From: a virus
Strand: one strand, 5' to 3'
DNA: 64,000 nucleotides
IMG/VR virus record: IMGVR_UViG_3300043499_000058
Coordinates: 1 to 64,000 of that record
Below are positions 1 through 64,000 of this stretch, piece after piece. The notes below the pieces were generated by a model. It did no database searches and was not told the origin of the DNA. It was given only the letters and a program-made list of their open reading frames with translations. The position numbers and the translations under genes were made by a program. Numbering within the stretch: position 1 is the stretch's first letter; the number at the start of each line of letters is the position of its first letter.

Positions 1-221
1 TGCCCGAACGAATTGCGTTCGATTGTCACGCTGGCGTCGGCGTTCAAAAGCGGACGCGTCCGGCGCTTCGCCTTCACGATGCACATGGGCGAGCGGGTGA
101 CGCCTCGACGCGAGGAGCAGGCGACGGCGGCGGGGCGCTCGACCCGGACGGCGGGCGCGACTTCGAGCCTCGTCACGCGGTTCGTCAGGAGCGAACGGAG
201 CAGGTTCAGCGGGTTCCTCAT
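1..221 (-). CDS. Partial hypothetical protein, runs off left edge
   Basis: An open frame begins with ATG at 221 and stays open to base 1, giving 73 residues without a stop. A perfect Shine-Dalgarno (AAGGAGGT) lies six bases upstream, and a sigma70-like promoter lies at 256-284. The visible part is rich in Arg and Val and matches no family I recognise. It is the first gene of a new leftward transcription unit. Confidence 0.7.
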   Translation of the reverse strand, partial: MRNPLNLLRSLLTNRVTRLEVAPAVRVERPAAVACSSRRGVTRSPMCIVKAKRRTRPLLNADASVTIERNSFG

Positions 222-255
222 GGCAGTACCTCCTTGCCGTAGAATGACAAAGGGG

Positions 256-284
256 ACGGTATCAGCTACCGCCCCCATTGTCAA
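256..284 (-). promoter_or_regulatory. Promoter with mirrored TGACAA sites
   Basis: On the minus strand TTGACA (279-284), a 17-base spacer and TACCGT (256-261) form a good sigma70-type promoter. A TTGTCA copy (245-250) lies five bases past the -10, so the promoter is bracketed by an inverted TGACAA pair. The same layout recurs at 1619-1658. The -10 region also lies within a hairpin (252-275; CGGTA/TACCG plus GGGG/CCCC) that could end transcription from gene 305-466. Confidence 0.65.
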
Positions 285-304
285 GTACCAATTTGTCACC
301 CGGT

Positions 305-466
305 TCAGTCGTCGCGTTTCTTCACGTCCTTCGGTTTCACATCCTCCTGAAAACCGAAACGATTGCGAACCGTGACCTTCCCCTTCACGTACCGAATGAC
401 AGTCGCCGGATGTCCGTCAACCGTCACCTTGTCATCTCGTTTGAACTTCGGGCCTGTCAGGGGCAT
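305..466 (-). CDS. Small KOW/SH3-like hypothetical protein
   Basis: A 53-residue protein whose ATG overlaps the TAA of the upstream gene (TAATG), so the two are probably translationally coupled; an AAAAGGAGG ribosome site lies upstream. The middle (KVTVDGHPATVIRYVKGKVT) has the alternating beta pattern of small SH3/KOW-type barrels, and the C-terminus is strongly charged. The fold is inferred by eye and the function is unknown. Confidence 0.65.
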   Translation of the reverse strand: MPLTGPKFKRDDKVTVDGHPATVIRYVKGKVTVRNRFGFQEDVKPKDVKKRDD

Positions 467-735
467 TAGCGCCTCCTTTTTTTCAGTAGCTCGCGCGTTT
501 CGTTCACGGCGGCGTACTCCTGCACCGGATAGGACGGATCGCCGTGAACGTGGAGATTGTCAGTCATGAGAATTCGGGCATCGATCTCGGCGTTGAGCGT
601 CGGCGGGGTTGTCAGTCGTCGCCCGATCCTCATAGCTCGCACCGAGATTCCGATGATGATGAGGATGAACGTAGCCACGATGACAATGAGTCCGAGCCAC
701 GCCGCTAGCGTTTCGCTGAGTGTGGGATCGACCAT
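466..735 (-). CDS. Small single-pass membrane protein
   Basis: An 89-residue protein. Residues 10-35 form one long hydrophobic helix rich in Ile, Val and Leu, followed by a basic stretch (RAMRIGRR), which predicts an anchored N-terminus with the C-terminal half in the cytoplasm. GGGAGG precedes the ATG. It follows the terminator at 754-779 and couples to the 53-residue gene. No family recognised. Confidence 0.7.
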   Translation of the reverse strand: MVDPTLSETLAAWLGLIVIVATFILIIIGISVRAMRIGRRLTTPPTLNAEIDARILMTDNLHVHGDPSYPVQEYAAVNETRELLKKRRR

Positions 736-753
736 AAGCCTCCCGAGACGGCA

Positions 754-779
754 AAGCCCCCGGCGATTGCCAGGGGCTT
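754..779 (-). terminator. Stem-loop terminator after the histone-like gene
   Basis: AAGCCCC and GGGGCTT arms enclose a second GGC/GCC stem and an AATC loop, giving about ten base pairs. It sits between the stop of gene 800-1582 and the next start. The T-tract after the stem is weak on the minus strand. Confidence 0.6.
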
Positions 780-799
780 CACCCGCTCTCAGTTGTCAG

Positions 800-1582
800 C
801 TACTTGCCGCGCTTGCGGCTGGCGGCGGACTTCTTGCCGGACTTCTTGGCGGGCTTCTTGGCGCTCGACTTCTTTGCCGGTGCCTTCTTGCCTGCCGACT
901 TCGCCGGGGCGTTCTTGCGGCCTGTGGTGGCCTTGGAGGTACCGCCCGAGCGGGTCGCGCCGTTGTGCTGGCCGGTGTCCTTCACGAAATCGAACTTGAC
1001 GCGGGAGATGTGCCACCGCAGGAGGGTCTGAGCGTCGGCCTTGGTGCGCTTGCGGCCGTCCTCCGTCTTGGCATACATCGACTGCGCCTTGTCAGCCAGG
1101 AGCGCGTAGACCTTCTCCACGTTCCCCTTCTTGGAGCGGAGCGCCTTCATGATGACCTGGCGATTTCCACCCGACTGACCGATCCGGCTCTCGGCCGTCC
1201 AGTCGATTGATGTGTTGTCGATGGCGACACGGCCGACGCCTGCGGGCGCGGCCTTTGTCACCTTGCGACCCTGAGCGGCCGGTCGCTTCGCCGTGCCCGA
1301 CTTCGCGGACTTGGCAGGTGCCGACTTCGGGGCCGTCTTGCGCGACGTACCTGCGCTCGACTTCTTGCCTGCGGACTTCTTGCCCGCCGTCTTTGTCACC
1401 TTCGAGGTCGCGGCCGACTTGCGGCCGGACGTTGCGCCGTTCTTGCTTCCGGCCGTCTTGCCGGAACCCGGCTTCTCGGCCTTCTTGATCGCGGTGCGAA
1501 GATCATCCTGAGACATCGCCTTGTAACCCTCGATGCCGAGGCTCTTGGCCTTCGCGCGAAGCTGAATGCTCTCGTTCGCCAT
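800..1582 (-). CDS. Lysine-rich histone-like DNA-binding protein
   Basis: 260 residues from the ATG at 1582; the frame extends further upstream, but AAAGGA and the promoter at 1630-1658 favour this start. Residues 1-34 resemble a SAP/HeH-type helix-extended-loop-helix (LGIEGYKAMSQDDLRTAIKK). Residues 35-110 are a Lys/Ala/Ser linker, about 115-190 form a compact domain, and the C-terminus is a histone H1-like tail of repeated AKK and PAK units. Such proteins usually bind DNA without sequence specificity. It has its own promoter and terminator, so it is monocistronic and probably abundant. It could condense phage or host DNA, or bind the TGACAA sites; both are inference. Confidence 0.8.
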   Translation of the reverse strand: MANESIQLRAKAKSLGIEGYKAMSQDDLRTAIKKAEKPGSGKTAGSKNGATSGRKSAATSKVTKTAGKKSAGKKSSAGTSRKTAPKSAPAKSAKSGTAKRPAAQGRKVTKAAPAGVGRVAIDNTSIDWTAESRIGQSGGNRQVIMKALRSKKGNVEKVYALLADKAQSMYAKTEDGRKRTKADAQTLLRWHISRVKFDFVKDTGQHNGATRSGGTSKATTGRKNAPAKSAGKKAPAKKSSAKKPAKKSGKKSAASRKRGK

Positions 1583-1629
1583 ATCGATCACCGTCCTTTC
1601 GTTTGATTCGGGCCTGAATGACAAGAGGG

Positions 1630-1658
1630 ACAGTAGCAGCCTCCCGTCACGTTGTCAA
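1630..1658 (-). promoter_or_regulatory. Promoter with mirrored TGACAA sites
   Basis: TTGACA (1653-1658), a 17-base spacer and TACTGT (1630-1635) on the minus strand, followed five bases later by TTGTCA (1619-1624). Spacing and flanks (GAATGACAA ... TTGTCAAG) match the promoter at 256-284, so both are probably controlled by the same factor. It drives the histone-like gene. Confidence 0.7.
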
Positions 1659-1667
1659 GAAATTCTT

Positions 1668-2054
1668 TCACTTGCCTGAAATCGGCTTGGAATAGCCCTT
1701 TGTGACAACTTCGATAGCTGCCCTCCTGCGCTCACCCATGAGTGGCGCGAGCTTGTCAAGCAGCGGGAGAATGCCGACCCCACTGATTTTGATGTGGTAG
1801 GTGGTCGAATGCTTACGGTTGCGTGGAGTGACAATGCTTGCCCTCGACGCGTCCAATAATGCAACCACCTTGTCGGCTATGTCCGCGTCCGTAGTTGTCA
1901 CCTGAATCATCGGATACATACGTCCCGTCCGACCACGTTGCAATCGAAAGCAACCCTCACCTTCGAGGTACCCCGCGAGCCAATGCAAATCACGCACCGA
2001 CAAACGGTGCGCATATGTCCGGCTCGGCCTTCCTGATCCGGGTCTAGCTGGCAC
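1668..2054 (-). CDS. LAGLIDADG homing endonuclease
   Basis: A 128-residue, single-motif LAGLIDADG protein (LAGYLEGEG near residue 28), expected to work as a homodimer cutting a long target. It starts at GTG 2054 and overlaps the stop of the HIRAN gene by 11 bases, with GAGAGGGG upstream. Later segments (LDKLAPLMGERRRAAIEV) match the second half of the fold. Unlike six other endonuclease genes here, I see no duplicated end of a neighbouring gene. Confidence 0.88.
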   Translation of the reverse strand: MPARPGSGRPSRTYAHRLSVRDLHWLAGYLEGEGCFRLQRGRTGRMYPMIQVTTTDADIADKVVALLDASRASIVTPRNRKHSTTYHIKISGVGILPLLDKLAPLMGERRRAAIEVVTKGYSKPISGK

Positions 2055-2466
2055 TACGCTTTTTCACCCCTCTCTTGGCAGTTGGCCGATCCCTGAACCG
2101 GGCCGAGAGAGTCGCCGCACCGCTGTCCACGTCGATGTCAGTCACCCAAAGCTTCACCGGCTCGATGGCCCCGCTGTCCAGCTTGGGCGCGAGCAGCGAG
2201 GCCAGACCTACGCGTTGCCCCTCCTCCTCGTCTAGCCGGTTCGAGATGTAGCCAAAGTGAGCGCCGCGAAGTTTTGTCAGTTTCATGGTGCCCGCGATCA
2301 CGACTTTGATCGCGTCCGAGTCGAACCGATTGTCAGGCTCGCGCTCAAGCGTCACCGGGAACGGAACCCACCCCGGCATCATTGCGATCACGTCACGCTT
2401 CCAGCGGAAATTCAGTCCGACGACTGATAGCTCGACCGACCACGTGCGTCCGGGCTTCTTGGCCAT
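2044..2466 (-). CDS. Stand-alone HIRAN-domain protein
   Basis: 140 residues with the HIRAN signature: an early VVGLNFR strand, then LEREPDNRFDSDAIKVVI, and later HFGYISNRL. HIRAN domains, best known at the N-terminus of HLTF/Rad5-type SNF2 helicases, bind DNA ends; here no helicase is fused, but an SF2 helicase is encoded at 4569-5996. A basic tail (KRGVKKRSAS) follows. The start directly follows the preceding stop as TGACAATG. Confidence 0.75.
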   Translation of the reverse strand: MAKKPGRTWSVELSVVGLNFRWKRDVIAMMPGWVPFPVTLEREPDNRFDSDAIKVVIAGTMKLTKLRGAHFGYISNRLDEEEGQRVGLASLLAPKLDSGAIEPVKLWVTDIDVDSGAATLSARFRDRPTAKRGVKKRSAS

Positions 2467-2468
2467 TG

Positions 2469-2801
2469 TCAGACCACTACCTGCGTCTCGTCACCGGGAT
2501 CACAATTTGTCAGGTATGGCAGCATCTTCCGCGCGTTCTCCGCTTCCCACCTACCAGCATGACCATCCCAGGTAGCAAGCTCGCCGCATCGACACAGCCC
2601 TTCTGTTTCGTCCAGCGCGGCTTCGGTGATGTCAGCGGACAGGCCAATTGTCCCATCCGCCCATGAGACAGGATTTCCCGCGTTTGTCACGTAGATCCCG
2701 ATACCGTCTGAGTCTAGTTCTTCTATCACTCGAACGATAACGCCGTCAGCATGATCGGGGTTTGCGCTGCAAACGAAACGCCCTGCAATGTCTGTGTCCA
2801 T
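2469..2801 (-). CDS. Hypothetical acidic protein
   Basis: 110 residues. The N-terminal half alternates strands and contains FVCSANPDHADG; a CRCG motif near residue 73 with the early Cys and His could bind metal. AGGGAGG precedes the ATG, and a strong promoter (2837-2865) lies just upstream, making it the first gene of a short operon with the HIRAN protein and the LAGLIDADG gene. Function unknown. Confidence 0.7.
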   Translation of the reverse strand: MDTDIAGRFVCSANPDHADGVIVRVIEELDSDGIGIYVTNAGNPVSWADGTIGLSADITEAALDETEGLCRCGELATWDGHAGRWEAENARKMLPYLTNCDPGDETQVVV

Positions 2802-2836
2802 GTGAACCTCCCTTGCTCGGAAACTGACCTAGGGTC

Positions 2837-2865
2837 AATTTAGCAGCTTTGTCAGTTTGTGTCAA
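2837..2865 (-). promoter_or_regulatory. Near-consensus promoter with operator-like palindrome
   Basis: TTGACA (2860-2865), 17 bases, TAAATT (2837-2842) on the minus strand: the best consensus match in the window. The spacer contains TGACAA, and the start-site region carries the palindrome TGACC-TAG-GGTCA (2825-2837), which suggests repressor control. The -35 overlaps the last codons of gene 2862-3032. Confidence 0.72.
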
Positions 2866-3032
2866 ACCGGCTTGCGCTTGGGCTTCGGCGGGCCGGGAAC
2901 GTAGGGCTTGTCCGAGGGGCGCGCGTTCTCGACGCACTCCTCGATCTCCTCCTCAGTCATACCGATCTCGAATGCGTTTTCAAGCGCCGAAAGCAACTTG
3001 CTATATGCCTCGGCCCATTTGTCATCTTCCAT
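2862..3032 (-). CDS. Small acidic hypothetical protein
   Basis: 56 residues starting MEDDKWAEAY, with AGGAGGG five bases upstream. An amphipathic helical half (AYSKLLSALENAFEIG) and an acidic patch are followed by a Pro/Lys-rich tail. The stop overlaps the promoter at 2837-2865. Function unknown. Confidence 0.65.
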   Translation of the reverse strand: MEDDKWAEAYSKLLSALENAFEIGMTEEEIEECVENARPSDKPYVPGPPKPKRKPV

Positions 3033-3033
3033 G

Positions 3034-3165
3034 TCATCCCTCCTGTTCCTCATCAAGACACTCGAAGCAAGACGGCATCTCTGAGTCGCCATTGCGCTCA
3101 TTGTCAGCTATCTCCTCCTCGGACAATTCGTCACCGCAGTAGCAGCACACTTCCATCTCATCCAT
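3034..3165 (-). CDS. Tiny zinc-ribbon-like protein
   Basis: 43 residues with two Cys pairs (CCYCGDE near the N-terminus and CFEC near the C-terminus) in an acidic context, typical of phage mini zinc ribbons. AGGAGG lies upstream, and the stop is separated from the next ATG by a single C (TGACATG). No specific function can be inferred. Confidence 0.65.
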   Translation of the reverse strand: MDEMEVCCYCGDELSEEEIADNERNGDSEMPSCFECLDEEQEG

Positions 3166-3168
3166 TTG

Positions 3169-3495
3169 TCAGTCCTCCTCGTTGGATGGCCACAACGTTA
3201 CGCGTGAAAAATGCTGCTGGTTCATCGTGAAGCTATGCAAGCTAATCTTGGCATCGTGAACCTCGGCCACCTGGCGGATGATCTCGAACCGAACATGATC
3301 GATGTCCTCACTGTCAATGACCACTCGCTGAAAAAAGTGGCCATCGCCTGAAATCTGCGTGGACTCGATCCACAACGCCGACTCCCCGGCGTCGTGCAAA
3401 TCCCTGACAAGCGCCGTCGCGTTATTTTGACGGATGCGGCGCTCCTCCTCCATCGTGGCCTGCTTCTCCTCCGGTGTCCTACGATCCATTGGCAT
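3169..3495 (-). CDS. Hypothetical protein with coiled N-terminus
   Basis: 108 residues from the ATG at 3495 (AGGGGGG five bases upstream); a GTG at 3501 is the alternative. A charged helix (EEKQATMEEERRIRQNNATA) is followed by an alpha/beta segment. The upstream stop and this start form TGACAATG. No family recognised. Confidence 0.65.
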   Translation of the reverse strand: MPMDRRTPEEKQATMEEERRIRQNNATALVRDLHDAGESALWIESTQISGDGHFFQRVVIDSEDIDHVRFEIIRQVAEVHDAKISLHSFTMNQQHFSRVTLWPSNEED

Positions 3496-3497
3496 TG

Positions 3498-3797
3498 TCA
3501 CCCCCCTGACTTCCGGGGTCTACCCGGACGTAGCGTTTTCAAAATCCCAACGATCTCCCTGACATGGGCGGGCGAATAAAGTCTGATTGACAATTCGCCT
3601 AGCTCATGGCGCGCAGCCTCGGGGATTGTGCCCCGGCGTTCGAGCTTGCGCAACCAGGACTCGTCCTTACCAGTCAAGACTGACAATTCTCCGAGCGTAA
3701 GGTAGTGCATGAACTTGGCGGGCTTCATGTGCCCAACCTTGATCTCGCTCGGCGGCGTGACAACCCCGCGTCCACCCCTAGCCGTCTTTCGCGCCAT
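3498..3797 (-). CDS. MerR/excisionase-type helix-turn-helix protein
   Basis: 99 residues with a winged helix-turn-helix of the MerR/excisionase type: LTLGELSVLTGKDESWLRKL (first helices and recognition helix), then a wing and YSPAHVREIVGIL. Both ends are basic, which suits DNA contact. There is no effector domain. Family members are repressors, activators or recombination directionality factors. With no integrase in view, a transcription regulator is more likely. It is one candidate for recognising the recurrent TGACAA sites. Confidence 0.72.
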   Translation of the reverse strand: MARKTARGGRGVVTPPSEIKVGHMKPAKFMHYLTLGELSVLTGKDESWLRKLERRGTIPEAARHELGELSIRLYSPAHVREIVGILKTLRPGRPRKSGG

Positions 3798-3948
3798 GAC
3801 GTAGCTCCCTCGCTCTCCGGTTGTGTTCAGCCATGTAGCGAACGCAGTCGAGTCTCCGCTTCTGAATTCGAGCCTGCTTCTTTGTCAGGCGTTGATGCGT
3901 TTTCCAGAGCCGACCGGCGAACCACGAATGGAATCGAGCGCGGATCAC
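3778..3948 (-). CDS. Small very basic protein
   Basis: 56 residues, roughly a third Arg or Lys, mostly helical (WKTHQRLTKKQARIQKRRLD). The GTG overlaps the upstream TGA (GTGA), and its end overlaps the start of the helix-turn-helix gene by 20 bases. Nucleic acid binding is plausible; function unknown. Confidence 0.6.
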   Translation of the reverse strand: MIRARFHSWFAGRLWKTHQRLTKKQARIQKRRLDCVRYMAEHNRRARELRHGAKDG

Positions 3949-4100
3949 TTCTTGCCCGCTCTATGACTTGACAATTCAGACAGGGCCAAAAGCGCAAACC
4001 AAACACCCGGCCCAATCAAGTACCCATCGCCTTCGTCAACGCCAACCCCAAACAGGATTGATGAAAGCGCGCCCCAAAGATAGAAGCTCGGCGTTTTCAC
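3945..4100 (-). CDS. Small membrane protein
   Basis: 51 residues from GTG 4100, overlapping the upstream TGA (GTGA), with AAAGGGG before it. Two hydrophobic segments (FYLWGALSSILFGVGV and GVWFALLALSEL) flank an acidic turn, predicting a helical hairpin. Function unknown. Confidence 0.65.
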   Translation of the reverse strand: MKTPSFYLWGALSSILFGVGVDEGDGYLIGPGVWFALLALSELSSHRAGKK

Positions 4101-4657
4101 TTTGACCCCTTTCGCTTCTTGGGCTTGGGCGCTTCTGCCACCGTCTCGCGTGACAATTGCTGACGTAGCGCCTGCTCCTCGGCGCGAGCGGCGTCGGCGT
4201 CCTGGCCCTCCTTGTATGGATACCGCTGGATGTACGCGGCCTTCGGCTTGGACTCCAACGCGTCCTCGATCAGTTTGTCCTTGATCACGCCCTTTTTCAC
4301 CAAGTCATCGATCTTGTTGGGATCGACCACCTGCTTTGTCACCTTGAGCCAGAGCGACTTCGGAAGCAACTTCTTGAGCCGGTCAGGATTCCACGTGGTT
4401 GTATGACCCCTGATCACGGTGATCTTGTAGGTGTCCCTGAAAACGTGCTTGACATCATTCGCTGACATGAACTTGGTGATCGCGGCGTTCAAACCCCCGA
4501 CCTCCTCTTTCATTGTCATGTAGTCGTACTGCTCCTCCATGTCGCGCTCGATGTCCTCGATGTCCGACTCACGTTGCTCGACCATCTCGACGGCCGCTTG
4601 CAAGTCTTTGCCGGATTCGATGAGCCACGTCCCGTCTTTTAGCTGCTTGACTGACAT
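4097..4657 (-). CDS. Coiled-coil hypothetical protein
   Basis: 186 residues; GAGGAGGT lies six bases before the ATG. Residues 18-65 form an acidic coiled coil (VEQRESDIEDIERDMEEQYD). A mixed alpha/beta middle and a Lys-rich tail (KPKKRKGSK) follow. The layout resembles phage host-nuclease inhibitors (Gam/Gp157-like), but no diagnostic residues are visible. Its first 89 bases lie inside the helicase gene in another frame. Confidence 0.7.
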   Translation of the reverse strand: MSVKQLKDGTWLIESGKDLQAAVEMVEQRESDIEDIERDMEEQYDYMTMKEEVGGLNAAITKFMSANDVKHVFRDTYKITVIRGHTTTWNPDRLKKLLPKSLWLKVTKQVVDPNKIDDLVKKGVIKDKLIEDALESKPKAAYIQRYPYKEGQDADAARAEEQALRQQLSRETVAEAPKPKKRKGSK

Positions 4658-5996
4658 AGTGTACCTCCTCGTTTTTCAGTTTCATGACTTTGATCCCGAG
4701 CTTCTTGTACGTCTCCTTGCGCTCCATCCAATGTTTCCGCAGGATCGACACGGTGTCGTCCACCATGTCAATGATCGCCGCATCGGTTTTGTCATCGTGC
4801 GGTCGCAGGGCGCGGCCGATCTGCTGGATGATCCGGCCATCGTGCTTGCCGATCCAGGCCAGGATCACGCGTGACAAAATCGGAACGTCCAGCGCCTCGT
4901 CCGCTAGCTGTGTGGCCAGGAGACACCGAATCTCACCGGCGCGAAACTGCTCCATGATCTGCTTGCGCCTCGGGCGCGGCACCTTGCCTGTCAAGATGAC
5001 AACACCACCCATGATGTCCTCGTCCAACAGCGCCATCTGATCGTAGATATTTGTCAGGTGCTTTACGCGTCGGGAGAGAACGAGGGTACTGTGACCCTTT
5101 GTCACCTGCCGTACCGCCGTCTCCGCGATCAGTCGGTTGCGCGCCGGGTCGCGTTCCATCGCAGCCTGCAACCGCATCCAATCGTAGTGACCCCGGTATG
5201 GGAACTTGAATCCAGTTTTCAGGGGTACCACCCTGACAGGGATTGGCGAGGAAAATTTCTGGCGATAGATGACCGGCCCGAGCAGGTGCGCCATAAACGG
5301 TTGCATTCCATCAGCGCGGCTTTCAGTCGCCGTGAACCCGAGCCGGTATCGAGCAGGGCATGCATTCAGGATTAGCTCCCACGTCTCAGCCGGTGCGTGG
5401 TGCGCCTCGTCCACAACCACCCCGCCGAATTTGTCAGCGAAGTCACGGCGGAATGTGCCCAAGTTCTGACCCACGGTCTGCACCATCGCAATTGTCACGT
5501 CCTTGACCTCCCACCGTGGCCCCTGGATCATTCCGATCTCGGCGTTCGGAATCGCCTTCTGCGCGTACTCGACCCACTGATTGAAAATGTCCTCCGTGTG
5601 GACAAACACGATCCACGGAGTTTTCACCTTGGCGATGACTGCGAGCGCCACCTGAGTCTTGCCGAACCCTGGCTGTGCGATCACAAGCCCCTGCTCCTCG
5701 TCTAGCGCCGCCTGTGCCGCCTCCTGCTGCCCTGTACGGCCCTCAGCGCCGAGAATCGGTAGAAAGTTCAGCTTGCGCGCTCGACGTGGCAGAACGCGCT
5801 GATCGACGTAGCGCACGTGGTCAGGCAGGAGGTTCCACGCTCCCCGAGGAATCCGAACCCTTGCGCCTGACAACCGTTTGTACGTCTTGACTTCCTGTTG
5901 CTTGGCATCGAAGAAGGTCAGCTTGGAGAACAAGCGCACCCACTCACGCTCTGACAATTCAGAAGCTTGCAGGATGATGGTGGACTTGACAATCAT
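4569..5996 (-). CDS. SF2 DNA helicase, UvsW/RecG-like
   Basis: 475 residues with superfamily 2 motifs in order: Walker A QPGFGKT (108-114), motif Ia, DEAH box (196-199), GFTATE (motif III), TQLADEALD (motif V) and QQIGRALRP (motif VI). The N-terminal 100 residues resemble the substrate-binding part of T4 UvsW-type helicases, which unwind branched DNA and reverse forks. ATG overlaps the preceding TGA (ATGA). The C-terminus overlaps the next gene by 89 bases, unusually long for this genome. With RecA and the RuvC-like protein it fits recombination-dependent replication. Confidence 0.9.
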   Translation of the reverse strand: MIVKSTIILQASELSEREWVRLFSKLTFFDAKQQEVKTYKRLSGARVRIPRGAWNLLPDHVRYVDQRVLPRRARKLNFLPILGAEGRTGQQEAAQAALDEEQGLVIAQPGFGKTQVALAVIAKVKTPWIVFVHTEDIFNQWVEYAQKAIPNAEIGMIQGPRWEVKDVTIAMVQTVGQNLGTFRRDFADKFGGVVVDEAHHAPAETWELILNACPARYRLGFTATESRADGMQPFMAHLLGPVIYRQKFSSPIPVRVVPLKTGFKFPYRGHYDWMRLQAAMERDPARNRLIAETAVRQVTKGHSTLVLSRRVKHLTNIYDQMALLDEDIMGGVVILTGKVPRPRRKQIMEQFRAGEIRCLLATQLADEALDVPILSRVILAWIGKHDGRIIQQIGRALRPHDDKTDAAIIDMVDDTVSILRKHWMERKETYKKLGIKVMKLKNEEVHYVSQAAKRRDVAHRIRQRLASGRRDGRAT

Positions 5997-6166
5997 GGGA
6001 GATAGCTCTGAGGGTTATCACAATGGCGATGTTCGATCTCGCTCTTGACAAATCGATACTTGTCATGGCGAAGAATCGGCTTTTTGCATTTACGACAAAT
6101 GCGACGATCTTTGTCATCCTTCTTGTATGGGCGCAAGCAGGTCGGGCAAATACGCTCGTCAGTCAT
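5993..6166 (-). CDS. Small zinc-finger protein
   Basis: 57 residues with two CxxC knuckles (CPTC and CRKC) and a later HRHC, together enough to bind one or two zinc ions; the rest is strongly basic. ATGA overlaps on both sides. It immediately precedes the SF2 helicase and could be an accessory nucleic-acid-binding factor. Confidence 0.68.
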   Translation of the reverse strand: MTDERICPTCLRPYKKDDKDRRICRKCKKPILRHDKYRFVKSEIEHRHCDNPQSYLP

Positions 6167-6333
6167 GCGGGCCTCGCAATCTGCTTCGATCCGGCTACGG
6201 CGGTATGTCCCGACTCGTCGCGCCAGTCCTTGAGCGCCGCCGCCTTCGAGCCTGCCCGCCTGACAGCAATCAACGCTTCCGAGCCATTCGGCCGGACGGA
6301 GATGATGTGGTAGACAGCGGCGCTCTTTTTCAT
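6163..6333 (-). CDS. Small hypothetical protein
   Basis: 56 residues (MKKSAAVYHIISVRPNGSEA...). A strand-turn-strand followed by a helix suggests a small alpha/beta fold. It is joined by ATGA overlaps to both neighbours, and no strong ribosome site is seen, so it probably depends on coupling. Function unknown. Confidence 0.62.
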   Translation of the reverse strand: MKKSAAVYHIISVRPNGSEALIAVRRAGSKAAALKDWRDESGHTAVAGSKQIARPA

Positions 6334-6539
6334 GTGAGCTTCTTACGTGGCTTGTTGGGCACCATCTGACGCAACGCGTACAGCGCATCGGTGTCGATCC
6401 GCTCGCCTACCACGACCACGTTGCGGACGCGGTTCTCCAACAGCCTCAGCCGATTATGTGTCTTTTTCAGGGAACGCCGATAGCTCGCCGCCTCACCTGT
6501 GCGACGAGCTAAAAGGGTTTCCATGTCTGCCTTTTTCAT
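6330..6539 (-). CDS. Small basic helical protein
   Basis: 69 residues, mostly helical and basic (TGEAASYRRSLKKTHNRLRL), with ATGA overlaps at both ends. Position in the micro-gene cluster upstream of the helicase is the only context. Function unknown. Confidence 0.62.
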   Translation of the reverse strand: MKKADMETLLARRTGEAASYRRSLKKTHNRLRLLENRVRNVVVVGERIDTDALYALRQMVPNKPRKKLT

Positions 6540-6808
6540 GCGGGCCTCATGATCTTCACCAAAGCGTTGCGACCCCCGGTGAAAATCTTGTGCCGGGAAC
6601 CGCGCTTGACAAGCAAACAGACGTGGTGGTCAGGGTCGATCCAGTTGGGCGCGGCACCCTCATGGTCGCCGTCTCTGTCCTTCCACTTGACAACCTCGTT
6701 GGCTTCGAGCGGGCGCACGACGACCCACCACCGGCCGACACCGCCGTCCTCGATCTGATCCTTGGCACGTAGGGCGTGAAGCCTGACTGTCCGCTTACGC
6801 ATTGTCAT
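6536..6808 (-). CDS. Hypothetical protein
   Basis: 90 residues starting MTMRKR; ATG 6808 overlaps the upstream stop, and a second ATG at 6802 is possible. A Trp-rich middle (RWWVVVRP) and a DPDHH segment are the visible traits. Function unknown. Confidence 0.62.
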   Translation of the reverse strand: MTMRKRTVRLHALRAKDQIEDGGVGRWWVVVRPLEANEVVKWKDRDGDHEGAAPNWIDPDHHVCLLVKRGSRHKIFTGGRNALVKIMRPA

Positions 6809-6990
6809 CGTGCCGTCGCCTTTTCGAGATCAGAGTAGCGGAAGCTTGCCTCACCGTTTGTCACCTTGACGTAGGTGGCGATCAACCGACCCCGCAACGA
6901 TGGCCACGGCCACGTGATCTCGTCGCCGTAGACAGTCACAGACGGACGGAGATCGAGCGACTTGATCAGTGGAATTGTCAGATCATGCAT
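6805..6990 (-). CDS. Small beta-rich hypothetical protein
   Basis: 61 residues with alternating strands (VTVYGDEITWPWPSLRG) and a charged C-terminal helix. GGGAG precedes the ATG, which lies eight bases inside the upstream gene. Function unknown. Confidence 0.6.
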   Translation of the reverse strand: MHDLTIPLIKSLDLRPSVTVYGDEITWPWPSLRGRLIATYVKVTNGEASFRYSDLEKATAR

Positions 6991-7675
6991 CTTGAAGCTC
7001 CCGGCGATTCATGATGTAGCTGACAACGCGTTTGACCTGGGCATCGTTCAGTGGATCGAGGATGTTCTTGATCGCGGCGATGGCATCGATCTCGGGGTCG
7101 CCCGTTGACAATCCTGGGACGACAGGGTGGAAACCTTCGAGCCAGGTACCGCCCCCCGATGGCTGCCCCTTCATGAGCGCGTGGTCGATGACAACGACCT
7201 CAGCCTCTTGCACAGCGGCAGGTAGTGACGCTATTGCGCGCTGCTCGCGGAAGCGACCGGCCTCCTTGCGCTCCTCCTGCCCAAGCGAGTCCTCGTCGTC
7301 GGCCGCGATCTCCACAGCCTGTAGCTCACGCAGGTAAGCCCGGAACGTCGGCAACCATGCCTCGATCAAATCCCACGCCGCCATGCGACCGAAGCTGCGC
7401 CGGTCAACGCATGTGCGGTACAGGTAATTTGTCACCGCACTTGCGTCTTTCCACTTCATGCCTTTGTCAGTCCACAGTTCGTTGGCATCGACGTACTCCC
7501 ACAGATGCTTGCCAGCCAAACCATGTGGTGACAAATGATTCTTGCCGCCGTGACCTTTGACGTGGACACCGGCAGGCGGATGAAGCTCGATGTGCCGGAT
7601 GAGACGCTGCACCTGCTTGATCAGCGGAAGGGCGCGGCGTCCGAGTGCCGTGTTTTCAGTCCGTGTTGCTCCCAT
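6983..7675 (-). CDS. Hypothetical protein, first gene of its operon
   Basis: 230 residues from ATG 7675 with a perfect AAGGAGGT; the longer frame would cross the promoter at 7714-7742. The N-terminal third is basic with a GHGGKNHLS segment, and the middle is helical. Several acidic helices follow in the C-terminal half. No family recognised. It heads the run of micro-genes that ends with the SF2 helicase. Confidence 0.72.
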   Translation of the reverse strand: MGATRTENTALGRRALPLIKQVQRLIRHIELHPPAGVHVKGHGGKNHLSPHGLAGKHLWEYVDANELWTDKGMKWKDASAVTNYLYRTCVDRRSFGRMAAWDLIEAWLPTFRAYLRELQAVEIAADDEDSLGQEERKEAGRFREQRAIASLPAAVQEAEVVVIDHALMKGQPSGGGTWLEGFHPVVPGLSTGDPEIDAIAAIKNILDPLNDAQVKRVVSYIMNRRELQDA

Positions 7676-7713
7676 AGTGGTACCTCCTTCGTTCGGTGAT
7701 TCGGGCATGTGCG

Positions 7714-7742
7714 AGTTTACCAGCCCTGGGTCAATTACGCAA
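7714..7742 (-). promoter_or_regulatory. Promoter, TTGCGT/TAAACT class
   Basis: On the minus strand TTGCGT (7737-7742), 17 bases, TAAACT (7714-7719). The spacer carries a CCCAGGG core shared with the promoter at 11300-11328, so both belong to one class. The -35 is formed by the final codons of the HNH gene. Confidence 0.6.
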
Positions 7743-8130
7743 GTTCCTCCTCCCGAGTGGTTTCTCGGCGCGTCTGCCACCCTTTGCGAGCAGTATGCGA
7801 GCCGAGGTTTCCCTGTTGCCATTGATCATTGCAATGGCGAGTCCGATGTTCACCTACCTGCTTGACAATCAGGTTCACCCTTTGGTTGTCCAGTTTGTTT
7901 TCATTGTCATGATCTACCTGCTTGCGATCTCCCGGTTTCAGACCAGCAACTTGCCGATGCATGTAGACCTTCCGATATTTGTCAGGACTGACCTTCTGAT
8001 TCCGCACCGCGTAGCCCGTTGAGGAATCAAGAAACCATCGATGAACTGACAATTCTGGATACAGCGAGTCATCAACCATCGCGTACCCTGTCACTGTTCC
8101 GCCTCGTCCATTCAGCGCGATCCTACGCAA
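7735..8130 (-). CDS. HNH homing endonuclease next to ruvC-like gene
   Basis: 131 residues from TTG 8130 (GGGAGGA upstream). The HNH_3 signature is clear: YMHRQVAGLKPGDRKQVDHD followed by NKLDNQRVNL, in the layout of phage intron-type and free-standing HNH nucleases. Its last residues (TREEELA) repeat the last residues of the upstream RuvC-like protein (TREDEVA) with different codons, so the element seems to have inserted in the 3' end of that gene and left the old end fused to itself. Confidence 0.87.
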   Translation of the reverse strand: MRRIALNGRGGTVTGYAMVDDSLYPELSVHRWFLDSSTGYAVRNQKVSPDKYRKVYMHRQVAGLKPGDRKQVDHDNENKLDNQRVNLIVKQVGEHRTRHCNDQWQQGNLGSHTARKGWQTRRETTREEELA

Positions 8131-8806
8131 CCTCGTCCTCCCTTGTCTGAAAAGTCCAGTTCATGATCCCGAGCGCGTCGTAGCAGTCGTCCGGCTGTCT
8201 CGGCTTGGCTTTGGTTTTGTCATGCAATGGGATCAGACCGCGAGTCTTGTGGTCATAGAGATCAGGACGCTCCTCGACGGCATAGCTGAACATCGCCCAC
8301 TTCTTGACATCCCATTTGGTGAAGTCCTTGTTGAGTTTTTTGTCAAGGTCGCGGGCTACCAACACTCGCCACGACTGCGCGTTGACATCGTAGACGCGCG
8401 TGTACCCGTACCTGACAAGCCCTCCCCGAAAGGCGCCACAAACTTCGGCCTGCTGACGTAGCCAGCCCGACTCTGCTCGCCTGACAATGCCGGCGGGCCA
8501 TGACTCCTCGACACCGATCCAGATGTTGTCAGCCGGGATGGACATAGGGCCACACGCAGCGATGAGGCTATGGATGAAGTCCGCTGCCCTGACAGCCTGC
8601 GCGAGCCGGTCAAGGAAGTGGACATCGCGCTCCCACCTGACTGAAAACAAACCAGGGCCGCGCATGGTGTCGATCAGCGAGTCGTAGACCATCATCGCAC
8701 CGGACATGGACGTGACCGAGACATCAATCCCGGCCACCGCCCATGAGTTTTCAGCGGCGCGACGAACCTTCGCCACCTTCGCTTTGTGCGCCGACTTTCT
8801 GGCCAC
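8123..8806 (-). CDS. RuvC-like Holliday junction resolvase
   Basis: 227 residues from GTG 8806 (GGAGG upstream; GTG overlaps the preceding TAG). The RNase-H-type acidic residues are present: Asp near 28 (VAGIDVS), Glu at about 100 (IGVEES) and Asp near 210 (PDDCYDALG). This is the arrangement of phage RuvC-like resolvases, which cut four-way junctions during recombination and before packaging. The C-terminus looks rebuilt by the adjacent HNH element. Confidence 0.85.
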   Translation of the reverse strand: MARKSAHKAKVAKVRRAAENSWAVAGIDVSVTSMSGAMMVYDSLIDTMRGPGLFSVRWERDVHFLDRLAQAVRAADFIHSLIAACGPMSIPADNIWIGVEESWPAGIVRRAESGWLRQQAEVCGAFRGGLVRYGYTRVYDVNAQSWRVLVARDLDKKLNKDFTKWDVKKWAMFSYAVEERPDLYDHKTRGLIPLHDKTKAKPRQPDDCYDALGIMNWTFQTREDEVA

Positions 8807-9090
8807 TAGAACGAGCCTCCGTTTCCATCGAGCAAGTGGATCTCCCACGCCTTGAAAAAAGCATTGAGGGTGTTGACAAGCTGCTGACTGATCCACTTCG
8901 TCTTGGTTCGGAACGGAAGGTAGACACCCCTGGCAGTTCGCCGCCACTGTTTGTCACCCACTTGCGCGTAGTAGATGCTGGCGATCTCCACCTGCCAGCC
9001 GCGCTCGCTCCATGCGACCCGCGCTTTCACCCGAGTACCTTCCCAAGCTCGACGCTTGACAACAGGGCCACGTTCGCTGAAGCCACTCAT
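8806..9090 (-). CDS. Hypothetical protein
   Basis: 94 residues, basic and Trp-rich (WSERGWQVEIASIYYAQVGD), predicted mainly beta with a C-terminal helix. GAGGAGG precedes the ATG, which overlaps the upstream stop (ATGA). It is probably cotranslated with the resolvase. Function unknown. Confidence 0.65.
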   Translation of the reverse strand: MSGFSERGPVVKRRAWEGTRVKARVAWSERGWQVEIASIYYAQVGDKQWRRTARGVYLPFRTKTKWISQQLVNTLNAFFKAWEIHLLDGNGGSF

Positions 9091-9242
9091 GACGCCTCCT
9101 CGATACGTGTGACTTCAAGATCCTCGTACTCGACGTACCGCCACTCGATGAGCGCGGCCTCTTTAGCCTCCTCCTCGTTGTCAGCCTCGACCTCGAAGGA
9201 CGAGCGAATCGTCCCTTCGATTGTTCCCTTGAAGGTTGTCAT
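9087..9242 (-). CDS. Small acidic protein
   Basis: 51 residues with the pattern of small phage strand-helix-strand proteins (FEVEADNEEEAKEAALIEWR). ATGA overlaps on both sides. Function unknown. Confidence 0.65.
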   Translation of the reverse strand: MTTFKGTIEGTIRSSFEVEADNEEEAKEAALIEWRYVEYEDLEVTRIEEAS

Positions 9243-9793
9243 GCCGCCAACTGCTCGGTGCATGGGTCGCAGTATAGAGCGTCCATCTCAACCTCCATCA
9301 CCTGCACCCGTTCGGCACGGATCAACTCGATCAGTTTGTCAGCCACGGCTCGAAGCGCATGGCCACGTGTCGGGCCGGTCATGTCACCGTAGCCTGGCAG
9401 AGCCTCAGCGTTGCTCATGAGCGCGTCGTAGATCACCTGCCGGATGTCCTCGACCGGCACATGGATCGTCCGCTTGGCCGTTCCCTGCCAGCCGTCGAAC
9501 GCCTGGAACACCTGCCGTCCGAGACGGCCAACCTCGTTGCTGACCTCGTTGAAGTGAACCATGTCCTTCGGGTTTTCACCCAGGGACAGCCAGTAGGCCC
9601 ACGCCGACTCATGCCGGATCAGAACGTTGACGTAGGACTCGAACGCGCGGGCCTCCATCGACGCCGGGTCGATGTCCATGCCGAACTCACGCATCCGGTC
9701 GATGAACTTGCGGGTCAGCCTTGTCAGCTTGATCTCAGGGATCTCAAAGGCGGGCTTGCTGACAACAACCTTCTGTGCTTTCTTGCGGGCCAT
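9239..9793 (-). CDS. Hypothetical helical protein
   Basis: 184 residues from ATG 9793, which overlaps the upstream TAA (TAATG). A basic N-terminus is followed by long helices with DMTGPTRGHALRAVADKLIE and a C-terminal DALYCDPC that could bind metal. No family recognised. Confidence 0.68.
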   Translation of the reverse strand: MARKKAQKVVVSKPAFEIPEIKLTRLTRKFIDRMREFGMDIDPASMEARAFESYVNVLIRHESAWAYWLSLGENPKDMVHFNEVSNEVGRLGRQVFQAFDGWQGTAKRTIHVPVEDIRQVIYDALMSNAEALPGYGDMTGPTRGHALRAVADKLIELIRAERVQVMEVEMDALYCDPCTEQLAA

Positions 9794-10143
9794 TACAGTT
9801 CCACCCCACAGAGGACACAAAGGCTAGGCGGGATGACATAGGTGCCGACGCGGATGTCGAACACCGCCAAGTCCTTCAGGATTTCAGTCGCCATGTAGCG
9901 GAGGTTCGAGTCTACCGCTTCCTTGGGGATCGGCGCGTGCTGGCCGGTGGACGCGACGTAGATTTCACCCGTCACGCCCCGGCGAAGCTCGGCCACCATG
10001 CTCTTGATCAACCCCTTGGTTTTGTCATCCTGAACCTCGATGGCGGCGTCGGCAAGCTCGCCCCGTACCTCGGCCTCGACCACGGCCATCTCGACGGCCT
10101 GAACCGTCTTGGCTGAAAACGCTGGCTTCGCTGACTTACGCAT
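9793..10143 (-). CDS. Hypothetical protein
   Basis: 116 residues from ATG 10143 with GGGAGG before it. Charged helices (VQAVEMAVVEAEVRGELADA) and a C-terminal CVLCGVEL with a CxxC are visible. The start lies eight bases inside the upstream gene. Function unknown. Confidence 0.66.
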   Translation of the reverse strand: MRKSAKPAFSAKTVQAVEMAVVEAEVRGELADAAIEVQDDKTKGLIKSMVAELRRGVTGEIYVASTGQHAPIPKEAVDSNLRYMATEILKDLAVFDIRVGTYVIPPSLCVLCGVEL

Positions 10144-10387
10144 GGACGGCCTCCCGATGAAAAACCTCCACATGGAGATCGATGTCGTTGCGGTCGAAGT
10201 CAGGTTCCCGCCCATCACGGATGCGGGTCAGAAGCTCGTCAGACGGGGTACCCACATATGTCAGGCGGGCACCCGGCCCAACCAAGTTGTGAATCTCACG
10301 CACGATGGACGCGAGCGCGGCGGTCTTGCCTTGCATACTCCGCTTGCTCGATGCGTCCACCACGATTACTAGACGTTCACTTGTCAT
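10136..10387 (-). CDS. Hypothetical alpha/beta protein
   Basis: 83 residues with a Rossmann-like opening (RLVIVVDASSKRSMQGKTAA) that includes a GKT tripeptide, but not a full P-loop. AAGGAGG precedes the ATG, which overlaps the upstream stop (ATGA). Function unknown. Confidence 0.66.
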   Translation of the reverse strand: MTSERLVIVVDASSKRSMQGKTAALASIVREIHNLVGPGARLTYVGTPSDELLTRIRDGREPDFDRNDIDLHVEVFHREAVHA

Positions 10388-10626
10388 AGGTAGTCCTCCT
10401 TGTGTTTGTCATGCTCGCCCCAATTGCAGTCCTGGCAGGCGCGCATGAGATGGGCCGGTGTCGGTGAGTGGAAGTTGAGTCCGTGTTCCTCGATTATGGA
10501 CATGATGGCATTTGTCAGCGTGGGCACGAACACCTTGGGTACCAGCGCCAGGCCGGACTCGTTGCCGACGCGACCGATGACGCGACCGATCCGCGAGTAT
10601 GCGAGGAAGCCATCAGACCACTTCAC
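10384..10626 (-). CDS. Hypothetical protein with Cys-rich end
   Basis: 80 residues from GTG 10626 (GGGAG seven bases upstream); upstream ATG codons in the same frame lack a ribosome site. The C-terminus has CQDCNWGEHDKH, a possible zinc site. Function unknown. Confidence 0.6.
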   Translation of the reverse strand: MKWSDGFLAYSRIGRVIGRVGNESGLALVPKVFVPTLTNAIMSIIEEHGLNFHSPTPAHLMRACQDCNWGEHDKHKEDYL

Positions 10627-11026
10627 CGCGTAGCTCCCGCAGCTTGCGCCGACTGACATTCGCTGCGCCGTCATCGGCGTACCGTGGAAGCTCGCCGTCC
10701 TCGACGGCCTCGATTGCCTCCTCGATCAGCGATTCCCACACAGACTCGTCCGGGGTGAAAAGCTGGAACCACTGAAGGGGCGAGATGCAGTCAGGCCGAA
10801 GCTCGTCGAAGCGAGCGTTAGCTGACAATCCCTTGGGAGTCATCATCTTGGGTGTAAACGCGGCGGTGAGCTTCGGCCGACCCTTCTTGACCTTGGCCTT
10901 CTGCGACACGTAGGTTGTCACCCGACCTGCGCGCCGACCGCTCGGCTTCTTGCCAGCGGTGGCTTGCCGCGACTTCTCAGCGGTCTGCTCCTTGCGCTCC
11001 TTGGCCGTCAGCTTCTTGTCAGGCAC
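10613..11026 (-). CDS. Basic hypothetical protein
   Basis: 137 residues from GTG 11026 (GGTGG upstream); GTG 11038 would add four residues. The N-terminal 45 residues are Lys/Arg-rich (KLTAKERKEQTAEKSRQATA), and the C-terminal half is acidic and helical. The basic-acidic split recalls nucleoid-associated or scaffold-like proteins, without direct evidence. Confidence 0.63.
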   Translation of the reverse strand: MPDKKLTAKERKEQTAEKSRQATAGKKPSGRRAGRVTTYVSQKAKVKKGRPKLTAAFTPKMMTPKGLSANARFDELRPDCISPLQWFQLFTPDESVWESLIEEAIEAVEDGELPRYADDGAANVSRRKLRELRGEVV

Positions 11027-11267
11027 CGTGACCACCACTCGTCGGCTGGAAGTCCTTGCCCGACTTGGCCTTAGACTTCTTCTTCTTTGTCACGTGACCA
11101 GCGCCAGACTCGATGGCGGCGATCATGCGTTCCCGCTCGCGGGTGGAATCACCGGGACGACTGCGGATATTTGTCATGCGCTCTTGCGGCGTGAGCGTGG
11201 CAGTCGCCTCTTGGCGAGCTTCGGCCTCAGCGCGGCGGTCGGAGCGCGAACGCTTCGAGTGCTTCAT
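11019..11267 (-). CDS. Basic hypothetical protein
   Basis: 82 residues, Arg/Lys/Glu-rich throughout (KHSKRSRSDRRAEAEARQEA), likely disordered or helical. AGGAGGT precedes the ATG, and the promoter at 11300-11328 lies directly upstream, so this is the first gene of its operon. Function unknown. Confidence 0.67.
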   Translation of the reverse strand: MKHSKRSRSDRRAEAEARQEATATLTPQERMTNIRSRPGDSTRERERMIAAIESGAGHVTKKKKSKAKSGKDFQPTSGGHGA

Positions 11268-11299
11268 AGGCTACCTCCTGTTTGTGGACGTGTCCGCCC

Positions 11300-11328
11300 A
11301 CCTTATCAGCCCTGGGCTAGTTACGCAA
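11300..11328 (-). promoter_or_regulatory. Promoter, TTGCGT/TAAGGT class
   Basis: TTGCGT (11323-11328), 17 bases, TAAGGT (11300-11305) on the minus strand. The spacer contains AGCCC-A-GGGCT, a perfect palindrome and a likely operator. Box sequences and spacer match the promoter at 7714-7742. The -35 again lies in the last codons of the upstream gene. Confidence 0.62.
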
Positions 11329-11529
11329 GTCCGCATCCACAGGGCCGAGATCAGGGACGCCTAGGAGATCGAGAACTGCGCGCCAGTGGCGGCACGTCTT
11401 ACGCCCCGAGTACCCGTCGCAGGTGCAGCCGCCTTCAGGCCAGTCCGTAGTGACAAAGCCGAGATCGACCGTGTGCCATTCATCCGGCGCGCTTCCGCTT
11501 TGAACGAGGAAGTGTGCGCGCCCCACCAT
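11317..11529 (-). CDS. Stand-alone SWIM zinc-finger protein
   Basis: 70 residues from ATG 11529 (GGAGA upstream). CTCDGYSGRKTCRH is a SWIM motif (CxC...CxH), which binds zinc and mediates DNA or protein contacts in SNF2 helicases, transposases and Sws1-type recombination factors. The start lies 50 bases inside the Cas4-like gene, in another frame, so the two are probably coupled. Confidence 0.75.
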   Translation of the reverse strand: MVGRAHFLVQSGSAPDEWHTVDLGFVTTDWPEGGCTCDGYSGRKTCRHWRAVLDLLGVPDLGPVDADLRN

Positions 11530-12436
11530 TGCGATTGTCTCCACTAGGTGGTTGACTGACAAGGCGCTCGCTGACAGGTCGCTCTTTCGACTTCTGGATC
11601 GTAAGGATTTCAGGACGACAGAACCAGGCGAAGGGACACTCTTGGAACTGGACGGTGCGCGTGCTTGTGCAATCCGGGGCCGGGATTTCCTCATTTGTCA
11701 CGTACCTCCGTAGTTCGTGCATTCGGCGCTTCACCTTCGCGCGGTGCTGCTTGACAATCAGCGCATCCTCATGGAGCGCCAAGGGCGATCCACTCTGCGT
11801 AGGCCCGCCCTTGCTTTCACCGATGAGCAGACACGTCTCGATTTTCACTCCGAGAACTTCGCCCATGAAAGACTCGAAAGCGCAAACCTTGTTGACAATC
11901 TCTGCGTAGCCAACGATCTGCACCTTGTACCCGAGCTTAGTTCCCCACTTCTCATGATCCTGAAAAGCCTTGACGTTCATGCCCTTGAAGTCCACCACAT
12001 ACAGCACGCCGTCGATCTCCACGATGGCATCGATGGTGCCCGCGAAATCTCCGCTCGGGTGAAAAACTCTGATCTCGCAACCATGCAGGATCAGTAGACC
12101 GGCGCGGTGTGCCTTCCAGAGAGCAAACTGCCACTTGTAGTGCCTGAAATCTCCGTCAAGGAAGTAGCCATTGGTTCGCGGCGACTTCGCGCGGCGCTTC
12201 TCCTGACCCGTCTTGGCAAAGTATGCTTGCCGGACACAGGATGACAACATGGACGGACTGAAAACACCCTTCTCGCGCTTACGACCGCGAGCGATCATGA
12301 GGTTCATCATGAACTCACGATCAGCCTCGTCCTCTACGTCAAGTTGCTCCTCTAGCGTCTCCTCCAAAATCGGGACGAGGATACCCCGCGCTCGGCGGCG
12401 CTCAAGGATTCGCTTTTCAGTTGCCGTCCTAGCCAC
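11480..12436 (-). CDS. Cas4/RecB-like PD-(D/E)XK nuclease
   Basis: 318 residues from GTG 12436. The nuclease core is visible: GTIDAIVEIDGVLYVVDFKG supplies the catalytic Asp and the DxK pair, followed by a helix with a conserved Gln/Tyr (YKVQIVGYAEI). An early Cys (SSCVRQAYF) and three late Cys (PDC ... ECPFAWFC) match the four-Cys iron-sulphur clamp of Cas4 and AddB nucleases. Cas4-type enzymes resect DNA ends. There is no CRISPR context, so a recombination exonuclease working with the RecA protein is the likely role. The last 50 bases overlap the SWIM gene. Confidence 0.82.
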   Translation of the reverse strand: MARTATEKRILERRRARGILVPILEETLEEQLDVEDEADREFMMNLMIARGRKREKGVFSPSMLSSCVRQAYFAKTGQEKRRAKSPRTNGYFLDGDFRHYKWQFALWKAHRAGLLILHGCEIRVFHPSGDFAGTIDAIVEIDGVLYVVDFKGMNVKAFQDHEKWGTKLGYKVQIVGYAEIVNKVCAFESFMGEVLGVKIETCLLIGESKGGPTQSGSPLALHEDALIVKQHRAKVKRRMHELRRYVTNEEIPAPDCTSTRTVQFQECPFAWFCRPEILTIQKSKERPVSERLVSQPPSGDNRNGGARTLPRSKRKRAG

Positions 12437-12572
12437 GTTTGTCCAGACAAAAACCAGGGCCGTGTCTATACCCACCGCCAAAGGCACCGACAGCCGGGAT
12501 CACCTGAGCGTCATCGACATCGTGGGGACTCTGACACCTAGGGCAAGTCAAAATCTGCGCGTCATTTGTCAC
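12429..12572 (-). CDS. Tiny zinc-ribbon-like protein
   Basis: 47 residues from GTG 12572 (GAGAGG upstream), with CPRC, a Gly-rich middle and a late Cys near a His. It overlaps the genes on both sides by a few bases and directly precedes the Cas4-like nuclease. Function unknown. Confidence 0.6.
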   Translation of the reverse strand: MTNDAQILTCPRCQSPHDVDDAQVIPAVGAFGGGYRHGPGFCLDKRG

Positions 12573-12960
12573 GTCGAAGCCTCTCGATCTCGGCGCGCAT
12601 GAGGCCCATTTGCTTGACAATCTCCTCATGATCTTGTAGTCGCATGACAAAGAGATGTGTCGGCCGACCACCCTCGAAGTCGATCTGCATGGCAGGTAGT
12701 TGGCCCGGTGGTGTACCGAATGCGTCCTTTGTCAGCTTCTCGAACTCGACTTTGGAGAGCGTGTAGCTCGCGCTCTTAGTTGTCCGAGCCTCGACCAAGA
12801 ACCCGTTGAGGGTGACATCCCGCTTACTCCACCACAGCCGACCCGAGTTGACCTGGCGGCGTCCACCCGAACGGCGGGCCAGCCCGGACTCCTGCCGGTC
12901 GCTGCGCTGGTTCTCTCGGGCCTCCTCCCACGGAGTCGGCGGAACTTCAGCCATTGTCAT
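12562..12960 (-). CDS. Putative nuclease-like protein
   Basis: 132 residues from ATG 12960 (GGAGG); the ATG at 12954 is equally possible. After a basic disordered N-terminus, RLWWSKRDVTLNGFLVEART resembles the compact core of Hjc or PD-(D/E)XK nucleases (Asp, then ExRT in place of ExK), followed by a helix and a beta strand. The catalytic Lys is replaced by Arg, so activity is uncertain. Confidence 0.62.
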   Translation of the reverse strand: MTMAEVPPTPWEEARENQRSDRQESGLARRSGGRRQVNSGRLWWSKRDVTLNGFLVEARTTKSASYTLSKVEFEKLTKDAFGTPPGQLPAMQIDFEGGRPTHLFVMRLQDHEEIVKQMGLMRAEIERLRRDK

Positions 12961-13150
12961 CTGGCCTCCGCGTAGCAATTTCAGTTTCAACCTCGGCAAG
13001 CTTGTTGCGATGGTATTGAGCAAGCCAACGAAGATCGTCAAGAGACGACTTTTGAATCGTGCAAGAGGGATGCTGAAGGAACTCAGGCATTGTCAGCATA
13101 CTTCGGTGGTTGTCCCTAAGCGCCTGAGCCGGTGTGATCGCCTTACCCAC
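12947..13150 (-). CDS. Small helical hypothetical protein
   Basis: 67 residues from GTG 13150 with GAAGG six bases upstream; the start overlaps the upstream stop. It is helical and charged (LDDLRWLAQYHRNKLAEVET). Function unknown. Confidence 0.6.
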   Translation of the reverse strand: MGKAITPAQALRDNHRSMLTMPEFLQHPSCTIQKSSLDDLRWLAQYHRNKLAEVETEIATRRPDDNG

Positions 13151-13313
13151 GTGACGCCTTCTCTCGATCAACCATGTGCCGCCAGTCCTGACAAAGTTCT
13201 TGCAGCGACTCGACCCCTGGCTGCATGAACGTCGGGATGTCAGAGCGTTCAGCCACAATCGCAGCGCCCGCAATGAATGGGTACCACTTCTTGTCGAACT
13301 CCTCCAACGTCAT
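13143..13313 (-). CDS. Small hypothetical protein
   Basis: 56 residues starting MTLEEFDKKWYPF with AGGGTG upstream; ATG overlaps the preceding TGA (ATGA). An acidic amphipathic protein containing Trp, Tyr and Phe, of unknown function. Confidence 0.63.
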   Translation of the reverse strand: MTLEEFDKKWYPFIAGAAIVAERSDIPTFMQPGVESLQELCQDWRHMVDREKASRG

Positions 13314-13528
13314 GTTGTCACCCTGCGCTTGATCTTCTTGCGCTTCTGCCACTTGATCGCCGTGGCCCCGCTGATCAGCTTCGGCGCGCAACACTCGCCC
13401 ACGTCAGCGTGGGCCGTGTAGTCAGCGTGCGTCTTGCGTGTGTTTTCACCGACCGGCGCAAGAAAAAGCTTGGCAACTACTCGCTCGCATGGTTTCTGAC
13501 AAACATCGCAGGTACTACTCGTCGCCAT
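13310..13528 (-). CDS. Small Cys-rich zinc-binding protein
   Basis: 72 residues with CDVCQKPC at the N-terminus and ECC near residue 46, then a strongly basic C-terminus (KWQKRKKIKRR). The pattern fits a single zinc ribbon with a nucleic-acid-binding tail. Its start overlaps the 26-residue RecA-tail remnant. Confidence 0.66.
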   Translation of the reverse strand: MATSSTCDVCQKPCERVVAKLFLAPVGENTRKTHADYTAHADVGECCAPKLISGATAIKWQKRKKIKRRVTT

Positions 13529-13595
13529 CGTCCTCGCCCTCCTCGTCGGCTTCCGGCGCGGAGATCGCCTTCGAGTTTTCAGTGATCAAGCCCAT
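13515..13595 (-). pseudogene. Duplicated remnant of the RecA C-terminus
   Basis: A 26-codon frame (ATG 13595, AAAGGC upstream) ending in an acidic tail. ITENSKAISAPEADEE aligns with the end of the RecA protein (IQQNSLSISNPESEDD), keeping the Ile, Asn-Ser, Ile-Ser and Pro-Glu positions while codons differ (AAC/AAT, TCG/TCT, ATC/ATA). The endonuclease gene 13586-13978 separates the two copies. It is best read as the old recA 3' end stranded by the insertion; whether it is translated is unknown. Confidence 0.6.
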
Positions 13596-13978
13596 GCTGC
13601 CTTTCGTGCCAGGGCTTTCTCATTGAAAGGTTCAACCAACAGGTTGTCAGCGATTTGTTTTTCGATCTCGACAAATCGCTTGCACTTTGTCTGCGAAACA
13701 AAATACGGTCGAATTAGCGCGAACGCGGCGCGAGCTTGGTTGCCACTGACAACCCACTCCCACCTGTCCCGATGACGAATGTTCTTCGACTTCTTCATCG
13801 AAATCGAGCCGCCAAACATTTCACGCAATCGCTGAACAGGCTCAGGCTCACATTGGTTCAACGACAACCGAAGATGCAACGACTGAAATCCATCGCCTCG
13901 CACTCGCCCATAGAGAATGCTGACGCACCCCTCGCCTTCAAAAAAGCCCGCAGCCCAAGCAGCGTCAGTCGCTTTCAT
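13586..13978 (-). CDS. LAGLIDADG homing endonuclease after recA
   Basis: 130 residues from ATG 13978 (GAGG six bases upstream, inside the end of recA). AWAAGFFEGEG near residue 8 is the LAGLIDADG helix. The single motif implies a homodimer. The final Trp-Ala codons match the recA sequence TGGGC, where the stranded RecA tail resumes, which locates the insertion point in the recA 3' end. Codon use is more AT-rich than in neighbouring genes, consistent with transfer. Confidence 0.88.
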   Translation of the reverse strand: MKATDAAWAAGFFEGEGCVSILYGRVRGDGFQSLHLRLSLNQCEPEPVQRLREMFGGSISMKKSKNIRHRDRWEWVVSGNQARAAFALIRPYFVSQTKCKRFVEIEKQIADNLLVEPFNEKALARKAAWA

Positions 13979-15050
13979 TGTCATCCTCACTTTCAGGATT
14001 CGATATTGACAAAGAATTCTGTTGGATCGCCCACACAAGCTCCTCGCGCATCTCGTCGTTGTCACGGAGATGCTTGCGGAACACAGACTCGGTGCCCTTC
14101 CACTCCTGGCCGTCCGAGTCCTCGTACGTGAACGTGTTACCTGACCTGACAATGAGCTTGTCCTCTAGGCCAAGGTGGATGATCTCGTACTCGGCGTCGA
14201 TCAAGCTGCGCTCGTAGTCGTAGAGGAACATCGACTCAAGCTCGGGCCTGGCCGTCTTTTGTTTTTCAGCCCGCACCGCGACCCAATGGCCAACCGGCAC
14301 ATCGACCGTCTGCACCTTGGCTCGCTTGACTCGCTTACGTCCCTTTTTCATGCGGTCGAGCTTCTTGAATTCGATCCGCACCGACGCGTAATGCTTGAGC
14401 GCCCGACCCCCCGGCGTCGTCGTGCCACCATAACCCGACACTTTGTCAATCAGTTGGTTCGTCCAGAGGATCAGGGTGTGGTCATTCTGCGCTGTGATAC
14501 GTCGCAGCGCGCGAGACATCATCCGTGCCCGACCAGCGGTACGGTCGTCTCCCTCCTCCACATCCTTTTTCAGTTCCTCTTGTGGAAGCAGAGAGGCCAC
14601 CGAGTCCACCATGACAACATCGGCGGGGTGGATGTCCTCCTCGGCATCTGCGATGACAAGAAGCTGCATGATCTTGATGAACTCCTCAGCCGTCTTGGGC
14701 CGATGGATCAGAAGCTCACCCAGGTTGCCCCCTAGATGCTCGAAGTACCGTTCATCGAACGATCCCTCAGAGTCCAAGAGCGCCACCGTTTCTCCACGCT
14801 GCTGCGCCCCCACCATTGTCATGCAGGCCACGGTAGTCTTGCCGCCGTGGTAGTCACCGAACAGTTCGACGTGTCGGCCCCGAGGGAAACCACCCGCTGT
14901 GATCCGGTCGATGACAAGCGAACCGCTCGGTACGCGCTCGACCTTCCAACGCGGATGGGAAGCCAGTGACAAAACCTGGCTTCCCATCTGTCCGTTGACT
15001 CGATCCATGAGCGCCACCGTCCGAGAGCTATTACGGCGAGCTTTTTTCAT
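13965..15050 (-). CDS. recA: RecA recombinase
   Basis: 361 residues. Walker A is GDYHGGKTT (about 64-72; classical GPESSGKTT), Walker B is VVMVDSVASLLP. The L2-loop region is recognisable: LWTNQLIDKVSGYGGTTTPG followed by LKHYASVRIEF. A basic insertion (MKKGRKRVKRAKVQ) and an acidic C-terminal tail follow. It catalyses strand exchange on ssDNA coated by the phage binding protein. ATG overlaps the preceding stop (ATGA). The C-terminal tail seems replaced by a recoded copy delivered with the endonuclease. Confidence 0.93.
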   Translation of the reverse strand: MKKARRNSSRTVALMDRVNGQMGSQVLSLASHPRWKVERVPSGSLVIDRITAGGFPRGRHVELFGDYHGGKTTVACMTMVGAQQRGETVALLDSEGSFDERYFEHLGGNLGELLIHRPKTAEEFIKIMQLLVIADAEEDIHPADVVMVDSVASLLPQEELKKDVEEGDDRTAGRARMMSRALRRITAQNDHTLILWTNQLIDKVSGYGGTTTPGGRALKHYASVRIEFKKLDRMKKGRKRVKRAKVQTVDVPVGHWVAVRAEKQKTARPELESMFLYDYERSLIDAEYEIIHLGLEDKLIVRSGNTFTYEDSDGQEWKGTESVFRKHLRDNDEMREELVWAIQQNSLSISNPESEDDNESD

Positions 15051-15343
15051 GCTGACCTATTGACCCTCCTAGCGAGCTTCGCCCGCTTGTTGGACGCGCG
15101 CCGTTCGACCTTGACGTGCGCCATCGGACGCTTGGTAATTCCCCGTTTGTCAGGGATCGATCTGAGGGGCATCCGGCTTCGTGCCATCTGCCTCGCTGCC
15201 TGCGCTTTCAGGATGCGGAGAGCGTTCGCCGCGTTCCGATCCTCGTCCTGCTTCTGACGCCGTTTGAGCGCATCGAAGGTGAACCTCTGTGTGAGGTTGC
15301 GTAGGCCACTGAGCGGCCCCCTGCGGCCCTGCTCGCCCTTCAC
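15047..15343 (-). CDS. Basic hypothetical protein upstream of recA
   Basis: 98 residues from GTG 15343 (GTGA overlap), about a third Lys or Arg and largely helical (ALKRRQKQDEDRNAANALRI). Overlap with recA suggests cotranslation. It might bind ssDNA or RNA; no family recognised. Confidence 0.68.
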   Translation of the reverse strand: MKGEQGRRGPLSGLRNLTQRFTFDALKRRQKQDEDRNAANALRILKAQAARQMARSRMPLRSIPDKRGITKRPMAHVKVERRASNKRAKLARRVNRSA

Positions 15344-15792
15344 AGAGGATCTACCTCATCCTCGTCAGGGACAAGCTCAGGATCGACGGCAGCGCGCTCC
15401 GCGACACCCTCCGCGTCCGGCCCATCCACGACTCGCTCACCTGGCGCTGCTGCCTCGACCGGCAGACCGGCATCCTTGCGCTCCTCCACACTCGACTGCG
15501 GCATGACAAGCCCCTCGGCGTAGGTCGCGTCATCGATCCCGTACTGCGTCGGGTTGAGGTTGATCTGTACCGCCTGCGGATTGTCACTCGGCCCCGCATA
15601 GATGACGGTCGAACTCGCGCTCAACGTGACCTTGGCAATTGCCATGCCGACGATCACGTTTTCAGGCATCTCGTAGTCAGGATCGAGGTTGACGATCCGC
15701 GCTCCGCTTTCGAGGACGATTGCCCACCCGTCGCCCTCTGGCTCGACGGCGGTGATCTCCTGACCGTGGTAGAACGTGAGGTTAGGTTCCAT
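15340..15792 (-). CDS. Hypothetical beta-rich protein with acidic tail
   Basis: 150 residues from ATG 15792 (AAGGAGG seven bases upstream). The first 90 residues alternate strands (WAIVLESGARIVNLDPDYEM). The last 50 are acidic and Pro/Ala-rich, ending EDEVDPL. No family recognised. Confidence 0.7.
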   Translation of the reverse strand: MEPNLTFYHGQEITAVEPEGDGWAIVLESGARIVNLDPDYEMPENVIVGMAIAKVTLSASSTVIYAGPSDNPQAVQINLNPTQYGIDDATYAEGLVMPQSSVEERKDAGLPVEAAAPGERVVDGPDAEGVAERAAVDPELVPDEDEVDPL

Positions 15793-15805
15793 TCGCGTGC
15801 CTCCT

Positions 15806-16081
15806 TCAGTATTTGTCATTATCCCGCATGTGGAAGTCGCATGTTGTCACTTGGATCAGGCCGGGAACACCCTTCACCTTTGCGACTGAGTAACGATACT
15901 CCATTCGAGCCGGGATGCGACAGTGACAATCAAGCGTCCTATCGTTCCGTGTGTGGCGCATCTCTGCCCGGTAGAACTCGTACGTTCCCTGCGACCGCTC
16001 CCACCGCAGGAATGCCTCCTCGGGTGTTTCTTTGTCATCTTCGATTACCTCGGGCATAAGGTCAGCGAAGATGCTTGACAA
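15806..16081 (-). CDS. Hypothetical protein, TTG start
   Basis: 91 residues from TTG 16081, directly after the TAA of the polymerase gene; no close ribosome site, so an ATG at 16057 (MPEVIEDD) is an alternative. Two Cys in DCHCRIP and a CDFH near the end could bind metal. It is probably cotranslated with the polymerase. Function unknown. Confidence 0.6.
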   Translation of the reverse strand: MSSIFADLMPEVIEDDKETPEEAFLRWERSQGTYEFYRAEMRHTRNDRTLDCHCRIPARMEYRYSVAKVKGVPGLIQVTTCDFHMRDNDKY

Positions 16082-19000
16082 TTACTTACGACTCCGTGCT
16101 GCGCGCTTCCGCTTGTGCAGGACGGTGAACGCGTTGACCAACCGCTCGTCGTCCACGCCCCACACCTGCGGCTCGCCCTCATAGCTGCCGGTGACATCAA
16201 AGAACCTGAACCCGAGCGGGCCATCGGTGTCAAACGGCTTACGGATAGCACCCTCCATGCAGATTACGCTACCTCGATGTTTGTCAGAGATGAACTTGAG
16301 GTAATTGGCCTCCTCGATCTTGTCCTCGTTCGCCATGATGTGAAAGGCGATCCCGTTTTCATCCACGGCCAAGAGGAGGAACGTTTTGACCCTGGCCCAC
16401 GGACTCGCCTTCAGCTTCAGTAGCGGGTCGTTCTTTGTCAGTTTCTCTAGCTCAGGAATCCAAAACATCTTGGAGACACAGGCACGCTGATCGGTGAGTG
16501 CCGCCCCGCTATCGTACCCGAGATGCCGCCACGTGCCGGTGTCGTTCTGGCGCTTGCGGGTGTGCTTGACCTGACAACCGTCCATCGCCTTCGGCTTGTG
16601 GAGCAGGAACCCAAGCAGCTTCAGAAGCTCCGTATCGTCCTCTGTGCCTTTGATTCCGAAAGCTGAAAATGCACCAACGCTGGCGAGATTGTTGATCGTG
16701 GTGCTTTTGACAGCCGTGCTTGACGTTCGCTCTTTGAGATCGTCAACCGATGAAAAAGGCTGACCAGCAATGATCGCGTTGAGAGCGACCGGCCCGACAC
16801 CATCGATGGCGGACAGACCGACGCGGATCTGCTTTGCTTTTTCACCCTTGGAGAAGCCGCCGGTAGAAAGATTGATGGACGGTGTGAGGATCTTGTAGCC
16901 GTGCGCTCGCGCATCTGCGATGTACCGTCCCTTCTCGGGGTAGGTGTCCAACAGCGACACGTAGTAGTTGTGTTCCTTGTGCTTTTTCAGCCACGCCGCT
17001 TGCACCGAGAACTTGCCGTAGCTCGTCGCGTGGCCACGGTTGAAACCGTAGCCCTGGAACGACTCCATGTATTCGTCCCACATGGCCTCAGCCATAGCGG
17101 TTGTCATGCCCTCTACATTCTTGCGGGCGCTCTTGACAAACTTGGGCTTGATCTTGGCGAACGCTTCTGCGGCTCCGCGCCCGACGCCCTTGGCCAGCTT
17201 GATCGCGTCCAGAAGCTCCTGCGCCTCGTTGTGGTCGAAACCGATGGCATACCCAAGATCAAGAATTTGCTCCTGAAAAATCGGCATCCCATAACTGTCA
17301 CCCAGGACGGCCTCTGCGACGGGATGCGCGTAGCGCGCTTGTTCCTCGCCCTTGCGCCGCTTGTTGTAGACCTTGTGGTACCCCGGCCTTGTCAGGCTCG
17401 GGCGATAGATCGCCACCGTTGCGATGACACCATGCACGTCAGTCGGCTCGACCTCGATGCAGCCCTGCCGGTTCGTTTTTCCCTGAAGGGTGAAAATTCC
17501 CTCGGTGTCACCAGCCCGGATCATCTCGAACGTCTCGGGGTCGTCCAGGGGGATCGACTCAAGATCAAGCGGGTTCATCCCCGACATGGCGAGCGTCTTG
17601 GAAACCACCGTCAGCATTTTCAGCCGGAGGAAGTCACCCTTGTTGAACCCGAACTCAAGCGCCTGCTTGTAGTCGTATTGACTGACAAGCTGGCCGCTCG
17701 ATGCGATCAGGTATCGGGGCACCCACTCTGACAACGGGCGCTCCTTGGTACCGAACACCCATCCGCACGCGTGCTGGCCCACTGACTTGATGTTGTCGAA
17801 GATGCCCGACGCAAGCTCGTAGATGTCAGGGTACTCGTCCTTGAGTGCCGTCCAGACATCCTCCTCCTCATCAACGAGGCCCGAGTCGATCATCTGCGGC
17901 AAGAGGCCCGCGATCTCGTCTACCGTCTCTTTGTCAAGCCCGAGAGATTCCGCGACCATGCGGAACGTGCTGCGGTTGGCCAGCGTTCCGTAGTTGCAGA
18001 GCAGCGCGATCTGTCCCTCGCCCTCGCGCTCCGCAACGTAGTCCTTGACGTACTGCATGAAATCTTCGTAACGGTCGTACTGGATGTCGATGTCGATGTC
18101 AGGAAGTTTCTTGCGCTCGGGGTTCACGAACCGCTCGAATGTCAGCTTGTATTCGAGCGAGTCGATGTTGTGGATTCGCAAGCAGTAGCAGAGCAGCGAG
18201 TTTGCCGCCGAACCTCGGGTATTTGTCAGGATGCCTTCGCGCCGAGCTTGCGCGATGAAGTCAGACATCATGAGCAGGTAATCGAGGAAGTCACCCATCG
18301 CTCGAAGCTCATGCTCGATCCGCTCGCGCGCTACGTCGCCATGTTTCCTGACAAGTTGCTTCAGACGGGGCTTGATTCTGCGACGTACTTCACTAATGAG
18401 ATCGGTGTAGCCAGAGTCGGGGATTGAATAGCTGAAATTGTCAAGCGGATCGAGTCGAATGTCCGACTCGGCAACAATGTCCAGCACGTTGTCACATGCC
18501 CCATTTGCGAACTCCGTCCTTTCCTCTAGCACTTCCATCGATTGCATGAAATTCCGCCAGTAAATGTAGCCCGACACCGCGTCCATCTTTTCACCCTGGG
18601 CTTCCTCCTTGGCCCACCGATTCATCTTCGTCGCAAGCATTGCGATGTGGGCCTTGCGTTGCTCCATGCTCTGATAGTGCGAATCGTTTGTCAGGACGGT
18701 AGGAGTACCCGTCGCCTCAGCCGCCTGCGCCAGAACCGCCCCCACCAACTGCTGACGTGTGACCATCTCCTCATAGCGGTCGAACCCCTTTCCAATGAAC
18801 TTGTCATGGTAATGGTTTTGTAGCTCGACATAGAAGTTCGGCCAAACCGTTTTCATGGACTCGACATAAGCGACCGCAGCCGTCAACGCCGAACCATTCA
18901 ACGCAGCAATTGTCTGACAAAGCTCGCCGCCCAAGCAACCACTCAGCACGACGTTGTGGTGCAGGCCGTACGGTGCGTGGTCGATCATCGCCTCGATGGA

Positions 19001-19384
19001 GATGCGGGGCTTGTCATAGAAGTTCTCGCGTTGCATGGAGAGAGTCTGCCACGTGACGAGATTGTGGTACCCCTCTTTTGTCAACGCAAGAACGGTCAGG
19101 TGTCGAGCCGTATCGTACCTGAACTCTTTTTCACGCACGCCGAAGATTTCATCGGGCACCACGTAGAACTCGCACCCGAGGATCGGCTTGATCTTGGCCG
19201 CTCGCGCAGCCTGGTAGAAGGACGGGGCGCTACCCATCCAACCATGTTCGGTCAGACAGGCAGCGCCCCACCCTAGCTCGACAGCACGCGCGACGACGCT
19301 CTTTGGACTCCCGAACCCGTCCAGAACCGAGAACGTGGAGTGACAATGAAGGTCAGGGGCGTTTCGGCGGGCTGTCTTTCGCAT
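16082..19384 (-). CDS. dnaE: DNA polymerase III alpha subunit (DnaE-type)
   Basis: 1100 residues, close to the length of bacterial DnaE (about 1160). The N-terminal PHP domain keeps HCH at 13-15, TEHGWM and GCEFY, so metal-dependent proofreading may survive. The C-family palm has LTNTRGSAANSLL and the catalytic PDIDID near 427-433, and PIFQEQI follows in the fingers region. A stretch resembling the helix-hairpin-helix (VGLSAIDGVGPVALNAI) lies late in the protein. The replicative polymerase of this phage is thus bacterial-type; no clamp or clamp loader is in the window. Its coding sequence alone holds about 31 TGAMAA motifs. Confidence 0.95.
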   Translation of the reverse strand: MRKTARRNAPDLHCHSTFSVLDGFGSPKSVVARAVELGWGAACLTEHGWMGSAPSFYQAARAAKIKPILGCEFYVVPDEIFGVREKEFRYDTARHLTVLALTKEGYHNLVTWQTLSMQRENFYDKPRISIEAMIDHAPYGLHHNVVLSGCLGGELCQTIAALNGSALTAAVAYVESMKTVWPNFYVELQNHYHDKFIGKGFDRYEEMVTRQQLVGAVLAQAAEATGTPTVLTNDSHYQSMEQRKAHIAMLATKMNRWAKEEAQGEKMDAVSGYIYWRNFMQSMEVLEERTEFANGACDNVLDIVAESDIRLDPLDNFSYSIPDSGYTDLISEVRRRIKPRLKQLVRKHGDVARERIEHELRAMGDFLDYLLMMSDFIAQARREGILTNTRGSAANSLLCYCLRIHNIDSLEYKLTFERFVNPERKKLPDIDIDIQYDRYEDFMQYVKDYVAEREGEGQIALLCNYGTLANRSTFRMVAESLGLDKETVDEIAGLLPQMIDSGLVDEEEDVWTALKDEYPDIYELASGIFDNIKSVGQHACGWVFGTKERPLSEWVPRYLIASSGQLVSQYDYKQALEFGFNKGDFLRLKMLTVVSKTLAMSGMNPLDLESIPLDDPETFEMIRAGDTEGIFTLQGKTNRQGCIEVEPTDVHGVIATVAIYRPSLTRPGYHKVYNKRRKGEEQARYAHPVAEAVLGDSYGMPIFQEQILDLGYAIGFDHNEAQELLDAIKLAKGVGRGAAEAFAKIKPKFVKSARKNVEGMTTAMAEAMWDEYMESFQGYGFNRGHATSYGKFSVQAAWLKKHKEHNYYVSLLDTYPEKGRYIADARAHGYKILTPSINLSTGGFSKGEKAKQIRVGLSAIDGVGPVALNAIIAGQPFSSVDDLKERTSSTAVKSTTINNLASVGAFSAFGIKGTEDDTELLKLLGFLLHKPKAMDGCQVKHTRKRQNDTGTWRHLGYDSGAALTDQRACVSKMFWIPELEKLTKNDPLLKLKASPWARVKTFLLLAVDENGIAFHIMANEDKIEEANYLKFISDKHRGSVICMEGAIRKPFDTDGPLGFRFFDVTGSYEGEPQVWGVDDERLVNAFTVLHKRKRAARSRK

Positions 19385-19385
19385 G

Positions 19386-19625
19386 TCAGTCAGGCACCTT
19401 CACCTTGTCGGCATTGTCAGTCTGCCACTGAGCGAACTGTTCAGCGACGACTTCGATGCCTTCCAAGAACGGCGTGCCAGCGCCAAGCTCCTCGACCCGG
19501 TTTCGGTATCGAGCGAGCATTCCGAGCGCCGACTTGTCTTGGCCGCGAATGACAAAGATCGGCTCATCGGCTGGAATGCCGAGAGCTTTCTTTGCCGCCC
19601 TGTAGTTGCCGTCATGAACACCCAT
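19386..19625 (-). CDS. Small hypothetical protein upstream of polymerase
   Basis: 79 residues, helical with FVIRGQDKSALGMLARYRNR and an acidic end. ATG directly follows the upstream TAG; its own stop is one base from the polymerase ATG (TGACATG), implying coupling. Function unknown. Confidence 0.66.
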   Translation of the reverse strand: MGVHDGNYRAAKKALGIPADEPIFVIRGQDKSALGMLARYRNRVEELGAGTPFLEGIEVVAEQFAQWQTDNADKVKVPD

Positions 19626-20033
19626 CTACTTGCCCTTCTTGCCCGCACCGGCCGCGACAGCGACCGGCTCCTCGTCCTCCGCAGGCTCCTCGGCTTCCGC
19701 CTCGGCGTCGTCTGTGCCTGCCTCGGCCTCGGTCGGCTCGGGCTTCTTGTTGAGCGTGATCGTGACCGACACGTAACGCGGTGCTGCGTCGTTTTCAGTC
19801 ACATGCTCGTGTCCTGACAACGTGATGTTCAGCGTGTGATCGTCCGGTAGCGACTGTCCCGTAGCTGACAAGAACTCCTGCGCCAGATACGGAACCTCAG
19901 ACACCACGCGCTTGACACCATCCTTCAGCACATCCTCCGCCGTGGGGTAGTTCTCGGCGAACTTGGCGAGCAGGTTGTCATACACATCGTCGTAGTCCGC
20001 AGACTCGACAACCGTTCCGAAGCTGTAACTCAT
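19626..20033 (-). CDS. Hypothetical protein with acidic disordered tail
   Basis: 135 residues; AGGAGG precedes the ATG. The first 100 residues form an alpha/beta domain ending in strands (RYVSVTITLNKKP). The tail is Glu/Ala-rich, then GAGKKGK. The acidic-then-basic tail also occurs in the ssDNA-binding candidate at 21224-22465. Function unknown. Confidence 0.68.
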   Translation of the reverse strand: MSYSFGTVVESADYDDVYDNLLAKFAENYPTAEDVLKDGVKRVVSEVPYLAQEFLSATGQSLPDDHTLNITLSGHEHVTENDAAPRYVSVTITLNKKPEPTEAEAGTDDAEAEAEEPAEDEEPVAVAAGAGKKGK

Positions 20034-20041
20034 GCGTCCTC

Positions 20042-20647
20042 CTATCCCGACGCACCCTCACGGAGCTTGGTGGGCCGACAATCGCCCTCGCACCGTGGGG
20101 TCGCCTTTTTCACCGGGAGACACTTCTTGGATTCCCGGTACTTGATCTTGACAATGATCTTCGGCTTCGACTTGACGACCTTGATCTTTGTCACTGTCTT
20201 GGTCTTGCCTGGCGTCGTGATCGTGGTAGTGACGGCAGGCAAAGTCACGACTGGAAGCGTCACAGCGGGAAGCGTGACAACTGCGCCGGGGTTGTTGATC
20301 GTGACCGTGTTCGTGTTCGTCACCGTCTGCGCTGGCAGGGTAACGGTGGTGCCAGGCGTTGTCACCGTGGTAGTCGTACCGGGTAGCGTGACCGTCACCG
20401 TCTCGGTGATGTCACCCGGCTCGCCGGGACATCCGCCCTGCGGTGCCGGGATGATGTCCTCCCGATCCTGATGGTGCCGGTGCGCCTCGACTGCATTGTT
20501 GCTGATCGTGATTTCCACATAGGGGTTCGACGCCGATCCGGTTGCGTGACAAATCATTGTCTTGCTCCCTGTGGCGAGTACCGTTGACGCTCCCAGGCCA
20601 GCGGCCAAGAGAGCGACGGTTGCTACTGAACTGACGACCTTTTTCAT
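20042..20647 (-). CDS. Secreted Thr-rich protein of actinobacterial type
   Basis: 201 residues with a Sec signal peptide (MKKVVSSVATVALLAAGLGA, then STVLA). The exported domain starts ICHATGSASNPYVEITISNN and continues through AHRHHQDREDIIPAP, a pattern I associate with secreted proteins of high-GC Gram-positives. Repeats of TVTLPG/TTVTTPG follow, then a basic Cys-containing end. It may modify the cell surface or act outside the infected cell; a moron-like acquisition is inferred. AGGGGG precedes the ATG. Confidence 0.75.
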   Translation of the reverse strand: MKKVVSSVATVALLAAGLGASTVLATGSKTMICHATGSASNPYVEITISNNAVEAHRHHQDREDIIPAPQGGCPGEPGDITETVTVTLPGTTTTVTTPGTTVTLPAQTVTNTNTVTINNPGAVVTLPAVTLPVVTLPAVTTTITTPGKTKTVTKIKVVKSKPKIIVKIKYRESKKCLPVKKATPRCEGDCRPTKLREGASG

Positions 20648-20655
20648 GTGACCCC

Positions 20656-21120
20656 CTACTTCGACTTCTTGGCCGACGACTTCTTGCCGCCGCTCGACTT
20701 CTTGGCCTGGGCCGCTTCCTCAGCCTCGCGCTTTGCGGCCCGCTCTGCGGCCTTGCGCTGACGCTCCTTGGCCTCTGCGATCAGCCGCTTGCCCGCCTTG
20801 TCAGTCGGCTCGGGCGCTGCCTCCTTCACGCGCTTGACAACACCCGCCTTGACTCTGACCTTGGCAGGCGTGGGGTCAAGCCACTTCTCCTCGCCGGTCG
20901 CGCGATCCGTGCCCTTGCGCTTCGGCTTGGCCGGGATTCCTACCGGCGTGAGGTTGACGAGGCCGAACAGCGACACCTTGTCACCCTCGGCAATCGTCTC
21001 CTCGATGACGCTTGACAACGAGTCGATGAAGTCCTTGGCGTTCTTCTTGGGAATGCGAAGGTCGTCCTCCATGACTTCGAGCGTCTTGTTGAGCAACTGA
21101 GCCTGTGTGAGTGTGGGCAT
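20656..21120 (-). CDS. HU-family nucleoid protein with Lys/Ala tail
   Basis: 154 residues from ATG 21120 (GGGCGGG upstream; GTG 21129 is an alternative). Residues 1-90 show the HU/IHF layout: two helices (QLLNKTLEVMEDDLRIPKKN; FIDSLSSVIEETIAEGDKVS), LFGLVNLTPVG, and a beta arm. The Lys/Ala-rich tail ends KKSSGGKKSSAKKSK, as in mycobacterial HU. HU bends and wraps DNA. This is the second histone-like protein of the window. Confidence 0.85.
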   Translation of the reverse strand: MPTLTQAQLLNKTLEVMEDDLRIPKKNAKDFIDSLSSVIEETIAEGDKVSLFGLVNLTPVGIPAKPKRKGTDRATGEEKWLDPTPAKVRVKAGVVKRVKEAAPEPTDKAGKRLIAEAKERQRKAAERAAKREAEEAAQAKKSSGGKKSSAKKSK

Positions 21121-21161
21121 ATTTGTCACCCGCCCTTTCTGCTAGAGGTTTAATACGTGAT

Positions 21162-21193
21162 CTGCGGGAAGGTCATGACGACGCTTCCCGCAG
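21162..21193 (-). terminator. Perfect 10-bp hairpin between SSB-like and HU genes
   Basis: CTGCGGGAAG (21162-21171) and CTTCCCGCAG (21184-21193) flank a 12-base loop that contains GTCATGAC. It lies between the stop of gene 21224-22465 and the HU start. Without a T-tract it could be a weak terminator, an RNA processing or stability element, or a protein site. Confidence 0.5.
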
Positions 21194-21223
21194 AACGCGC
21201 ACCTAGGTAGTTCGTTTGTCAGG

Positions 21224-22465
21224 CTACTTGCCCGACTTCTTGCCGCCCTTCTTGCCACCGGACTTCTTGCCGCCCTTGCCCTTTTTCTCCTCGACCGGCT
21301 CGGGAAAGACGGACGCGAGCATGTCGCCGTCGTCGTCCTTGGCAGCGGTGATCTTCACCTGCTGGCCTTCCTTGTAGTCGTCCATGTCCAGTTCCTTCCA
21401 GTCACGGCCGTTGTCATCTTCGCCGTCATCGAGGAAGAACAGGTCGAACTCCGTCCCGTCCTCCGTCTCGACTGTCAGGGTGTCCTCCTCCGAGTTGACG
21501 CTGGTGATTGTCACCAACTCCTCGTCGTAGGAATCTTCGGCGTAACCGGCCTCCGGCTCGGCCTCAGCCTCACCGACCTCGGACACCACGAAATCGCCAT
21601 CGTCGTCCTTCTCGAAGCTGACAACGATCTCGTCGCCCTTCTTGTTTTCGGTGAGATCGACTTCATCGGTGCCATAGATGTCGAACTCCGTGCCCTCGTC
21701 ACCGACCATGACCGTGAGGATGTTGTCCTTCTTCTTGGCCTTGACAACCGTGACAGTCAGTTCGTCGGCGTCGTCGGCTTCCTCGGGGTCGAACTCGTCC
21801 GCGTCGGGTTCCGGCTCCTCATCGGCAGGCTTGCCCTTCTTGGACTTCGAGGACTTGCCGCCCTTCGGCTCCTCGTCGTCGTCGTCCTTCTTTTTGTCAT
21901 CGTCCTCCTCCATCGCATCCGAGGCGTCCATCTCCTGCATGACGCGGCGCATCTGCTTGGTCGCCATCTTTTCGAGCATGTCGTCATCGACATCCTTGAG
22001 AGCGGCCTTCAGTTCCGCCTTTGTCAGCTTCTCGTTCTTGTTGCGGATCGAATACTTCCCGTTCCCTTCGAGCCGCTTGATCTTGAACTTCTGCCCGAGG
22101 ACGTTTTCATCCTCGTACTTCATGTCCACGAACTCTTGCAGGACGTAGTAGTTGATCGTGAACACCTTGACTTCGCCATCGATCAACCACAGCGTCTTGG
22201 CGCGGGTGGAGGCATTGTCACCCTCCTCGCACAGCGGGCAGTCGTCGCCGCCAGCGCACGGGCAGTAGCCCGTAGCGGGGGTGTAATGCTCGAAGTATTC
22301 GTACCACCCCGGATTGTCACCGACTTCGGGATCGGGGATGAACAGCGCATACCCCTCGAAGAAGTCGTTGGTCTTTTTCAGGGTGATGAATCCACCACGC
22401 CCTGCATTGCGATCCTCAGCCGAGGTTACGCGGCGCGGTGTGAGAGTCTTGCTGCCTTTAGCCAA
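21224..22465 (-). CDS. Putative ssDNA-binding protein, zinc-containing
   Basis: 413 residues from TTG 22465 (AAGGAAGG upstream). Residues 25-150 look like a beta-rich domain with a CxC...CxxC knuckle (C68, C70, C76, C79), recalling zinc-containing phage ssDNA-binding proteins of the gp32 kind. The rest is long and mostly acidic (about 190-250 is almost all Asp, Glu and Lys), then repeated small beta units (DNILTVMVGDEGTEFDIYG and two similar), and a final Lys/Gly tail. Position between primase and HU supports a replication role. The assignment is from context and composition. Confidence 0.62.
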   Translation of the reverse strand: MAKGSKTLTPRRVTSAEDRNAGRGGFITLKKTNDFFEGYALFIPDPEVGDNPGWYEYFEHYTPATGYCPCAGGDDCPLCEEGDNASTRAKTLWLIDGEVKVFTINYYVLQEFVDMKYEDENVLGQKFKIKRLEGNGKYSIRNKNEKLTKAELKAALKDVDDDMLEKMATKQMRRVMQEMDASDAMEEDDDKKKDDDDEEPKGGKSSKSKKGKPADEEPEPDADEFDPEEADDADELTVTVVKAKKKDNILTVMVGDEGTEFDIYGTDEVDLTENKKGDEIVVSFEKDDDGDFVVSEVGEAEAEPEAGYAEDSYDEELVTITSVNSEEDTLTVETEDGTEFDLFFLDDGEDDNGRDWKELDMDDYKEGQQVKITAAKDDDGDMLASVFPEPVEEKKGKGGKKSGGKKGGKKSGK

Positions 22466-23513
22466 TTGGCACCTTCCTTTCATTACGACGTTCGGGCTTT
22501 GTCACTTTCAGATCGATACCACGTTCGCGGAGTCTCCGCTTGAACGCTGACAACGAGATTGCGTTTTCGATGATGCGCCAACTCTCCTTTCCTGTCAATT
22601 CTGCCGGGTCGCCTTTCCCCTTCGGGTACAGGCACACGAAGTTCGGAATGCTTGTCAGTTTCTCCGAGGCCATGATGATGTTTTTCACCCCGGCCCCGTC
22701 TCTATCGAACATGTGGTAGATGCGCTTCGGGCGAAAGCTGCGAATGATCTGAGCCTGTCTGTCTGACAAACCTGTTCCGAGAATTCCACCTGCCGGTACC
22801 CCGTACTCCTGCTGGCAGATCGTGTCCAGCGATCCCTCCACAAGAACGAGGCCGAGAGAGGATACCTGCTTCCTGTCCAACTTGCAAGCGCCGAACAGAA
22901 CGGCCGTCTTGGTGGCTCCCTCGGGCCAGTAGAGGTATTTCGGCCAGTCCTTCTCACGCACAGCGCGCTTGATCAGGAACCGGGTGATCCCTCGTTCATC
23001 GTCGGCGGGGATGACAATGCGCCGGTCGTCAGCGTCCCACCCAAGCCCCCACGCAGAGATCGCGCCTCCTCCAATGCCGCGCGTCTCAAGGTACTCAAGC
23101 GCGACGGCAGGCAGGTACCGATCAAAGCTGCCGAGATCCTCGGGTTTGTCAGGAGCATCGACCGGCCGAGCAAGCCTAACCTTCCCGTCAGTTCCACGCC
23201 GCTTTCGTTTCGACGCAGGGCCAAGCTCAACCCTTGTGTGTCGAACGATAAGTTTGCGAGCTTCTTTTTCACTGATCCCCTTGATCTTGGCGATGGCCTT
23301 CTCGTACGTGCCTGAAATCCCACAGGACGCGAAGCAATGAACGAGAGGCTTATCGAGGTTTACCTGAAAATGCCGCTTGTTCGATCCATGCTCCGGGTTC
23401 GGACAAACTACCAGGGGCGCGAACCCACCTGACAAGTCAGCGTTGGGCGGGAAGTCTACGAACTCCTCCCACAACGCCGCGCCATCGAGTTTGCGCCCCC
23501 GGTAGTTGATCAC
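22458..23513 (-). CDS. DnaG-type DNA primase
   Basis: 351 residues from GTG 23513 (overlaps the upstream TGA). The zinc-binding domain shows C37, H42, C60 and C64. The TOPRIM centre has LVLVEGSLDTI and MFDRDGAG. The C-terminal helicase-binding domain is short. It makes RNA primers and is expected to work with the DnaB-like helicase encoded just upstream. It is shorter than bacterial DnaG, as is usual in phages. Confidence 0.9.
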   Translation of the reverse strand: MINYRGRKLDGAALWEEFVDFPPNADLSGGFAPLVVCPNPEHGSNKRHFQVNLDKPLVHCFASCGISGTYEKAIAKIKGISEKEARKLIVRHTRVELGPASKRKRRGTDGKVRLARPVDAPDKPEDLGSFDRYLPAVALEYLETRGIGGGAISAWGLGWDADDRRIVIPADDERGITRFLIKRAVREKDWPKYLYWPEGATKTAVLFGACKLDRKQVSSLGLVLVEGSLDTICQQEYGVPAGGILGTGLSDRQAQIIRSFRPKRIYHMFDRDGAGVKNIIMASEKLTSIPNFVCLYPKGKGDPAELTGKESWRIIENAISLSAFKRRLRERGIDLKVTKPERRNERKVPIG

Positions 23514-23887
23514 GGAACGACAACGATCGGATCGGTTTTCAGGTGGATCGTCTGACCCGTCTTGAACGTCGGGAACGACTGCTCCCGCGCTAGCTCGCGT
23601 TGGTAGGCCATGAGTGCCCGCCCTGCCTCGGGGTCAGGTTCAGGACGATCATGTAGCACCGGCGTATGCGAGCCTGCAAGTTCGTCCCATACCTCTGACA
23701 AAGGTGACGTGCCGTGAAAGTCAAACTGCGCCGCTGATAGCAGACGCTCTCCCACGTCCTCGGGATCACGATTGTCAGGCCGGCGACCGTCATCGATGGG
23801 TACCCACGTCACCGGGGCGTCGGGGTCGATCCCGAGCTTCGGAAGATCACGATACTTGTCATGCCCTAGCCAGCGTCCGCCCTCCAT
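23510..23887 (-). CDS. Hypothetical protein between helicase and primase
   Basis: 125 residues rich in Asp and Pro, with GGRWLGHDKYRDLPKLGIDP at the N-terminus and a beta end (TIHLKTDPIVVVP). GTGA coupling to the primase gene suggests a shared operon. No family recognised. Confidence 0.68.
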   Translation of the reverse strand: MEGGRWLGHDKYRDLPKLGIDPDAPVTWVPIDDGRRPDNRDPEDVGERLLSAAQFDFHGTSPLSEVWDELAGSHTPVLHDRPEPDPEAGRALMAYQRELAREQSFPTFKTGQTIHLKTDPIVVVP

Positions 23888-23889
23888 CG

Positions 23890-24063
23890 CTAGCCCTTCA
23901 CTTCGTCTGTGACCACGCTGACAATTTCCTCGGGCGTCATCCGCAGAAGCACAAAGCGCACAGCCGTCCGCAGGTGAGTTTCGGCCTCGGACTGCGTGTG
24001 TGCGATCACTTCCTCCCTCGCCGGAAGCACAGGTGGTTCATCGATGTCGGTTGCCTGTGCCAT
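23890..24063 (-). CDS. Small hypothetical protein
   Basis: 57 residues; the ATG is separated from the upstream stop by CA (TGACAATG). Helical with an acidic N-terminus (RTAVRFVLLRMTPEEIVSVV). Function unknown. Confidence 0.64.
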   Translation of the reverse strand: MAQATDIDEPPVLPAREEVIAHTQSEAETHLRTAVRFVLLRMTPEEIVSVVTDEVKG

Positions 24064-24065
24064 TG

Positions 24066-24272
24066 TCAGATGATCCTCCGGTATTTCAGCTTACCGTCCT
24101 CGTCCAGATGACGAGGCTGCTCGGCAACCTCCACCTGAGTCTGTAGCTCGCCTGGCTCGCGCCGGGAAAGCTGCTCGACCCCACCCTGCTCGCCAGGCTT
24201 GCCTGACAAGATTTTGACACCACGATCAACGACACCCTTGCGGGCGTCTGGCTTCGTCCCTTGCTCGCTCAT
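24066..24272 (-). CDS. Small disordered hypothetical protein
   Basis: 68 residues rich in Gly, Glu, Gln and Arg, with few hydrophobics, so probably disordered. ATGA overlap with the helicase stop suggests cotranslation. Function unknown. Confidence 0.62.
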   Translation of the reverse strand: MSEQGTKPDARKGVVDRGVKILSGKPGEQGGVEQLSRREPGELQTQVEVAEQPRHLDEDGKLKYRRII

Positions 24273-25645
24273 TTTGTCACTCCCTTCTTTCGCTTGACCC
24301 CTACTGGCTTTGGCGCGACTGCGCCCTCGATGATCTTTGTCATCTCCTCGTCCTCTACCTCGTCGTCCTTCCCATTCATGTAGCTCCCACTCGGCTCGTT
24401 CGTCTCTCGCATGACCCCGGTGTTCGGAAAGAAGTCTAGCTCGAACCGAAACGACTGTCCAAAGCGCGACTTACTGCACTTGACAATGAGCTTGCGTTCC
24501 TCGCTCATGTGTCGCAGGCCGATCACATGGTCGGCTCCCTGCACCGGCACGTCCGAATTGAACGAGGTATCCATCCCCGGCGCGTCGTCCTTGCCGGTCA
24601 TTTGCCGGTGCGCCTGATTTGTCACGATGATGGGGATGTTGTACGTCTCGGCCATAGAAGCGATGTGCTGGCTCATGTCCGAAATCTCCTCCGTGCGCGA
24701 GTACCGCTTCTGGCTCGCATTCAAGAAGTAGATCGGATCGATGATGACAACATCAGGATTCAGTCCATCGATCTTCGCCTCGATGTACCCTGTAGTCATC
24801 CGAGTCAGATTGTTCGTCTTTGTCAAGAGGATAAACTCGCCACACTCACCCTCGACGTACTCCATGAACCGCTTGTACGTTTTCATCGGGTAGCCGATCC
24901 CCGACATCAACGCCCGGTTGCGGAAGCTGTGTTCGAGGCCCACGGCCTCCTTCACTTCCGGCATGGCTGACAAGATCGTGTGGAACCGGCAGGTGTGTTC
25001 GTGCCGATTCATCTCAGGACTGAACATGACAACCCGGTACTTGCGGATGACCGAGTTGGCCCCGAGGCCCGTCGTGAAGTAGGACTTAGACTGACCCGGC
25101 CTGGCCAGAATGACAATCATCCGACCGTTAACGAGGCCGTCCCAATGGTGATCGATCCACTTGTACCCGGTCGGGATGCCTGGCGGCTCGCCTGCGTCAC
25201 GCAGACGGCGAAGGCGCTTCTGCTCCTCGTAGTGATCGCGCCACCCACTGACAAGTAGGTGATCAGATGCCTGCGAATGTTGCCGGGTGATCTGTCCGAG
25301 GATGTCACGTGCAGCCTGGGCCTTCTGCACAGCGTTCTCGACTTCCAACTCCTCACCGAGCGTATCCATGAGCGCGGTGATCTCGGTAAAGGCTCGTTCG
25401 TTTTTCAGGTCAGGGAGAAGGTCTTGCAGGCGCTCGTCCACCACCAACATCTCGAAGTCGGGGAACTTCCGCATGAAAGTCCGCCGCGAAATCGGAAGCC
25501 GAGCGGAGGCACGCTGCTCGATCCAACCGAACTCCTCCTCGTAGCTGACAAAATCCTGGGCAGAGACTCCGTGTTGGTACGTTTTGCGGAGTCCGCCAAC
25601 ACCCTCAGTGACAATCGCAGCAATTACGTGGGCTTCGACGCTCAT
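24269..25645 (-). CDS. dnaB: Replicative DNA helicase (DnaB-like)
   Basis: 458 residues with a RecA-fold C-terminal domain of the DnaB family: GIPTGYKWIDHHWDG, a Walker A at 181-188 (ARPGQSKS), Walker B (NPDVVIIDPIYFL), motif 3 (IPIIVTNQAHRQ) and a late Lys/Arg segment. The usual GK[ST] is here SKS; the codon is TCT. The N-terminal part is helical. It should unwind the fork and load the primase. GGGAG precedes the ATG; a G/C-run hairpin lies upstream. Confidence 0.9.
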   Translation of the reverse strand: MSVEAHVIAAIVTEGVGGLRKTYQHGVSAQDFVSYEEEFGWIEQRASARLPISRRTFMRKFPDFEMLVVDERLQDLLPDLKNERAFTEITALMDTLGEELEVENAVQKAQAARDILGQITRQHSQASDHLLVSGWRDHYEEQKRLRRLRDAGEPPGIPTGYKWIDHHWDGLVNGRMIVILARPGQSKSYFTTGLGANSVIRKYRVVMFSPEMNRHEHTCRFHTILSAMPEVKEAVGLEHSFRNRALMSGIGYPMKTYKRFMEYVEGECGEFILLTKTNNLTRMTTGYIEAKIDGLNPDVVIIDPIYFLNASQKRYSRTEEISDMSQHIASMAETYNIPIIVTNQAHRQMTGKDDAPGMDTSFNSDVPVQGADHVIGLRHMSEERKLIVKCSKSRFGQSFRFELDFFPNTGVMRETNEPSGSYMNGKDDEVEDEEMTKIIEGAVAPKPVGVKRKKGVTK

Positions 25646-25689
25646 AGGCTGCTCCCCTCTCTCACACTCTCACCCCTGGTATTCCCCGA

Positions 25690-25703
25690 CCCCCTAAAGG
25701 GGG
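25690..25703 (-). terminator. G/C-run hairpin upstream of helicase gene
   Basis: CCCCC-TAAA-GGGGG: five G:C pairs and a four-base loop between the HNH stop and the helicase ATG. It may terminate or attenuate readthrough from the HNH gene. There is no T-tract, so it is weak evidence. Confidence 0.4.
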
Positions 25704-25741
25704 AGGGAGAATCCCCATGGTTCAAGAGCAGAAACAAACGC

Positions 25742-26059
25742 CTAAGAAGTGACAAGTTGCCTCCTTGCTTTCCGAGAAGCTCGCAGAGCGATAAGTGACA
25801 ACCTGTTGTGATCAAGACGAGAGATCAGATCGAAATTGCTGTGATGATTGTTTGATCGATCTCGGTCGCTGTGATGGACACATTGATCGCTTGTCAGTGG
25901 ACCAAACTTCCACTCCCCAATCAAACGATGCGCAGGCTTGTAGCCCGCAACTCGCTTGCCATCCTTGACAAAACAAATCGCTACGCGAAGGTAGCCATCG
26001 TTGTCGATGTAACCGAGAGGATGCTTGAGATCGAATCCGATTCGCCTGCGTTTTTTCAT
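25742..26059 (-). CDS. HNH homing endonuclease
   Basis: 105 residues from ATG 26059 (ATGA overlap; GGAG ten bases upstream). HNH_3 layout: HRLIGEWKFGPLTSDQCVHH and a following SDRDRSNNHHSNFDL. The N-terminus carries a Gly-Tyr-rich strand pair typical of this family. It lies between gene 26056-26361 and the helicase gene. No duplicated neighbour end is apparent. Confidence 0.82.
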   Translation of the reverse strand: MKKRRRIGFDLKHPLGYIDNDGYLRVAICFVKDGKRVAGYKPAHRLIGEWKFGPLTSDQCVHHSDRDRSNNHHSNFDLISRLDHNRLSLIALRASRKARRQLVTS

Positions 26060-26361
26060 CGAATCCAAACTCCTGCGATGAAAGCCTTGTTGATCCAGAC
26101 CTTCTTGCCTCGATCTTTCACAGCATCAAGTCCGCCGCCCATTAGCTCGAACTCGACTGCATACGTGTCTACATGACAAACCATCGCTGCGATGGTGTCA
26201 TCGGCCGAGAGTAGACCATCGCTCGGTGTTGCGAAGTCTGCGGCGAGAACAAGATCGACCAACGTTTTGTCACGCTTGGCTTTGATCAGCGCCATGTCGT
26301 ATCCGTACTCGCGCTTGGGCGCGCGGCCATGCCGCTTGCGTTCAACCATTACTGCTTCCAA
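26056..26361 (-). CDS. Hypothetical protein, possible RNase-H-like fold
   Basis: 101 residues. TTG 26361 sits five bases after AAGGAGG; an ATG four codons later is the alternative. Alternating strands and helices (LVLAADFATPSDGLLSADDT) are visible, but no catalytic signature can be claimed. It is first in the replication operon, behind the promoter at 26461-26490 and a structured leader. Confidence 0.68.
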   Translation of the reverse strand: MEAVMVERKRHGRAPKREYGYDMALIKAKRDKTLVDLVLAADFATPSDGLLSADDTIAAMVCHVDTYAVEFELMGGGLDAVKDRGKKVWINKAFIAGVWIR

Positions 26362-26411
26362 GTGAACCTCCTTGTCGGGCCTGACAATCAGAGAGTGCGA
26401 CCAAGAGAAGC

Positions 26412-26435
26412 GGGGAGAGGCCATAGCCCCTCCCC
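26412..26435 (-). promoter_or_regulatory. 10-bp leader hairpin
   Basis: A 24-base inverted repeat (ten pairs with one G:U, TATG loop) in the roughly 95-base leader between the promoter and gene 26056-26361. It could act as an attenuator, a stability element or a protein-binding site for the replication operon. No T-tract follows. Confidence 0.5.
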
Positions 26436-26460
26436 TGCACCTGATCGTCACCCAACCGGG

Positions 26461-26490
26461 ACAGTAGCATCGAACCTCATTGGGCGTCAA
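26461..26490 (-). promoter_or_regulatory. Promoter of the replication operon
   Basis: TTGACG (26485-26490), 18 bases, TACTGT (26461-26466) on the minus strand. The -10 and following bases (TACTGTCCC) equal those at 1630-1635. There is no TTGTCA at the start site here, so regulation may differ from the two bracketed promoters. Confidence 0.6.
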
Positions 26491-26495
26491 GGGAC

Positions 26496-26583
26496 TGCTG
26501 TACGGGCCTGTGAGGGCCAGGGAGCGCCGGATCGACCTTTCGGGTACCCCGCCGCTTTCCCGACCCTCACAGGCCGTACAGCA
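26496..26583. repeat. Long 20-bp inverted repeat forming a rod
   Basis: Arms 26496-26516 (TGCTGTACGG then GCCTGTGAGGG) and 26564-26583 are reverse complements except for one extra base. The 47-base interior folds further (AGCG/CGCT, CGG/CCG, ACC/GGT), so the whole unit is a long imperfect stem on either strand. It lies immediately upstream of the replication promoter. Terminator, cruciform or origin-like site, or structured RNA are all possible. Confidence 0.6.
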
Positions 26584-26587
26584 AGGC

Positions 26588-26655
26588 GTCAGAGGGGCTT
26601 CCCCGAGGGCGGGCACGGCTCCACCCCCCTGACCTTTGGGCGGGCCTCAGCCCGC
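26588..26655. repeat. Two further hairpins after the holin candidate
   Basis: A GTCAG/CTGAC plus GGGG/CCCC inverted repeat (26588-26633) and GCGGGC-CTCA-GCCCGC (26640-26655), the latter directly behind the stop of gene 26664-26918. They probably terminate the late transcript; no U-run is seen. Confidence 0.5.
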
Positions 26656-26663
26656 GAGCTTTG

Positions 26664-26918
26664 TCAGGACGTTGTGACCTTGGCCACGCCGTCCGCAGGA
26701 ACCTCAACCTTGGCCTTTGCGCCGACCATCGGCTCCATCGGCGTCAGGAAACCGATCACCAAATACGCAGCCGCGCTGCCAAGCCCCCACACGAACGGGG
26801 CAAGCTCGAACGCCTCGACGCCTGACTGAAAAACTTTGCAGACGTAGACAGCTACCGCGACGGCCATCGCACGGACATACATGCGAGCCTGCGGATTGTT
26901 GCGATACCAAGTGGTCAT
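26664..26918 (-). CDS. Holin candidate
   Basis: 84 residues with two hydrophobic segments (MYVRAMAVAVAVYVCKVF and FVWGLGSAAAYLVIGFLTP) and short charged ends: the size and topology of class II holins. It is the last gene of the cluster holding the transglycosylase and amidase genes. AGGAGGA then TGACA precede the ATG. Holin function is inferred from topology and place. Confidence 0.65.
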   Translation of the reverse strand: MTTWYRNNPQARMYVRAMAVAVAVYVCKVFQSGVEAFELAPFVWGLGSAAAYLVIGFLTPMEPMVGAKAKVEVPADGVAKVTTS

Positions 26919-26930
26919 TGTCAGTTCCTC

Positions 26931-27149
26931 CTAGCAGCCGTGGATGTATTGGTAGCTGTTCGTTGCGGCGCGGTACCAAATGCAGTCGTAGTGACCGGCA
27001 TAGGTGCCTGGGTAATCGGGTGGGTGGTAGTACGGCCCCCAATACAGGTAGTCGCCACCGCCGCACGCGCATCCGTCTGCTACTGCCGCCGACGCTGAGA
27101 TTGTCAGCATGGTCAGCACTAGCCCTACGAGAATGATCAGTCGCTTCAT
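26931..27149 (-). CDS. Small secreted Cys/Tyr-rich protein
   Basis: 72 residues: a signal peptide (MKRLIILVGLVLTMLTISAS), then a mature part of about 48 residues with four Cys and many Tyr, Gly and Pro (YYHPPDYPGTYAGHYDC). Disulphide-bonded and exported. AAGGAGAGG precedes the ATG. Within the lysis cassette it may help lysis or alter the wall; function unknown. Confidence 0.7.
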   Translation of the reverse strand: MKRLIILVGLVLTMLTISASAAVADGCACGGGDYLYWGPYYHPPDYPGTYAGHYDCIWYRAATNSYQYIHGC

Positions 27150-27158
27150 TTCCTCTCC

Positions 27159-27719
27159 TTAGTAGAAGTTCTGCGTTTTCAGGTGGTAGTACGCATCAGA
27201 TGGTTCTCCGTAGCGTCCGTCGATGTATGACAATCCCCAAGCGATCTGTCTCCGCGCGTCGTATCCAGCGTTCGCGCAGTTGTCCATGCGCTGTGGGATT
27301 CCGCACGCATCGCTATCTGGATTGTCAGCATGTTCGCTCCATCCGCTTTCGTGGTTCCAGAGCAGGTACAGAGAACACCATTCATCTCCGGTGTGCCACC
27401 CGTACGCTCGGGCCATCATGTTTCCTAGCGCGACGTTCGGGTTGTCACTCCAACAGCGAGGATCGACCTTGGGTTGCATCGCCCTGACTGTTTCGTTCCG
27501 TTCGATTGTCAGCCATGCAACCGCCTTGCATGACCATCGCTTGTGATCGCCACCCCCATGCCCACATACGAACCTGGCATGTTTGAGGTTTTCAGTCTGC
27601 GAAGCAAGGCGGGCTTTCAGTGATGCGCCTTTGGGCTTCGTGACTAGATGTGCCTGGGCTGTGCTTGTCCCGCCGAACATGAAAACCACCATGACGGCAG
27701 TTAGGGCCAGCTTACGCAA
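27159..27719 (-). CDS. Secreted lytic transglycosylase-like protein
   Basis: 186 residues from TTG 27719 (AAGGAGG upstream) with a signal peptide (ALTAVMVVFMFGG ... TAQA). The C-terminal half matches the lysozyme/SLT superfamily: WNHESGWSEHADNPDS (catalytic Glu in HESGW), CGIPQRM, and AWGLSYIDGRYGEP with the conserved Tyr. This pattern is close to actinobacterial wall hydrolases of the Rpf/APF type. It cuts peptidoglycan glycan strands after export. Confidence 0.8.
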   Translation of the reverse strand: MRKLALTAVMVVFMFGGTSTAQAHLVTKPKGASLKARLASQTENLKHARFVCGHGGGDHKRWSCKAVAWLTIERNETVRAMQPKVDPRCWSDNPNVALGNMMARAYGWHTGDEWCSLYLLWNHESGWSEHADNPDSDACGIPQRMDNCANAGYDARRQIAWGLSYIDGRYGEPSDAYYHLKTQNFY

Positions 27720-27743
27720 CGTGCATCCTCCTTACTAGATGAC

Positions 27744-27765
27744 AAAATCCCGACTACTTGGTCGG
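27744..27765 (-). terminator. Short terminator hairpin before transglycosylase gene
   Basis: CCGAC-CAAGTA-GTCGG followed by GATTTTG on the minus strand. Five pairs with a short T-run, between genes 27784-28053 and 27159-27719. It may reduce readthrough into the lysis genes. Confidence 0.45.
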
Positions 27766-27783
27766 TCTACTCAGTTTTCAGGT

Positions 27784-28053
27784 TCAGATTCTTGACCCCC
27801 TTTCCCGCAGTTTCTCGCAATATGCAAGCGCGTTGCGCAACACTTCATTGTCAGTTTGTAGGTTGGCGATCAATCGGTTCAAGCCGTCGATGACTTGACC
27901 AATGGTGCCACTTTCGACTGTAGCGATCCCTGCCTGCTCTGCAATCGCGTCTACCTTCTGCGCCCGCTTGTACGCAAGGTATCCGAGCAAGAGGCTTGGG
28001 AACGCAGCGACGAGCGCCAACACCAATGCGCTGTTGAGAATGCCATGCCCCAT
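27784..28053 (-). CDS. Membrane-anchored coiled-coil protein
   Basis: 89 residues: an N-terminal transmembrane helix (SALVLALVAAFPSLLLGYLA), a basic stop (YKRAQK) and a C-terminal coiled coil (IDGLNRLIANLQTDNEVLRN). This shape is common among phage lysis accessory proteins near holins. ATG directly follows the upstream TGA. Exact role unknown. Confidence 0.68.
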   Translation of the reverse strand: MGHGILNSALVLALVAAFPSLLLGYLAYKRAQKVDAIAEQAGIATVESGTIGQVIDGLNRLIANLQTDNEVLRNALAYCEKLRERGSRI

Positions 28054-28536
28054 TCAGTCTCTCCTCGCAGTCCACGGATTGATGAACGGTTCCAACAAAA
28101 GCGGCAATTCAAGTAGAGCCATGCCGACATAGAGAATCGGAAGCTGCAAGCTTCCTTTCCCGGTCAGGAACGGTTCCGTCGCGCCGAGCGCGATGAAAAG
28201 CATGAACCCAACCTCGGCTGCCATTGTCAGTCGTACAAGTCGCAGGTTGCGATAGACGTTCAAGAAAACAAACTTTGCGCAGGCGAGGAACATGAAAACC
28301 ACGCCCCACACATAGTTTGGTGTTTGCCAGAGCAAGAACGTTGGGGAAAGGAACAGGAAGTTGAGGCCCAACAGTGTGCAGACACCGCCATAGGTCATGA
28401 CAAGCAGCCACAGGTTTGGGTGGGTTTTCCGAATGTCAATCACGGCACCATTCACCACCGGCCCTTGACCAGCGACGCGGTGAAACCTTGAAGTCCTGTT
28501 TGTCAGCACAGGCATTGGGCCATTTCCGGTTGTCAT
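28054..28536 (-). CDS. Four-helix membrane protein, possible holin
   Basis: 160 residues with about four transmembrane segments (for example LWLLVMTYGGVCTLLGLNFL and VWGVVFMFLACAKFVFLNVY) and a 40-residue cytoplasmic N-terminus. GGAGAG precedes the ATG; ATGA overlap with the amidase gene. Membrane proteins next to endolysins in actinophages are often holin-like; this is inferred. Confidence 0.68.
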   Translation of the reverse strand: MTTGNGPMPVLTNRTSRFHRVAGQGPVVNGAVIDIRKTHPNLWLLVMTYGGVCTLLGLNFLFLSPTFLLWQTPNYVWGVVFMFLACAKFVFLNVYRNLRLVRLTMAAEVGFMLFIALGATEPFLTGKGSLQLPILYVGMALLELPLLLEPFINPWTARRD

Positions 28537-29186
28537 AGTGCTCTCCTTCGATCAAGCTCCTCTACTGCCGTCCAGAACCAATCGGGCTTCGGCTTGGGGC
28601 CGGGGAGGTTCTGCCAGATCGGTTCACCTTCCGTCCACTCGTCATCGGTCGGAAGCGGCAACTTGAAAAAGCGGAGCAGCGCGCGGTACTCGGCCGCTGC
28701 CAGGTTGTCGATGTTGGCAAACATCCAAGCACGCTCGCCCACGTTTGTCAGGAAGCCATGCTCGACCAGCACTTCTGGCCCGAGCGTATCGACACGGCTG
28801 TAGCCGTAATAGCCCCTGAGTCCTCCGGTGTAGTTGTCAGTGTGATGTGGAGGATGGCCCGGCAACTTCATGAACTCCTCCGTGATCAGGGTAGCCAACG
28901 TCTTGTTGACCGCCCCCTTAGGGAAGCCCATTGAAAACCCGGACGCTGCGGCACTAGCCGATCCGTCTCCATGCAGGAAGATGGCCGCGTCCACCTTGAT
29001 CCCGTTCTGGATGTCACCCGGTTGGTAGATGCCGTCGAAACGTCCATCGTCGTCCAGCATTTTCACCAGCCGGTCTGCGACTCGCTTGGTGAACTCGATC
29101 TCCCTGACTGTGCCGGTGCCACCCTCGAACCCCGGCTCACGCGGCGGATTGTGTCCCGCCTGTACGAGAACTCTATGCTTGGCCAT
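28533..29186 (-). CDS. N-acetylmuramoyl-L-alanine amidase (Amidase_3) endolysin
   Basis: 217 residues. Zinc ligands of the family are visible: VQAGHN (His), VREIEFTKRVADRL (Glu), AIFLHGDGS (His) and LVEHGFLTN (catalytic Glu). It cleaves the bond between muramic acid and the stem peptide. There is no clear cell-wall-binding domain; the C-terminal 40 residues are Pro/Trp-rich. There is no signal peptide, so it depends on a holin. Confidence 0.87.
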   Translation of the reverse strand: MAKHRVLVQAGHNPPREPGFEGGTGTVREIEFTKRVADRLVKMLDDDGRFDGIYQPGDIQNGIKVDAAIFLHGDGSASAAASGFSMGFPKGAVNKTLATLITEEFMKLPGHPPHHTDNYTGGLRGYYGYSRVDTLGPEVLVEHGFLTNVGERAWMFANIDNLAAAEYRALLRFFKLPLPTDDEWTEGEPIWQNLPGPKPKPDWFWTAVEELDRRRAL

Positions 29187-29192
29187 GCTTTG

Positions 29193-29360
29193 TCACCGCC
29201 CTTCGAGCTTTGCTTTGGCCGCTTCTAGTTCGGCCCTGGTTGTTGCGAGTGATTCCTTTGTCACCTGAAGCTCCTGCTCGGCTCCGTCAGCCCGGTCAGA
29301 CTCCATGTGGTACTTGATCACGTACTCCGCGAGGAGCAGCATGACAACGTTGATGTTCAT
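29193..29360 (-). CDS. Small membrane-associated helical protein
   Basis: 55 residues: a short hydrophobic N-terminus (INVVMLLLAEYVIKYHME) and a charged coiled coil (QELQVTKESLATTRAELEAA). AAGGGCGGG upstream, ATGA overlap with the oxygenase-like gene. Possibly a lysis accessory protein. Confidence 0.64.
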   Translation of the reverse strand: MNINVVMLLLAEYVIKYHMESDRADGAEQELQVTKESLATTRAELEAAKAKLEGR

Positions 29361-29779
29361 GACGCCCGCCCTTCTTTGTCAGACAACGGTTGTGGCAACC
29401 GCGCGATCACGGCAATCCTGCGACCGCCAGGCTGCATCACCGGCGTCGGGTTGTGGTGGAAGCAGGTTAGCGTGTTCCAGAGCGCCACGTCGCCCTCCTG
29501 TAGCTCGATCTCCACCCCGTCAATGATCGTCGGCGCGACCATCTCACCGTCGCGGTACACCGCCAACATGGTTGTCAGGCCAGGTGGCCCGTCCACGTGT
29601 GGCATTGTCGTCTCATTTACCTGCACACTAGTTGTCAGCGCCGAACCTAGACCGATGAGATCAGTCCACGGTTCGAGCGGGTGCAACGACTCATCCCATC
29701 GGTACCCAGGCTCCAAGCTTCGAGCCAGATCCCCCAGGTGCGCAGCCAACCCGCGTCTGATGACAACAGGTTCTCTCAA
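29357..29779 (-). CDS. 2-oxoglutarate/Fe(II) oxygenase-like protein
   Basis: 140 residues from TTG 29779 (TTGA overlap with the fibre stop). The double-stranded beta-helix pattern is visible: HVD at 61-63 as the HxD pair, His 108/109 (LTCFHHNPTPV) as the distal ligand, and Arg 120-121 (GGRRIAVIARL) as the co-substrate Arg. Such enzymes hydroxylate proteins, nucleic acids or small molecules. Coupling to the tail fibre gene suggests a virion protein as substrate, but this is inference. Confidence 0.7.
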   Translation of the reverse strand: MREPVVIRRGLAAHLGDLARSLEPGYRWDESLHPLEPWTDLIGLGSALTTSVQVNETTMPHVDGPPGLTTMLAVYRDGEMVAPTIIDGVEIELQEGDVALWNTLTCFHHNPTPVMQPGGRRIAVIARLPQPLSDKEGRAS

Positions 29780-30744
29780 AGCTTACCGATTTTCAGGGCG
29801 ACGATTGACGGCTGGATGTTGTTGTGCGCGCCTGCGGTGACATTCTGAACCGCGCTGACGTTGGCGACCGAAGGGCCGCTAGTCGCAACATCGTCACCGA
29901 GATGCACCAACCCCGACGGGTTATCGAACGTCGCATCCCCCGTCGCAGGTACGTGCGTGTGACCCTGCATCGAGTGGTCATGTGCCATTTCTGCGCCTGA
30001 CAACGTATGCGTCTTTGCGCCCCGAGTTTCGAGGATGGCATCCCAATCGACATCGCCGGTGTCCTGACCGACAATCACGCGGCCCTTGGTATTCGGCGTG
30101 GCGATTCCGCCAAGATGCGTTGACAAATCGGCGTAGATGCCTGTCGAGGCAGGGAGGTTCGAGCCGTCGTATTTCACCCACCCGGTAGGTGCGGCTGCTG
30201 CGAACCATGACAACGTTGCACCGGCCGGGAGCGACTTGCGAAGCCAGTTCGTTCCGTCACTGACATATTCGACTGCCTGATCGGTAGCCCAAAACGTCGA
30301 GCCTGGAACGACTGAGTTAGCGGCCGGTCGGTTGGCAAGCGTATTGATCAGAGAGTCGATTCCGAACGGCTGCCAAACACGTGCCACGTCAGAGCCGGTG
30401 TTCCACTCCCACTTGTTCTTTGTCGTGTTGAGCAACGCGAGGCCATACGGGGCACGTCCAGCGGCCAGGGCGTCTCTCTGCGTGGTGGTGAAAGCGCCGG
30501 GGATGAAACCTTCCAGACCACGGATGATCTTTGTCACTCGGAAGTCGCCTGAAAGCTGCGCTTCGAGCGAACCGATCCGTGAGAGCGTCAGCCCGGACTC
30601 ACCGATCCGTACCGATCCCAGGTCGATTGTCTGTGTGAAGTCAACCAGGGCCGCTGCCGCTGCCTGAATTGCGTTCAGGTCGCCAGCGTAGAGCTTCCCG
30701 TTAGGGGCAACTCCCGTTGCGTCAAAGGTCTTTACTGCGATCAT
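29776..30744 (-). CDS. Tail fibre with collar domain
   Basis: 322 residues. The C-terminal half has the phage tail-collar pattern of short-tail-fibre and microcystin-type proteins: FAAAAPTGWVKYDGSNLPAS, NTKGRVIVGQD, then the His-rich metal knot MAHDHSMQGHTH, and a terminal NNIQPSIVALKIGK. The N-terminal part is a helix and beta attachment region. It likely binds the host surface. GAGGGG precedes the ATG. Confidence 0.85.
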   Translation of the reverse strand: MIAVKTFDATGVAPNGKLYAGDLNAIQAAAAALVDFTQTIDLGSVRIGESGLTLSRIGSLEAQLSGDFRVTKIIRGLEGFIPGAFTTTQRDALAAGRAPYGLALLNTTKNKWEWNTGSDVARVWQPFGIDSLINTLANRPAANSVVPGSTFWATDQAVEYVSDGTNWLRKSLPAGATLSWFAAAAPTGWVKYDGSNLPASTGIYADLSTHLGGIATPNTKGRVIVGQDTGDVDWDAILETRGAKTHTLSGAEMAHDHSMQGHTHVPATGDATFDNPSGLVHLGDDVATSGPSVANVSAVQNVTAGAHNNIQPSIVALKIGKL

Positions 30745-30756
30745 TTGTCACCCCTC

Positions 30757-32016
30757 TCAGGATTGAATGTTCTTGCCTGCGTTGTAGTTTTCAAGCACTT
30801 GGGCCGGGGTCAAGACTTCGTTGTAGAGCGCCACTTCATCGATGGGGCCGTTGAAAAACTCCCCGCCCGCCTGGTTCGCGCCGACGCGTGCAACGGTAGC
30901 GGTGTCTGTCAACACCTGCGGAGTGACAGCACCCGTTCTGTCCACAGCGTTGATCCAGATTTTTGCGTTCACACCGTCATAGGTGACAACAAGGTGGTAC
31001 ACGGTGGCTGCGGTGAGCGCAATCGTGGACACGGCGATGTTGGCAACTGCTCGGCTCTGCAAGTAGACGCCGCCGCTGTCTGTGTAGAGAGACAACGTTC
31101 CGGTGCCCTTGTCATACAGACGACCGACCGCACCGCCCGAGTCCCCACGAACCCACATCTCAAGTGAAAACTGGTTGCCGACATTCAACTGCGCAGCGTG
31201 CGGGATTGTCATGTATTGAGTTGCACCGTCTAGGTCATACGCCGCTGTGTCGTCGTTGCCAGTAGCAACGAGGAGGCCCGGTGACGCAACTGCGGGTGGC
31301 GCACCGACCAGCGTGCCGTTGTTGCCATAGCCCGAGGCGTCATTCGCGTTTCCGTCCAAGCGGCTGTACCACACAGGTTGCTTGTTTCGTACCGTCCTGA
31401 AATAGCTCAGAGCATTCGCCTTGGAGTTGTCAATCGTGACTGCGATCCCGGCAGGTGTGACCCGTTGAAGCTCTTTCAGGAGTGACGGAATGTCAGGGGT
31501 AATCGAGCTTTTGATCCAGACCGCGTAGGCATAGGCGCGAACGTCCTCGTAGACACGATACGCCCCGACCAGGCTAGACACCCCTGACAACATAGACAAT
31601 CCGCCAGCCGAAAGCGACAAACCAGAGGGGGTGAATGACAACGCGTCACCAAACGTCGGCATGATAAACCCTTCGACAATCGATCTCACCCGAGATCGAG
31701 TGAATGGCCCGTACTGAAGCCGAGGCTTAATGATCGCTCGACGTTGAGCGTCAGTCTTGCCAACCGGCGCAATCGGTACCCGAACGATGTCCTCCCACAA
31801 GCTCAGGTACTCGCTCGCCGTACTGACAAACATCTCCTCCCCGAGATGATCAATCTCATCGATACACGACTGAACGATGTCCATGAGGACTTTTCGCGTC
31901 TGACCAAAGTTCGAGTCCTGGTTTTCAGGCCAGAGGCCAGGCGGCGAGAGTTCGATGAACGCGAGTTCCGCGTCCGTGTAGGTGCCCTCGGGGAGAAGTG
32001 TCGGCTGACCGATCAT
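30757..32016 (-). CDS. Baseplate I-like protein with LamG domain
   Basis: 419 residues. Residues 1-200 resemble phage tail protein I (P2 gpI, DUF2313): EEMFVSTASEYLSLWEDIVR and TDAQRRAIIKPRL. Residues 215-415 are a LamG/concanavalin-type beta sandwich (WYSRLDGNANDASGYGNNGT; FSLEMWVRGDSGG; GPIDEVALYNEVLTPAQV), a common glycan-binding module. The fusion puts a sugar-binding lectin fold at the baseplate rim. ATGA overlap with the J-like gene. Confidence 0.82.
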   Translation of the reverse strand: MIGQPTLLPEGTYTDAELAFIELSPPGLWPENQDSNFGQTRKVLMDIVQSCIDEIDHLGEEMFVSTASEYLSLWEDIVRVPIAPVGKTDAQRRAIIKPRLQYGPFTRSRVRSIVEGFIMPTFGDALSFTPSGLSLSAGGLSMLSGVSSLVGAYRVYEDVRAYAYAVWIKSSITPDIPSLLKELQRVTPAGIAVTIDNSKANALSYFRTVRNKQPVWYSRLDGNANDASGYGNNGTLVGAPPAVASPGLLVATGNDDTAAYDLDGATQYMTIPHAAQLNVGNQFSLEMWVRGDSGGAVGRLYDKGTGTLSLYTDSGGVYLQSRAVANIAVSTIALTAATVYHLVVTYDGVNAKIWINAVDRTGAVTPQVLTDTATVARVGANQAGGEFFNGPIDEVALYNEVLTPAQVLENYNAGKNIQS

Positions 32017-33431
32017 GTGACGGTGATCGTTCCCGGCACGCGCTTCTGCGTGGCCGTCGCTGTCTGATCAGTTGCCGGTGTGCTGACAACCACAGTAGCC
32101 ACCCCTGGCAGACCGAAGATCGCATCGATGAGTCCTGCGATGTAGACGGTGCCGCCGACTGGAACGGCATTGATGTAGTCCGTGATCGCCTCCTGCACCG
32201 ACGCGGTGACATCCGCGAGCAGATACCCACCTGCCAGCGTGATCGCCACAGTGACATTCGTAGAAACCTGAGTGAACGTGGCCACGTGAATCGTGATGTT
32301 GGCAATGTCGCGCATTGTCAGGTCTGCGAGAACTGCCGCGATGACCCCGGCACTCGGGATCGATCCATTCGGCCCTGCGATCCTGACTGTGACATGCCCC
32401 GGTGTGGCGACGCCCACGTTGTCATTGTTGAACGCCGTGGCTGAGTCAACACCCTCGATGGCCTCGGCCCACGATTCGAGATCGGCCATCGAGCCGGTGC
32501 GCGGGTTGCGGATGAAATCGAGCAAGCGGGCACGGAATGTTTCCATGTCCTCCTCGTCCGTAGCCCCGGCGAACGTGGTGGTGTTTGTCACGTCCGTTAC
32601 GCCGTCCGGCACCTGCACAAGCTCGCGGATCGCGCCGATGACCGCGTTGTATGCCACCCCCGAGTCCTCGGACTCGCCTGCGACTGAAATCCGCTCGGCC
32701 GTTGACTCTACCACCGGCGCACCTACCAGCGCCGTATCGTTGTCAGTCCCGGTAGTGGTCACGTTGTTGGCGAACGTCGCGTTGAGCGCGTCCACGTTCT
32801 GCCACGCCCCACCGTTCAGACGCCGGTAGAGCTTCCTGGCAGTCGTGCCAGGGCCACCGGCAGCGACCACGGTGATTGTCGCCTGCTTGTTGATCGCCAA
32901 CACCAGGGCATTCGACGCCGGGCCAATTTCAGTCTCCCCTGCTGCTGTGACAAACGAGTAAGCCCACTCGTACGTTCCCGCTGGCAGGGCACCTGCGCCA
33001 CCGTCCGTTGCGACGGGCGCTGCGGGATCGCCAGGATTCGGGATCACCGAGTCGGCCGTTGTCAGGTAATAGAGAACATCACCCTCGCCTACGTCCACAC
33101 CGACCATCGCGCCGGTCAAGATCGACGTGCCGCCAGCGCCAGTGAACATGAGCGTGCCAATCGCCTTGGTTCCCTGCTTTACTGACAAGCCGTACTGTTC
33201 GCCGTGACGACGAAGCTCGACAAGGTTCGCGGAAGTGACAAAGATGTTGTCCCGCTGAATTTGGTTGGCCAGGTACACGCCCTCCAATACCTCTGCCATG
33301 ACTTCAGCGAAGATGCGAACGTTGCCGTCCTCCTCCACGTGGATGTCAGAGATGCGAGACTGGTATCGCTGAATGATGTCAGCGACGATCTGATCGCGGT
33401 TCCTGTAGATCACGTCAGCCTCTATCGGCAT
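32013..33431 (-). CDS. Baseplate J-like wedge protein with inserted beta domain
   Basis: 472 residues. The ends match baseplate_J (Mu gp47/P2 gpJ): N-terminal QSRISDIHVEEDGNVRIFAE and QRDNIFVTSANLVELRRHGE; C-terminal FRARLLDFIRNPRTGSMADL, VTVRIAGPNGSIPSAGV and a final beta unit. Residues about 130-245 contain a fibronectin/Ig-like insertion (AGTYEWAYSFVTAAGETEIG; TARKLYRRLNGGAWQ). Its first four residues, MPIE, are repeated with other codons at the start of the adjacent endonuclease gene. Confidence 0.88.
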   Translation of the reverse strand: MPIEADVIYRNRDQIVADIIQRYQSRISDIHVEEDGNVRIFAEVMAEVLEGVYLANQIQRDNIFVTSANLVELRRHGEQYGLSVKQGTKAIGTLMFTGAGGTSILTGAMVGVDVGEGDVLYYLTTADSVIPNPGDPAAPVATDGGAGALPAGTYEWAYSFVTAAGETEIGPASNALVLAINKQATITVVAAGGPGTTARKLYRRLNGGAWQNVDALNATFANNVTTTGTDNDTALVGAPVVESTAERISVAGESEDSGVAYNAVIGAIRELVQVPDGVTDVTNTTTFAGATDEEDMETFRARLLDFIRNPRTGSMADLESWAEAIEGVDSATAFNNDNVGVATPGHVTVRIAGPNGSIPSAGVIAAVLADLTMRDIANITIHVATFTQVSTNVTVAITLAGGYLLADVTASVQEAITDYINAVPVGGTVYIAGLIDAIFGLPGVATVVVSTPATDQTATATQKRVPGTITVT

Positions 33432-33826
33432 GACAATTCCTCTCCGAAGTAGTAGTCATGCGTCTCGATCAGAAGCGCGGCCCGTTCTCGCTTGACAATC
33501 AGCCAAGGAAACAGTTGATCAAGTACGTTACGCGCATTGGCACCGTAGCATTGCCAACGCCAAGATTCCTTCTGCTCAGGTCGATTCGGCCGAAGCAGAA
33601 CGACGCTGCCACATCCAGTGACAACTTGAATGCGACGAATGATCTCCTCGTTTGTCATGGCAACTGCCATCGTGATCGCGCATCGCTGGTTTCGACGCTT
33701 GGTATCGAAGCACGTACCCTCGCCATCGAATAGGCCCGCAAGCCAAGCGACCTCTATTTCAGACATCTCTCGGGCAGGAACACCCCGCGTCTTGCCGCCA
33801 TTTCTAGTCCATACTTCGATTGGCAT
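33422..33826 (-). CDS. LAGLIDADG endonuclease at start of J-like gene
   Basis: 134 residues with VAWLAGLFDGEG near residue 28. GGAGGGGG precedes the ATG. The opening MPIE equals the start of the downstream J-like protein, using CCA-ATC-GAA where that gene has CCG-ATA-GAG. The element seems to have taken over the original start and supplied a recoded one. It overlaps the J-like gene by 10 bases. Confidence 0.88.
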   Translation of the reverse strand: MPIEVWTRNGGKTRGVPAREMSEIEVAWLAGLFDGEGTCFDTKRRNQRCAITMAVAMTNEEIIRRIQVVTGCGSVVLLRPNRPEQKESWRWQCYGANARNVLDQLFPWLIVKRERAALLIETHDYYFGEELSCR

Positions 33827-33839
33827 TTGTCACCCCCTC

Positions 33840-34247
33840 CTAGATTGGAAGCTCGAACGTCAGGGACTCGCCCATTCGATCCTCGACGGGCACGCCTGCA
33901 TCGCTCGACCTGATTGTGTAATCGATTCGCATTTTCACTCCACCTATGCCTTCTTCTTCAACCACTACGTCTGTCAGTTCGATGTCGTCTGACATCGGGG
34001 CAAGCGCCTCGTCCACCATGAGCCGTAGCTCGCGCAGCACGCGGCCGCGAGGGAGACGTACAGCCTCCTCCAAGCGACTGCCGAGCGCGCCGTCTGATGG
34101 ATCGAGCGCCCATGCCCGTCTGACAATTCTGAGACGAGTCCGAATTCGTTGTGCGATGACCTGTTCACCCTCGACACCCTGAAAGTCACGATTGCCACTG
34201 AAAAGCCAATCGCCGGTGACAGGATCGATTGCAAGATCGTATGCCAT
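33840..34247 (-). CDS. GPW/gp25-like baseplate wedge protein
   Basis: 135 residues; AGGAGGG precedes the ATG. The family pattern is clear: an early GDWLFSGNRDFQGVEGEQVI, IRTRLRIVRRAWALDP, and a final VKMRIDYTIRSSDAGV. gp25-like proteins carry a lysozyme-like fold and start sheath assembly at the baseplate. Its place between the hub and J-like genes is canonical for myoviruses. Confidence 0.87.
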   Translation of the reverse strand: MAYDLAIDPVTGDWLFSGNRDFQGVEGEQVIAQRIRTRLRIVRRAWALDPSDGALGSRLEEAVRLPRGRVLRELRLMVDEALAPMSDDIELTDVVVEEEGIGGVKMRIDYTIRSSDAGVPVEDRMGESLTFELPI

Positions 34248-34256
34248 ACCGCCCTC

Positions 34257-34598
34257 CTAACCCACGTAGCTTCCAGCGCGTGACAAAACTGGCCCCAAGC
34301 ACTTCGGCAAACGGCGACTACCCATCTGCCGCAGGACGACGACTAGCTCGCCCACCTTCGGGACTTCCGGTTCTATGAGCGCCGTCTTTTTGTCAACCCC
34401 TGTTGGTGTGGTGTCGTAGTAGGTGACAATGTGTCGCAGGCCGACAATCGGGATCGCCTGGTCGCCATACTCCTTGAGCCAGACAAGTTTCTTTGTCACG
34501 TCTCGCTTGACCACTTTGCCGTAGGTGACTTCGTGCGGCGGAATGCCGCGCCGAATCTCCTCGAAGATCGCATCGTAGTCTCTGTCATTCAGCCCCAC
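34257..34598 (-). CDS. Baseplate protein, gpV/gp5-like OB fold
   Basis: 113 residues from GTG 34598 (GGGGGATAGC upstream). A helical start is followed by strands (VTKKLVWLKEYGDQAIPIVG; VGELVVVLRQMGSRRLPKCL) that fit the OB-fold of baseplate spike or assembly proteins. It sits between the hub and gp25-like genes. The assignment rests on context and the strand pattern. Confidence 0.65.
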   Translation of the reverse strand: MGLNDRDYDAIFEEIRRGIPPHEVTYGKVVKRDVTKKLVWLKEYGDQAIPIVGLRHIVTYYDTTPTGVDKKTALIEPEVPKVGELVVVLRQMGSRRLPKCLGPVLSRAGSYVG

Positions 34599-34599
34599 G

Positions 34600-36831
34600 C
34601 TATCCCCCAAAGTCCGTGACAAATGGGATGTACCAATCGAACAGCCGTCTCGCGCCATAAAAGCTGTCGCGGTAGTACGGCGAGTTGAGCGGACTGATTT
34701 TCACCACGTCGCCTGTGTGCGGCGCGTGGATGAAATGTCCGTCGTTCAGGTAGATGCCGACATGGTGGATGTCGCCTCCGCTGGCGAACAGTACCAAATC
34801 CCCTGAGATCAGGTTATCCTTGTTGACTTTTTTCAGCGAAGTGTTCGAGGCAATGCTGTACGTGGTCGGCCTGGACGAGTTGGCAAAGAGTCGGCGCGCG
34901 TCTCCACCGGCAGAGTTGGCACCGCCAATGATGAGGCCCGAGCAGTCGAAGCTCGCAGGGCCGGAAGCTCCCCACTCATACGGCTTGCCGATCTGACGGA
35001 TCAGGTAATTGACAAATTTGCGAGCATCGTCCGGTGCGTTGTTGGGCATCTTGACCGGAAAGCGTGCGCCAGTCGCGTCTGTGACAACAACATCGGTTTT
35101 GTCACCTTCAGGTACCGAGTTGCCAGACGCCTCGATGTCCTCTGTCAGCCCCCGATAGCGGGTGTTCCAGATTGCCTTGACCGAATCGCGGTACCTGACA
35201 GCCGCAGTACCCGCGCCATTGTACGCCTGCACGCCGATCCAGATTTGATCCGGCTTCTGTGGATCAAGTCCTGACAACTTTCCGGCGAACGCTCGGGCGG
35301 CTGCGCGGATGTTTGCCTGCGGAATCCACCGGCCACCCTCGAACTCGTCACTCTTGCCGCCATAATCGTCAGCCCACTCCTTGTAGCCTCGCGTTGTCAG
35401 TTGAAATGGGCCAACTCCACGCTCACGGTCGAACGGGTTGCCAACGGTACCCGGCTGGTTTGCGAACTCGCGCCTCCATTGCTCGACCGCTGACATGCCC
35501 TGAGCAGCGCCAGGAGCGCCAGGAGCGCCCGTTCCGCTGCCAGACGTAGGTTTGGGGTACCATTCCGTGTCGCCGCTCTCAGGGACGTTTCTGAAGCTCG
35601 TCTCTTTGTCACAGATCGCAAGCAGAATCCCGAGGAAAAGATCGTAGGGCCAACCGTCGTGAAATTCCTGCGCGGCCGACGCGAACGAGTTGGCCCACCG
35701 GATGCCAGTCTGTCGCAGACCGGCTCCCACATCGCCCGGAAGGATGTCATCGGCAGGATCAGCTTCGAGAATCGGATCACTCGGGACGCGGCGCGAGATC
35801 GCGTAGTTCTTTTCACGCAGCCTGACTTCCTGAATGTACCCCTGCGGCCCGCCGATCAACCGAACGCCGACGATGAAAAAGATCCCATGCAGTCCCATGT
35901 CCGGCACGTTCAACTCGGCCATGTAGTTCTGCCTGACAAGTCGGCCGGTCGCCTCGAAGGGAATCGTCACTGACAATTCAAGCGCACCCACCTTGCCCTC
36001 GAAGATTTCCTCCCACGCCTCGACCAACGCTTCGCTGCGGTTCTTGGCGTCGGTTGAAGTGACAATCTTGATCGGGCGCTTTTTCCATGAACGCACGGAG
36101 GGGTCGGTGGCCTGAGCGACGAAACCGAGATCGCCGCGCTCACCGAACACCCACACTTCCCCTGATCTGCGCTGCGTGTCCTTGGTGATTGTCACCTTCT
36201 CCACCGGAATCCATCCCTGCCGGGTCGCCGTCTTGGTCGGGATTCCAAAGAAGTAGGTCGGACTGACAGCGTAGTTCAGTTTGTCAGCGATCAGTGTGCC
36301 GTCCGGCTCCTGCCAAATCCACATCTTGCGATTACGGTAGATGCGGTACCACGACTCCCAATACGACTCTGAGCCGTCGCGGTAGAACTTCTCTACACCT
36401 GTCACCCGAGCGAGCTTCATGCGCGTGAACCCGAGCGCGCTGGCCTCGCCCTTGACAAACACGTCCGGCCGCAGCTTGCGGAACTCGCCAGGGGGTGCTT
36501 GTGAATCGGTCGCAACGGAGGAGATGTCACGCCCCGCAATCGAGATCACGTGATCTTCGGACGAGTAGCTGACAACATCTGCGATCCCCGTTGAGAGATG
36601 CGTGACGTTCTTAGCTCGGGGAGAATCCGTGAAGATCGTAGCTCGAACCTCATTGTCACGATCCACCAGGAATTTCAGTTCAGGTGTCGGTGAACCGAGA
36701 TCGATGCTGAACGAGTCCGAGTCTGAATCCATCGCCGTGTCGATGGCAAACGCCTCGATGCTGGTCGATGGAAACTCCCGGTAGCCACGCCGACCGATTT
36801 CAGCCGTGATCAGGGCACGCACACTGATCAT
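34600..36831 (-). CDS. Baseplate hub with transglycosylase and NlpC/P60 domains
   Basis: 743 residues in three parts. Residues 1-350 look like a gpD/gp27-type tail hub (VEKVTITKDTQRRSGEVWVF; AELNVPDMGLHGIFFIVGVR). About 385-565 is an SLT-type transglycosylase region: AICDKETSFRNVPES with the catalytic Glu, and GVGPFQLTTRGYKEWADDYG. Residues 610-743 are NlpC/P60: GKPYEWGASGPASFDCSGL (catalytic Cys), DIHHVGIYL and HFIHAP (His). It would open both glycan and peptide links during DNA injection. ATGA overlap with the upstream gene. Confidence 0.9.
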   Translation of the reverse strand: MISVRALITAEIGRRGYREFPSTSIEAFAIDTAMDSDSDSFSIDLGSPTPELKFLVDRDNEVRATIFTDSPRAKNVTHLSTGIADVVSYSSEDHVISIAGRDISSVATDSQAPPGEFRKLRPDVFVKGEASALGFTRMKLARVTGVEKFYRDGSESYWESWYRIYRNRKMWIWQEPDGTLIADKLNYAVSPTYFFGIPTKTATRQGWIPVEKVTITKDTQRRSGEVWVFGERGDLGFVAQATDPSVRSWKKRPIKIVTSTDAKNRSEALVEAWEEIFEGKVGALELSVTIPFEATGRLVRQNYMAELNVPDMGLHGIFFIVGVRLIGGPQGYIQEVRLREKNYAISRRVPSDPILEADPADDILPGDVGAGLRQTGIRWANSFASAAQEFHDGWPYDLFLGILLAICDKETSFRNVPESGDTEWYPKPTSGSGTGAPGAPGAAQGMSAVEQWRREFANQPGTVGNPFDRERGVGPFQLTTRGYKEWADDYGGKSDEFEGGRWIPQANIRAAARAFAGKLSGLDPQKPDQIWIGVQAYNGAGTAAVRYRDSVKAIWNTRYRGLTEDIEASGNSVPEGDKTDVVVTDATGARFPVKMPNNAPDDARKFVNYLIRQIGKPYEWGASGPASFDCSGLIIGGANSAGGDARRLFANSSRPTTYSIASNTSLKKVNKDNLISGDLVLFASGGDIHHVGIYLNDGHFIHAPHTGDVVKISPLNSPYYRDSFYGARRLFDWYIPFVTDFGG

Positions 36832-37028
36832 CGTGTGGCCTCGATGTGATCCTCGATCATTGAGATGGCTTTGTCAGTCACGTATTCGGCTGCAAAGAAA
36901 CCGTCCGCGATCCTGTCGAATGCGGCAACGCGAAGCGGGAGCTTTTGGTTCGGGTACTTGCGCTCCCAAGCTCGAAAGGTCTGCGCGATTTTCACGTAGA
37001 CGTTGTTTACCTTGCGCGCCATTGTCAT
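36828..37028 (-). CDS. Small hypothetical baseplate-region protein
   Basis: 66 residues, helical and basic (AQTFRAWERKYPNQKLPLRV), with ATG directly behind the preceding TAG and ATGA into the hub gene. Function unknown. Confidence 0.65.
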   Translation of the reverse strand: MTMARKVNNVYVKIAQTFRAWERKYPNQKLPLRVAAFDRIADGFFAAEYVTDKAISMIEDHIEATR

Positions 37029-37724
37029 CTAGTAGTAGACCACCGTGCCCACCGGCAGCCGGTAGTCAGGTGCTTTGTGCGACGGAATGTCTCGGGAGTC
37101 GAACCACTTTGCGTTCGCCCTGATCGCGTAAAGCTCTGTCCACCGTGCCCCGTTCCTGAAAACCGCGTACGCGATCTTCCGCAGCGTGTTCGACTGCGAG
37201 TTTGCTTTGAACTGTCGCGTACCCCTGCCCTTGCCGGTTGTGCCTCGCCCCTGATCCGGTTGCGTCGGCCCGGTGTTCGGTGCCTTCTTGCCGGTGCCTA
37301 CCTTGACGACTGAAAACTGGTACTCGATGTCCATTGTCCGTTCGTCCTGAGCGTGGTTGAAAGTCTCACGCTCGGCAACGACGTACTGAAGGTTGGGGAG
37401 GATGCCAGGAAGGTGCAGGATCTTCCCGCGCTCGGGCGTGTCGGCGTAGAAGATCGCGCGCAACGCGTTCATGTTCTCCACGCTTGTCCAGCCGGGGAAC
37501 GTTCCTGACAACGTGATCGTCGTCTCGGACTTGTGCGTCACATCTACGTCAAGCTCGATTTCACCCAGGTACTTGTGACGCCCAAGCTCGGCCTGATCCT
37601 GAAGCTCGAACCCCTGCACCCCGAGCGGCCAGATGAAAGCCCGACCGCCAGGGATGGCAATGTACGGACGCGCAAAGTCGTCCTCGGGATCGAGCATGTA
37701 CGCGGCTGTGTCAGTCGGTGACAA
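37029..37724 (-). CDS. LysM-like tail/baseplate protein lacking a normal start
   Basis: 231 residues if TTG 37724 is used. The C-terminus (SNTLRKIAYAVFRNGARWTE ... LPVGTVVYY) is the LysM-like segment of gp53-type baseplate proteins; the N-terminal part is beta-rich. The frame stays open upstream and reads AIAHIPYPHNEDRPPDSPAL, convincing protein, but begins with GTA-GCC-ATC just after the endonuclease stop, with no ATG, GTG or TTG. The upstream endonuclease begins (M)THIP, mirroring AHIP. So the original start seems to have been captured and the replacement start is ATC or another non-canonical codon. Confidence 0.78.
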   Translation of the reverse strand: MSPTDTAAYMLDPEDDFARPYIAIPGGRAFIWPLGVQGFELQDQAELGRHKYLGEIELDVDVTHKSETTITLSGTFPGWTSVENMNALRAIFYADTPERGKILHLPGILPNLQYVVAERETFNHAQDERTMDIEYQFSVVKVGTGKKAPNTGPTQPDQGRGTTGKGRGTRQFKANSQSNTLRKIAYAVFRNGARWTELYAIRANAKWFDSRDIPSHKAPDYRLPVGTVVYY

Positions 37725-37804
37725 GTCCGTGTTGATTCCATGCCGCAGCGCCGGGGAGTCCGGTGGCCGATCCTCATTGTGTGGATACGGGATGTGAGCG
37801 ATGG

Positions 37805-38215
37805 CTACTCACCTACTTTCATTTCAGCAAGCAACGCCCAATCGTAATTGTCAGTGGCAAACTGATCTTTGGGCTGAATTCGTCCTCGCACTCGTCGTTC
37901 CTGAAAAGCAATTGCGATGACTGCCTGATCGTGTTTTTCAACCAAATACGGAAGCAGTTGCCGCAGAACCTCAGCGGCGTCTTGTGTACAAACCGTCCAC
38001 CACCATACATCCTGACTAGCTGGCCTCCTGACGGTGCCACCGAACATCGACTGCAACTTGTCAAGTGCAATACGACGTTTTTGACTGACAACCAACTTGA
38101 GCACAAATCGAACACCGCTAGAGGTTGTCTTACACTTCGCCTTTGACAAAGAAACACATCCTTCGCCATCGATAAACCCCGCAGCCCAAGCAAGATCAGT
38201 TGGAATGTGAGTCAT
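37805..38215 (-). CDS. LAGLIDADG endonuclease upstream of LysM-like gene
   Basis: 136 residues from ATG 38215 (TGACAATG after the tape-measure stop). LAWAAGFIDGEG near residue 8 is the LAGLIDADG helix; one motif, so a homodimer. The opening MTHIP parallels the downstream protein's AHIP with different codons (CAC-ATT-CCA and CAC-ATC-CCG). The final codons (GTAGGTGAG) repeat the tape-measure end GTAGGTGA. Confidence 0.87.
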   Translation of the reverse strand: MTHIPTDLAWAAGFIDGEGCVSLSKAKCKTTSSGVRFVLKLVVSQKRRIALDKLQSMFGGTVRRPASQDVWWWTVCTQDAAEVLRQLLPYLVEKHDQAVIAIAFQERRVRGRIQPKDQFATDNYDWALLAEMKVGE

Positions 38216-38217
38216 TG

Positions 38218-40413
38218 TCACCTACCCCCTTGCGGCCCACGCCGCTGCGCTTTCTTTTGGCCTCGGAATCGCGGAGCGCCCTGCACGTTGTCAAGCTTGA
38301 CCGGCAAGTAGGGTTCCTTGTTTGCGATGCGAAGCAGTTTGTCAAGATCCGCAGTCGGGACAAGGTGGACGGTGACGCCTGCCTCGCCCTGGATGTGAAC
38401 ACCGCCACCCCGACTCGGCCGTGCTGACAATCCACGATCCAACCGCTTGAGCCGAGCTTCAGCCGTCGCCGCTGAGATGTACCGATGCGAAAACGCTGAC
38501 AATACCTCTTGCTGATCGTCGGTCGGGCCTTCGTGGAATGACAATCCAGTAGCCCGAGTCGAACGACCGAGCTTTGCAAGGAACGGGAAGCCCTTTGGCA
38601 CCCGGCGTGCATCGCCTGAAGCGATTGCTCGCCTTGTGAATTCGTCCTGAAGCTGCTGCGCCGCGATGGGGGTTCCCAAAAGCGCCGCCGTTGCCCCTGT
38701 CGCTTTCAGTCCAGTCGCCAGGTTCTTTCTGCTCCACAGCGGCACCACCGGAGGCTTAGTCGTGCCGCCGCCAGTACCCGTCCCTGTCGGTGCGCCAGGC
38801 ATGAACCATGAGAGCGGATCGATGACAACCCAATACGGGTTCGAGCGCGAGCCTGAACGTGTTTGTCCTTCGCCTGTAGCTGAAAACGCCCCGAGTCCAG
38901 AACCGACGACTGACGCCGCCGCAAGCTGCGGTGCCCGCGTTGCGAGGCCAGGGAAACGGCCCATGATGTTTTTCAGGCCAGGGATGCGCGCTGCGCCCTT
39001 CCCGAGCATTCCGACGATCCCCGCGCCGAAGATCAGCCTAGAGGCCAACGCTGCCCCGCCTACGGCCCCCACAGCCCCCGTAACGGCCGACGGGTTCTGA
39101 TCGGTAATCCAATCACCAATCCGGTTGATCTGCATGGCGATGGGCCGCAGCGCCGGGTCAGCACCGCGAGCAACTGTCAGGCCCACGTTGCGCTGAATCT
39201 GCCCAAGCTGCTGATACGCCCTTTGTCTGTTTCGCTGCTCGGCCATCTGCTTGCCAAGCTCCGCGTCTTTGGCTTTGTTGATCCCGTCAACGAATTTTTC
39301 AAGCGCCGGGATTCCACCCTGCGCCATGAGGTTGAGGAACTGCCTGAAAGATTCCTGACGGCCAAAGAGCTTCGAGGCCAATGTCAGGTTGATACCTGAC
39401 GCACCCGAGCCAGCGATAGCCGCGTCGTCGTCCAAGCCCTCGACACCGAGCGCCATCGGGTTCGAGAAGCGAGCGCCATTCGGGGCTACCGCCTGCATCA
39501 TCTTCTGAAGCACCTGAAAACCGCCAAGCGCGCGCAGTTGCGACGGGTCAGTTGGCAGACCGGCCTGCCGAAACGCTTTCATCTGATCGTCGGTCTGCGG
39601 CCGGATGATCTCGGACGCGAGCAACTGCGTCACGCCTCGACCGATGACAGCCGGTGAACCACCGGAGCGAGCCGCGAGTCCGTACACGGCCCAAATCTGC
39701 TCGGGGGTCATGCGCGATGCGGTCTGCGCGGCACCGAGTCGGCCAATGTCACGCGCGATGTCCTCACCGCGAACAGTAGGCGTCTCTTGCAGAACGCGAG
39801 CGATGATGTCACGCATACGTGCGCCCTGAGCGCCAATGTCACGCGGCGTACCGGGAGGGGTGGCACCGATGATCATTCCGGCGACACCACCGCCGAGCGC
39901 CTGCGGGTCTGCACCTTCCGCGAACATCGAGATTTCAGCCATCGTCTTTGCGTATTTGTCAAGCATGTTGAGTCCACGCTGACCACGTACGTCGTCACCG
40001 AACGATGAGTAGAAGCGGATCATGTGCTGCTGGATGTCATCGACGGCGATCCCGAATCGGTTGCTCAGGTCGATGGCGATGTCGCCAACCTGATTCAAGC
40101 CGCGCCCGAGACTTGTCAGTTTGCCGTTGGAATCGATCTCTCCCGCAAGCGCATCAATTTCACCCAGGCGGTCAAGGAACTGGCCGAGGCCACTGACAGC
40201 GGACGCTGTTGCGTACACCGTGGCCCCGGCCAGCGCGTATCTGATCGTCGTACCGACCGCGCGCATCTGCTGACCCCACAGCCCGAGGTTGCGCGTGTGC
40301 GAACGAACCTGCCGGTCGAAACCGACAAGCCCGCCGATGTTCCGCTCGATGTCAGCCCGAAGCTGCGCACCGTGCGAAGTCCAGATGAGATTAAGTCTGT
40401 AGTCAGACGACAC
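38218..40413 (-). CDS. Tape measure protein
   Basis: 731 residues from GTG 40413 (GAGG upstream). Helical N-terminus with GLWGQQMRAVGTTIRYALAG, then long Ala/Gly-rich regions with hydrophobic stretches near the middle (GAVGAVGGAALASRLIFGAG) and a basic C-terminus. It follows the frameshifted chaperone genes as expected. At roughly 1.5 angstroms per residue it predicts a tail of about 110 nm. Confidence 0.88.
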   Translation of the reverse strand: MSSDYRLNLIWTSHGAQLRADIERNIGGLVGFDRQVRSHTRNLGLWGQQMRAVGTTIRYALAGATVYATASAVSGLGQFLDRLGEIDALAGEIDSNGKLTSLGRGLNQVGDIAIDLSNRFGIAVDDIQQHMIRFYSSFGDDVRGQRGLNMLDKYAKTMAEISMFAEGADPQALGGGVAGMIIGATPPGTPRDIGAQGARMRDIIARVLQETPTVRGEDIARDIGRLGAAQTASRMTPEQIWAVYGLAARSGGSPAVIGRGVTQLLASEIIRPQTDDQMKAFRQAGLPTDPSQLRALGGFQVLQKMMQAVAPNGARFSNPMALGVEGLDDDAAIAGSGASGINLTLASKLFGRQESFRQFLNLMAQGGIPALEKFVDGINKAKDAELGKQMAEQRNRQRAYQQLGQIQRNVGLTVARGADPALRPIAMQINRIGDWITDQNPSAVTGAVGAVGGAALASRLIFGAGIVGMLGKGAARIPGLKNIMGRFPGLATRAPQLAAASVVGSGLGAFSATGEGQTRSGSRSNPYWVVIDPLSWFMPGAPTGTGTGGGTTKPPVVPLWSRKNLATGLKATGATAALLGTPIAAQQLQDEFTRRAIASGDARRVPKGFPFLAKLGRSTRATGLSFHEGPTDDQQEVLSAFSHRYISAATAEARLKRLDRGLSARPSRGGGVHIQGEAGVTVHLVPTADLDKLLRIANKEPYLPVKLDNVQGAPRFRGQKKAQRRGPQGGR

Positions 40414-40774
40414 TGAAAACCCTCGCTTCGATAGCTTCGATTACCTCAAGCGCGCCTGCTCGTTTCAGGATCAGATGTGGAGTAATTCGTTTGAGGATTT
40501 TCAGGATGTCCTCACGTCGATTGACTGCAAGCACACGCATTTCCCGAGTGCCATATGCCTTCCGGCTTTGCTTGGCGATACGGCTCTGACAAACGATTCC
40601 GTTGACGTTCAGGAAGGTTTCCAACGCGTGAATTACGTCAGACGTTTTGTCAACCTGGCCCCAGGTGATCTGGAAATGGATTCGTTCCTTTTTGTCAACC
40701 CACCACAGGATCGAGCCATCACCGTCAGTGAAGCCCGCCACGTAAGCCCATGTCATCGGTTTTGCGCTACTCAC
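40403..40774 (-). CDS. LAGLIDADG endonuclease at start of tape measure gene
   Basis: 123 residues from GTG 40774 (AAGGAG upstream, GTGA overlap). WAYVAGFTDGDG near residue 9 is the LAGLIDADG helix. It begins Met-Ser-Ser (GTG-AGT-AGC), as does the tape measure protein (GTG-TCG-TCT): same residues, all different Ser codons. It overlaps the tape measure start by 11 bases. Confidence 0.87.
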   Translation of the reverse strand: MSSAKPMTWAYVAGFTDGDGSILWWVDKKERIHFQITWGQVDKTSDVIHALETFLNVNGIVCQSRIAKQSRKAYGTREMRVLAVNRREDILKILKRITPHLILKRAGALEVIEAIEARVFSVV

Positions 40775-41636
40775 TCAGGCTCCTTGTTGTCAGCCGCCGC
40801 GTAGCGTGCATCTTGCTCCGCGATGTTTGCTTCGGGATCGGCAAAGATGGCCTCGATCTCTCTGCGCCGGTCTGACTTCTCCTCCTCTGACAACGTTGCG
40901 AGATGGGAGACATCTTCGCCGGGGCGGTAGACCTCATCCTTGAACCGATCTGCAAGCTCCTTCATCTCCTGGGGGTTGAACGGTTTGTGACAAACCTCGC
41001 AAGTGACAAGTCGTCCGTACGCTTCTGCTTCTAGCTCGTCTACACACCAAGGGTGGACGGCGGCTCGTCGCTCGTCCCAATCAATTTCAGTGTGGAGATA
41101 AGTGAGGGTGAGTTGTCCAGGGGTAGACCCGCCGGAAGGGTCATAAAGACTCCCTTTAGATGCCACCACGGTTTTCCAGAGAGAGCGTTCCAGTCGATTG
41201 TCACCAACGCTTTTTTTAGCTCGTCCAGCCTCTCGTCGTCCAACCCGTCGATGGCAGGCGAACTGAAATCGACCATGCGCTGATAGCACTCGCTCAGGTA
41301 GTTGATCTCGGTCGGCTCCAAGCCAACCTCGGGATCGAGCATCTGTTCGAGCGAATCGAACACGCGCCGTTCGTGATTGTCAGGATCGCGCAGGCAGTAG
41401 AGCAACGTGCAGACCTGCATGGTGCGATCCCGAAGATCGACGCCGTAAACGTTTTCAGGCGCAGGAATGTCTGCGGCCTGTTCGAGTGTCCACTGATACT
41501 CCTTCTCGATCAGCGGCACCATTGCGAAGCCGATGCTCGGTCTGTCAGGGAGAGTCACGTAGTCGGGCGCTTGCTGACCCATCCTGATCTTGGCGATCCG
41601 CCGACTCTCTTTCATCCTGTCAAGGATTTCACTCAC
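40771..41636 (-). CDS. Tail assembly chaperone, frameshift fusion (GT-type)
   Basis: The second chaperone frame (40771 up to about 41157) is -1 relative to gene 41040-41636, has no sensible start of its own, and overlaps it by 250 bases. A slip at AAAGGGA (41151-41157) would fuse the first 158 residues or so to SLYDPSGGSTPGQLTLTYLH and the rest, including a CEVCHKP zinc-like pair and an acidic end. The order chaperone, frameshift, tape measure is conserved in long-tailed phages. GTGA overlap into the endonuclease gene. Confidence 0.8.
41040..41636 (-). CDS. Tail assembly chaperone (G-type)
   Basis: 198 residues from GTG 41636. The helical C-terminal half (FDSLEQMLDPEVGLEPTEIN; YQRMVDFSSPAIDGLDDERL) resembles tail chaperones of myophages. 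The unshifted product ends shortly after the slippery site. It folds and delivers the tape measure during tail assembly. Confidence 0.8.
   Translation of the reverse strand: MSEILDRMKESRRIAKIRMGQQAPDYVTLPDRPSIGFAMVPLIEKEYQWTLEQAADIPAPENVYGVDLRDRTMQVCTLLYCLRDPDNHERRVFDSLEQMLDPEVGLEPTEINYLSECYQRMVDFSSPAIDGLDDERLDELKKALVTIDWNALSGKPWWHLKGVFMTLPAGLPLDNSPSLISTLKLIGTSDEPPSTLGV
41151..41157 (-). other. -1 ribosomal frameshift site AAAGGGA
   Basis: In the chaperone frame the ribosome reads CTA-AAG-GGA; sliding back one base gives AAA-GGG, the X XXY YYZ pattern of a -1 slippery heptamer. The codon after the slip (AGT) is in the frame of the extension. A second, weaker candidate is GGAAAAC about 20 bases earlier. 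Confidence 0.7.
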
Positions 41637-41970
41637 GACTCATTCCGCCCTTCTTGATTGTCTGGATGTCAGCCGCCATCTCGGGTGTAGTCGTCGTGTC
41701 CCACCCGACCGGCAGCGCGTACAAGATCCGGTTGCAACAGTGTGTCTCAGCCCGGATGACAAACTCGCTGAGTTTGCCAGAGCCACCTGAACCAAGCTCC
41801 GTCACTTCGGGGTCGAGCTTCCCGCAGAACGGACAAACAGGTGGCCCTGGCTCTGCCATGACAATCTGCTCCTCTTTCGCAAGAGTGAGCATCTGCTCAG
41901 TGGCCTCAGCGTTTCGTTCGACCGCCGCGATGAGGCGATCCATTCGGTTGTCAGTCCCGCCCTTCTTCAT
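41629..41970 (-). CDS. Tail protein with zinc knuckle
   Basis: 113 residues from ATG 41970 (GAGGGA upstream). A helical start (MDRLIAAVERNAEATEQMLT), CPFCGK near residue 46 and HCCNR later suggest a zinc site. It lies between tube and chaperones, where tail accessory proteins occur. Exact role unknown. Confidence 0.68.
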   Translation of the reverse strand: MKKGGTDNRMDRLIAAVERNAEATEQMLTLAKEEQIVMAEPGPPVCPFCGKLDPEVTELGSGGSGKLSEFVIRAETHCCNRILYALPVGWDTTTTPEMAADIQTIKKGGMSRE

Positions 41971-41972
41971 CG

Positions 41973-42365
41973 CTAGTCCCTCACGTAGCCGGGAACGGAG
42001 ATGTTGCAGTTGAGCGTCACCTGCTCCTGGCCGCTCTGGATGCGAATGAGCGTCCAGTTGCATCCCCGGTACACGTTGCGGTCGTCTCCGCGTCTTGTCA
42101 TCGACTCGAAGTCCCGCAGCGTCTTGAGACGACGCTCGTTGTTCATGCCCCTCGCCACGCCTCTTTTCAGGAGGATGGCCGAGAACGTAATCTCGTCCTC
42201 GTCTGCTCCGCGTACTGTGCGGAGGACAGGGCCATCGACGCCGAACGCTCCCTGAAAACGTACCTCCTGCCGGAACTCCTCCGTCATGTCTTGCGTTGCG
42301 GCGAAGTCCTCACCGGCAATGAAGATGCCGAGATCAGGTGCGTTGAGTGCTTCGAGCCAGGCCAC
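41973..42365 (-). CDS. Tail tube protein
   Basis: 130 residues from GTG 42365. A beta-rich protein of tube-protein size, containing VRFQGAFGVDGPVLRTVRGA, DEITFSAILLKRG and VTLNCNISVPGYV, placed directly after the sheath gene (one endonuclease intervenes). Its first residues, MAWL, are repeated by the endonuclease with other codons. It forms the inner tube of the contractile tail. Confidence 0.78.
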   Translation of the reverse strand: MAWLEALNAPDLGIFIAGEDFAATQDMTEEFRQEVRFQGAFGVDGPVLRTVRGADEDEITFSAILLKRGVARGMNNERRLKTLRDFESMTRRGDDRNVYRGCNWTLIRIQSGQEQVTLNCNISVPGYVRD

Positions 42366-42366
42366 C

Positions 42367-42795
42367 CTAGCTCACCCCCTCGAACGAACGGGTAACGCGA
42401 CCGTCCGTAATGGTTCCTTCCATGATTTCTGCCATCCTTTCTTCGATGTCCTCGACGGCCTTGATCGCCTCGTCGTTCTTGACAATCAGATACGGCAACA
42501 TCGCATAGAGCATCTTGTAGACGTTTGCCACACCATTGACAGCCAGAGCGAACGAGCCGCTATGACCCTTTTTCAAGCGATCAGGCCGATGATGGATTTC
42601 GACAGTCGCCTTGATTCCTTCGATTTCAAGGAAAGTGACAATGGCGTCAAGAACTTCTCGACGGTTCTGATAGATTTTCAGCCTACTTTGCCGCCGAATC
42701 GTTCCACGCGTCTGCCGACCAACACGGCAATCCACACAGCCTTCGCCATCGAAGAATCCAGCGACGTAAGCCCATGAGATCGGCAACCATGCCAT
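42367..42795 (-). CDS. LAGLIDADG endonuclease between sheath and tube
   Basis: 142 residues; GAGGAGG then TGACA precede the ATG. WAYVAGFFDGEG near residue 8 is the LAGLIDADG helix. It opens MAWL (ATG-GCA-TGG-TTG), like the downstream tube protein (GTG-GCC-TGG-CTC). It thus sits on the strong ribosome site that probably belonged to the tube gene. Confidence 0.88.
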   Translation of the reverse strand: MAWLPISWAYVAGFFDGEGCVDCRVGRQTRGTIRRQSRLKIYQNRREVLDAIVTFLEIEGIKATVEIHHRPDRLKKGHSGSFALAVNGVANVYKMLYAMLPYLIVKNDEAIKAVEDIEERMAEIMEGTITDGRVTRSFEGVS

Positions 42796-42813
42796 TGTCA
42801 GTTTCCTCCTCTC

Positions 42814-43932
42814 TTAGACCGGGATGACAAGCTGTGCGTCAACGAGGATCGTCTGGATGCCCCGGATGACCTCGCCCTTGTAGCTGACCGTGACAGACTT
42901 GTTGTCAGCCGACGGGATGATCGCCACACCGTAGCCAGCCGTTCCGTCAGGCTGCGTGAGTGGCTTGACCCAATTCGACCGCTCGGCAAGCAGCGCCTCG
43001 ACACCGGCCTTGAGATCGTTCCGGTTTGTCAGGGTGTTGCCGCGACGAAGGAAGTTCTGCGTTTCCGCATAGTCCCTCACGTCGATGAAAAGCTGATCCA
43101 CGATCAGCCTTGTCATCACAGCGTCGAACGTTGTGTCAGTCGTCCACGTGGTGCGAAGGTGCGCGATCTCCACGCCCCCATAGCGTCCACGCCGAAGCAT
43201 GGAGACACCGCCCTGAAGCAGAGTCTCCATGTCGTTGACGGCGACACCGGCCGTGACCTTGATCCTGAACATCGGCAAGCCGGTGGAATCGCGCTCGACA
43301 TCCGTGAAGGCAGCGAGCCTCATGGTGTCCAGATCGTCTGACAAATCGCTGTTCTTGGCGACCTCTGCTGCTACAGCCGCAGCCGCGTACGCGCCCGTAC
43401 GGAGTGTGCCGTTCTCGTCGTAGAAGCCAGGGGCAACGAGGACAGCCCGCTTGGAAGCGATGGCGGCAGCCGCCGTGATCAGGTTGGCCGACGAAGTTGC
43501 GTTCGCCATGCCGACAAAGGCCACCTGCTTGTTCTGGATCAGTTCTGCGTTTTCAGCCGAGTCCGCAAGTGCGACGAGATCGGCCTGGGTGATGGAGTCT
43601 GTCAGCCGGATACGCAAGTCCGGGTTGGCCTCTTGAATTGCCCACGCCGCCTGACGCTGCGGGAGAGTCGGCCCTGCGGCTGAGGCCGAGGCAACTGCCG
43701 TGACCTGGGGAACCCCGCGACCGAGAACGAACCTGACAAGCAGGGCCAACGGTGACGCTGGCCCAAACAACGTGTCAGCCTCCGAAGGACGCGTGATGAC
43801 AGCCGGGACGAGAATCGCCTGTGTGCCGCCCGCGTCCTTCTGCCCTTCGATCCCGATGGGGAGATAGAGCGCCTGTGAAAATCGCGGCCCGAGGCTAGTC
43901 GCGTCTTTGACTTCGGGGTACAACTGACTCAT
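42814..43932 (-). CDS. Contractile tail sheath protein
   Basis: 372 residues; AAGGAG precedes the ATG. Typical sheath features: LFGPASPLALLVRFVLGRGV, the Ala-rich PGF region (KRAVLVAPGFYDENGTLRTG), and the C-terminal domain VMTRLIVDQLFIDVRDYAET followed by VKPLTQPDGTAGYGV. It is compact compared with T4 gp18. This is the key evidence for a myovirus. Confidence 0.9.
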   Translation of the reverse strand: MSQLYPEVKDATSLGPRFSQALYLPIGIEGQKDAGGTQAILVPAVITRPSEADTLFGPASPLALLVRFVLGRGVPQVTAVASASAAGPTLPQRQAAWAIQEANPDLRIRLTDSITQADLVALADSAENAELIQNKQVAFVGMANATSSANLITAAAAIASKRAVLVAPGFYDENGTLRTGAYAAAAVAAEVAKNSDLSDDLDTMRLAAFTDVERDSTGLPMFRIKVTAGVAVNDMETLLQGGVSMLRRGRYGGVEIAHLRTTWTTDTTFDAVMTRLIVDQLFIDVRDYAETQNFLRRGNTLTNRNDLKAGVEALLAERSNWVKPLTQPDGTAGYGVAIIPSADNKSVTVSYKGEVIRGIQTILVDAQLVIPV

Positions 43933-43952
43933 GCTTTTTCACTCCTTCCGTG

Positions 43953-44576
43953 CTATATGGTTATTTCAAGAGTTTCATCGATTGTCAATCCCGGTTCCTG
44001 TTCCACACCGTCGATGAACTCGATGGGCGTTTTCTTTGTGCGAGAGTAGACCCGCACTCGAAGCTCCGCGTCAATGATCCTGAAAACAGGAAGATCGTTG
44101 ATACGGTCTACCACGTGTTGACCACCTGAAAAAGAGAGAATTTCCACTCCGTCTGTCACCGCCATGCAGCGTTCGCGGGCCGACGGGCCGTTGAACAGGC
44201 GATCAAGGTCTTGGCGAGCTTCGAGTCTAGCAGAGGAACCGCCTGACTCCACACTTGCCCACACGCCTACGTTGATGTCTACTTCATGACAATGAGCCTC
44301 CCATTCCTCTACGGTACCTGCGATTTCATCGAACGCTTGATTCACTACGTTGTCACCAAACCCAAAGAACATCTGGCGCGGATCATCGATCTCGAAGTGG
44401 ATGATCGTTGACTTGAATGGCATCTTTTTGGCGAGCGCGTCAGCGGGCGGGTACTCCATGATGACCTCGTACACCTGGGGCGTGTCGGTGACAAGATCGC
44501 CCATCTCACCAAGGATGTAGTCCCGCAGCGACTCAGCGAGTGATGTGGCCCACTTGTCAGGATTGAAAGTTGTCAT
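43953..44576 (-). CDS. Head-tail connector or tail terminator protein
   Basis: 207 residues from ATG 44576 (GAGGAC; ATGA overlap). Alpha/beta with KSTIIHFEIDDPRQMFFGFG and later RLFNGPSARERCMAVTDGVE. Its place before the sheath is that of tail completion proteins. The assignment is positional. Confidence 0.65.
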   Translation of the reverse strand: MTTFNPDKWATSLAESLRDYILGEMGDLVTDTPQVYEVIMEYPPADALAKKMPFKSTIIHFEIDDPRQMFFGFGDNVVNQAFDEIAGTVEEWEAHCHEVDINVGVWASVESGGSSARLEARQDLDRLFNGPSARERCMAVTDGVEILSFSGGQHVVDRINDLPVFRIIDAELRVRVYSRTKKTPIEFIDGVEQEPGLTIDETLEITI

Positions 44577-45184
44577 CGTGTCGTCCTCAGTAGACCTTGA
44601 CGTGCGGCCCACCGATGCTGACTTGGAATCCGAGGCCGAGCCGATGTGGTTCGCACATGGCTTGTCATCGGCGCGGCTAGGAGTGTGCTGCCCTGCATAC
44701 GTGCGGAGAAGCTGCGGAACCGACCCTTATTGTCACGCAGACTCCCAAACGTTTCAGACATGATCCTCTCAGCGAAGCGCGTACGCTGGATGAACCGAAG
44801 GGTTGCGACCCCTGACATTCGCAAGATGGGTCGGCGCACTCCTCCACCACCCGCGACGATTCCGTGTTCGACCATCCAAGCCCCCCGCTCCTCATTGAAA
44901 ACCTCCCACGCTCCGGGTGACACTCTCCGCACGCGCCAGCCTCGTCCTGACGCTCCGGTGATCCGCCTGACAGGGATCGTGCCAGCGCGTCCACCGGGAG
45001 CTTGAGCGCCCCGATAGTACCGCATTGCGTAGCCCTGCGTCGTGTGAGCCATGAGCCTCGCCGCCAGACCCATCACGTCTGAAAACTCTTTGCTACCCGT
45101 ACGCATCGAACGGATCAGCGTGTCGATTTCATCGAACGTCTGCCGACTGATTCCGTAGCCCTGTGGGATGACATATCTAGCCAA
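44573..45184 (-). CDS. Neck/tail completion protein, basic
   Basis: 203 residues from TTG 45184 (no strong ribosome site; overlap of 8 bases). The protein is Arg-rich with ERGAWMVEHGIVAGGGGVRR and RTRFAERIMSETFGSLRDNK; the pattern resembles neck proteins of actinophages (HK97 gp10-type). Assigned by position. Confidence 0.62.
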   Translation of the reverse strand: MARYVIPQGYGISRQTFDEIDTLIRSMRTGSKEFSDVMGLAARLMAHTTQGYAMRYYRGAQAPGGRAGTIPVRRITGASGRGWRVRRVSPGAWEVFNEERGAWMVEHGIVAGGGGVRRPILRMSGVATLRFIQRTRFAERIMSETFGSLRDNKGRFRSFSARMQGSTLLAAPMTSHVRTTSARPRIPSQHRWAARQGLLRTTR

Positions 45185-46028
45185 CGTTGCGCTCTGTTTT
45201 CACCAAACGCAGGCCGACTTCCCAATGGTGCGGGCCACCACCACTCGGGTCAGGGATCTTATTGCCACTGACAACGATATACCTGCGTCCGTCGTAACGA
45301 ACGTAGTCCTCACCGCCCATCGACCAGCTAAAGAAATCCAGATCGACACCGTTCCATGACAACGGGAAGATACCAAGGTGATCGTCCATTTCGACTTCAC
45401 CGAATAGCTGTTGCGCATACTCGGCTGTCAGGCGGCGCACCGCGCCTGCCTGCACCGGCTGGATGAATGCTTTTACCGGCAGACTGACAAGCACCGTGGG
45501 GATGAGTCCCTGTTCGTTGCACATCGGCGGCGGCGCAACCGGCGCAGGCCCGACAACATTCGGCAAGTTGTTTTCATTCACCGGCGGCACAATGTCTGCC
45601 CACTGACCGATTTGCACCAGCGCGCCATCATTGAGACTGCGATACAGGCGAATGCTTGTCACCGGGTCAGGCGGGAAGTCGGCCGCATGGAACTCCTCAA
45701 AGATAACCGACACGATCTCGTTGAGCGTGATCAGCGGTGCTGAAAACGTAGTCAGCTTATCGAACACCGCATGGCCTGGGATCTCCCATCGGTACCCGAC
45801 CACATACCTGACAGAGCCAGTGACATTGCCACCACCGCTTGCGACGGCCGCGAAGGGCACATCCCCCGGCTCGTACGCGACCTCGACTGGCTGATGCCAT
45901 TTCAGGTTGCGATATCCGAGCGATGTCAGGCAGGGACAAGGTGTCCCGGCACCTTCGCGGTGGTATTCCGCGTCAGAGCCGTTTACTGACAACAGGGCGT
46001 TGAACCTAGCGATGTTACTCATTTTCAC
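45177..46028 (-). CDS. Head-closure protein with inserted FN3-like domain
   Basis: 283 residues from GTG 46028. The ends look like an actinophage head-closure protein: GTPCPCLTSLGYRNLKWHQ and, far downstream, CNEQGLIPTVLVSLPVKAF. Between the CPC and CNE parts lie about 130 residues with FN3-like beta features (VRYVVGYRWEIPGHAVFD; TSIRLYRSLNDGALVQIGQW). The C-terminus is beta-rich. The insertion splits what is normally a short loop. Confidence 0.68.
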   Translation of the reverse strand: MKMSNIARFNALLSVNGSDAEYHREGAGTPCPCLTSLGYRNLKWHQPVEVAYEPGDVPFAAVASGGGNVTGSVRYVVGYRWEIPGHAVFDKLTTFSAPLITLNEIVSVIFEEFHAADFPPDPVTSIRLYRSLNDGALVQIGQWADIVPPVNENNLPNVVGPAPVAPPPMCNEQGLIPTVLVSLPVKAFIQPVQAGAVRRLTAEYAQQLFGEVEMDDHLGIFPLSWNGVDLDFFSWSMGGEDYVRYDGRRYIVVSGNKIPDPSGGGPHHWEVGLRLVKTERNVG

Positions 46029-46726
46029 TCATAGCTGATCGTGATAGCCGTCCGTGAGTGATCCCAGGAGATCGTTGAGATGCTGCCCATGCCGGTCGGG
46101 TCGATGTCAGGCAACACGAAGATGTAGGAATTGGTGATCCCGAGAAGCCGGTTCGCTTCCTTTGTCAGATAGTCGATCAGGTCGTCCAGACTCGTCTTGG
46201 CGCTTGAATCGGACTTCTGACTGACAAGCCCCGCTGTGTAGCTCTCGCCAGCGGACGCACTCAAGAGGAAAGTCTGGATTGAGGTACGCGCCAGCGCCAT
46301 AAGGGTCAACCCCTCCATGTGTCGCCAGCTAACGCTACCTGACAATGCATCGTACGGATCTTCCAGCCCGAGCAGGGTGGCAACAAGAAACTCTGTCTCC
46401 TGCACGACGATAGCCTCGTTCAGCGTTGCATCTCGTTGAAGCACCCTTGTCATGATCTCATGGACGAGAGTGCGCGTACCACCCTGAAGCGCGGCGGACG
46501 GCTCGCCAATGATCCCGGCCGCTGTTTCCCAGGCGATTGAAAACCACTTGTCAACGGCCGTGGCCAACGAAGTCGTGTATCGAGTGATGTAGGACGGGTA
46601 GTCGCCAATCTCGGTGACAACTTCAATCTCGGCGTACGGGCCTTCCTCGGCTGCGCTTTCATAGATGTGCAGCTTGGCAATGTCAGGATCGCCCGGTGGT
46701 ACAAAGTCAAGTCTAACTTTCGCCAT
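46025..46726 (-). CDS. Head-tail connector with N-terminal FN3-like domain
   Basis: 233 residues. Residues 1-85 read as one FN3-type unit (IAKLHIYESAAEEGPYAEIE ... WFSIAWETAAGIIGEPS). Residues 90-233 are helical, like gp6-type connectors (RDATLNEAIVVQETEFLVAT). It overlaps the repeat protein gene by 14 bases. The connector call is positional. Confidence 0.65.
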   Translation of the reverse strand: MAKVRLDFVPPGDPDIAKLHIYESAAEEGPYAEIEVVTEIGDYPSYITRYTTSLATAVDKWFSIAWETAAGIIGEPSAALQGGTRTLVHEIMTRVLQRDATLNEAIVVQETEFLVATLLGLEDPYDALSGSVSWRHMEGLTLMALARTSIQTFLLSASAGESYTAGLVSQKSDSSAKTSLDDLIDYLTKEANRLLGITNSYIFVLPDIDPTGMGSISTISWDHSRTAITISYE

Positions 46727-48434
46727 CGAATCCCACCTTTGTCAATTTACCCTTCTCAGGGATGGTTGCGATGATCACGACTTCTTGGAGTCCGGCTGCG
46801 GTCAACTGCGCATGGATCACAGCTTCCGCGCCTATCAGTTCTGCTCCTTCAGTTCCGGCATTTGTCAGTACGGCCTCTTGGATCTGCGCAGCGGTGAGGA
46901 AGTGAAGCTCGGTGCCGTCCATCCAGAAGCCGGTTAGGTACTCGGCCAGGCCCGAGAGCAACGCGCGAGCGACAATGCTACCAGCCCGTGCATACTCCTT
47001 TTGCTTGACCGCTATGATCGAACCAACCGCAACCAAAGTACCTGTTCGGGTAGCGATGAAAACGTCAGCGCCATAGAACTTGCCCCCGGCCAGGATCACT
47101 CCAGTTTTTGTCACCGTGGCCGACTTGATTCCCGCACCGAACGCCTTTGCCGCCAGGAACCCACTCTCGCCATAGACCGTGGCCTTCGCGCCTGAAACGC
47201 GACCGTCTGCCATAATCGTACCGGGCTTGGGCGCTGCTTCCCTCTGCGATGAGCCTGACAATAGCGCCTTGGCAATCAGTGAGCCTACCTCACTCATGGT
47301 AGCCGCGTCAGCACCCGCCAAAAGCCCCCGAGCAGCAATGAAACCCGCTTCAGCATAAGCAATGGCATCCGCACCTGACAAAAAAGCACCGGAAGTAAGA
47401 CTGCCCGTTTCGTTGCGAATTGTAGATTTCATTCCCGATGAAAACGCTGACGCAAGCAAGCTGCCGGTTTCGGCACGCTGCGATGAGTCGCCACCTGACA
47501 TAAAAACGCCAGCAACAATCGAGCCAGCTTTACCTGCTCCCTCCTTGATCGAAGCACCGAACGCTCGCGCCGACGCCAGGATCGAACCAAGCCGCGAAAG
47601 CGTTGCTGTGTCTGCCCCACTTATCAGACCTGACGCCTGAATGGTTCCAGCCTCAGCGAACGTCGAAGCATCGATGGCTGACAAAAACGCAAACGCAAGA
47701 ATTGTGCCTGTCTTGCTTCGCTCCCATACGTCAGCACCAAATACCCGCACACCCGTTGTCAATGAGCCTGCTTCGGCGCGCTCACTGACATCCGCGCCAA
47801 CCAAGATTGCGCTTGCGATCAGAGAACCCAACTCGGGATGTTCAGCCACATCGATACCTGACAAAAGACCACCCGCAAGGATAGAACCAGCCCTGGGTGC
47901 GAATTCCTTCACCCTCGTACCTGACAAAAGCGTCTGCGCGATTAATGCGCCCGATTCCGCACGTTCGCCTACGTCAGCGCCACCCACAAGCCCTGTAGCG
48001 ATAAGCGAACCAGTTTCCGGGTGTTCGGTCGCATCGACACCTGTGAGCGCAGCCAGCGCCAAGAGAGCGCCTGTTTCGGCCATCGTTGCCGCATCCGTCC
48101 CTGCAAGCAGGCCCGAAGCAATGAGTGATCCCGCTTCCGCCCTTTGGGACGAGTCGCCGCCACTCTCCAATGCCGTTGCCAACAAAGCGCCGGTTTCAGA
48201 TGACTGAAAAGCGTCTGCGCCTGATACGCGAGTAATTGTCATCACTGACCCGGTGCGTTCACGTGTTGACGCGTCTGCGCCTGCGACCACTGTGCCCGCA
48301 ATGATCGAGCCAGTCTTGGTGTAGGTATTGGCACCGCCACCATTGACAAAATCCCGCAGGAACCATCCATTGCCAGTAACGAGTTCACTGAACCATCCAG
48401 CGCCAGAAAGCTCAGGTGCGAAAATGCCAATCAT
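46713..48434 (-). CDS. Virion protein built of 23 twenty-residue repeats
   Basis: 573 residues. A 39-residue start is followed by about 23 tandem 20-residue units (residues about 40-502), consensus xGSLIAxxLLSGADxxxxxE, with rare 21-residue units. The regular Gly-Ser/Leu-Ile-Ala/Gly-Ala-Asp spacing predicts a beta solenoid. The C-terminal 70 residues are a separate domain (MDGTELHFLTAAQIQEAVLT). ATG directly follows the upstream TAG. Position between capsid and connector genes suggests a head or neck fibre. I know of no named family. Confidence 0.75.
   Translation of the reverse strand: MIGIFAPELSGAGWFSELVTGNGWFLRDFVNGGGANTYTKTGSIIAGTVVAGADASTRERTGSVMTITRVSGADAFQSSETGALLATALESGGDSSQRAEAGSLIASGLLAGTDAATMAETGALLALAALTGVDATEHPETGSLIATGLVGGADVGERAESGALIAQTLLSGTRVKEFAPRAGSILAGGLLSGIDVAEHPELGSLIASAILVGADVSERAEAGSLTTGVRVFGADVWERSKTGTILAFAFLSAIDASTFAEAGTIQASGLISGADTATLSRLGSILASARAFGASIKEGAGKAGSIVAGVFMSGGDSSQRAETGSLLASAFSSGMKSTIRNETGSLTSGAFLSGADAIAYAEAGFIAARGLLAGADAATMSEVGSLIAKALLSGSSQREAAPKPGTIMADGRVSGAKATVYGESGFLAAKAFGAGIKSATVTKTGVILAGGKFYGADVFIATRTGTLVAVGSIIAVKQKEYARAGSIVARALLSGLAEYLTGFWMDGTELHFLTAAQIQEAVLTNAGTEGAELIGAEAVIHAQLTAAGLQEVVIIATIPEKGKLTKVGFDGES
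46929..48317 (-). repeat. Tandem 60-bp coding repeats
   Basis: About 23 degenerate 60-bp units within the gene above. Codons vary freely while the protein pattern holds, so the array is old and selected at protein level. Several Leu-Ser-Gly turns are written TTGTCAGG, which contains the TGACAA motif. Confidence 0.75.
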
Positions 48435-49334
48435 CTACAGATTGTCCGTGTAGGCCCGCACGTCTTCAATCGTGTGGACTGCGGAAGTGCCGCCGTTGTA
48501 GCTGAGTCCGATAAGTTGGTTGGCCGGTGTGATGTCGAAGGCGGCAGACGTGACAACGAGCGCCTTGACCGCGTTCGTCAAACCCGTGGTGGTGAGGTTC
48601 GTCGTCCAGTTGGCCTTACCGCGCAACTGAGCAGTCGCGCCGGTGACAAGCACGATCACGTCAAGTTCGATCTCTCCTCTATCGATAGCAGCCGTCCCTG
48701 CTCCCCATGTGAATGTGAGCCGAGCGGTGTCTGCCGTAGACCCGGCAGTTCCTACTCTCACGATCAAGATAGGTGTTGCGATGCCTGCGGCAGTCTTACT
48801 GATCACCAAGCGCCAGTGATAGCTCCTTCCGACCCGGAGAGCGCCAAGCCCGAGGACGGGGATGGCAGACCCGACAACGTATGTGTCGGCTGCGAATCCG
48901 GCAGCGGAGGCGGCAGCGGCAAAGTTCGTTCCGATAGGAGCGGCAGGAGAAGCCTTGTCAACGAACCAGCCAAGGTTGTCTTCGTAGCGAAGCTCGTCAC
49001 CCGGCGCGAGCGCGACTGACTTCAACTGCACGACATCGGTGTTGATCGAGTTACGGTCGATCTGCACCGTGACTTGGTTCGTGACGGCCGCGTCCCGGTT
49101 GCGGATACTGATGGACTTGATCCCGCGCACCTTGGCCGCGTTCGTCGGTGCTGTCGCAAGAACAGTCGTGTTTGCGGTTGAAATTAGAACATGCCCGGCA
49201 TCAGGGTTTTCAGGGATTGGCGGGGCGGCATCCGATGAGTCCACGAAGGCGCAATAGGCGTCAACGGTTCCTGCCGCCGAAGTGACAACCTCTAGCTCAT
49301 CCGGGGTGGTTGCGTGTCCAACAAGAATGATCAT
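48435..49334 (-). CDS. Structural fibre-like protein
   Basis: 299 residues. The first 120 form strands (VLISTANTTVLATAPTNAAK; NQVTVQIDRNSINTDVVQLK), followed by an Ala-rich link and a second beta domain. Low charge and many Thr, Ala and Val residues suit a virion decoration or fibre. ATGA overlap. No exact family. Confidence 0.66.
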   Translation of the reverse strand: MIILVGHATTPDELEVVTSAAGTVDAYCAFVDSSDAAPPIPENPDAGHVLISTANTTVLATAPTNAAKVRGIKSISIRNRDAAVTNQVTVQIDRNSINTDVVQLKSVALAPGDELRYEDNLGWFVDKASPAAPIGTNFAAAASAAGFAADTYVVGSAIPVLGLGALRVGRSYHWRLVISKTAAGIATPILIVRVGTAGSTADTARLTFTWGAGTAAIDRGEIELDVIVLVTGATAQLRGKANWTTNLTTTGLTNAVKALVVTSAAFDITPANQLIGLSYNGGTSAVHTIEDVRAYTDNL

Positions 49335-50095
49335 CTGCGCAGCAACTCCTTCGGAAACTTTGAGTAGTCAGGGTCGTGGGTTGGATAAACAGGGGCACCC
49401 ACCCCATCGAAAGTCCAACCGTTGAGAAATTCGCTGGTGTCGAGTGTTGGCGATCCCGTGATAGAACGGCCGGTTGCGTTCCCGATAAGATCAACGAGAG
49501 AGGTAGCGGCAACATCAAACTCGATCAACCCTACCGGCGTTCCGTGTGCGTTGTTCTGGATGTCAGATGTCCGCCAGTTAGCATCGAGTGTCGCCTTGTT
49601 GGCATCGGACATTGCCCCTTCGAACCAAGCCGTCACACCGAACCATCCGTCGAACAGGTCGCTTCCGCCATTCCAAGTACCAATCTCCCACTCGCTACAC
49701 GCAACGGCGTCGGAATGCGTGTTGTCAAGGTCTTCGTGAGTCCACACACCACCACCCTGCGACCACCCGAGACGTGGAGTTACATTACCAGCACCCTTTG
49801 ATAGTGCCAAGACGTAGGAATTGACAGTGTCCTGAAAAAGACTAGTTGATGCTTGAGAGCCAACAGCGTCGGTATCCGTAACCAAGGCATCAATCGGTGC
49901 AGACCCTCGGAAGCTCGATCCGTATTTAGCAGCGCCACCCGTCAGAAGATAGCTCATGCCCATCCACGTGCCTATCGACGCGCGCTTGATGACAACTACC
50001 GAAGTGAAAGCTCCATCCCCAACGTTGGCCAGCGGACTGGCTAACGAGGAGAACCGCACCCAATCCGCACCGTCGAACCGAAGGACGCCCGCCAT
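49331..50095 (-). CDS. LamG-like structural protein
   Basis: 254 residues with concanavalin/LamG-type features: LRFDGADWVRFSSLASPLAN at the start, FTSVVVIKRASIGTWMGMSY, and GWFGVTAWFEGAMSDANKAT. Such domains bind sugars or decorate phage heads and tails. ATG directly follows the upstream TAG. Confidence 0.72.
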   Translation of the reverse strand: MAGVLRFDGADWVRFSSLASPLANVGDGAFTSVVVIKRASIGTWMGMSYLLTGGAAKYGSSFRGSAPIDALVTDTDAVGSQASTSLFQDTVNSYVLALSKGAGNVTPRLGWSQGGGVWTHEDLDNTHSDAVACSEWEIGTWNGGSDLFDGWFGVTAWFEGAMSDANKATLDANWRTSDIQNNAHGTPVGLIEFDVAATSLVDLIGNATGRSITGSPTLDTSEFLNGWTFDGVGAPVYPTHDPDYSKFPKELLRR

Positions 50096-50416
50096 CTACC
50101 AAGACCTCACAGTACCGACAGAGCAATTACCCGCCTCATCGTGCAGACAATCGTGGATTCGATAGAACGAACCGGGCCTGGGCGTTCTGACAAGTGCCTG
50201 CGCTTCGATCAAGTCACGAAACGCCACACAATCCGCTCGCACACGAAAACGCATGATGATGAATTGGCCGAACGGCCCTGGCTTGGTAGCCGCCTTCTCA
50301 AATTGCTCTGCCCCGAACCGAAGCTGGCTCGTAATTCCGGCGAGCAATGCGGCAAAGATCAGATCATTTGCGGCACTCGACGCAAATGCCAATTCAGCAT
50401 TCAGACAATAAATCAT
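50096..50416 (-). CDS. Hypothetical protein after terminator
   Basis: 106 residues with Cys at 4, 63, 90 and 98 and a FRDLIEAQALVRTPRPGSFY segment. It lies just past the strong hairpin at 50450-50483. No strong ribosome site is visible; TTGACA occurs upstream, but no good -10. Function unknown. Confidence 0.6.
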   Translation of the reverse strand: MIYCLNAELAFASSAANDLIFAALLAGITSQLRFGAEQFEKAATKPGPFGQFIIMRFRVRADCVAFRDLIEAQALVRTPRPGSFYRIHDCLHDEAGNCSVGTVRSW

Positions 50417-50449
50417 GTCAGACGCACACCATTTTCACCCCTTATTGTC

Positions 50450-50483
50450 AAGGAGGGGCCAGCAAACAGCCTGACCCCTCCTT
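50450..50483 (-). terminator. Strong stem-loop terminator of the head operon
   Basis: AAGGAGGGG (50450-50458) pairs with CCCCTCCTT (50475-50483), with a further CAG/CTG pair inside, about twelve base pairs in all. It stands between gene 50509-50997 and the connector genes. No long T-run follows. Confidence 0.65.
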
Positions 50484-50508
50484 GGCGGTTGTCATTGAGC
50501 ATCGCCAT

Positions 50509-50997
50509 CTAGTGCAGGAGTGCCACCGTGGGCGTGACCTTGATCACGTCGCTGGTGGCCAGCACCACCGCGAGTCCGTCATCGAAGTTCGCCTGACCGA
50601 TTGTCACCGTGTTCGCGTTGTTGTTGATGTGGAAGCCGTTGATCGTAGCTCCTGTTGCACCAACGGTCGGGAATGTCACCTGCGGATATGTCACCTGCCG
50701 ACCAAGGTTCGTCGGCCGTTCCGCGATGGCTCCCCACGTCGCTGCCGCGAGCGTCTGCCGCGCGTAGGACGTGTACGTTGTCTCGGTGATGTTGGCGAAC
50801 GTCTGCGCGTGCGTGATCACCGTTGAGGCCGTCTGCGACGTAAACAGACAAAGCTGCAACGGTGACGTGTATTTCGCCGTGGCCAACGGGAACTGCCCGA
50901 GCCAGATGTCAAGCCCTTCGTCGGGCATCATCTGAGCCATGAACAATTTGTCAGCCTCGAAGGGCAGGTAGTCCCGGTAGTGGATGCGCTCATTCAT
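50509..50997 (-). CDS. Head-associated structural protein
   Basis: 162 residues from ATG 50997 (GGGGGAGG upstream). After FEADKLFMAQMMPDEGLDIW come long beta stretches with Thr, Ala and Val and a terminal IGQANFDDGLAVVLATSDVI. Placed after the capsid gene; capsid accessory or head-fibre role inferred. Confidence 0.65.
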   Translation of the reverse strand: MNERIHYRDYLPFEADKLFMAQMMPDEGLDIWLGQFPLATAKYTSPLQLCLFTSQTASTVITHAQTFANITETTYTSYARQTLAAATWGAIAERPTNLGRQVTYPQVTFPTVGATGATINGFHINNNANTVTIGQANFDDGLAVVLATSDVIKVTPTVALLH

Positions 50998-51352
50998 CGT
51001 CGTCATCCTCCCCCGGCACGCGGATCGCCTTTGCCCCCACAAGCTCCTCCAACGCCTCCTGTGCGTCGTCGGCTGTCAGCTTGTCCTCCTCGCTCTCTAC
51101 GCGCGCCTGGATCGCCTTGTGATGCCGCGCGTAAGGGTCGGTGCCTTCATGCGGTGCCGGAACGGGAGTGGTGACTTCCGTACCCGGTTCGCCGCAATTC
51201 GGGCAGACGCCCTCACCATGTTTTTCAGGCTCGGGGTTTCCAGTCATGTTCGTGATCTGCCTCTTGGTTGCGCCGCCTGAAAAACGGCCAGGGTTCTTGG
51301 GCGTCCCGAGTGAACAAGCTGTGTTCTTGCACTCGTAGACCTTTGTTGTCAT
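50990..51352 (-). CDS. Zinc-ribbon protein in head operon
   Basis: 120 residues from ATG 51352 (AAGGAG upstream). CKNTAC at 8-13 and CPNCGEP near 50 make a likely zinc ribbon; the C-terminus is acidic (VPGEDDDDE). ATGA overlap. Function unknown. Confidence 0.66.
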   Translation of the reverse strand: MTTKVYECKNTACSLGTPKNPGRFSGGATKRQITNMTGNPEPEKHGEGVCPNCGEPGTEVTTPVPAPHEGTDPYARHHKAIQARVESEEDKLTADDAQEALEELVGAKAIRVPGEDDDDE

Positions 51353-51648
51353 GCAACGACTCCTTCCGGTTCCGGCAAAGGCCCGCCCAGGGCGTGAATG
51401 GCCGGACGGGTACACGTGTCGCAATGCTTCGGCTCCACCGTGTGCCCGACAAAAAGGTTGTCACAACAAGAGCAACGGAACAGCTTGTGGATCTTGGGGT
51501 TGTAGATGATCCCAACCGCCAAGCCCAACTCCGCGATCTGCTCCTCGGTGACAACCTCGCGCTTTTTCCGGTCATGCACGCAACAGACAACGGCCGTGCC
51601 GCTGAGGACTATTCGCAGTCCTGTGTGTGCTGCTCTTGTCTGAGCCAT
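51349..51648 (-). CDS. Zinc-binding hypothetical protein
   Basis: 99 residues; AAAGGGCGG precedes the ATG. CSCC and CDTC, plus an early VCCVHD, indicate a multi-Cys zinc site. Located between the HNH gene and the head accessory genes. Function unknown. Confidence 0.66.
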   Translation of the reverse strand: MAQTRAAHTGLRIVLSGTAVVCCVHDRKKREVVTEEQIAELGLAVGIIYNPKIHKLFRCSCCDNLFVGHTVEPKHCDTCTRPAIHALGGPLPEPEGVVA

Positions 51649-51685
51649 TTCCGCCCTTTCGTTTGGGTGAAAACAGGGGCCGGTG

Positions 51686-52009
51686 CTAGATCAAACCGAA
51701 GTGTTCAATTCGGTGACAATTCGGACAAAGTGGTTCGCAATTTTCACGAACATACTTTCCGCCGTCCTCACCGGACACGATCCTGTGGATGTCACTTAGA
51801 GACTCGTTCCATCCACAACGGATACAGGGTTGTAGCCTCATGATCGCCTTCCAACGAACGCTTGATGACAAATCGCTGCCCTTCTTCACTTTGCGATGGT
51901 AACTGCATAGCGAACGGAACGAAACGCGAGCGCCAAAGTGCTTTCGTTGACTGACAATTCTTTCAGCTACGTTACTGCATCCTTTCGTTGAACACTGTGG
52001 TCTTTTCAT
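51686..52009 (-). CDS. HNH endonuclease after major capsid gene
   Basis: 107 residues from ATG 52009. A zinc-type N-terminus (CSTKGCSNVAERI) and an HNH core with CIRC, SLSDIHRI and NCEPLCPNCHRIEHFG. This resembles free-standing HNH nucleases of phages. It interrupts the head operon behind the capsid gene; no duplicated gene end was found. Confidence 0.83.
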   Translation of the reverse strand: MKRPQCSTKGCSNVAERIVSQRKHFGARVSFRSLCSYHRKVKKGSDLSSSVRWKAIMRLQPCIRCGWNESLSDIHRIVSGEDGGKYVRENCEPLCPNCHRIEHFGLI

Positions 52010-52037
52010 TGCACCGACCCCGCCGTTTTCAGTCCGC

Positions 52038-53105
52038 TTACGGCAGCGTGAGCTTCTGCACGCTGTTGGCCAGGTCTGCGTACATCCCGCGCCGCGCACG
52101 TCCGACCTGCTGACCCTCGACAAGACGAGAGATGTCGGCGGGGCCGATGTCGATGCGGAGATCGTGATGCAGCATCTCCTTGAACAGTTCCCTCGGCTGG
52201 ATCAGGTAGCACGACTTCGCGGTGACGCCGGGGTACACGAACGAGTCCGTGCCCCTTTTCAGCGTCTCCCCGTCGTAGTAGATGATCGTGTCGATGGGGA
52301 TGTTCGGGAGAGGGTTGCCCTGAACATCGTTGACGGGCGTGAGCAGCGCGTTCTCGATCTGGAAACGATCCGCCTCGGACGCGAGAAGCACCGTGCCTCG
52401 CCGCTGCGGAATCGCCTGAACGGTTGCCGTGTAGCCCGCCTGGAATGTCAGGTGCGTTTTCTCCTGAAGCGTCGTGCCAGTCGCATTTGCCGCCGTCAGG
52501 TTCCCTGCTGCGTACGTGAACCCGATGATGACTGACAAATGCAGGTGGTTGAGAAGTGCGTTGTACGCACGTCCGAACGCCTTGTTGTGAAGCTCGATGC
52601 TCCACGTGCGGTCGAACTCCACCATGTCCTCCGTCCACTCGAAGCCAGCCGCGTACGTCTGGATCGAGCCGAGTGCCGGGGCACCCCTGCGGAGCGTTCC
52701 GAACTGAACCTCGCCACCCTCGAACTTCTCCAAGAAAACCACGTCAGCCTGCAACGTGTTTTCATCGATCTGGAAAGTTCCGCCGGGGAAGGGGCCATTG
52801 ACCCGCTCGAAGATGGGGCCGTAGAGGAGCGGGATTTCAGCAAGCCCCCGCGCCACGTCGATCCGCACCTTTTCGAGCAAGTCCATCGCACCCTCGGAAG
52901 TCGTGATCATCTCGGAGATGTCCACGTTCTCCTCGAACCGGATGTTTGTCAGCCCGCCATCTTTGGCAAGAGCATCGACAATCATCTCGGACACAAGAAG
53001 CTCCTGCATGACATCGCCGGAGTTGATCGCGTCCTTCCACGCCCGCTCCTGGGACTTCTTGTCCATCACGTTCCAGTACGGGGCCGTTGCGGTTGCGTTC
53101 GCCAT
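52038..53105 (-). CDS. Major capsid protein
   Basis: 355 residues; GGGAGG then TGACA precede the ATG. HK97-like layout: an N-terminal helix (AWKDAINSGDVMQELLVSEM), a beta-rich body with a long arm-like part (EKFEGGEVQFGTLRRGAPAL), and a late KSCYLIQPRELFKEMLHHDL. Length and place after the protease and decoration genes support it. It forms the icosahedral shell. Confidence 0.85.
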   Translation of the reverse strand: MANATATAPYWNVMDKKSQERAWKDAINSGDVMQELLVSEMIVDALAKDGGLTNIRFEENVDISEMITTSEGAMDLLEKVRIDVARGLAEIPLLYGPIFERVNGPFPGGTFQIDENTLQADVVFLEKFEGGEVQFGTLRRGAPALGSIQTYAAGFEWTEDMVEFDRTWSIELHNKAFGRAYNALLNHLHLSVIIGFTYAAGNLTAANATGTTLQEKTHLTFQAGYTATVQAIPQRRGTVLLASEADRFQIENALLTPVNDVQGNPLPNIPIDTIIYYDGETLKRGTDSFVYPGVTAKSCYLIQPRELFKEMLHHDLRIDIGPADISRLVEGQQVGRARRGMYADLANSVQKLTLP

Positions 53106-53131
53106 TGTCAGTTTCCTCCCTTCTCGGTTTC

Positions 53132-53506
53132 CTAGACCTCGGGGATCTGCGAAGTCAGAACGACCTCCGCATACCCGTCGGCGTTTTTGGCGGTGACAAC
53201 CTTGCAGACGCCCAATTCGAGCGCACCGCCCGCGATCAGGTCGGTGTCACCCCGCTTGAAGCCTGCACCGGCCGACCACTTGAGGTTGGTTCCGACTGCC
53301 GGGTTGAGTGCGGCAGGCAGCTTGATCTTCCATGCTCGGTTCACAGCGACTTCGAGGGCACGCCCCCGGTTGACCGCCGCTGCGGTGATGTCATTGATCA
53401 GAAAGCCGGTGAAACCGCTGACCCTGAAAAGATCACCGTGGTCGCCCACAGTGGCCGCAGGGAAAGAGATGTCGATTGCTTTCTTGTCACCAATGAGATG
53501 ACCCAT
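53132..53506 (-). CDS. Capsid decoration protein
   Basis: 124 residues; GGGAGG precedes the ATG. An all-beta protein with GDHGDLFRVSGFTGFLINDI and GAGFKRGDTDLIAGGALELG, resembling DUF2190-type decoration proteins that stabilise the shell. Directly upstream of the capsid gene in transcription order. Confidence 0.72.
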   Translation of the reverse strand: MGHLIGDKKAIDISFPAATVGDHGDLFRVSGFTGFLINDITAAAVNRGRALEVAVNRAWKIKLPAALNPAVGTNLKWSAGAGFKRGDTDLIAGGALELGVCKVVTAKNADGYAEVVLTSQIPEV

Positions 53507-53525
53507 CTTTTTTCAGCCTCCCTTC

Positions 53526-54170
53526 CTACGACTTGTTGTCGTCTGCGTCCGGCGCGGGTGCGTCGAACTCGGCCTGCTTCGCATCGAAGGCCGACTCCAC
53601 CGTGGAGTAATCGACCTCGGCCAACGCGTAGACCCGGCGCAGATCGGCCAGTTCGTCAGCGTCGTCGGCGTCGTCCACGGCGGACTTCCAGTCCTCCGCT
53701 GACAACTCCTTCGCGGCCTTGATGTCCTTCTCGGCATCCTCGACCCGCTTGACAAGCGCGTCCTTGTTGCCGTTTTCAGCCAGACCGAGCGCGCGAGCGT
53801 GGGTCTGATAGTTCGCCTTCGTCCACGTGGCACGATCCTCGGGAAGCTCGGCGGATTCCGCCTTCGCATTCGCCCGAAGCTCCTGCTCGGGGGTCAGGGT
53901 GGACTCGGGAGCATGTGTGGCAACGTTCGCCTCCATACCCGGCCCGTCCAGCACGTTCGCGCCGTAGTCCTCGCTTATCGGCACCACGGTCTGCTCGACC
54001 GGCAAAAGCCGACCGGCTGCTGTGGTGGGGTCGGGGGATGCGTACCCCGGAGGGCTGACAACGATGGGCTTCAACTCCTGCGCCATTTCCTGATCCTCCT
54101 GACGGAACGAGGGATCGGTTTTCAGTCCCGGCTGAGACTGGAACAGACCCTCTGAGTCCATGACCGACAT
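53526..54170 (-). CDS. SAP-like domain head protein
   Basis: 214 residues. The middle (TKANYQTHARALGLAENGNK, then DALVKRVEDAE) matches a SAP/HeH helix-extended-loop-helix, like the one in the histone-like protein at 800-1582. The N-terminus is Pro/Thr-rich, the C-terminus acidic. A capsid-associated DNA-binding or scaffold accessory role is inferred. Confidence 0.7.
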   Translation of the reverse strand: MSVMDSEGLFQSQPGLKTDPSFRQEDQEMAQELKPIVVSPPGYASPDPTTAAGRLLPVEQTVVPISEDYGANVLDGPGMEANVATHAPESTLTPEQELRANAKAESAELPEDRATWTKANYQTHARALGLAENGNKDALVKRVEDAEKDIKAAKELSAEDWKSAVDDADDADELADLRRVYALAEVDYSTVESAFDAKQAEFDAPAPDADDNKS

Positions 54171-54190
54171 TTTCAGTTTCTCCTTTCGTC

Positions 54191-55330
54191 CTAGAGCTTT
54201 GACGATCCGACGCTGACCATGCCGGAACGACCGACCTTACCGCCGTCCGACTTGTCACCGTTCTGACGTGACCGAGAAAGCGGTGCAGGTGCCGTCACCA
54301 TCTCGGTGACAAGCACCGACGCCTCGGCATCCTCGGCCAAGAACGTCTCGACGGCCTTCTCGATCTCGCCATCGTCCTTGCCGACCATCTCCGTCACCGG
54401 GAACAGCCGCATGACCGTGGCGCGTGTTGCCTTGACCTTCGGCTCGTCGCCCTTCAGGTGCTTTGTCAACGCTGTCAGAACGCGCTCCTTCAGTTCGCCG
54501 GTGCCGATGGCATCGACCTTGCTGACAACCTCCGTGACGGCCTCGACCACATCGGCGTCGTCACCGATGCCAAGAAGCTTGCGGAGCTTGCTGAAGATCG
54601 TCTCGGATTCCTTACCGGCGTCTGCGTCCTTTTTCATCTCGGAGATGCTGTCCTCCATCTCCTCCTCGACGCGAGCCTTCATGAGCTTGAACAGCGACGG
54701 GTTCTCCCGCTCGATGTCAGCGAGTGTCGCCTTGGCCCAATCGACTTCTGCCACTTCACCCTCCTTCATTTCAGTTGCGTAGCCTGCGACAGCCGCGTTC
54801 ATGCCCTGCGAACCCGGCCGCGCCCAATCGATGCTTGACAATCGGAACGTCTCGATGTGTCGCACACCGCCTACCACCTTGCCGGACGCTTTGCCCGCCC
54901 AAGATGTCAGTCTGGCCAGACCCGACTTGGAATGTCTCCGAGCGCGTCCACCAGGGATGTTGTAGCCCTTGACGTAGAGAACGTCCTTCCCGCTCTCCTT
55001 TTTCACGACAGCCCCGAGCCACAGTGTCTCGGGATCGGGGTAGTCGTAGCCGACTCGATCCGGGGGGATGTGCCCCCAATAGCCAGGCTTCTCGTCCTTG
55101 TTGATCTGCTCCGCGACGTTGTGCAGGATCGCGTCAGGCCAGTTGTTGCCGTTGCCTGACAAGCCCGCCTCAACGCGCAGGATCGGGAACTGAGGATGCT
55201 CGTCCTCGTACGCCTCGGTCAGTTCTGCAACCCGAGTCTTGTTGAGCTTGACAATCCCCGAAACGTCTCCGACCATCTCGGAGACTTCGAGTTCAAGCTC
55301 TGCGTTCTCGATGACAAACTCGTCAGCCAT
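54191..55330 (-). CDS. Prohead protease fused to scaffold region
   Basis: 379 residues; AAGAGGT precedes the ATG. Residues 1-185 look like a prohead maturation protease (EKPGYWGHIPPDRVGYDYPD, YVKGYNIPGG, and FRLSSIDWARPGSQG with the Ser-Ile-Asp strand). Residues 190-350 are acidic coiled coils of scaffold type. The fusion of protease and scaffold in one chain is common in tailed phages. Confidence 0.75.
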   Translation of the reverse strand: MADEFVIENAELELEVSEMVGDVSGIVKLNKTRVAELTEAYEDEHPQFPILRVEAGLSGNGNNWPDAILHNVAEQINKDEKPGYWGHIPPDRVGYDYPDPETLWLGAVVKKESGKDVLYVKGYNIPGGRARRHSKSGLARLTSWAGKASGKVVGGVRHIETFRLSSIDWARPGSQGMNAAVAGYATEMKEGEVAEVDWAKATLADIERENPSLFKLMKARVEEEMEDSISEMKKDADAGKESETIFSKLRKLLGIGDDADVVEAVTEVVSKVDAIGTGELKERVLTALTKHLKGDEPKVKATRATVMRLFPVTEMVGKDDGEIEKAVETFLAEDAEASVLVTEMVTAPAPLSRSRQNGDKSDGGKVGRSGMVSVGSSKL

Positions 55331-55332
55331 TG

Positions 55333-55971
55333 TTACCTCTTTCTCAGGGAGCGGTTGACGCCATCGTTCGGGATCTGCTCGACGCCAGTACCGTTCGCCG
55401 TCTGACGATCCTCCTTGCGTCCGAGGAGACGCTGGATCGGAGAAACCCGCCCATCGCCCCGCTCGTTCGATTTCGTCCAGGCACCACCCGCCAGGTTTGT
55501 CAGCGCGAACGCTGCCACGACACCTGCTCCTGTGTCACCCACCTTGACGGCTGCGGTGACAAGGCCAGAGGCCGGTACATCGGCGTTGATCGCGGCAGCG
55601 ATGGATGTCGCCGTCTCTGTGCCGTTGATCGCACCGGCTGTCACCGCGAGGTTCACGGTGATGTCGTTGCCCGCGACCACAATGGTTCGACCGACTGTGC
55701 CGCCGGGGTTGACAAACGCGACCCGGACAGAGTTGCCCAGGTAGTCCGCATTCTTGGCCGTGAACAGAAGATCGTTGTCTGCGCCCGCCATCGCAGTTGT
55801 CAGGGTTGCCTTGGTAGCGAAGCCGCGCAGCGACTCACGATCCCCGATGACCGTGTTCGGATCGTCCTTGCCGAGCGTCCTGATCGAGCGCCGCGACTGC
55901 GACGTGATCCGCACCGGCAAACGCCAGCGGTTGCTCCTGCGCAACGGGTTGTTGCTGAGAATCCTTGGCAC
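55333..55971 (-). CDS. Structural protein with basic N-terminus
   Basis: 212 residues from GTG 55971 (GAGGAGG upstream; TAGTG overlap). An Arg-rich start (LRRSNRWRLPVRITSQSRRS), a beta-rich centre (VNPGGTVGRTIVVAGNDITV) and a charged tail. The stop is separated from the protease ATG by CA. A head or tail-fibre function is possible; not recognised. Confidence 0.66.
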   Translation of the reverse strand: MPRILSNNPLRRSNRWRLPVRITSQSRRSIRTLGKDDPNTVIGDRESLRGFATKATLTTAMAGADNDLLFTAKNADYLGNSVRVAFVNPGGTVGRTIVVAGNDITVNLAVTAGAINGTETATSIAAAINADVPASGLVTAAVKVGDTGAGVVAAFALTNLAGGAWTKSNERGDGRVSPIQRLLGRKEDRQTANGTGVEQIPNDGVNRSLRKR

Positions 55972-56114
55972 TACCTACCTCCTCTCGTTTTCACTCCGGT
56001 TCGTACACCCTTGGGGGTGCTGCCCTTCTTGCGGGCAGACAGTGTTGTCACCGTCTTGCCCACAGTCGTCGGGCCGTCCTTGTCGATCCGAAGTACGCGG
56101 GGCGGAATTGTCAT
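55971..56114 (-). CDS. Tiny basic protein
   Basis: 47 residues (MTIPPRVLRIDKDGPTTVGK...), about a quarter Lys or Arg, ending TRGGR. ATGA overlap with the 39-residue gene and TAGTG overlap with the next. One of three consecutive basic micro-proteins behind the portal gene. Confidence 0.64.
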   Translation of the reverse strand: MTIPPRVLRIDKDGPTTVGKTVTTLSARKKGSTPKGVRTGVKTRGGR

Positions 56115-56230
56115 CGAACACCCCGAACGTGAAGCTCGATGCCTGACGGGACGATGACGCGCTTGCGCACGATGTAGTTGCGTCGTGTGCGGCGCTTCCC
56201 GAGGCGAAGCTTCTTGTTGTTGTATTTCAT
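56111..56230 (-). CDS. Tiny basic protein
   Basis: 39 residues (YNNKKLRLGKRRTRRNYIVR...), nearly 40 percent Lys or Arg. AAGGAG and TGACA precede the ATG. Ribosomal-protein-like composition; could bind packaged DNA or the portal. Function unknown. Confidence 0.64.
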   Translation of the reverse strand: MKYNNKKLRLGKRRTRRNYIVRKRVIVPSGIELHVRGVR

Positions 56231-56232
56231 TG

Positions 56233-56379
56233 TCACCTTCTCCTTCTTCGACGGACTCTGTTACGGCCTACCCGCGCTGCTACCTGCTTCGGGTTCTTGA
56301 TCCCCTTGCGCCGGTTGCCGTAACGACGACGATGTACCGACTTTTTCAGCCTGATCTTCCGTGGCCTTCCCGACCTCAC
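56233..56379 (-). CDS. Protamine-like tiny protein
   Basis: 48 residues from GTG 56379 (GTGA overlap with the portal stop; GGAGGG upstream). Half of all residues are Arg or Lys, ending in six Arg, as in protamines or virion DNA-condensing proteins. Function unknown. Confidence 0.64.
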   Translation of the reverse strand: MRSGRPRKIRLKKSVHRRRYGNRRKGIKNPKQVAARVGRNRVRRRRRR

Positions 56380-57965
56380 TCGTTACGGCCCCCTCCATTG
56401 CGGCCGGACGCCGCAGGCTGCTTACGCCGCGTGCCACGGTTGCCGTTGCCGTTTGTCAGTTGCGGCTGCGGTGTGGCCTTGGCGATCTCGATGGCGTTTT
56501 CCTTATCGATTTCTGCCAGGTGTTCCTCCAAGGACAAATTGTCTGCTGCGTCCTCAGCTTCCTGGGTCGGTGCCTTCATCGTTCTGAAAACGCGGAACTG
56601 ACGCAGCGCCTCGCGTGCCGTGTTCTCGCTGATCAGCTTGCGCTCCAAGAGGACTTCGAGCGTCATGACGAACTGCTGCATCGCCTGGGTCAGAGTGACA
56701 AGGCTTTCGACCCTGATCTCTGTCCACAGGATGTCAAGACGAACCGGCTCCTCGCCGTTCATGGCCAGCATCATCTTGACAATCATCTGAAGCGGCTCCT
56801 GATACTGAGCGCGCTTCCGTTCGATCTTCTTCTCGAAGGGGATTGTCTGCGCATTCATGTTGCCTGACGACGTTCCACCCTCGACGCGCATGAAAGCCCA
56901 CTCGGGCGTCTCGGACGCGACAGCGATGCAGTCGATCAGGAATTCGAGAAGTGTCTTGGAGTCGCCAAGCACACTTGTCACTTCGATGAAATCGATGTCC
57001 TCCTCGGAACCGATGAAAAGAACCTCGCGGCCCTTCCAAGGAATCGTAGCGCCTGAAATCGGTTCACCCGTTTCCTGATCGATGACGCTCGGGAAATTGT
57101 TGACCAGGAACGCCTTGACATCCTCGACCTTGAATTTCAACTTGGGCGTGGAGTGGTAAGCGTGGGCCTGCAACGCCTGACGCATGACTTCGTGGAACGC
57201 CTTGATGAAGGGGTAGACCGATTCCAGATCGGACTGTCCACCTGACAAAGCCGAGTCGAACTCGTTGTAGACAGCCAAGATAGGAACGAACCCATCCGGG
57301 TTGTCACGATTCCAGTCGGTCAGCCACCGCTGCGCGGTGCGGTCGTAGTACGTGTACGACTCGGGAGTGATGACCTCCCAAATTTCATGCTCCTTGATCT
57401 GCGGCTTCGTTCCACGCTTGACATCCGGCCTCGGCTGGATCTCGTCCACCCACTCCACCATTGTCACGATGACGGCCTGGGTGATCAGCTTCGGGTTCCG
57501 CTTGTCATACGTGACGGTGATGCGCTCTGGCTCGATCAACGTCAACGTGCAGGAGCGGCGTTCCTCCTCGGTTGTCAGCCTATCGGAAAGAGGCGGTTGC
57601 CAGATGCGAACGTATGTCAGGGAGTCGCGCAACGAGTTACGGAAAATCTCGATGAGTTGCGGCTTCCAGTGACGGTCGATGGCCTCGTTGACAAAGGCCG
57701 TCAATTCCTCGTCGTCGCCATTGACGACGGGCATTCCCATGAACTCGACCGTGCGGTCGATGATCGGCTTGCAGAACCCGGCCCCGAGATGACTGTCAGC
57801 CCCATCGTTCCGGTATAGCTGACGAGCCATGTCGTAGTCCACCCGCGTTTTGTCAAGCGCAGGTGCCGGGCCAAAGAAAGATCCACTCAACACGCGCCAG
57901 TTGTGGCGAAGGCCACCTGACAACCATGTGAGTTGTTCGCTGATCCATCCTGTGAATCTACTCAT
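56376..57965 (-). CDS. Portal protein
   Basis: 529 residues from ATG 57965 (GTG 57971 possible). Portal features: YNEFDSALSGGQSDLESVYP, HEVMRQALQAHAYHSTPKLK, a clip/stem region, and GGTSSGNMNAQTIPFEKKIE, typical of SPP1/HK97-type portals of actinophages. The C-terminus is Gln/Asn/Arg-rich. It forms the dodecameric packaging channel. Confidence 0.87.
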   Translation of the reverse strand: MSRFTGWISEQLTWLSGGLRHNWRVLSGSFFGPAPALDKTRVDYDMARQLYRNDGADSHLGAGFCKPIIDRTVEFMGMPVVNGDDEELTAFVNEAIDRHWKPQLIEIFRNSLRDSLTYVRIWQPPLSDRLTTEEERRSCTLTLIEPERITVTYDKRNPKLITQAVIVTMVEWVDEIQPRPDVKRGTKPQIKEHEIWEVITPESYTYYDRTAQRWLTDWNRDNPDGFVPILAVYNEFDSALSGGQSDLESVYPFIKAFHEVMRQALQAHAYHSTPKLKFKVEDVKAFLVNNFPSVIDQETGEPISGATIPWKGREVLFIGSEEDIDFIEVTSVLGDSKTLLEFLIDCIAVASETPEWAFMRVEGGTSSGNMNAQTIPFEKKIERKRAQYQEPLQMIVKMMLAMNGEEPVRLDILWTEIRVESLVTLTQAMQQFVMTLEVLLERKLISENTAREALRQFRVFRTMKAPTQEAEDAADNLSLEEHLAEIDKENAIEIAKATPQPQLTNGNGNRGTRRKQPAASGRNGGGRNE

Positions 57966-58551
57966 GTCCACTCGCTTCCGAGACGATGGCGTCCAGTTCG
58001 GTTGTCAGTTGTGCGATGCGCTTCTGAGTTTCGAGCGGCAACGCTTCGAGCTTGCTGAAAAAGTCGTCACTCAATTCGTGCTGATGCTGCTCGGTCTTGG
58101 TGACAACAGATTCGGACTTGTTGACCTTCGTGATCCCGACGCGATCCAGACCCTCCACGATTGCGTTGAGCCTGATCTTTGCGTCCGGTTCATGCCGAGC
58201 AATTTCGAGCAGACCTTCTGTCAGTTCGACAGAGGCATCCTTCATGTGGTTGACAGCGCCCGCAACCTTGTCGGCAGCGACGATGGCCACCTTTGCCTGA
58301 AAATCATCGTCCTCGCCCCACGCCTTGACAAGCCCGGTCTGGATGTTCAGCGAGTCCGAGATGTAGCGCCAGGAGTAACCGACCGCCTTGAGAACGGCCG
58401 CGTAGTCCCTGGCCCACGAAAGCTCATGTGCGTTCAGTTCAGCCAGGTCGGTGATCTTTTTCACCTTCCGCTTGCTGAACAGTGTCCCACCTGACTTCCT
58501 GCGCGCGAGGCCGACCACGATTTCCTCGGCGGTTGTGTCCTTACGCGGCAC
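57958..58551 (-). CDS. Small terminase subunit candidate
   Basis: 197 residues from GTG 58551. Helical, with a helix-turn-helix-like VLKAVGYSWRYISDSLNIQT and a long helical C-terminus (ETQKRIAQLTTELDAIVSEA) for oligomerisation. It lies between terminase and portal, and overlaps the terminase stop by 11 bases. Small terminases usually precede the large subunit, so this order is unusual. Confidence 0.65.
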   Translation of the reverse strand: MPRKDTTAEEIVVGLARRKSGGTLFSKRKVKKITDLAELNAHELSWARDYAAVLKAVGYSWRYISDSLNIQTGLVKAWGEDDDFQAKVAIVAADKVAGAVNHMKDASVELTEGLLEIARHEPDAKIRLNAIVEGLDRVGITKVNKSESVVTKTEQHQHELSDDFFSKLEALPLETQKRIAQLTTELDAIVSEASGHE

Positions 58552-60259
58552 TTGAAATCACACTCCCTGACCGTGCAAAAAGCTCCCCGACGGAAGCTGA
58601 AATTGAGATATGCGGCTTTTTCATCGTTGCGATCTCGCAGAACATGTCGGCGTGGTGCCAGTGATCCGGGTTCTTGTTTTTCACCCAACGCCGAATGTTA
58701 CGGCCCTTGGTGTCCTCCTCCTCGGACGCCGCCATCTGACAAAGCTGGTACATGTAACCGTTGTACGGCAACCGAGGCATGATCTCCCCGATTGTCTCCA
58801 CGTCAGAGGGCATGATCATCCGCCCGCCCATGAGCCTACCTACGTGCATGTCGAACGCGTCGGTGCGGTCGATGTTCACCTTACCAACCTCGCCCGCCTT
58901 GGGCGTGTTGAAAACGCCTGTCTCGGCCTGGTCAGGTCGATCCTGCTCGAAGCCGATCCAGACCCTCTTGTGGTATTTCAGGGCCAGCTTCTTGGCCTCG
59001 CTCTTTTCAGGGTGGGCATCGATGATGCAGGTGAAAGAGCCGAGTCCCGCCAGGAAGGTGTCCAACTGATCCCACATCGGGTTGGCGGGTTTGTCAGCGA
59101 AGATTTTGGCTTGCCAGAAAATGCGACGGCCGTAACGGTCGATGTAGTCGGCCCTGACATGCAGGACGTTGCCGACATCGACGCCGACGTACACAGGGCC
59201 GGTCGGCAGTCCGCCTTGGCTGTGCCCCGACTTCGGGATGCACTTGCGGATCAATTCAGGTGTGATCTGATCCCCGGCGCTGACAAACGGTTCACCACGG
59301 TTGTTGTTGTACCAAGCTCGCAGTTTCTTTGGCTGGACTTGCCCCAGGAAGTAGTTTTCCATGAAGCCAGCGATTGTCTGCGTGGGTGAGTTGAGTTGGT
59401 TGATCTGATAGCCGCGCTTACGTCCGCCTGGGTTGTCACTCTCCCAGGTGCCGAACGCGTTAGCAGCGGCGCGCTCTTGATCGGAAATCTCCTTGTGGCA
59501 GTAGACGCACCGAACGCTGCACTCCTCGGCCATGTCGCCAATGACAATGTTTTCGTCCACTGTGATCGTTTGTCTGCGCGAGCAATGCGGACAGGGGATG
59601 TACCAACGGTGCTGATCGCTTGCGTGCCATGCGTCCTCTGCGTCTACGCCGTGACCCGGCGCGGTCGGGGTTGACAATTCGGTCTTGCGCTTGATGTCCG
59701 ATCCGTCGAGCCGCGCCATCGCCTCGGGGATGTTGTCCTCGATCATTTTGTCACGCTCGTCCATGACAAGACAATCGGCGGGGATCTCTCGAAGTTCAGT
59801 CCAGATGTTCGTACCTCGGATGCGAAGCGCGATGTCATCGATGGACTGCTTGTGCAGGCGGTTGTCAACGTTCTTGAAGTGGGCCTTTAGCTCCGCGTTC
59901 GAGTCGATGATCGGGTCGATCCGGCCCTGGACAAAGGGGATAGCTCCGGTTTTCAATGGCATGAGGTAAAGCTGGTGCCACTTCCTTTTCACGATCCAGT
60001 GGAACGTCCTGACAAGGAAAATCGTTGTCAGTCCCATCTGCGCCCCCTTGGGCACGATGATCCACTCAGACTCGTCGCGGATGATGTCGCGTTGGAACTC
60101 GCGCCCGCGCATGTCGAAAGGATGTCCGTCTACTCTCAGCTTCAAGAGATCGGCCCAAGCGTCCGGGTATGCCTGTGCGTTCGCACGCGCTGACATACGG
60201 CTGCGGGGAGCAACCACAACCGGCTTGTTTACAGGAATTTTGGCTGTTTTACGGGCCAC
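58541..60259 (-). CDS. terL: Terminase large subunit (GpA-like)
   Basis: 572 residues from GTG 60259 (no strong ribosome site). The ATPase has a Walker A variant (VPKGAQMGLTT), Walker B near PADCLVMDERD, and a CPHC/CVYC zinc pair (YIPCPHCSRRQTI) as in lambda gpA relatives. The nuclease part includes VYVGVDVGNVLHVRAD (first Asp) and CIIDAHPEK. It cuts concatemers and powers DNA packaging. Confidence 0.9.
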   Translation of the reverse strand: MARKTAKIPVNKPVVVAPRSRMSARANAQAYPDAWADLLKLRVDGHPFDMRGREFQRDIIRDESEWIIVPKGAQMGLTTIFLVRTFHWIVKRKWHQLYLMPLKTGAIPFVQGRIDPIIDSNAELKAHFKNVDNRLHKQSIDDIALRIRGTNIWTELREIPADCLVMDERDKMIEDNIPEAMARLDGSDIKRKTELSTPTAPGHGVDAEDAWHASDQHRWYIPCPHCSRRQTITVDENIVIGDMAEECSVRCVYCHKEISDQERAAANAFGTWESDNPGGRKRGYQINQLNSPTQTIAGFMENYFLGQVQPKKLRAWYNNNRGEPFVSAGDQITPELIRKCIPKSGHSQGGLPTGPVYVGVDVGNVLHVRADYIDRYGRRIFWQAKIFADKPANPMWDQLDTFLAGLGSFTCIIDAHPEKSEAKKLALKYHKRVWIGFEQDRPDQAETGVFNTPKAGEVGKVNIDRTDAFDMHVGRLMGGRMIMPSDVETIGEIMPRLPYNGYMYQLCQMAASEEEDTKGRNIRRWVKNKNPDHWHHADMFCEIATMKKPHISISASVGELFARSGSVISSAA

Positions 60260-60291
60260 TGAAAAGGGGCGGCTTTTGCACCGCTGATTTC

Positions 60292-60320
60292 AGTGTAGCC
60301 GGTGCCTGTCAGGGTGAAAA
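60292..60320 (-). promoter_or_regulatory. Candidate late promoter before terminase
   Basis: TTTTCA (60315-60320), 17 bases, TACACT (60292-60297) on the minus strand, just past the terminator and about 30 bases before the terminase GTG. The -35 is itself a TGAAAA motif and is only four of six matches to consensus. Confidence 0.45.
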
Positions 60321-60345
60321 GAAGGGCCGGGGTTTCCCCCGGCCC
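60316..60345 (-). terminator. Rho-independent terminator
   Basis: GGGCCGGGG (60324-60332) and CCCCGGCCC (60337-60345) form nine G:C pairs with a GAAA loop on the minus strand, then TTCTTTTC. It is the clearest terminator of the window and separates the accessory genes from the packaging operon. Confidence 0.85.
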
Positions 60346-60382
60346 TCGGCCCGAATCGCCGCGCTCTCGGAAGCGGCAGCGA
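60316..60382 (-). ncRNA. Possible small RNA of about 65 nt
   Basis: Transcription from the promoter at 60389-60418 would start near 60382 and end at the terminator. The transcript has a first hairpin (CTCTCG/CGAGAG, 60364-60385) and the terminator hairpin, and no reading frame. It may be a phage small RNA or just a short leader with attenuator for the packaging operon. Confidence 0.45.
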
Positions 60383-60388
60383 GAGATC

Positions 60389-60418
60389 AGCGTAGTGCGT
60401 ACCTCACCGGCTTGTCAA
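60389..60418 (-). promoter_or_regulatory. Promoter reading into terminator
   Basis: TTGACA (60413-60418; plus-strand TGTCAA), 18 bases, TACGCT (60389-60394). Perfect -35, good -10. It lies between the stop at 60424 and the terminator at 60316-60345, so it can only make a short RNA unless the terminator is passed. Confidence 0.6.
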
Positions 60419-60423
60419 ACCGG

Positions 60424-60624
60424 CTAGAAGTCCTCCCCTAGTGCTTCCTCCCCGAATCTCGGGAACCCTATTTTGTCATCGAACCAATAGTTTTCAGGAA
60501 CGAGATCAAGCGGTACCTGAAACCCCATGTCAAACCATGCCTGACATTCTTTGAGGGTGAACCGTTGGGGATCACGAATGACAATGTAACCGTGTCCGAA
60601 GGGTAAACGAGTCGTGGCGTCACG
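60424..60624 (-). CDS. Second frame of a possibly frameshifted protein
   Basis: This frame, -1 relative to gene 60468-60716, reads IVIRDPQRFTLKECQAWFDM and then GFQVPLDLVPENYWFDD to a stop at 60424. It has the composition of real protein, but no good start of its own. A slip near the CCCC run (GATCCCCAAC, about 60572) would join the two. Either a frameshift product, an overlapping gene or a mutation. Only the stop coordinate is firm. Confidence 0.45.
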   Translation of the reverse strand, partial: RDATTRLPFGHGYIVIRDPQRFTLKECQAWFDMGFQVPLDLVPENYWFDDKIGFPRFGEEALGEDF

Positions 60625-60716
60625 TCGAAGTTGACAATCTTCTCGGAACCGTTTGGCAAGCTGAAAACCACTCGCGCGGATTCGAGCATCATGACGCCGT
60701 GCGTTGAGTCGGCCAT
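60468..60716 (-). CDS. Hypothetical beta-rich protein
   Basis: 82 residues; GGGGAGGAGAT precedes the ATG. The first 52 residues (ARVVFSLPNGSEKIVNFDVT; YPSDTVTLSFVIPNGS) form a plausible beta domain. The remaining 30 look less natural, while the overlapping -1 frame looks better, so the true product may be a frameshift fusion ending at 60424. Function unknown. Confidence 0.6.
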   Translation of the reverse strand: MADSTHGVMMLESARVVFSLPNGSEKIVNFDVTPRLVYPSDTVTLSFVIPNGSPSKNVRHGLTWGFRYRLISFLKTIGSMTK

Positions 60717-60746
60717 ATCTCCTCCCCTTTACTCCGGCCACGCCGG

Positions 60747-61190
60747 TTAGAGATTGTCACGAATTTGTCTCGACAACCTGACAAGGATGTAGGCCATCTT
60801 GTCCACCATGCCTTCCATGTGATGCCGGAATGTCATGCTGATCAGATCGTCCACGTCCCGGTGGAGCAGACCGTCAAGTTGATCGAGGACGAATTCCGCT
60901 TCTCGGGTGACAAGATGCAGTAGCTCATGAACGATGGCCGTCTCCATCGCCGCGTCTGCGCCGGGGTACTCCGCTGACATCATCGCCGGGTTGACGTACA
61001 ATCGGGCCATCTCGTAGTCCTTGGCCCGCCAGATACGCGCGTGATCGTGCGGCCCGAACTCTCCGAAGTCGTCGGTGTTTTCAGGCCACTTGTCGTACTC
61101 CTCTGGCCAGACTACGTGCAAGTCCCAGGTTGTCAGCCCCAGGATTTGTACCCACCGTTGAACAGTGTGGTAAACGTCAACCCTGCTCAC
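60747..61190 (-). CDS. SprT/zinc metallopeptidase-like protein
   Basis: 147 residues from GTG 61190 (AAGGG upstream). HELLH at 88-92 is the zinc HExxH motif, and MARLYVNPAMMSAEYPGADA precedes it as in SprT-like minigluzincins; a third ligand further on could be His or Glu. It probably cleaves protein or acts as a metal-binding adaptor. It is the last complete gene before the beta protein and terminator. Confidence 0.72.
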   Translation of the reverse strand: MSRVDVYHTVQRWVQILGLTTWDLHVVWPEEYDKWPENTDDFGEFGPHDHARIWRAKDYEMARLYVNPAMMSAEYPGADAAMETAIVHELLHLVTREAEFVLDQLDGLLHRDVDDLISMTFRHHMEGMVDKMAYILVRLSRQIRDNL

Positions 61191-61489
61191 TTGTCACCCT
61201 TCTTGCGTGCGCGTGCCTTTGCGACCGACTTCTCCTGCTCGCGCTCCGCAACCGCATCGACCACGACCTCGGCCTTCTCCTTCTTGGGCTTCGTCTTGTC
61301 AGCCGCACGCTCCTAAAGCACATCGGCATCGACCGGGATGCGCTCGCGGTTCCGCTTGGCAAAGACCTCGAAGCTGATCCGGCCAAGCCGCAAGTGCGGC
61401 ATGAGATGGGTGAACCCATTGTTTTCCATCTGCGTGCGTTCGTCGTAATTGTCAGTTGGGGTACAGATCGTCTTACTGAGTGTCGCCAT
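61187..61489 (-). CDS. ORF interrupted by an amber codon
   Basis: ATG 61489 (AAGGAGG upstream) opens 58 residues (ATLSKTICTPTDNYDERTQM...) ending at TAG 61313-61315. The same frame continues for 41 more codons (ERAADKTKPKKEKAEVVVDA...) to TGA at 61187, which forms a GTGA overlap with the metallopeptidase start, the joint typical of this genome. The extension has no start at its head. Amber readthrough, or a recent nonsense mutation, are both possible. The safe product is 61313-61489. Confidence 0.6.
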
Positions 61490-61499
61490 GTGTGCCTCC

Positions 61500-62006
61500 T
61501 TAGAGCGCCGCCGTCTCGAACGAGACGGTGCGCCGAGTCGCTTGCAGAAAGTGGTGGGCCGTGACAACCTGGCCTCCCAGGAACTTCACCATTTGCTCCT
61601 GAAAAGTGATCGGTAGTTCGAGCTTCATCGCGTGCTTGATCAGGTTGTATGTGTCCTGGCCGATATAGAAATCGACGTTGACAACGTGGACACGACTGGC
61701 AAGCTCGCACATACGGAACTGGACTGCATGGATGACCGCCTTCTCGCGCTCCCCGAGCGGCCACGACTCGCCAGGCTTGAAAACATGCTTGCCCAAGACG
61801 ATGCAACCATCGAGCGCGAGCCTATACGCAGCATCCGCGAACGCTTGCTGAAAACGTGCCGATCCTGCGAGAAGAACGATCTCAGGCAGACCGCGCAACA
61901 TTTTGACCTCTTGCAGCGCAGGCTCCACGAACTCAGTTGCCACCCATCCGGGCATCTCGTTCGACTCTGCAAGTGACACCAAACATGCGAAGGTTCTATC
62001 CAACAT
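61500..62006 (-). CDS. Deoxyribosyltransferase-like (NDT/DUF4406-type) protein
   Basis: 168 residues from ATG 62006 (GAAGGGGG eight bases upstream). A flavodoxin-like core: EIVLLAGSARFQQAFADAAY, GCIVLGKHVFKPGESWPLGE, and CELASRVHVVNVDFYIGQDT. This is the layout of nucleoside 2-deoxyribosyltransferase-like phage proteins, which may act on nucleotides. The catalytic Glu is not certain. Confidence 0.65.
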   Translation of the reverse strand: MLDRTFACLVSLAESNEMPGWVATEFVEPALQEVKMLRGLPEIVLLAGSARFQQAFADAAYRLALDGCIVLGKHVFKPGESWPLGEREKAVIHAVQFRMCELASRVHVVNVDFYIGQDTYNLIKHAMKLELPITFQEQMVKFLGGQVVTAHHFLQATRRTVSFETAAL

Positions 62007-62313
62007 TGTCACCACCCCCTTCAGGAGTCCAGATTCGGCCAGTACCGTCGGCCTTCTCCATGATCTTTTTCACTGTGTAGCCATCGAGCCGGTTGAACGT
62101 TATCGCCATCTTGCGGTTCGCGTGCTGGATCGTGGCATCGCTCGGCTGCATCGGTGCCTGGGTGAGCGCCTGCCATTCGTAGTACGCGGCCAAGAATGCG
62201 ATCACTTTGTCATCGTAGACCCCGATGAACTCCATCTCGCCGTCCTGGGCATTGAGCTTGGTGATGTCACCCGGTTTAATGTAAGCCGGTGGGTAGGTCT
62301 TTTTTTCAGCCAT
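61996..62313 (-). CDS. Hypothetical protein
   Basis: 105 residues from ATG 62313. Strand-rich start (MEFIGVYDDKVIAFLAAYYE), later RKMAITFNRLDGYTVKKIME. Overlaps of 8 and 11 bases with neighbours. Function unknown. Confidence 0.65.
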   Translation of the reverse strand: MAEKKTYPPAYIKPGDITKLNAQDGEMEFIGVYDDKVIAFLAAYYEWQALTQAPMQPSDATIQHANRKMAITFNRLDGYTVKKIMEKADGTGRIWTPEGGGDNVG

Positions 62314-62521
62314 TCGACTCACGCTTGTAGACGACGCGGCCATACATGACAGCGTTACCGTCCTCGTCACGCATTGGGACAATGATTTTGTCAGTCTGTA
62401 CCCATGAACCATCGTCGTACGCCTGAAAACGATCAAGGACGGCTGCGACTTCCTCGTTCAGCGCCTCCTCGACGTTCTCCTCGTTCTGATCCTCTGCCTC
62501 GAATCGAAAGCGTGTGATCAC
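62306..62521 (-). CDS. Small acidic hypothetical protein
   Basis: 71 residues from GTG 62521 (AAGGAGGAGGG upstream, GTGA overlap). Strand, acidic helix (EDQNEENVEEALNEEVAAVL), then strands (KIIVPMRDEDGNAVMYGRVV). Function unknown. Confidence 0.65.
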   Translation of the reverse strand: MITRFRFEAEDQNEENVEEALNEEVAAVLDRFQAYDDGSWVQTDKIIVPMRDEDGNAVMYGRVVYKRESNG

Positions 62522-62784
62522 AGCTTGCCCTCCTCCTTTGCGATGTTGAGCGCCCGCCTGACAAGTTCCCAGGGGTGGTAGGCCAGACGCGGGTAGTCTC
62601 TGACAATGACTTGTCGTTTGCGACCCCCACGCCGCTTCTTGAAGATCCGGCAGCGATACGTTCCCCGATTCCCGCGAGTGGTCAACGTTCCCCACACGTC
62701 GTTGTCGAACAGTAACTCACCCAACAGTTGATTGTCAGGCCCGTCAAAGCCACCTGGCAGAAGCTCCATCCGAACGCGGATCAC
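62518..62784 (-). CDS. Small basic hypothetical protein
   Basis: 88 residues from GTG 62784 (GTGA overlap). Beta-rich first half, then a basic stretch (CRIFKKRRGGRKRQVIVRDY) and a helical end. Possibly nucleic-acid binding. Function unknown. Confidence 0.64.
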   Translation of the reverse strand: MIRVRMELLPGGFDGPDNQLLGELLFDNDVWGTLTTRGNRGTYRCRIFKKRRGGRKRQVIVRDYPRLAYHPWELVRRALNIAKEEGKL

Positions 62785-63092
62785 AGGTCATCTCTCCGAT
62801 GTTCCAGTTCAGTTGTCAGGTTCTCGATCTCAGCCTTCAACTCGCGGCGCTCGTTGTCCCACCCCGTCTTGGCCGCGAGCCAGAACCGAAGCATGGCAAC
62901 CAACATGCTCGCTCCTTCTGAATGCGTGCGCCGCCAGTCATTGTCACCGAGATACACCCAGACATCGGTGCTTGTGACCGCGATCTCGCCTCTCTTTGGT
63001 TCGCCATAGAACGGCTCGATGAGATGGTTGTCACCACCATTGAAAACGCGCCAGGCGTCTCGACCTTCGACTTTGAGTTGTGGGTTATCCAA
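62781..63092 (-). CDS. Hypothetical protein
   Basis: 103 residues from TTG 63092 (GGAGGAGG upstream; overlaps the previous stop by 8 bases). A beta part (TSTDVWVYLGDNDWRRTHSE) and a C-terminal coiled coil (ERRELKAEIENLTTELEHRR). Function unknown. Confidence 0.65.
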   Translation of the reverse strand: MDNPQLKVEGRDAWRVFNGGDNHLIEPFYGEPKRGEIAVTSTDVWVYLGDNDWRRTHSEGASMLVAMLRFWLAAKTGWDNERRELKAEIENLTTELEHRRDDL

Positions 63093-63456
63093 TGTCAGCC
63101 TCCTCCATGTAAGGGATTCCGCGCTCGCCGCAGAACCACAGGTGATCCGGTGGAATGACCGTGTAGACCTTGACTTCCTCGATTTTGTCACCCCAGGTCG
63201 GCCGCACGTGAACCTCGGCGCGCTCGGGCAGGTACACCTGCCACAAGTCCCACCGTTCGATCTCTGTCTGCGGCCCGAAGGCTCCTGACAACCCCCAAGC
63301 CATGCTCGGAGTCGGAGACAAGGAGATGTAGGGCAACGTGAGCGCCCCGTCATCGGCCCACGCTACTGTCACCTGCTGATACGGCTTCAGGCCACCCGAG
63401 CGAATCTTCTTGCGCCGTTCAGTGGGCGACCAGTGAAAAAGCGGTTCAAGTCTCAC
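63085..63456 (-). CDS. Possible ADP-ribosyltransferase-fold protein
   Basis: 123 residues from GTG 63456 (GTGA overlap). LFHWSPTERRKKIRSGGLKP, then YISLSPTPSMAWGLSG and VKVYTVIPPDHLWFC. A His-containing first strand, a GL-P turn and a later S-x-S strand recall ART/KptA-like folds that use NAD. No catalytic residue can be fixed by eye; hypothesis only. Confidence 0.6.
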   Translation of the reverse strand: MRLEPLFHWSPTERRKKIRSGGLKPYQQVTVAWADDGALTLPYISLSPTPSMAWGLSGAFGPQTEIERWDLWQVYLPERAEVHVRPTWGDKIEEVKVYTVIPPDHLWFCGERGIPYMEEADIG

Positions 63457-63665
63457 AGGCTACGCAAGTGGCGCTCGAAGTGAGAGTTGCACAGGCAGAC
63501 TGGCGACCGCTTCTCGCGGATCGTTGCGATGGCCTTGTCAGCCGTCCAATCCTTCCACATCATGAGCGCCCGCGCCGCGACCGACTTCATTCCACCTGAA
63601 AAACCGAAGTCACCCCGATACGTGTTCCCGAATCTGCCCTTTGCTTTGCCATCCAGTTCGGCCAT
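63453..63665 (-). CDS. Small hypothetical protein
   Basis: 70 residues from ATG 63665 (GGGAGG upstream). A Gly-rich basic start (KGRFGNTYRGDFGFSGGMKS), Trp-rich helix, and a CLCNSHFERH segment. Function unknown. Confidence 0.65.
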   Translation of the reverse strand: MAELDGKAKGRFGNTYRGDFGFSGGMKSVAARALMMWKDWTADKAIATIREKRSPVCLCNSHFERHLRSL

Positions 63666-63708
63666 CCGGCCTCCCTTCTCGCCCTTCCGGGCTTTGTCAG
63701 ACGCTACA

Positions 63709-63738
63709 GGGGCGGGGCACTTGAGCGAACCCCACCCC
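63709..63738. terminator. Nine-bp GC hairpin
   Basis: GGGGCGGGG (63709-63717) and CCCCACCCC (63730-63738), one G:T pair, 12-base loop. It lies between gene 63773-63964 and gene 63453-63665 and may end the upstream transcript. A weak -10-like TAGCGT follows (63701-63706), without a good -35. Confidence 0.5.
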
Positions 63739-63772
63739 CGAGCGCGGAGGTACCATGAACACCACTGACCCG

Positions 63773-63964
63773 TTACAACGCGACGAGCCGAGCGCGACCA
63801 TTGGACTGTAGCACTTTCGCGCCGGGGAGGATGCCGTACTCCATGAACCGCCGCCAGCGCGTATTGTGGCGCAACTGGCAGGCTCGACAGTCGAGCGAGT
63901 ACGAATCGACCGGCCCGCCGCAACCAACACACAGGCCCGCCGCTCGCGCCGAGTAGTTAACCAT
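63773..63964 (-). CDS. Small zinc-finger protein
   Basis: 63 residues with CVGC (12-15) and CRAC (26-29), a classical four-Cys ribbon, followed by a basic helix (RHNTRWRRFMEYGILPGAKV). Phages often encode such HNH-like or zinc-ribbon mini-proteins. Upstream context is cut by the window end. Confidence 0.66.
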   Translation of the reverse strand: MVNYSARAAGLCVGCGGPVDSYSLDCRACQLRHNTRWRRFMEYGILPGAKVLQSNGRARLVAL

Positions 63965-64000
63965 GACGCCGACCCCGCGATCAAGCGCCCGCTCTCCTCG

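Follow-up and report, generated by a model that had tools for sequence, protein, structure and literature searches.

The 3' end of recA in this virus genome is present twice, once on either side of a LAGLIDADG endonuclease gene, and the duplication is real and not due to chance. We think it quite probable that ~14039-13595 is an insertion, a homing cassette consisting of a replacement recA 3' end and a free-standing LAGLIDADG endonuclease gene. As the sequences show, the insert separates recA from its native 3' end, with the replacement tail closing the recA frame and the stranded native end holding the start of the next gene. The window analysed here (positions 1-64000) comprises nearly the whole of a 64,030-base virus record; it encodes tail sheath, baseplate and terminase genes, and most of its genes lie on the minus strand. 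It was compared mainly with G008 (CALMZP010000084.1), a phage contig binned with an Acidobacteria bacterium and found by profile search of a bacterial genome collection, which is colinear with the window, matching blocks sharing ~67-87% DNA identity. The features at the recA locus are as follows.

13965-15050, minus strand: recA, 361 aa, a hybrid of native body and replacement C-terminal tail (Pfam RecA 8.7e-49; 71% identity to G008 RecA)
13965-14039, minus strand: attached (replacement) recA 3' end, recoded and AT-rich, with the tail proper at 14027-13965
13586-13978, minus strand: gene for a 130-aa LAGLIDADG endonuclease, its first 14 nt shared with the end of recA (LAGLIDADG_1 E 4.8e-6; AlphaFold2/Foldseek)
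13515-13594, minus strand: stranded native recA 3' end, beginning with TGG GCT (also the last endonuclease codons), followed by TG and ATC ACT and closed by the recA stop TAG
13529-13542, minus strand: GGAGGG (13542-13537) 5' of the next gene's ATG, within the stranded tail; likely ribosome-binding site, from the sequence
13310-13528, minus strand: next gene, zinc-ribbon-like small protein MATSSTCDVC (homologues behind recA in 8/8 relatives)

Two recA tails flank the endonuclease gene

The last 20 codons of recA encode IQQNSLSISNPESEDDNESD, and the frame behind the endonuclease gene that repeats the recA end is ITENSKAISAPEADEEGEDDGDE. A preliminary description of this DNA had aligned a 26-codon frame at 13595-13515 with the RecA end. 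The two sequences scored 50 with BLOSUM62, a score reached by none of 20,000 shuffles, and the proposed alignment holds beyond the start of the frame, but its first three codons (Met-Gly-Leu) are not RecA, as shown by G008. Seven of the first 12 residues are identical between the two tails (3 of 200,000 shuffles were as good), and of the window's 2,279 stop-to-stop segments, the stranded frame matched the RecA end best after recA itself, the next score being 33. We also assembled a set of endonuclease loci, in which 80 loci, less near-duplicates removed by hand, plus those of the window, G001 and G003 gave 75, 63 of them with an upstream gene end. Among these 63, the window recA locus alone beat all cross-pairs in tail likeness.

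The copies differ in coding and composition, as the preliminary description had also noticed. Codons differ at five of the seven residues shared in the first 12 (I, N, S, I, S, P and E), and GC content is 0.381 in the attached tail against 0.622 in the stranded one (recA body, 0.588; endonuclease gene, 0.522; genome, 0.584). The attached tail is more AT-rich than every 63-nt segment of the genome, sampled every 21 nt. The tails differ in protein too, with 9 of 20 residues identical between the attached and the native one, so selection for synonymous change is insufficient as the sole explanation.

Comparison with relatives identifies the stranded tail as the native end

Eight records of relatives carrying recA (G001-G008, of which G001 and G002 are alike at recA) were reached by profile scans of phage RecAs. 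Single-protein scans of viral_contigs with RecA and with the endonuclease yielded no relatives, and a DNA search against phages yielded none either; tblastn with RecA gave RecAs at ~30-35% identity among the matches listed, and tblastn with the endonuclease gave three weak matches. All eight relatives have one recA tail and no endonuclease at the site, and none has two tails. In G008, the single tail overlaps the next gene directly by 14 nt, and an overlap of the same length joins the stranded tail to the next gene of the window. The stranded tail matches the recA end of the G008 empty allele at 53 of 75 alignment columns and at 22 of the 24 first bases, whereas the attached tail matches it at 35 of 75 columns. 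The expectations that the stranded tail would resemble a RecA end and would lie nearer to insertion-free recA are both borne out. In the seven distant records (G001-G007) the tails are too diverged for protein comparison to separate the copies, the attached/stranded scores against six distinct tails being 17/17, 15/16, 11/11, 30/33, 6/7 and 23/19. Since the stranded tail is nearer to the single tail of endonuclease-free G008, and the relatives are single-tailed, it is the old, native recA end.

The G008 empty site reads GAGGAG TTGGAATGGGCTATCGCTGAAAACTCG. At the left junction, the window tracks G008 as far as GAGGAG and then reads CTTGTGTGGGCGATCCAACAG, with codon differences starting right after GAGGAG; at the right junction, it reads GCA TGGGCT TG ATCACTGAAAACTCG. 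Comparison with G008 shows recA picking up again at TGG GCT (13594-13589), the two codons with which the endonuclease gene encodes its Trp-Ala end. This coincidence had been claimed from the window alone; since the G008 empty site carries the same two as recA codons, the endonuclease's final Trp-Ala codons are recA's own. Two extra bases, TG (13588-13587), create the endonuclease stop, and RecA continues at ATC (13586). Part of the native site is kept at each junction; a native-coded attached tail would rebuild the whole site, which we propose as the rationale for recoding. At 14 nt, the stretch shared by recA and the endonuclease gene (ATGAAAGCGACTGA) is as long as the one that recA natively shares with the next gene (ATGGCGACGAGTAG); GAGG (13988-13985) and the endonuclease ATG both lie within the attached tail.

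The inserted gene is predicted to encode a single-motif LAGLIDADG endonuclease

The 130-aa protein matched Pfam LAGLIDADG_1 with 27.8 bits (cut-off 23.1). Its AlphaFold2 model, built on a 22-sequence alignment, had a mean pLDDT of 90.1 and was matched by Foldseek to I-CvuI (E 1.1e-5), I-OnuI and I-MsoI. A sequence search of the PDB gave weak matches only, the best being 5gkk (E=0.021). Motif and predicted fold together indicate a single-motif LAGLIDADG homing endonuclease, for which cleavage and homing are presumed. The PHROGs family label for this protein, 'HNH endonuclease', is not supported by the fold. Elsewhere in the window there are two HNH_3 endonuclease-like genes, at 25742-26068 (E 3.7e-8) and at 7735-8130 (8.3e-4, below the cut-off).

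If the insert were a spliced intron or intein, its removal would give RecA back its native tail. An apparent intein with an endonuclease motif inside does lie at the ATP-binding loop of RecA in the relative G001 (L009/L089, about 25480-24712; GDY / CVSPDTA...SHN / SSGKS), but splicing at the window site is extremely improbable. No Rfam family matched the window at the gathering threshold, around the recA site nothing relevant appeared at E<=10, and Pfam found no splicing domain. Neither a catalytic RNA core nor in-frame protein-splicing domains, the marks of a group I intron and an intein, were found around the endonuclease gene. The attached tail reaches its stop codon before the insert ends, this stop preceding the endonuclease frame but for the overlap, and the ~445-nt insert is nearly filled by the endonuclease gene.

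The same design recurs at gene starts and gene ends

At E<=1e-3, a profile search of the window and G001-G008 found 16 LAGLIDADG frames, of which the window has six, G008 eight, and G003 and G001 one each. Besides the gene at recA, those of the window are as follows.

33422-33826, minus strand: LAGLIDADG gene on the duplicated start MPIE of baseplate gene 33431-32013, by sequence comparison
37805-38221, minus strand: LAGLIDADG gene on the duplicated start THIP/AHIP of the gene leading into 37724-37029, orientation reversed
40403-40774, minus strand: LAGLIDADG gene on the duplicated start VSS of gene 40413-38218, the same insertion being found in G008
42367-42795, minus strand: LAGLIDADG gene on the duplicated start MAWL of gene 42365-41973, the stranded copy being found in G004 and G007
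1668-2054, minus strand: LAGLIDADG gene fused to the stranded end KPISGK of upstream gene 2466-2044, by comparison with the empty G008 site

The recA case had been described as the 3' version of a start-swap in the tail genes. The comparison agrees with this: the tail-gene endonucleases of the window sit on duplicated, differently coded starts (MPIE, MAWL, VSS and HIP), and G008 adds further start-swaps (NYRGRKLD, MSQL, MAWL, VSS and a short one at 4.0 kb) and a second tail-swap. At the MAWL site of the window, the stranded copy ATGGCATGGTTG is identical in G004 and G007, and the attached copy is GTGGCCTGGCTC. Two start-swaps are weak (G008 54.0 kb and G001 35.8 kb), and the LAGLIDADG frame at 45.4 kb in G008 is a fragment without a swap. 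At HIP in the window and at 35.8 kb in G001 the pattern is reversed, the endonuclease-joined copy being the divergent one. At 2054 in the window, which we also class as a tail-swap, the upstream gene's own end is replaced without an overlapping duplicate.

In the tail-swap at 65.5 kb in G008, the upstream gene ends in VGLRLVKTERPTG and the endonuclease frame in VGLRLVKTERPTDG; the protein sequence VGLRLVKTER is identical in the empty, attached and stranded copies, and at 8 of its 10 residues the attached copy uses another codon than the empty allele. The same gene has a tail-swap at 27.4 kb in G003 (attached, GLRLIGDATWLG; stranded, GMRLIGSEGE). A search for further tail-swaps among the 63 endonuclease loci found none at the all-cross-pairs threshold; the G003 locus, which reached only P=0.046 there, was accepted later on direct comparison of its copies. 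When the same set was examined for start-swaps, at least two residues after the start were shared in 6 of 55 pairs, against 1.3% of cross-pairs, and four of the six came from the window or G001.

These loci also bear on whether the recA structure is an assembly artefact, in which two strains, with and without the endonuclease, were joined. The virus record comes without end repeats or a completeness estimate, and the recA junction is known from one assembly. Structures of the same kind, however, occur in other assemblies (G008 and G003), and the VSS insertion lies at the same place in the window and G008; we regard an artefact as very unlikely.

Several further observations were made at these sites. 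The MPIE gene start carries an endonuclease VII family gene in G008 (C84 53237-52803) and a LAGLIDADG gene in the window (33826-33422). The G008 protein (Pfam 8.8e-18) lies outside the 16 LAGLIDADG frames, and both insertions show a duplicated start with different codons. In L176 and L150, from other phage contigs, the beginning of the LAGLIDADG gene is a copy of that of the next gene, hardly recoded or not at all (ATGGGTAAT twice; ATGACAACC/ATGACAACA); these are perhaps young insertions. Two attached gene starts, at 37802 in the window (HIP) and 61750 in G008 (MAWL), read ATC GCT in place of the ATG of the empty allele; they may use ATC start codons, or the genes may start further in.

The hexamer TGACAA/TTGTCA occurs 426 times in the window against a base expectation of 20.4 (TGACAC, 15; AGACAA, 31). 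Its copies lie on either strand and fall in several frames. It occurs 369 times in G008, 167 in G001, 128 in G002 and 113 in G004, and near or little above expectation in G003, G005, G006 and G007. Some endonuclease starts fall within TGACAATG.

Attached copies are largely recoded and stranded copies mostly resemble the empty allele

Codons were compared at 11 short, hand-picked and hand-aligned junctions, counting only residues shared by the compared copies. The junction sequences were checked against the genomes, some via slightly longer or shorter words. Five sites were left out before counting: G008 54041, which could not be aligned clearly; window 2054, which lacks an overlapping duplicate; the VSS site of G008, whose insertion is that of the window; and G001 35836 and G003 27359, which would contribute 0/2 and 2/5 same codons. 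Stranded copies had the same codon as the empty allele at 29 of 39 positions, and attached copies at 8 of 36. Between stranded and attached copies, 9 of 47 codons were the same, whereas 19.1 were expected from random codon-usage draws (P=0.0006); some of the codons compared are constrained by overlap with the endonuclease start or stop. With the stranded codon fixed, 16.7 were expected (P=0.004), and without the second copies of two sites the count was 8 of 42 (P=0.004). In ordinary orthologues of the window and G008, codons were kept at 129/239, 177/288, 69/110, 314/542 and 160/251 positions. The recoding can be sharply bounded: at NYRGRKLD, the primase gene of G008 departs from the window's empty allele in six of eight codons, and two residues on, six consecutive codons are unchanged. 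The shared VSS endonuclease has kept 108 of 123 residues and 57 of 102 codons between the window and G008, which indicates that it is under purifying selection.

The attached tail might instead be the recA end of a diverged, AT-richer donor phage that came with the endonuclease, its codons differing through donor distance alone. We consider this a serious possibility, if on balance a doubtful one. The GC contents (38% in the attached tail, 52% in the endonuclease gene, 58% in the genome) fit such a donor, as does the difference in protein, and the authors of a study of comparable Glomus hybrids attribute them, in the sections available, to transfer from other species (PMC3630166). A donor does not readily account for the sites elsewhere at which protein is identical and codons differ beyond random draws, or for gene sequence that is normal again immediately past the junction. 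Furthermore, a degenerate-pattern search for a donor of the attached tail gave no match; a second degenerate pattern, for the stranded tail, also gave none.

An in-place duplication, in which insertion doubled the target end and the attached copy drifted afterwards, would be consistent with the short direct repeats at the junctions (TGGGC...ATC) and with the start repeats of L176 and L150, which are almost without recoding. We find it unlikely, since the adjoining recA shows no similar drift, GC falling from 0.588 to 0.381 exactly at the tail, and the stranded copies are still like the empty allele.

Discussion

We favor the reading that a homing cassette inserted into recA. The endonuclease, probably as a homodimer, would cut cassette-free recA 3' ends of co-infecting phages near the codons for E-W-A-I-x-E-N, and repair of the cut recA would copy the cassette in. 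The replacement tail would keep RecA whole and, being differently coded, would be neither re-cut nor prone to recombination with the stranded copy that would delete the endonuclease. Through the overlap, the attached tail would also give the endonuclease gene its ribosome-binding site and start. The native tail presumably persists because it carries the ribosome-binding site and start of the next gene. The start-swaps would be the mirror image, an endonuclease with a recoded start. Counting against the cassette reading are the reversed pattern at HIP and at 35.8 kb in G001, the protein difference between the recA tails, the 2054 locus without a duplicate and the lack of a donor.

On a broader reading, about which we are evenly divided, these elements would be natural home-and-rescue drives. 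Small cassettes would target either terminus of genes that the phages need (for recombinase, primase, sheath, baseplate and other tail proteins), and the terminus copies would be selected to keep the protein and change the DNA, escaping cutting and recombination. Different nuclease families would use the same trick, namely LAGLIDADG in the window and endonuclease VII in G008, at the same gene start. If this is true, the spare, rewritten end that it brings along would be what allows a selfish endonuclease to occupy a needed gene without an intron or intein. Each native junction would also be a predicted cleavage site, for many small endonucleases at once, and gene ends in such phages should be read with the warning that they can be foreign.

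The fold, the one LAGLIDADG motif per chain and the size of ~130 aa liken the recA endonuclease to I-CvuI, I-MsoI and I-CreI, which are intron-encoded; sequence similarity to them is, however, low (16-19%). The free-standing homing endonucleases of T4-like phages, seg and mob, are described as intergenic or as dividing a gene into two functional parts (nrdA, gene 60) (PMC2988022). Like them, the recA endonuclease gene has no intron, its overlap with the upstream gene end suggests translational coupling, and needed genes are possible targets; unlike them, it has the recA end present twice, a duplicated, recoded terminus being absent from the part of the T4 account available (PMC2988022). Such termini are likewise not described in the available portions of reports on nuclease genes at exchange boundaries (PMC10448857) and on lactococcal HNH enzymes (PMC12724721). 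A literature search of titles and abstract openings, with most subscription journals outside its coverage, found no phage report of them.

The closest anatomy is fungal. The atp6 gene of Allomyces macrogynus is reportedly a mitochondrial hybrid made by a mobile endonuclease ORF. According to the available part of a study of Glomus sp., an inserted C-terminus and an endonuclease ORF lie ahead of the native C-terminus in atp6, atp9, cox2 and nad3, the ORF being of the LAGLIDADG type in three of these four hybrid genes; in atp6, one C-terminal copy is 91.2% identical to a close relative, and the two copies are 63.5% identical (PMC3630166). As in the fungal hybrids, the ORF at recA lies near the gene's 3' end, the inserted C-terminus closes the gene and the native C-terminus is stranded; the native copy is nearer to insertion-free relatives (here 53/75 against 35/75), and the inserted copy differs largely at synonymous sites. 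Because its anatomy matches, we place the recA case with these hybrids and not as a new kind, an analogy that would lie in the way of working, with no descent claimed. Unlike them, it concerns a phage and recA, has start-swaps as its mirror image, extends to a second nuclease family and is one of many cassettes in its genome, and it is known here from sequence alone. If true, a principle from a few fungal mitochondrial genes would extend to phages, to starts as well as ends, and repeatedly per genome.

It would also be a natural counterpart to gene drives with a recoded rescue. HomeR is an engineered CRISPR/Cas9 home-and-rescue drive in Drosophila (PMC7968924). The likeness would be one of principle, a nuclease targeting an essential gene within a cassette that brings a recoded rescue. 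The HomeR rescue copy is said to be recoded as well. Unlike HomeR, the recA cassette is natural, and would work with one protein and a terminus of ~20 codons.

Follow-up and report, generated by a model that had tools for sequence, protein, structure and literature searches.

Comparison with related genomes indicates that the selfish, DNA-cutting genes in the window (64,000 nucleotides, positions 1 to 64,000 of IMG/VR virus record IMGVR_UViG_3300043499_000058) lie at the coding ends of essential phage genes, among the first or the last few codons, each accompanied by a copy of those codons in a different spelling. We consider it likely (probability roughly 0.8) that these are free-standing homing elements that insert at either end of an essential coding sequence, capture the native end and supply a re-spelled replacement. 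Since the re-spelled copy would be brought by the element, the host gene should still be functional and is probably uncuttable.

The first-pass annotation had claimed that four LAGLIDADG genes, all on the minus strand, start like the tail gene downstream of them (HEG-A, 33422-33826; HEG-B, 37805-38215; HEG-C, 40403-40774; HEG-D, 42367-42795), and we confirmed all four pairs at these places. With Met and Trp left out, codons are identical at 1 of the 10 same-residue positions in the four pairs (9 of 10 differ), compared with 4.0 of 10 predicted by random synonymous choice (P(<=1) = 0.033). Behind the endonuclease stop, the host gene is equipped with a start and a ribosome-binding site of its own, and its first codons are duplicated, not split. 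HEG-A, HEG-B, HEG-D and a fifth gene, HEG-E, match Pfam LAGLIDADG_1 or LAGLIDADG_3, and HEG-C was assigned by alignment with HEG-D. An AlphaFold model of HEG-D (pLDDT 86) found its best Foldseek matches in I-CvuI and I-CreI (E about 1e-7); the modeled secondary structure, H-E-E-H-E-E-H (alpha-beta-beta-alpha-beta-beta-alpha), together with the motif, places it among LAGLIDADG homing endonucleases of the single-motif, homodimer type. As is the mark of homing elements, related genomes either have or lack the gene at one exact position: occupancy differs among the window, a close relative from a bacterial genome collection (L194, tube protein 90% identical) and other relatives at the tube, J, 37029-37802 and sheath genes and at the ends of the RecA-like gene and of gene 45177-46028. 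Where elements are lacking, the relatives' tail genes begin directly behind the upstream gene.

The tail tube gene (41973-42365, minus strand), which comes after the sheath gene, is the host of HEG-D (Pfam LAGLIDADG_3/_1). Its native start is the first 12 bases of the endonuclease gene (42784-42795, ATGGCATGGTTG, read as ATG GCA TGG TTG), which are identical in the same-site endonuclease gene of L194 and in an empty relative, L010. The re-spelled tube codons 1-4 (patch D, 42354-42365, minus strand) read GTG GCC TGG CTC; compared with the native ATG GCA/GCG TGG TTG, the start codon and both the Ala and Leu codons are changed. L194 combines the same endonuclease-borne start with a different patch, ATC GCT TGG CTT. 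The joined native site would read ATGGCATGGTTG followed directly by GAAGCACTCAACGC, and the junction carries no insertion in 12 of 12 viral relatives bearing the tube gene. Across distant tube relatives, first-codon identity (8-12 versus 8-10 of 12) does not discriminate, and only the nearest relatives do so.

A similar picture was obtained for the baseplate J-like protein gene (32013-33431, minus strand; Pfam Baseplate_J, 3.7e-33). HEG-A (Pfam LAGLIDADG_3) carries the native J start (33815-33826, ATGCCAATCGAA, ATG CCA ATC GAA), and J codons 1-4 are re-spelled as ATG CCG ATA GAG (patch A, 33420-33431, minus strand). At the same point L194 has an Endonuclease VII-type gene (Endonuclease_7, PF02945, 8.8e-18) that is unrelated to HEG-A, yet shows the same arrangement: it begins GTG CCA ATC GAA, and the J patch behind it, ATG CCG ATT GAA, differs from that of the window. 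At both tube and J, the gene-start context of empty relatives is matched by the sequence ahead of the endonuclease start but not by that ahead of the present gene start (scores of 16 versus 2 for L008, 12 versus 4 for L010 and 14 versus 3 for L011, with a random 99.9th percentile of 11). In L011, this endonuclease-side context stands directly before J.

These comparisons bear on the opposite assignment of the two copies, in which the endonuclease copy is a re-spelled leader brought by the element and the original start stayed with the downstream gene. We consider this improbable, as the upstream context and the tube and sheath comparisons point the other way and the changed start codons downstream (ATC, GTG) are what patches would be expected to show. 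The sheath start in the window (ATG AGT CAG TTG, 43921-43932, minus strand) is empty, but occupied in L194; it agrees with the L194 endonuclease-borne copy at 11 of 12 bases and with the L194 sheath patch at 7 of 12. Judged by this identity, the endonuclease-borne sheath start of L194 is native and its downstream copy re-spelled, so that the outcome contrary to the opposite assignment is seen here, between the window and L194. A search for a cultured relative of the sheath among phage records found none. A wedge site in L194 (MAWEHDIAW / MWDIATDP) looks similar and is a candidate case.

Site B is what the opposite assignment has in its favor. HEG-B (Pfam LAGLIDADG_1, 2.8e-9) begins ATG ACT CAC ATT CCA and precedes a conserved tail-region gene (37029-37802, minus strand) that is 83% identical to its L194 counterpart over the whole length. 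No ATG, GTG or TTG start is present at the echo in the downstream gene, which reads ATC GCT CAC ATC CCG there (37788-37802, minus strand); since conservation with L008 and L194 extends to the AHIP region, the gene probably starts at this ATC (37802). The site is empty in both relatives, and the L194 start (ATG GCG CAC ATC CCG) is nearer the downstream copy (13 of 15) than the endonuclease copy (11 of 15). This is the outcome that the earlier annotation had named as contrary to its reading, seen at that one site. The annotation's proposal that each element inserted within the first codons, kept the native start and left the host a recoded one holds for tube and J and is doubtful at site B, where either copy may be native.

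For the tape measure, the same proposal fits the data, with HEG-C present in the window and L194 alike. The host is a tape measure-like gene (38218-40413, minus strand; 731 aa) between the tube and baseplate genes, with a weak Pfam PhageMin_Tail match under the cut-off. HEG-C begins GTG AGT AGC and is homologous to HEG-D, though a Pfam search with the window copy gave no match. L194 carries an 88% identical element and an identical patch (GTG TCG TCT, tape measure codons 1-3; patch C, 40405-40413, minus strand), and L008 is empty at the junction. The echo noticed earlier is present, but with just two residues it is weak taken alone (score 8).

A fifth case, absent from the first-pass annotation, is a mirror image of the others at the end of a RecA-like gene (13515-15050). 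Here the insertion of HEG-E (13586-13984, minus strand; Pfam LAGLIDADG_1) falls within the 3' end of the gene, which has a re-spelled tail, QQNSLSISNPESEDDNESD (patch E, 13965-14024, minus strand), and the native tail, ITENSKAISAPEADEEGEDDGDE, is stranded behind the endonuclease gene (13515-13586, minus strand). The stranded tail matches that of a RecA-like gene free of an endonuclease gene on the L194 contig (WAIAENSKAIG.., L195). Tested against random window segments, the stranded tail scores 50 (p 0.003). A scan of viral contigs for the RecA-like gene found none.

Conversely, the end of gene 45177-46028 (VGLRLVKTER.., 45177-45206, minus strand) is uninterrupted in the window, and L194, L091 and L092 have a 3'-end endonuclease gene there. 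The L194 endonuclease reading frame ends in VGLRLVKTERPTDG and a stop, and its host gene has its own re-spelled end, VGLRLVKTERPTG, and a stop; the window codons match the endonuclease-fused copy at 6 of 10 positions and the patch at 2 of 10, which identifies the former as the native end. In L027, an endonuclease gene is fused to a terminase tail with 21 of 21 residues identical and 12 of 21 codons different. The combination of a host gene with a replacement end and a native end left behind the endonuclease is found in the window RecA-like gene, in L194 (5294-5803) and in the L027 terminase gene. Further supporting cases occur on L116 (terminase), L017 (helicase P-loop), L042 and L039.

We also considered that these could be ordinary intergenic endonuclease genes whose shared first residues reflect chance or a convergent preference for N-terminal residues. 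Prefix scores of at least 16 occurred in 7 of 49 non-redundant endonuclease loci (2 of these in the window), versus 0.42 expected when endonuclease starts were cross-paired with downstream starts between loci. Together with insertion points placed by relatives inside codons 4/5, copies of 12-21 residues in L027, L017 and L092, and the mirror-image cases, this makes such a coincidence very improbable, despite the modest scores of two- and three-residue echoes such as that of HEG-C. A second, more distant endonuclease set, meant as a replicate, was negative (start echo in 0 of 32, 0.1 expected), and we therefore take the start echo to mark a subset of these genes. The gene-start echo was not seen in eight endonuclease loci of cultured Streptomyces, Mycobacterium, Gordonia, Caulobacter and Arthrobacter phages and cyanophages. 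For tube, J, the L194 sheath, RecA and the L027 terminase, intergenic insertion or chance was excluded. Pseudo-palindromes at the joined sites were no better than chance, and when flanks were compared generically in three frames, low-complexity, G+C-rich matches predominated, so only matches checked by hand were kept. The genome-wide TTGTCA motif is as dense in the endonuclease genes as in the rest of the genome, so these genes may be long resident.

A more serious possibility, though still a minority one in our view, is transfer of foreign fragments, in which the gene ends came from diverged phages, the divergence of donor from recipient alone accounts for the codon differences and immunity to cleavage is a by-product, without selection for recoding. 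This is the favored reading for fungal mitochondrial elements (PMC3630166). The stranded L027 copy, with all 21 residues kept and silent differences only, no longer lies in the host protein, so that its differences must have been present at insertion. However, patch and native codons at gene starts are identical at only 2 of 18 positions, rarer than two independent draws from codon usage would give (7.2 expected, P 0.005; a second estimate for random synonymous choice, 5.4 expected, gives P 0.028), and the two phages' tube patches differ from each other, each being changed at every free position, start codon included. The gene-start patches are short (3-5 codons).

In the home-and-replace model that we prefer, the target of each endonuclease would lie within essential phage coding sequence, in the first few (or last) codons of a gene. 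Upon insertion, the endonuclease would acquire the native ribosome-binding site, start codon and next 2-4 codons, or the native tail where a gene end is the target. In exchange, the host gene would receive a new end carried by the element; at gene starts, this consists of a ribosome-binding site lying within the 3' part of the endonuclease gene and of differently spelled codons for the same residues. Re-spelling would preserve the protein and keep the cut site from being restored where the patch meets the rest of the gene. The element would thereby escape its own nuclease, and spread would proceed through co-infection and break repair. The native copy can be assigned by sequence at the tube, J, L194 sheath, L194 45177-46028 and RecA sites, as can the insertion points, the independent patches at one site and a codon divergence beyond random synonymous choice. 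We infer that the native site is cut, that the patch is immune and how the element spreads; for abolished cleavage and homing, the basis is that more codons differ than expected from random synonymous choice. It seems somewhat better than an even bet that phages carry a general, nuclease-independent home-and-rescue class, with the replacement end kept re-spelled by selection against self-cleavage and with the cost of an ATC start on a major tail protein.

According to the usual view, free-standing homing endonucleases are confined to the spaces between genes, since a gene would be disrupted by their insertion (PMC13405050). The elements described here suggest an entry route into essential coding sequence, by silent-codon replacement of the displaced piece; they would represent a natural form of recoded-rescue gene drive and allow selection by self-cleavage to be tested directly in sequences. 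They also carry a warning for annotation, as true starts may lie behind an endonuclease gene, possibly at ATC, and gene ends may be duplicated. T4 Seg enzymes (PMC2988022) and F-CphI (PMC6083498) are likewise free-standing genes beside essential genes, but these sit between genes and cut neighbors, whereas the present elements appear to split coding sequence and repair it with a re-spelled end. In such intronless homing, the donor is spared from self-cleavage because its sequence differs or, in the case of F-CphI, because its target gene contains an intron (PMC2988022, PMC6083498). The engineered home-and-rescue drive HomeR (PMC7968924) shares homing into an essential gene and a recoded rescue, presumably uncuttable here too, but is CRISPR-based and synthetic, whereas the phage elements are natural and protein-guided. 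Intron-like mobile insertions also carry a foreign copy of the adjoining piece of host gene, leading to fragment replacement; in the excerpted accounts, their duplications are longer and lie inside genes, and start-codon capture is not described. The nearest precedent is provided by fungal mitochondrial mobile ORFs with duplicated C-termini, in Allomyces macrogynus atp6 and Glomus sp. atp6, atp9, cox2 and nad3, where an endonuclease lies in the gene end, with a mostly silent replacement end and the native end stranded behind (PMC3630166). Our gene-end cases show this same duplication; the family as described is mitochondrial and limited to gene ends, and does not include a gene-start form. In contrast, the phage elements also occupy gene starts, where they capture the native start codon and leave patches that span 3-5 codons, and nucleases of two unrelated families share the arrangement.

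The window carries four LAGLIDADG endonuclease genes in its minus-strand contractile-tail cluster, HEG-A (33422-33826), HEG-B (37805-38215), HEG-C (40403-40774) and HEG-D (42367-42795), which precede the J gene (32013-33431), a conserved tail-region gene (g37029, 37029-37802), the tape measure gene (38218-40413) and the tube gene (41973-42365), respectively. A check of the sequence confirmed the first-pass positions of these genes and their partners exactly. HEG-E (13586-13984) lies at the 3' end of a RecA-like gene of the same virus record (64,030 bases). HEG-A, HEG-B, HEG-D and HEG-E fall into LAGLIDADG families by Pfam; HEG-C has no Pfam match, yet is alignable with HEG-D, whose AlphaFold model (mean pLDDT 86) shows the topology of single-motif LAGLIDADG enzymes, with I-CvuI and I-CreI as structural matches. 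Given that HEG-A, HEG-B and HEG-C are only 25-33% identical to HEG-D, the four genes are not all recent copies of a single element. A sixth LAGLIDADG gene, HEG-F (1668-2054), has no convincing copy of neighboring residues on either side.

By far the commonest hexamer in the window (1-64000) is TTGTCA/TGACAA, which occurs at 426 places, or roughly every 150 bases. Both strands carry it, and it is present in the endonuclease genes as in other genes. Its gaps (minimum 14, mean 150, SD 112) have an SD below the mean, and thus its spacing is more even than random. In the related contig L008 this hexamer likewise ranks first, and L194 and L084/L085 have it at high frequency, unlike more distant relatives.

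Residues common to the starts of an endonuclease gene and of the gene downstream (an "echo") were scored as prefix similarity over 49 non-redundant loci, with cross-paired loci as control. Seven of the 49 scored at least 16, versus 0.42 expected from cross-pairing, and echo-positive loci include the unrelated contigs L031, L033, L038, L041 and L017. The gene-start echo was found at 0 of 32 loci in a second, more distant sample, so it characterizes only part of the family. Longer N-terminal copies occur where the endonuclease gene lies within the P-loop of a helicase gene (L017, 3871-4462) or within a gene bearing a uracil-glycosylase-like motif (L039, 3800-4480).

The first-pass annotation proposed that the endonuclease keeps the native start and brings a respelled one (the "patch") for the tail gene. 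No insertion at the sheath/tube junction was found among 12 viral contigs with a related tube gene. There, the tube start is immediately preceded by a ribosome-binding spacer, which in most contigs resembles the spacer 5' of the window endonuclease and not that 5' of the window tube (match scores 16 versus 2 in L008, 16 versus 4 in L090 and 12 versus 4 in L010; random 99.9th percentile, 11). The endonuclease side was also favored at the J start (14 versus 3 in L011). Separately, at 18419-18927 in L010, the J homologue has about 170 extra in-frame residues, not an endonuclease, replacing residues 339-344.

Since its set of occupied sites is not that of the window, the close relative L194 (contig CALMZP010000084.1, from the bin of an Acidobacteria MAG; tube 90% identical to that of the window, tail-gene DNA about 76%) allows an exceptionally informative comparison. 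At the sheath start, empty in the window (ATG AGT CAG TTG), the L194 endonuclease begins ATG AGC CAG TTG (11/12 matches to the window sheath) and the L194 sheath ATG TCG CAA CTG (7/12). At the tube, the L194 endonuclease is 46% identical to HEG-D and has the same first 12 bases, ATGGCATGGTTG, while the tubes behind start ATC GCT TGG CTT (L194) versus GTG GCC TGG CTC (window), one native start respelled twice and independently. At J, L194 has an Endonuclease_7 gene (PF02945, 17603-18037; GTG CCA ATC GAA) in place of the LAGLIDADG gene (HEG-A, ATG CCA ATC GAA), and J itself starts ATG CCG ATT GAA (L194) versus ATG CCG ATA GAG (window); the start-capture arrangement is the same for both of these endonuclease genes. 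The tape measure site holds the same element (88% identical to HEG-C). The proposed direction finds no support at g37029, where the empty L194 site (ATG GCG CAC ATC CCG) is nearer the window's downstream copy (13/15) than HEG-B (11/15).

Across all gene-start pairs of the window and L194, 18 codons specify the same residue and only 2 of them are identical, compared to 7.2 expected from two independent draws from genome codon usage (P 0.005), or 5.4 with the patch codon drawn by usage against a given native codon (P 0.028). On these statistics, respelling appears to exceed saturated silent divergence, as avoidance of a cleavage site predicts. In four of seven pairs the start codon itself is altered: two have changed to ATC, one to GTG and one from GTG to ATG. 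The two apparent ATC starts, at 37800-37802 (g37029) and L194 9090-9092 (major tail tube), have good ribosome-binding sites ahead and no in-frame ATG, GTG or TTG at the echo.

A mirror image occurs at gene ends. The window RecA-like gene, which overlaps HEG-E, ends QQNSLSISNPESEDDNESD, and ITENSKAISAPEADEEGEDDGDE is found behind HEG-E, within no gene; the endonuclease-free L194 homologue ends WAIAENSKAIGVPPEDED, with DNA like this stranded copy. Behind the L194 homologue of 45177-46028, an endonuclease gene ends in VGLRLVKTERPTDG and the host gene bears its own VGLRLVKTERPTG, each before a stop; the uninterrupted window gene shares 6/10 codons with the endonuclease-fused copy and 2/10 with the patch. 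L091 and L092 have the same arrangement at this gene's end. In L027 and L116, the terminase tail forms the end of the endonuclease gene, and the L027 copies are identical at 21/21 residues and differ at 12/21 codons.

The sequence comparisons demonstrate insertion, capture and respelling. Most likely, the enzyme would cut close to the start (or end) of a gene still lacking the element, and repair from an element-bearing phage would insert endonuclease and patch. Translation of the endonuclease would then begin at the start that belonged to the host gene, and the patch would give the host gene a new start, served by a ribosome-binding site inside the endonuclease gene's 3' end. If the patch were not respelled, it would restore the target together with the codons downstream. 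We infer cutting, immunity of the patch and spread.

Phage free-standing endonucleases have been described as intergenic (PMC13405050; PMC6083498), and we found no report of phage start capture with a respelled patch in the literature searched, with subscription papers outside its coverage. Duplicated pieces of exons are found in mitochondrial insertions of Tremella (PMC7315562). In fungal mitochondria, mobile ORFs have duplicated C-termini with mostly silent differences, explained by horizontal transfer (PMC3630166); the present elements share this kind of solution, at gene ends.
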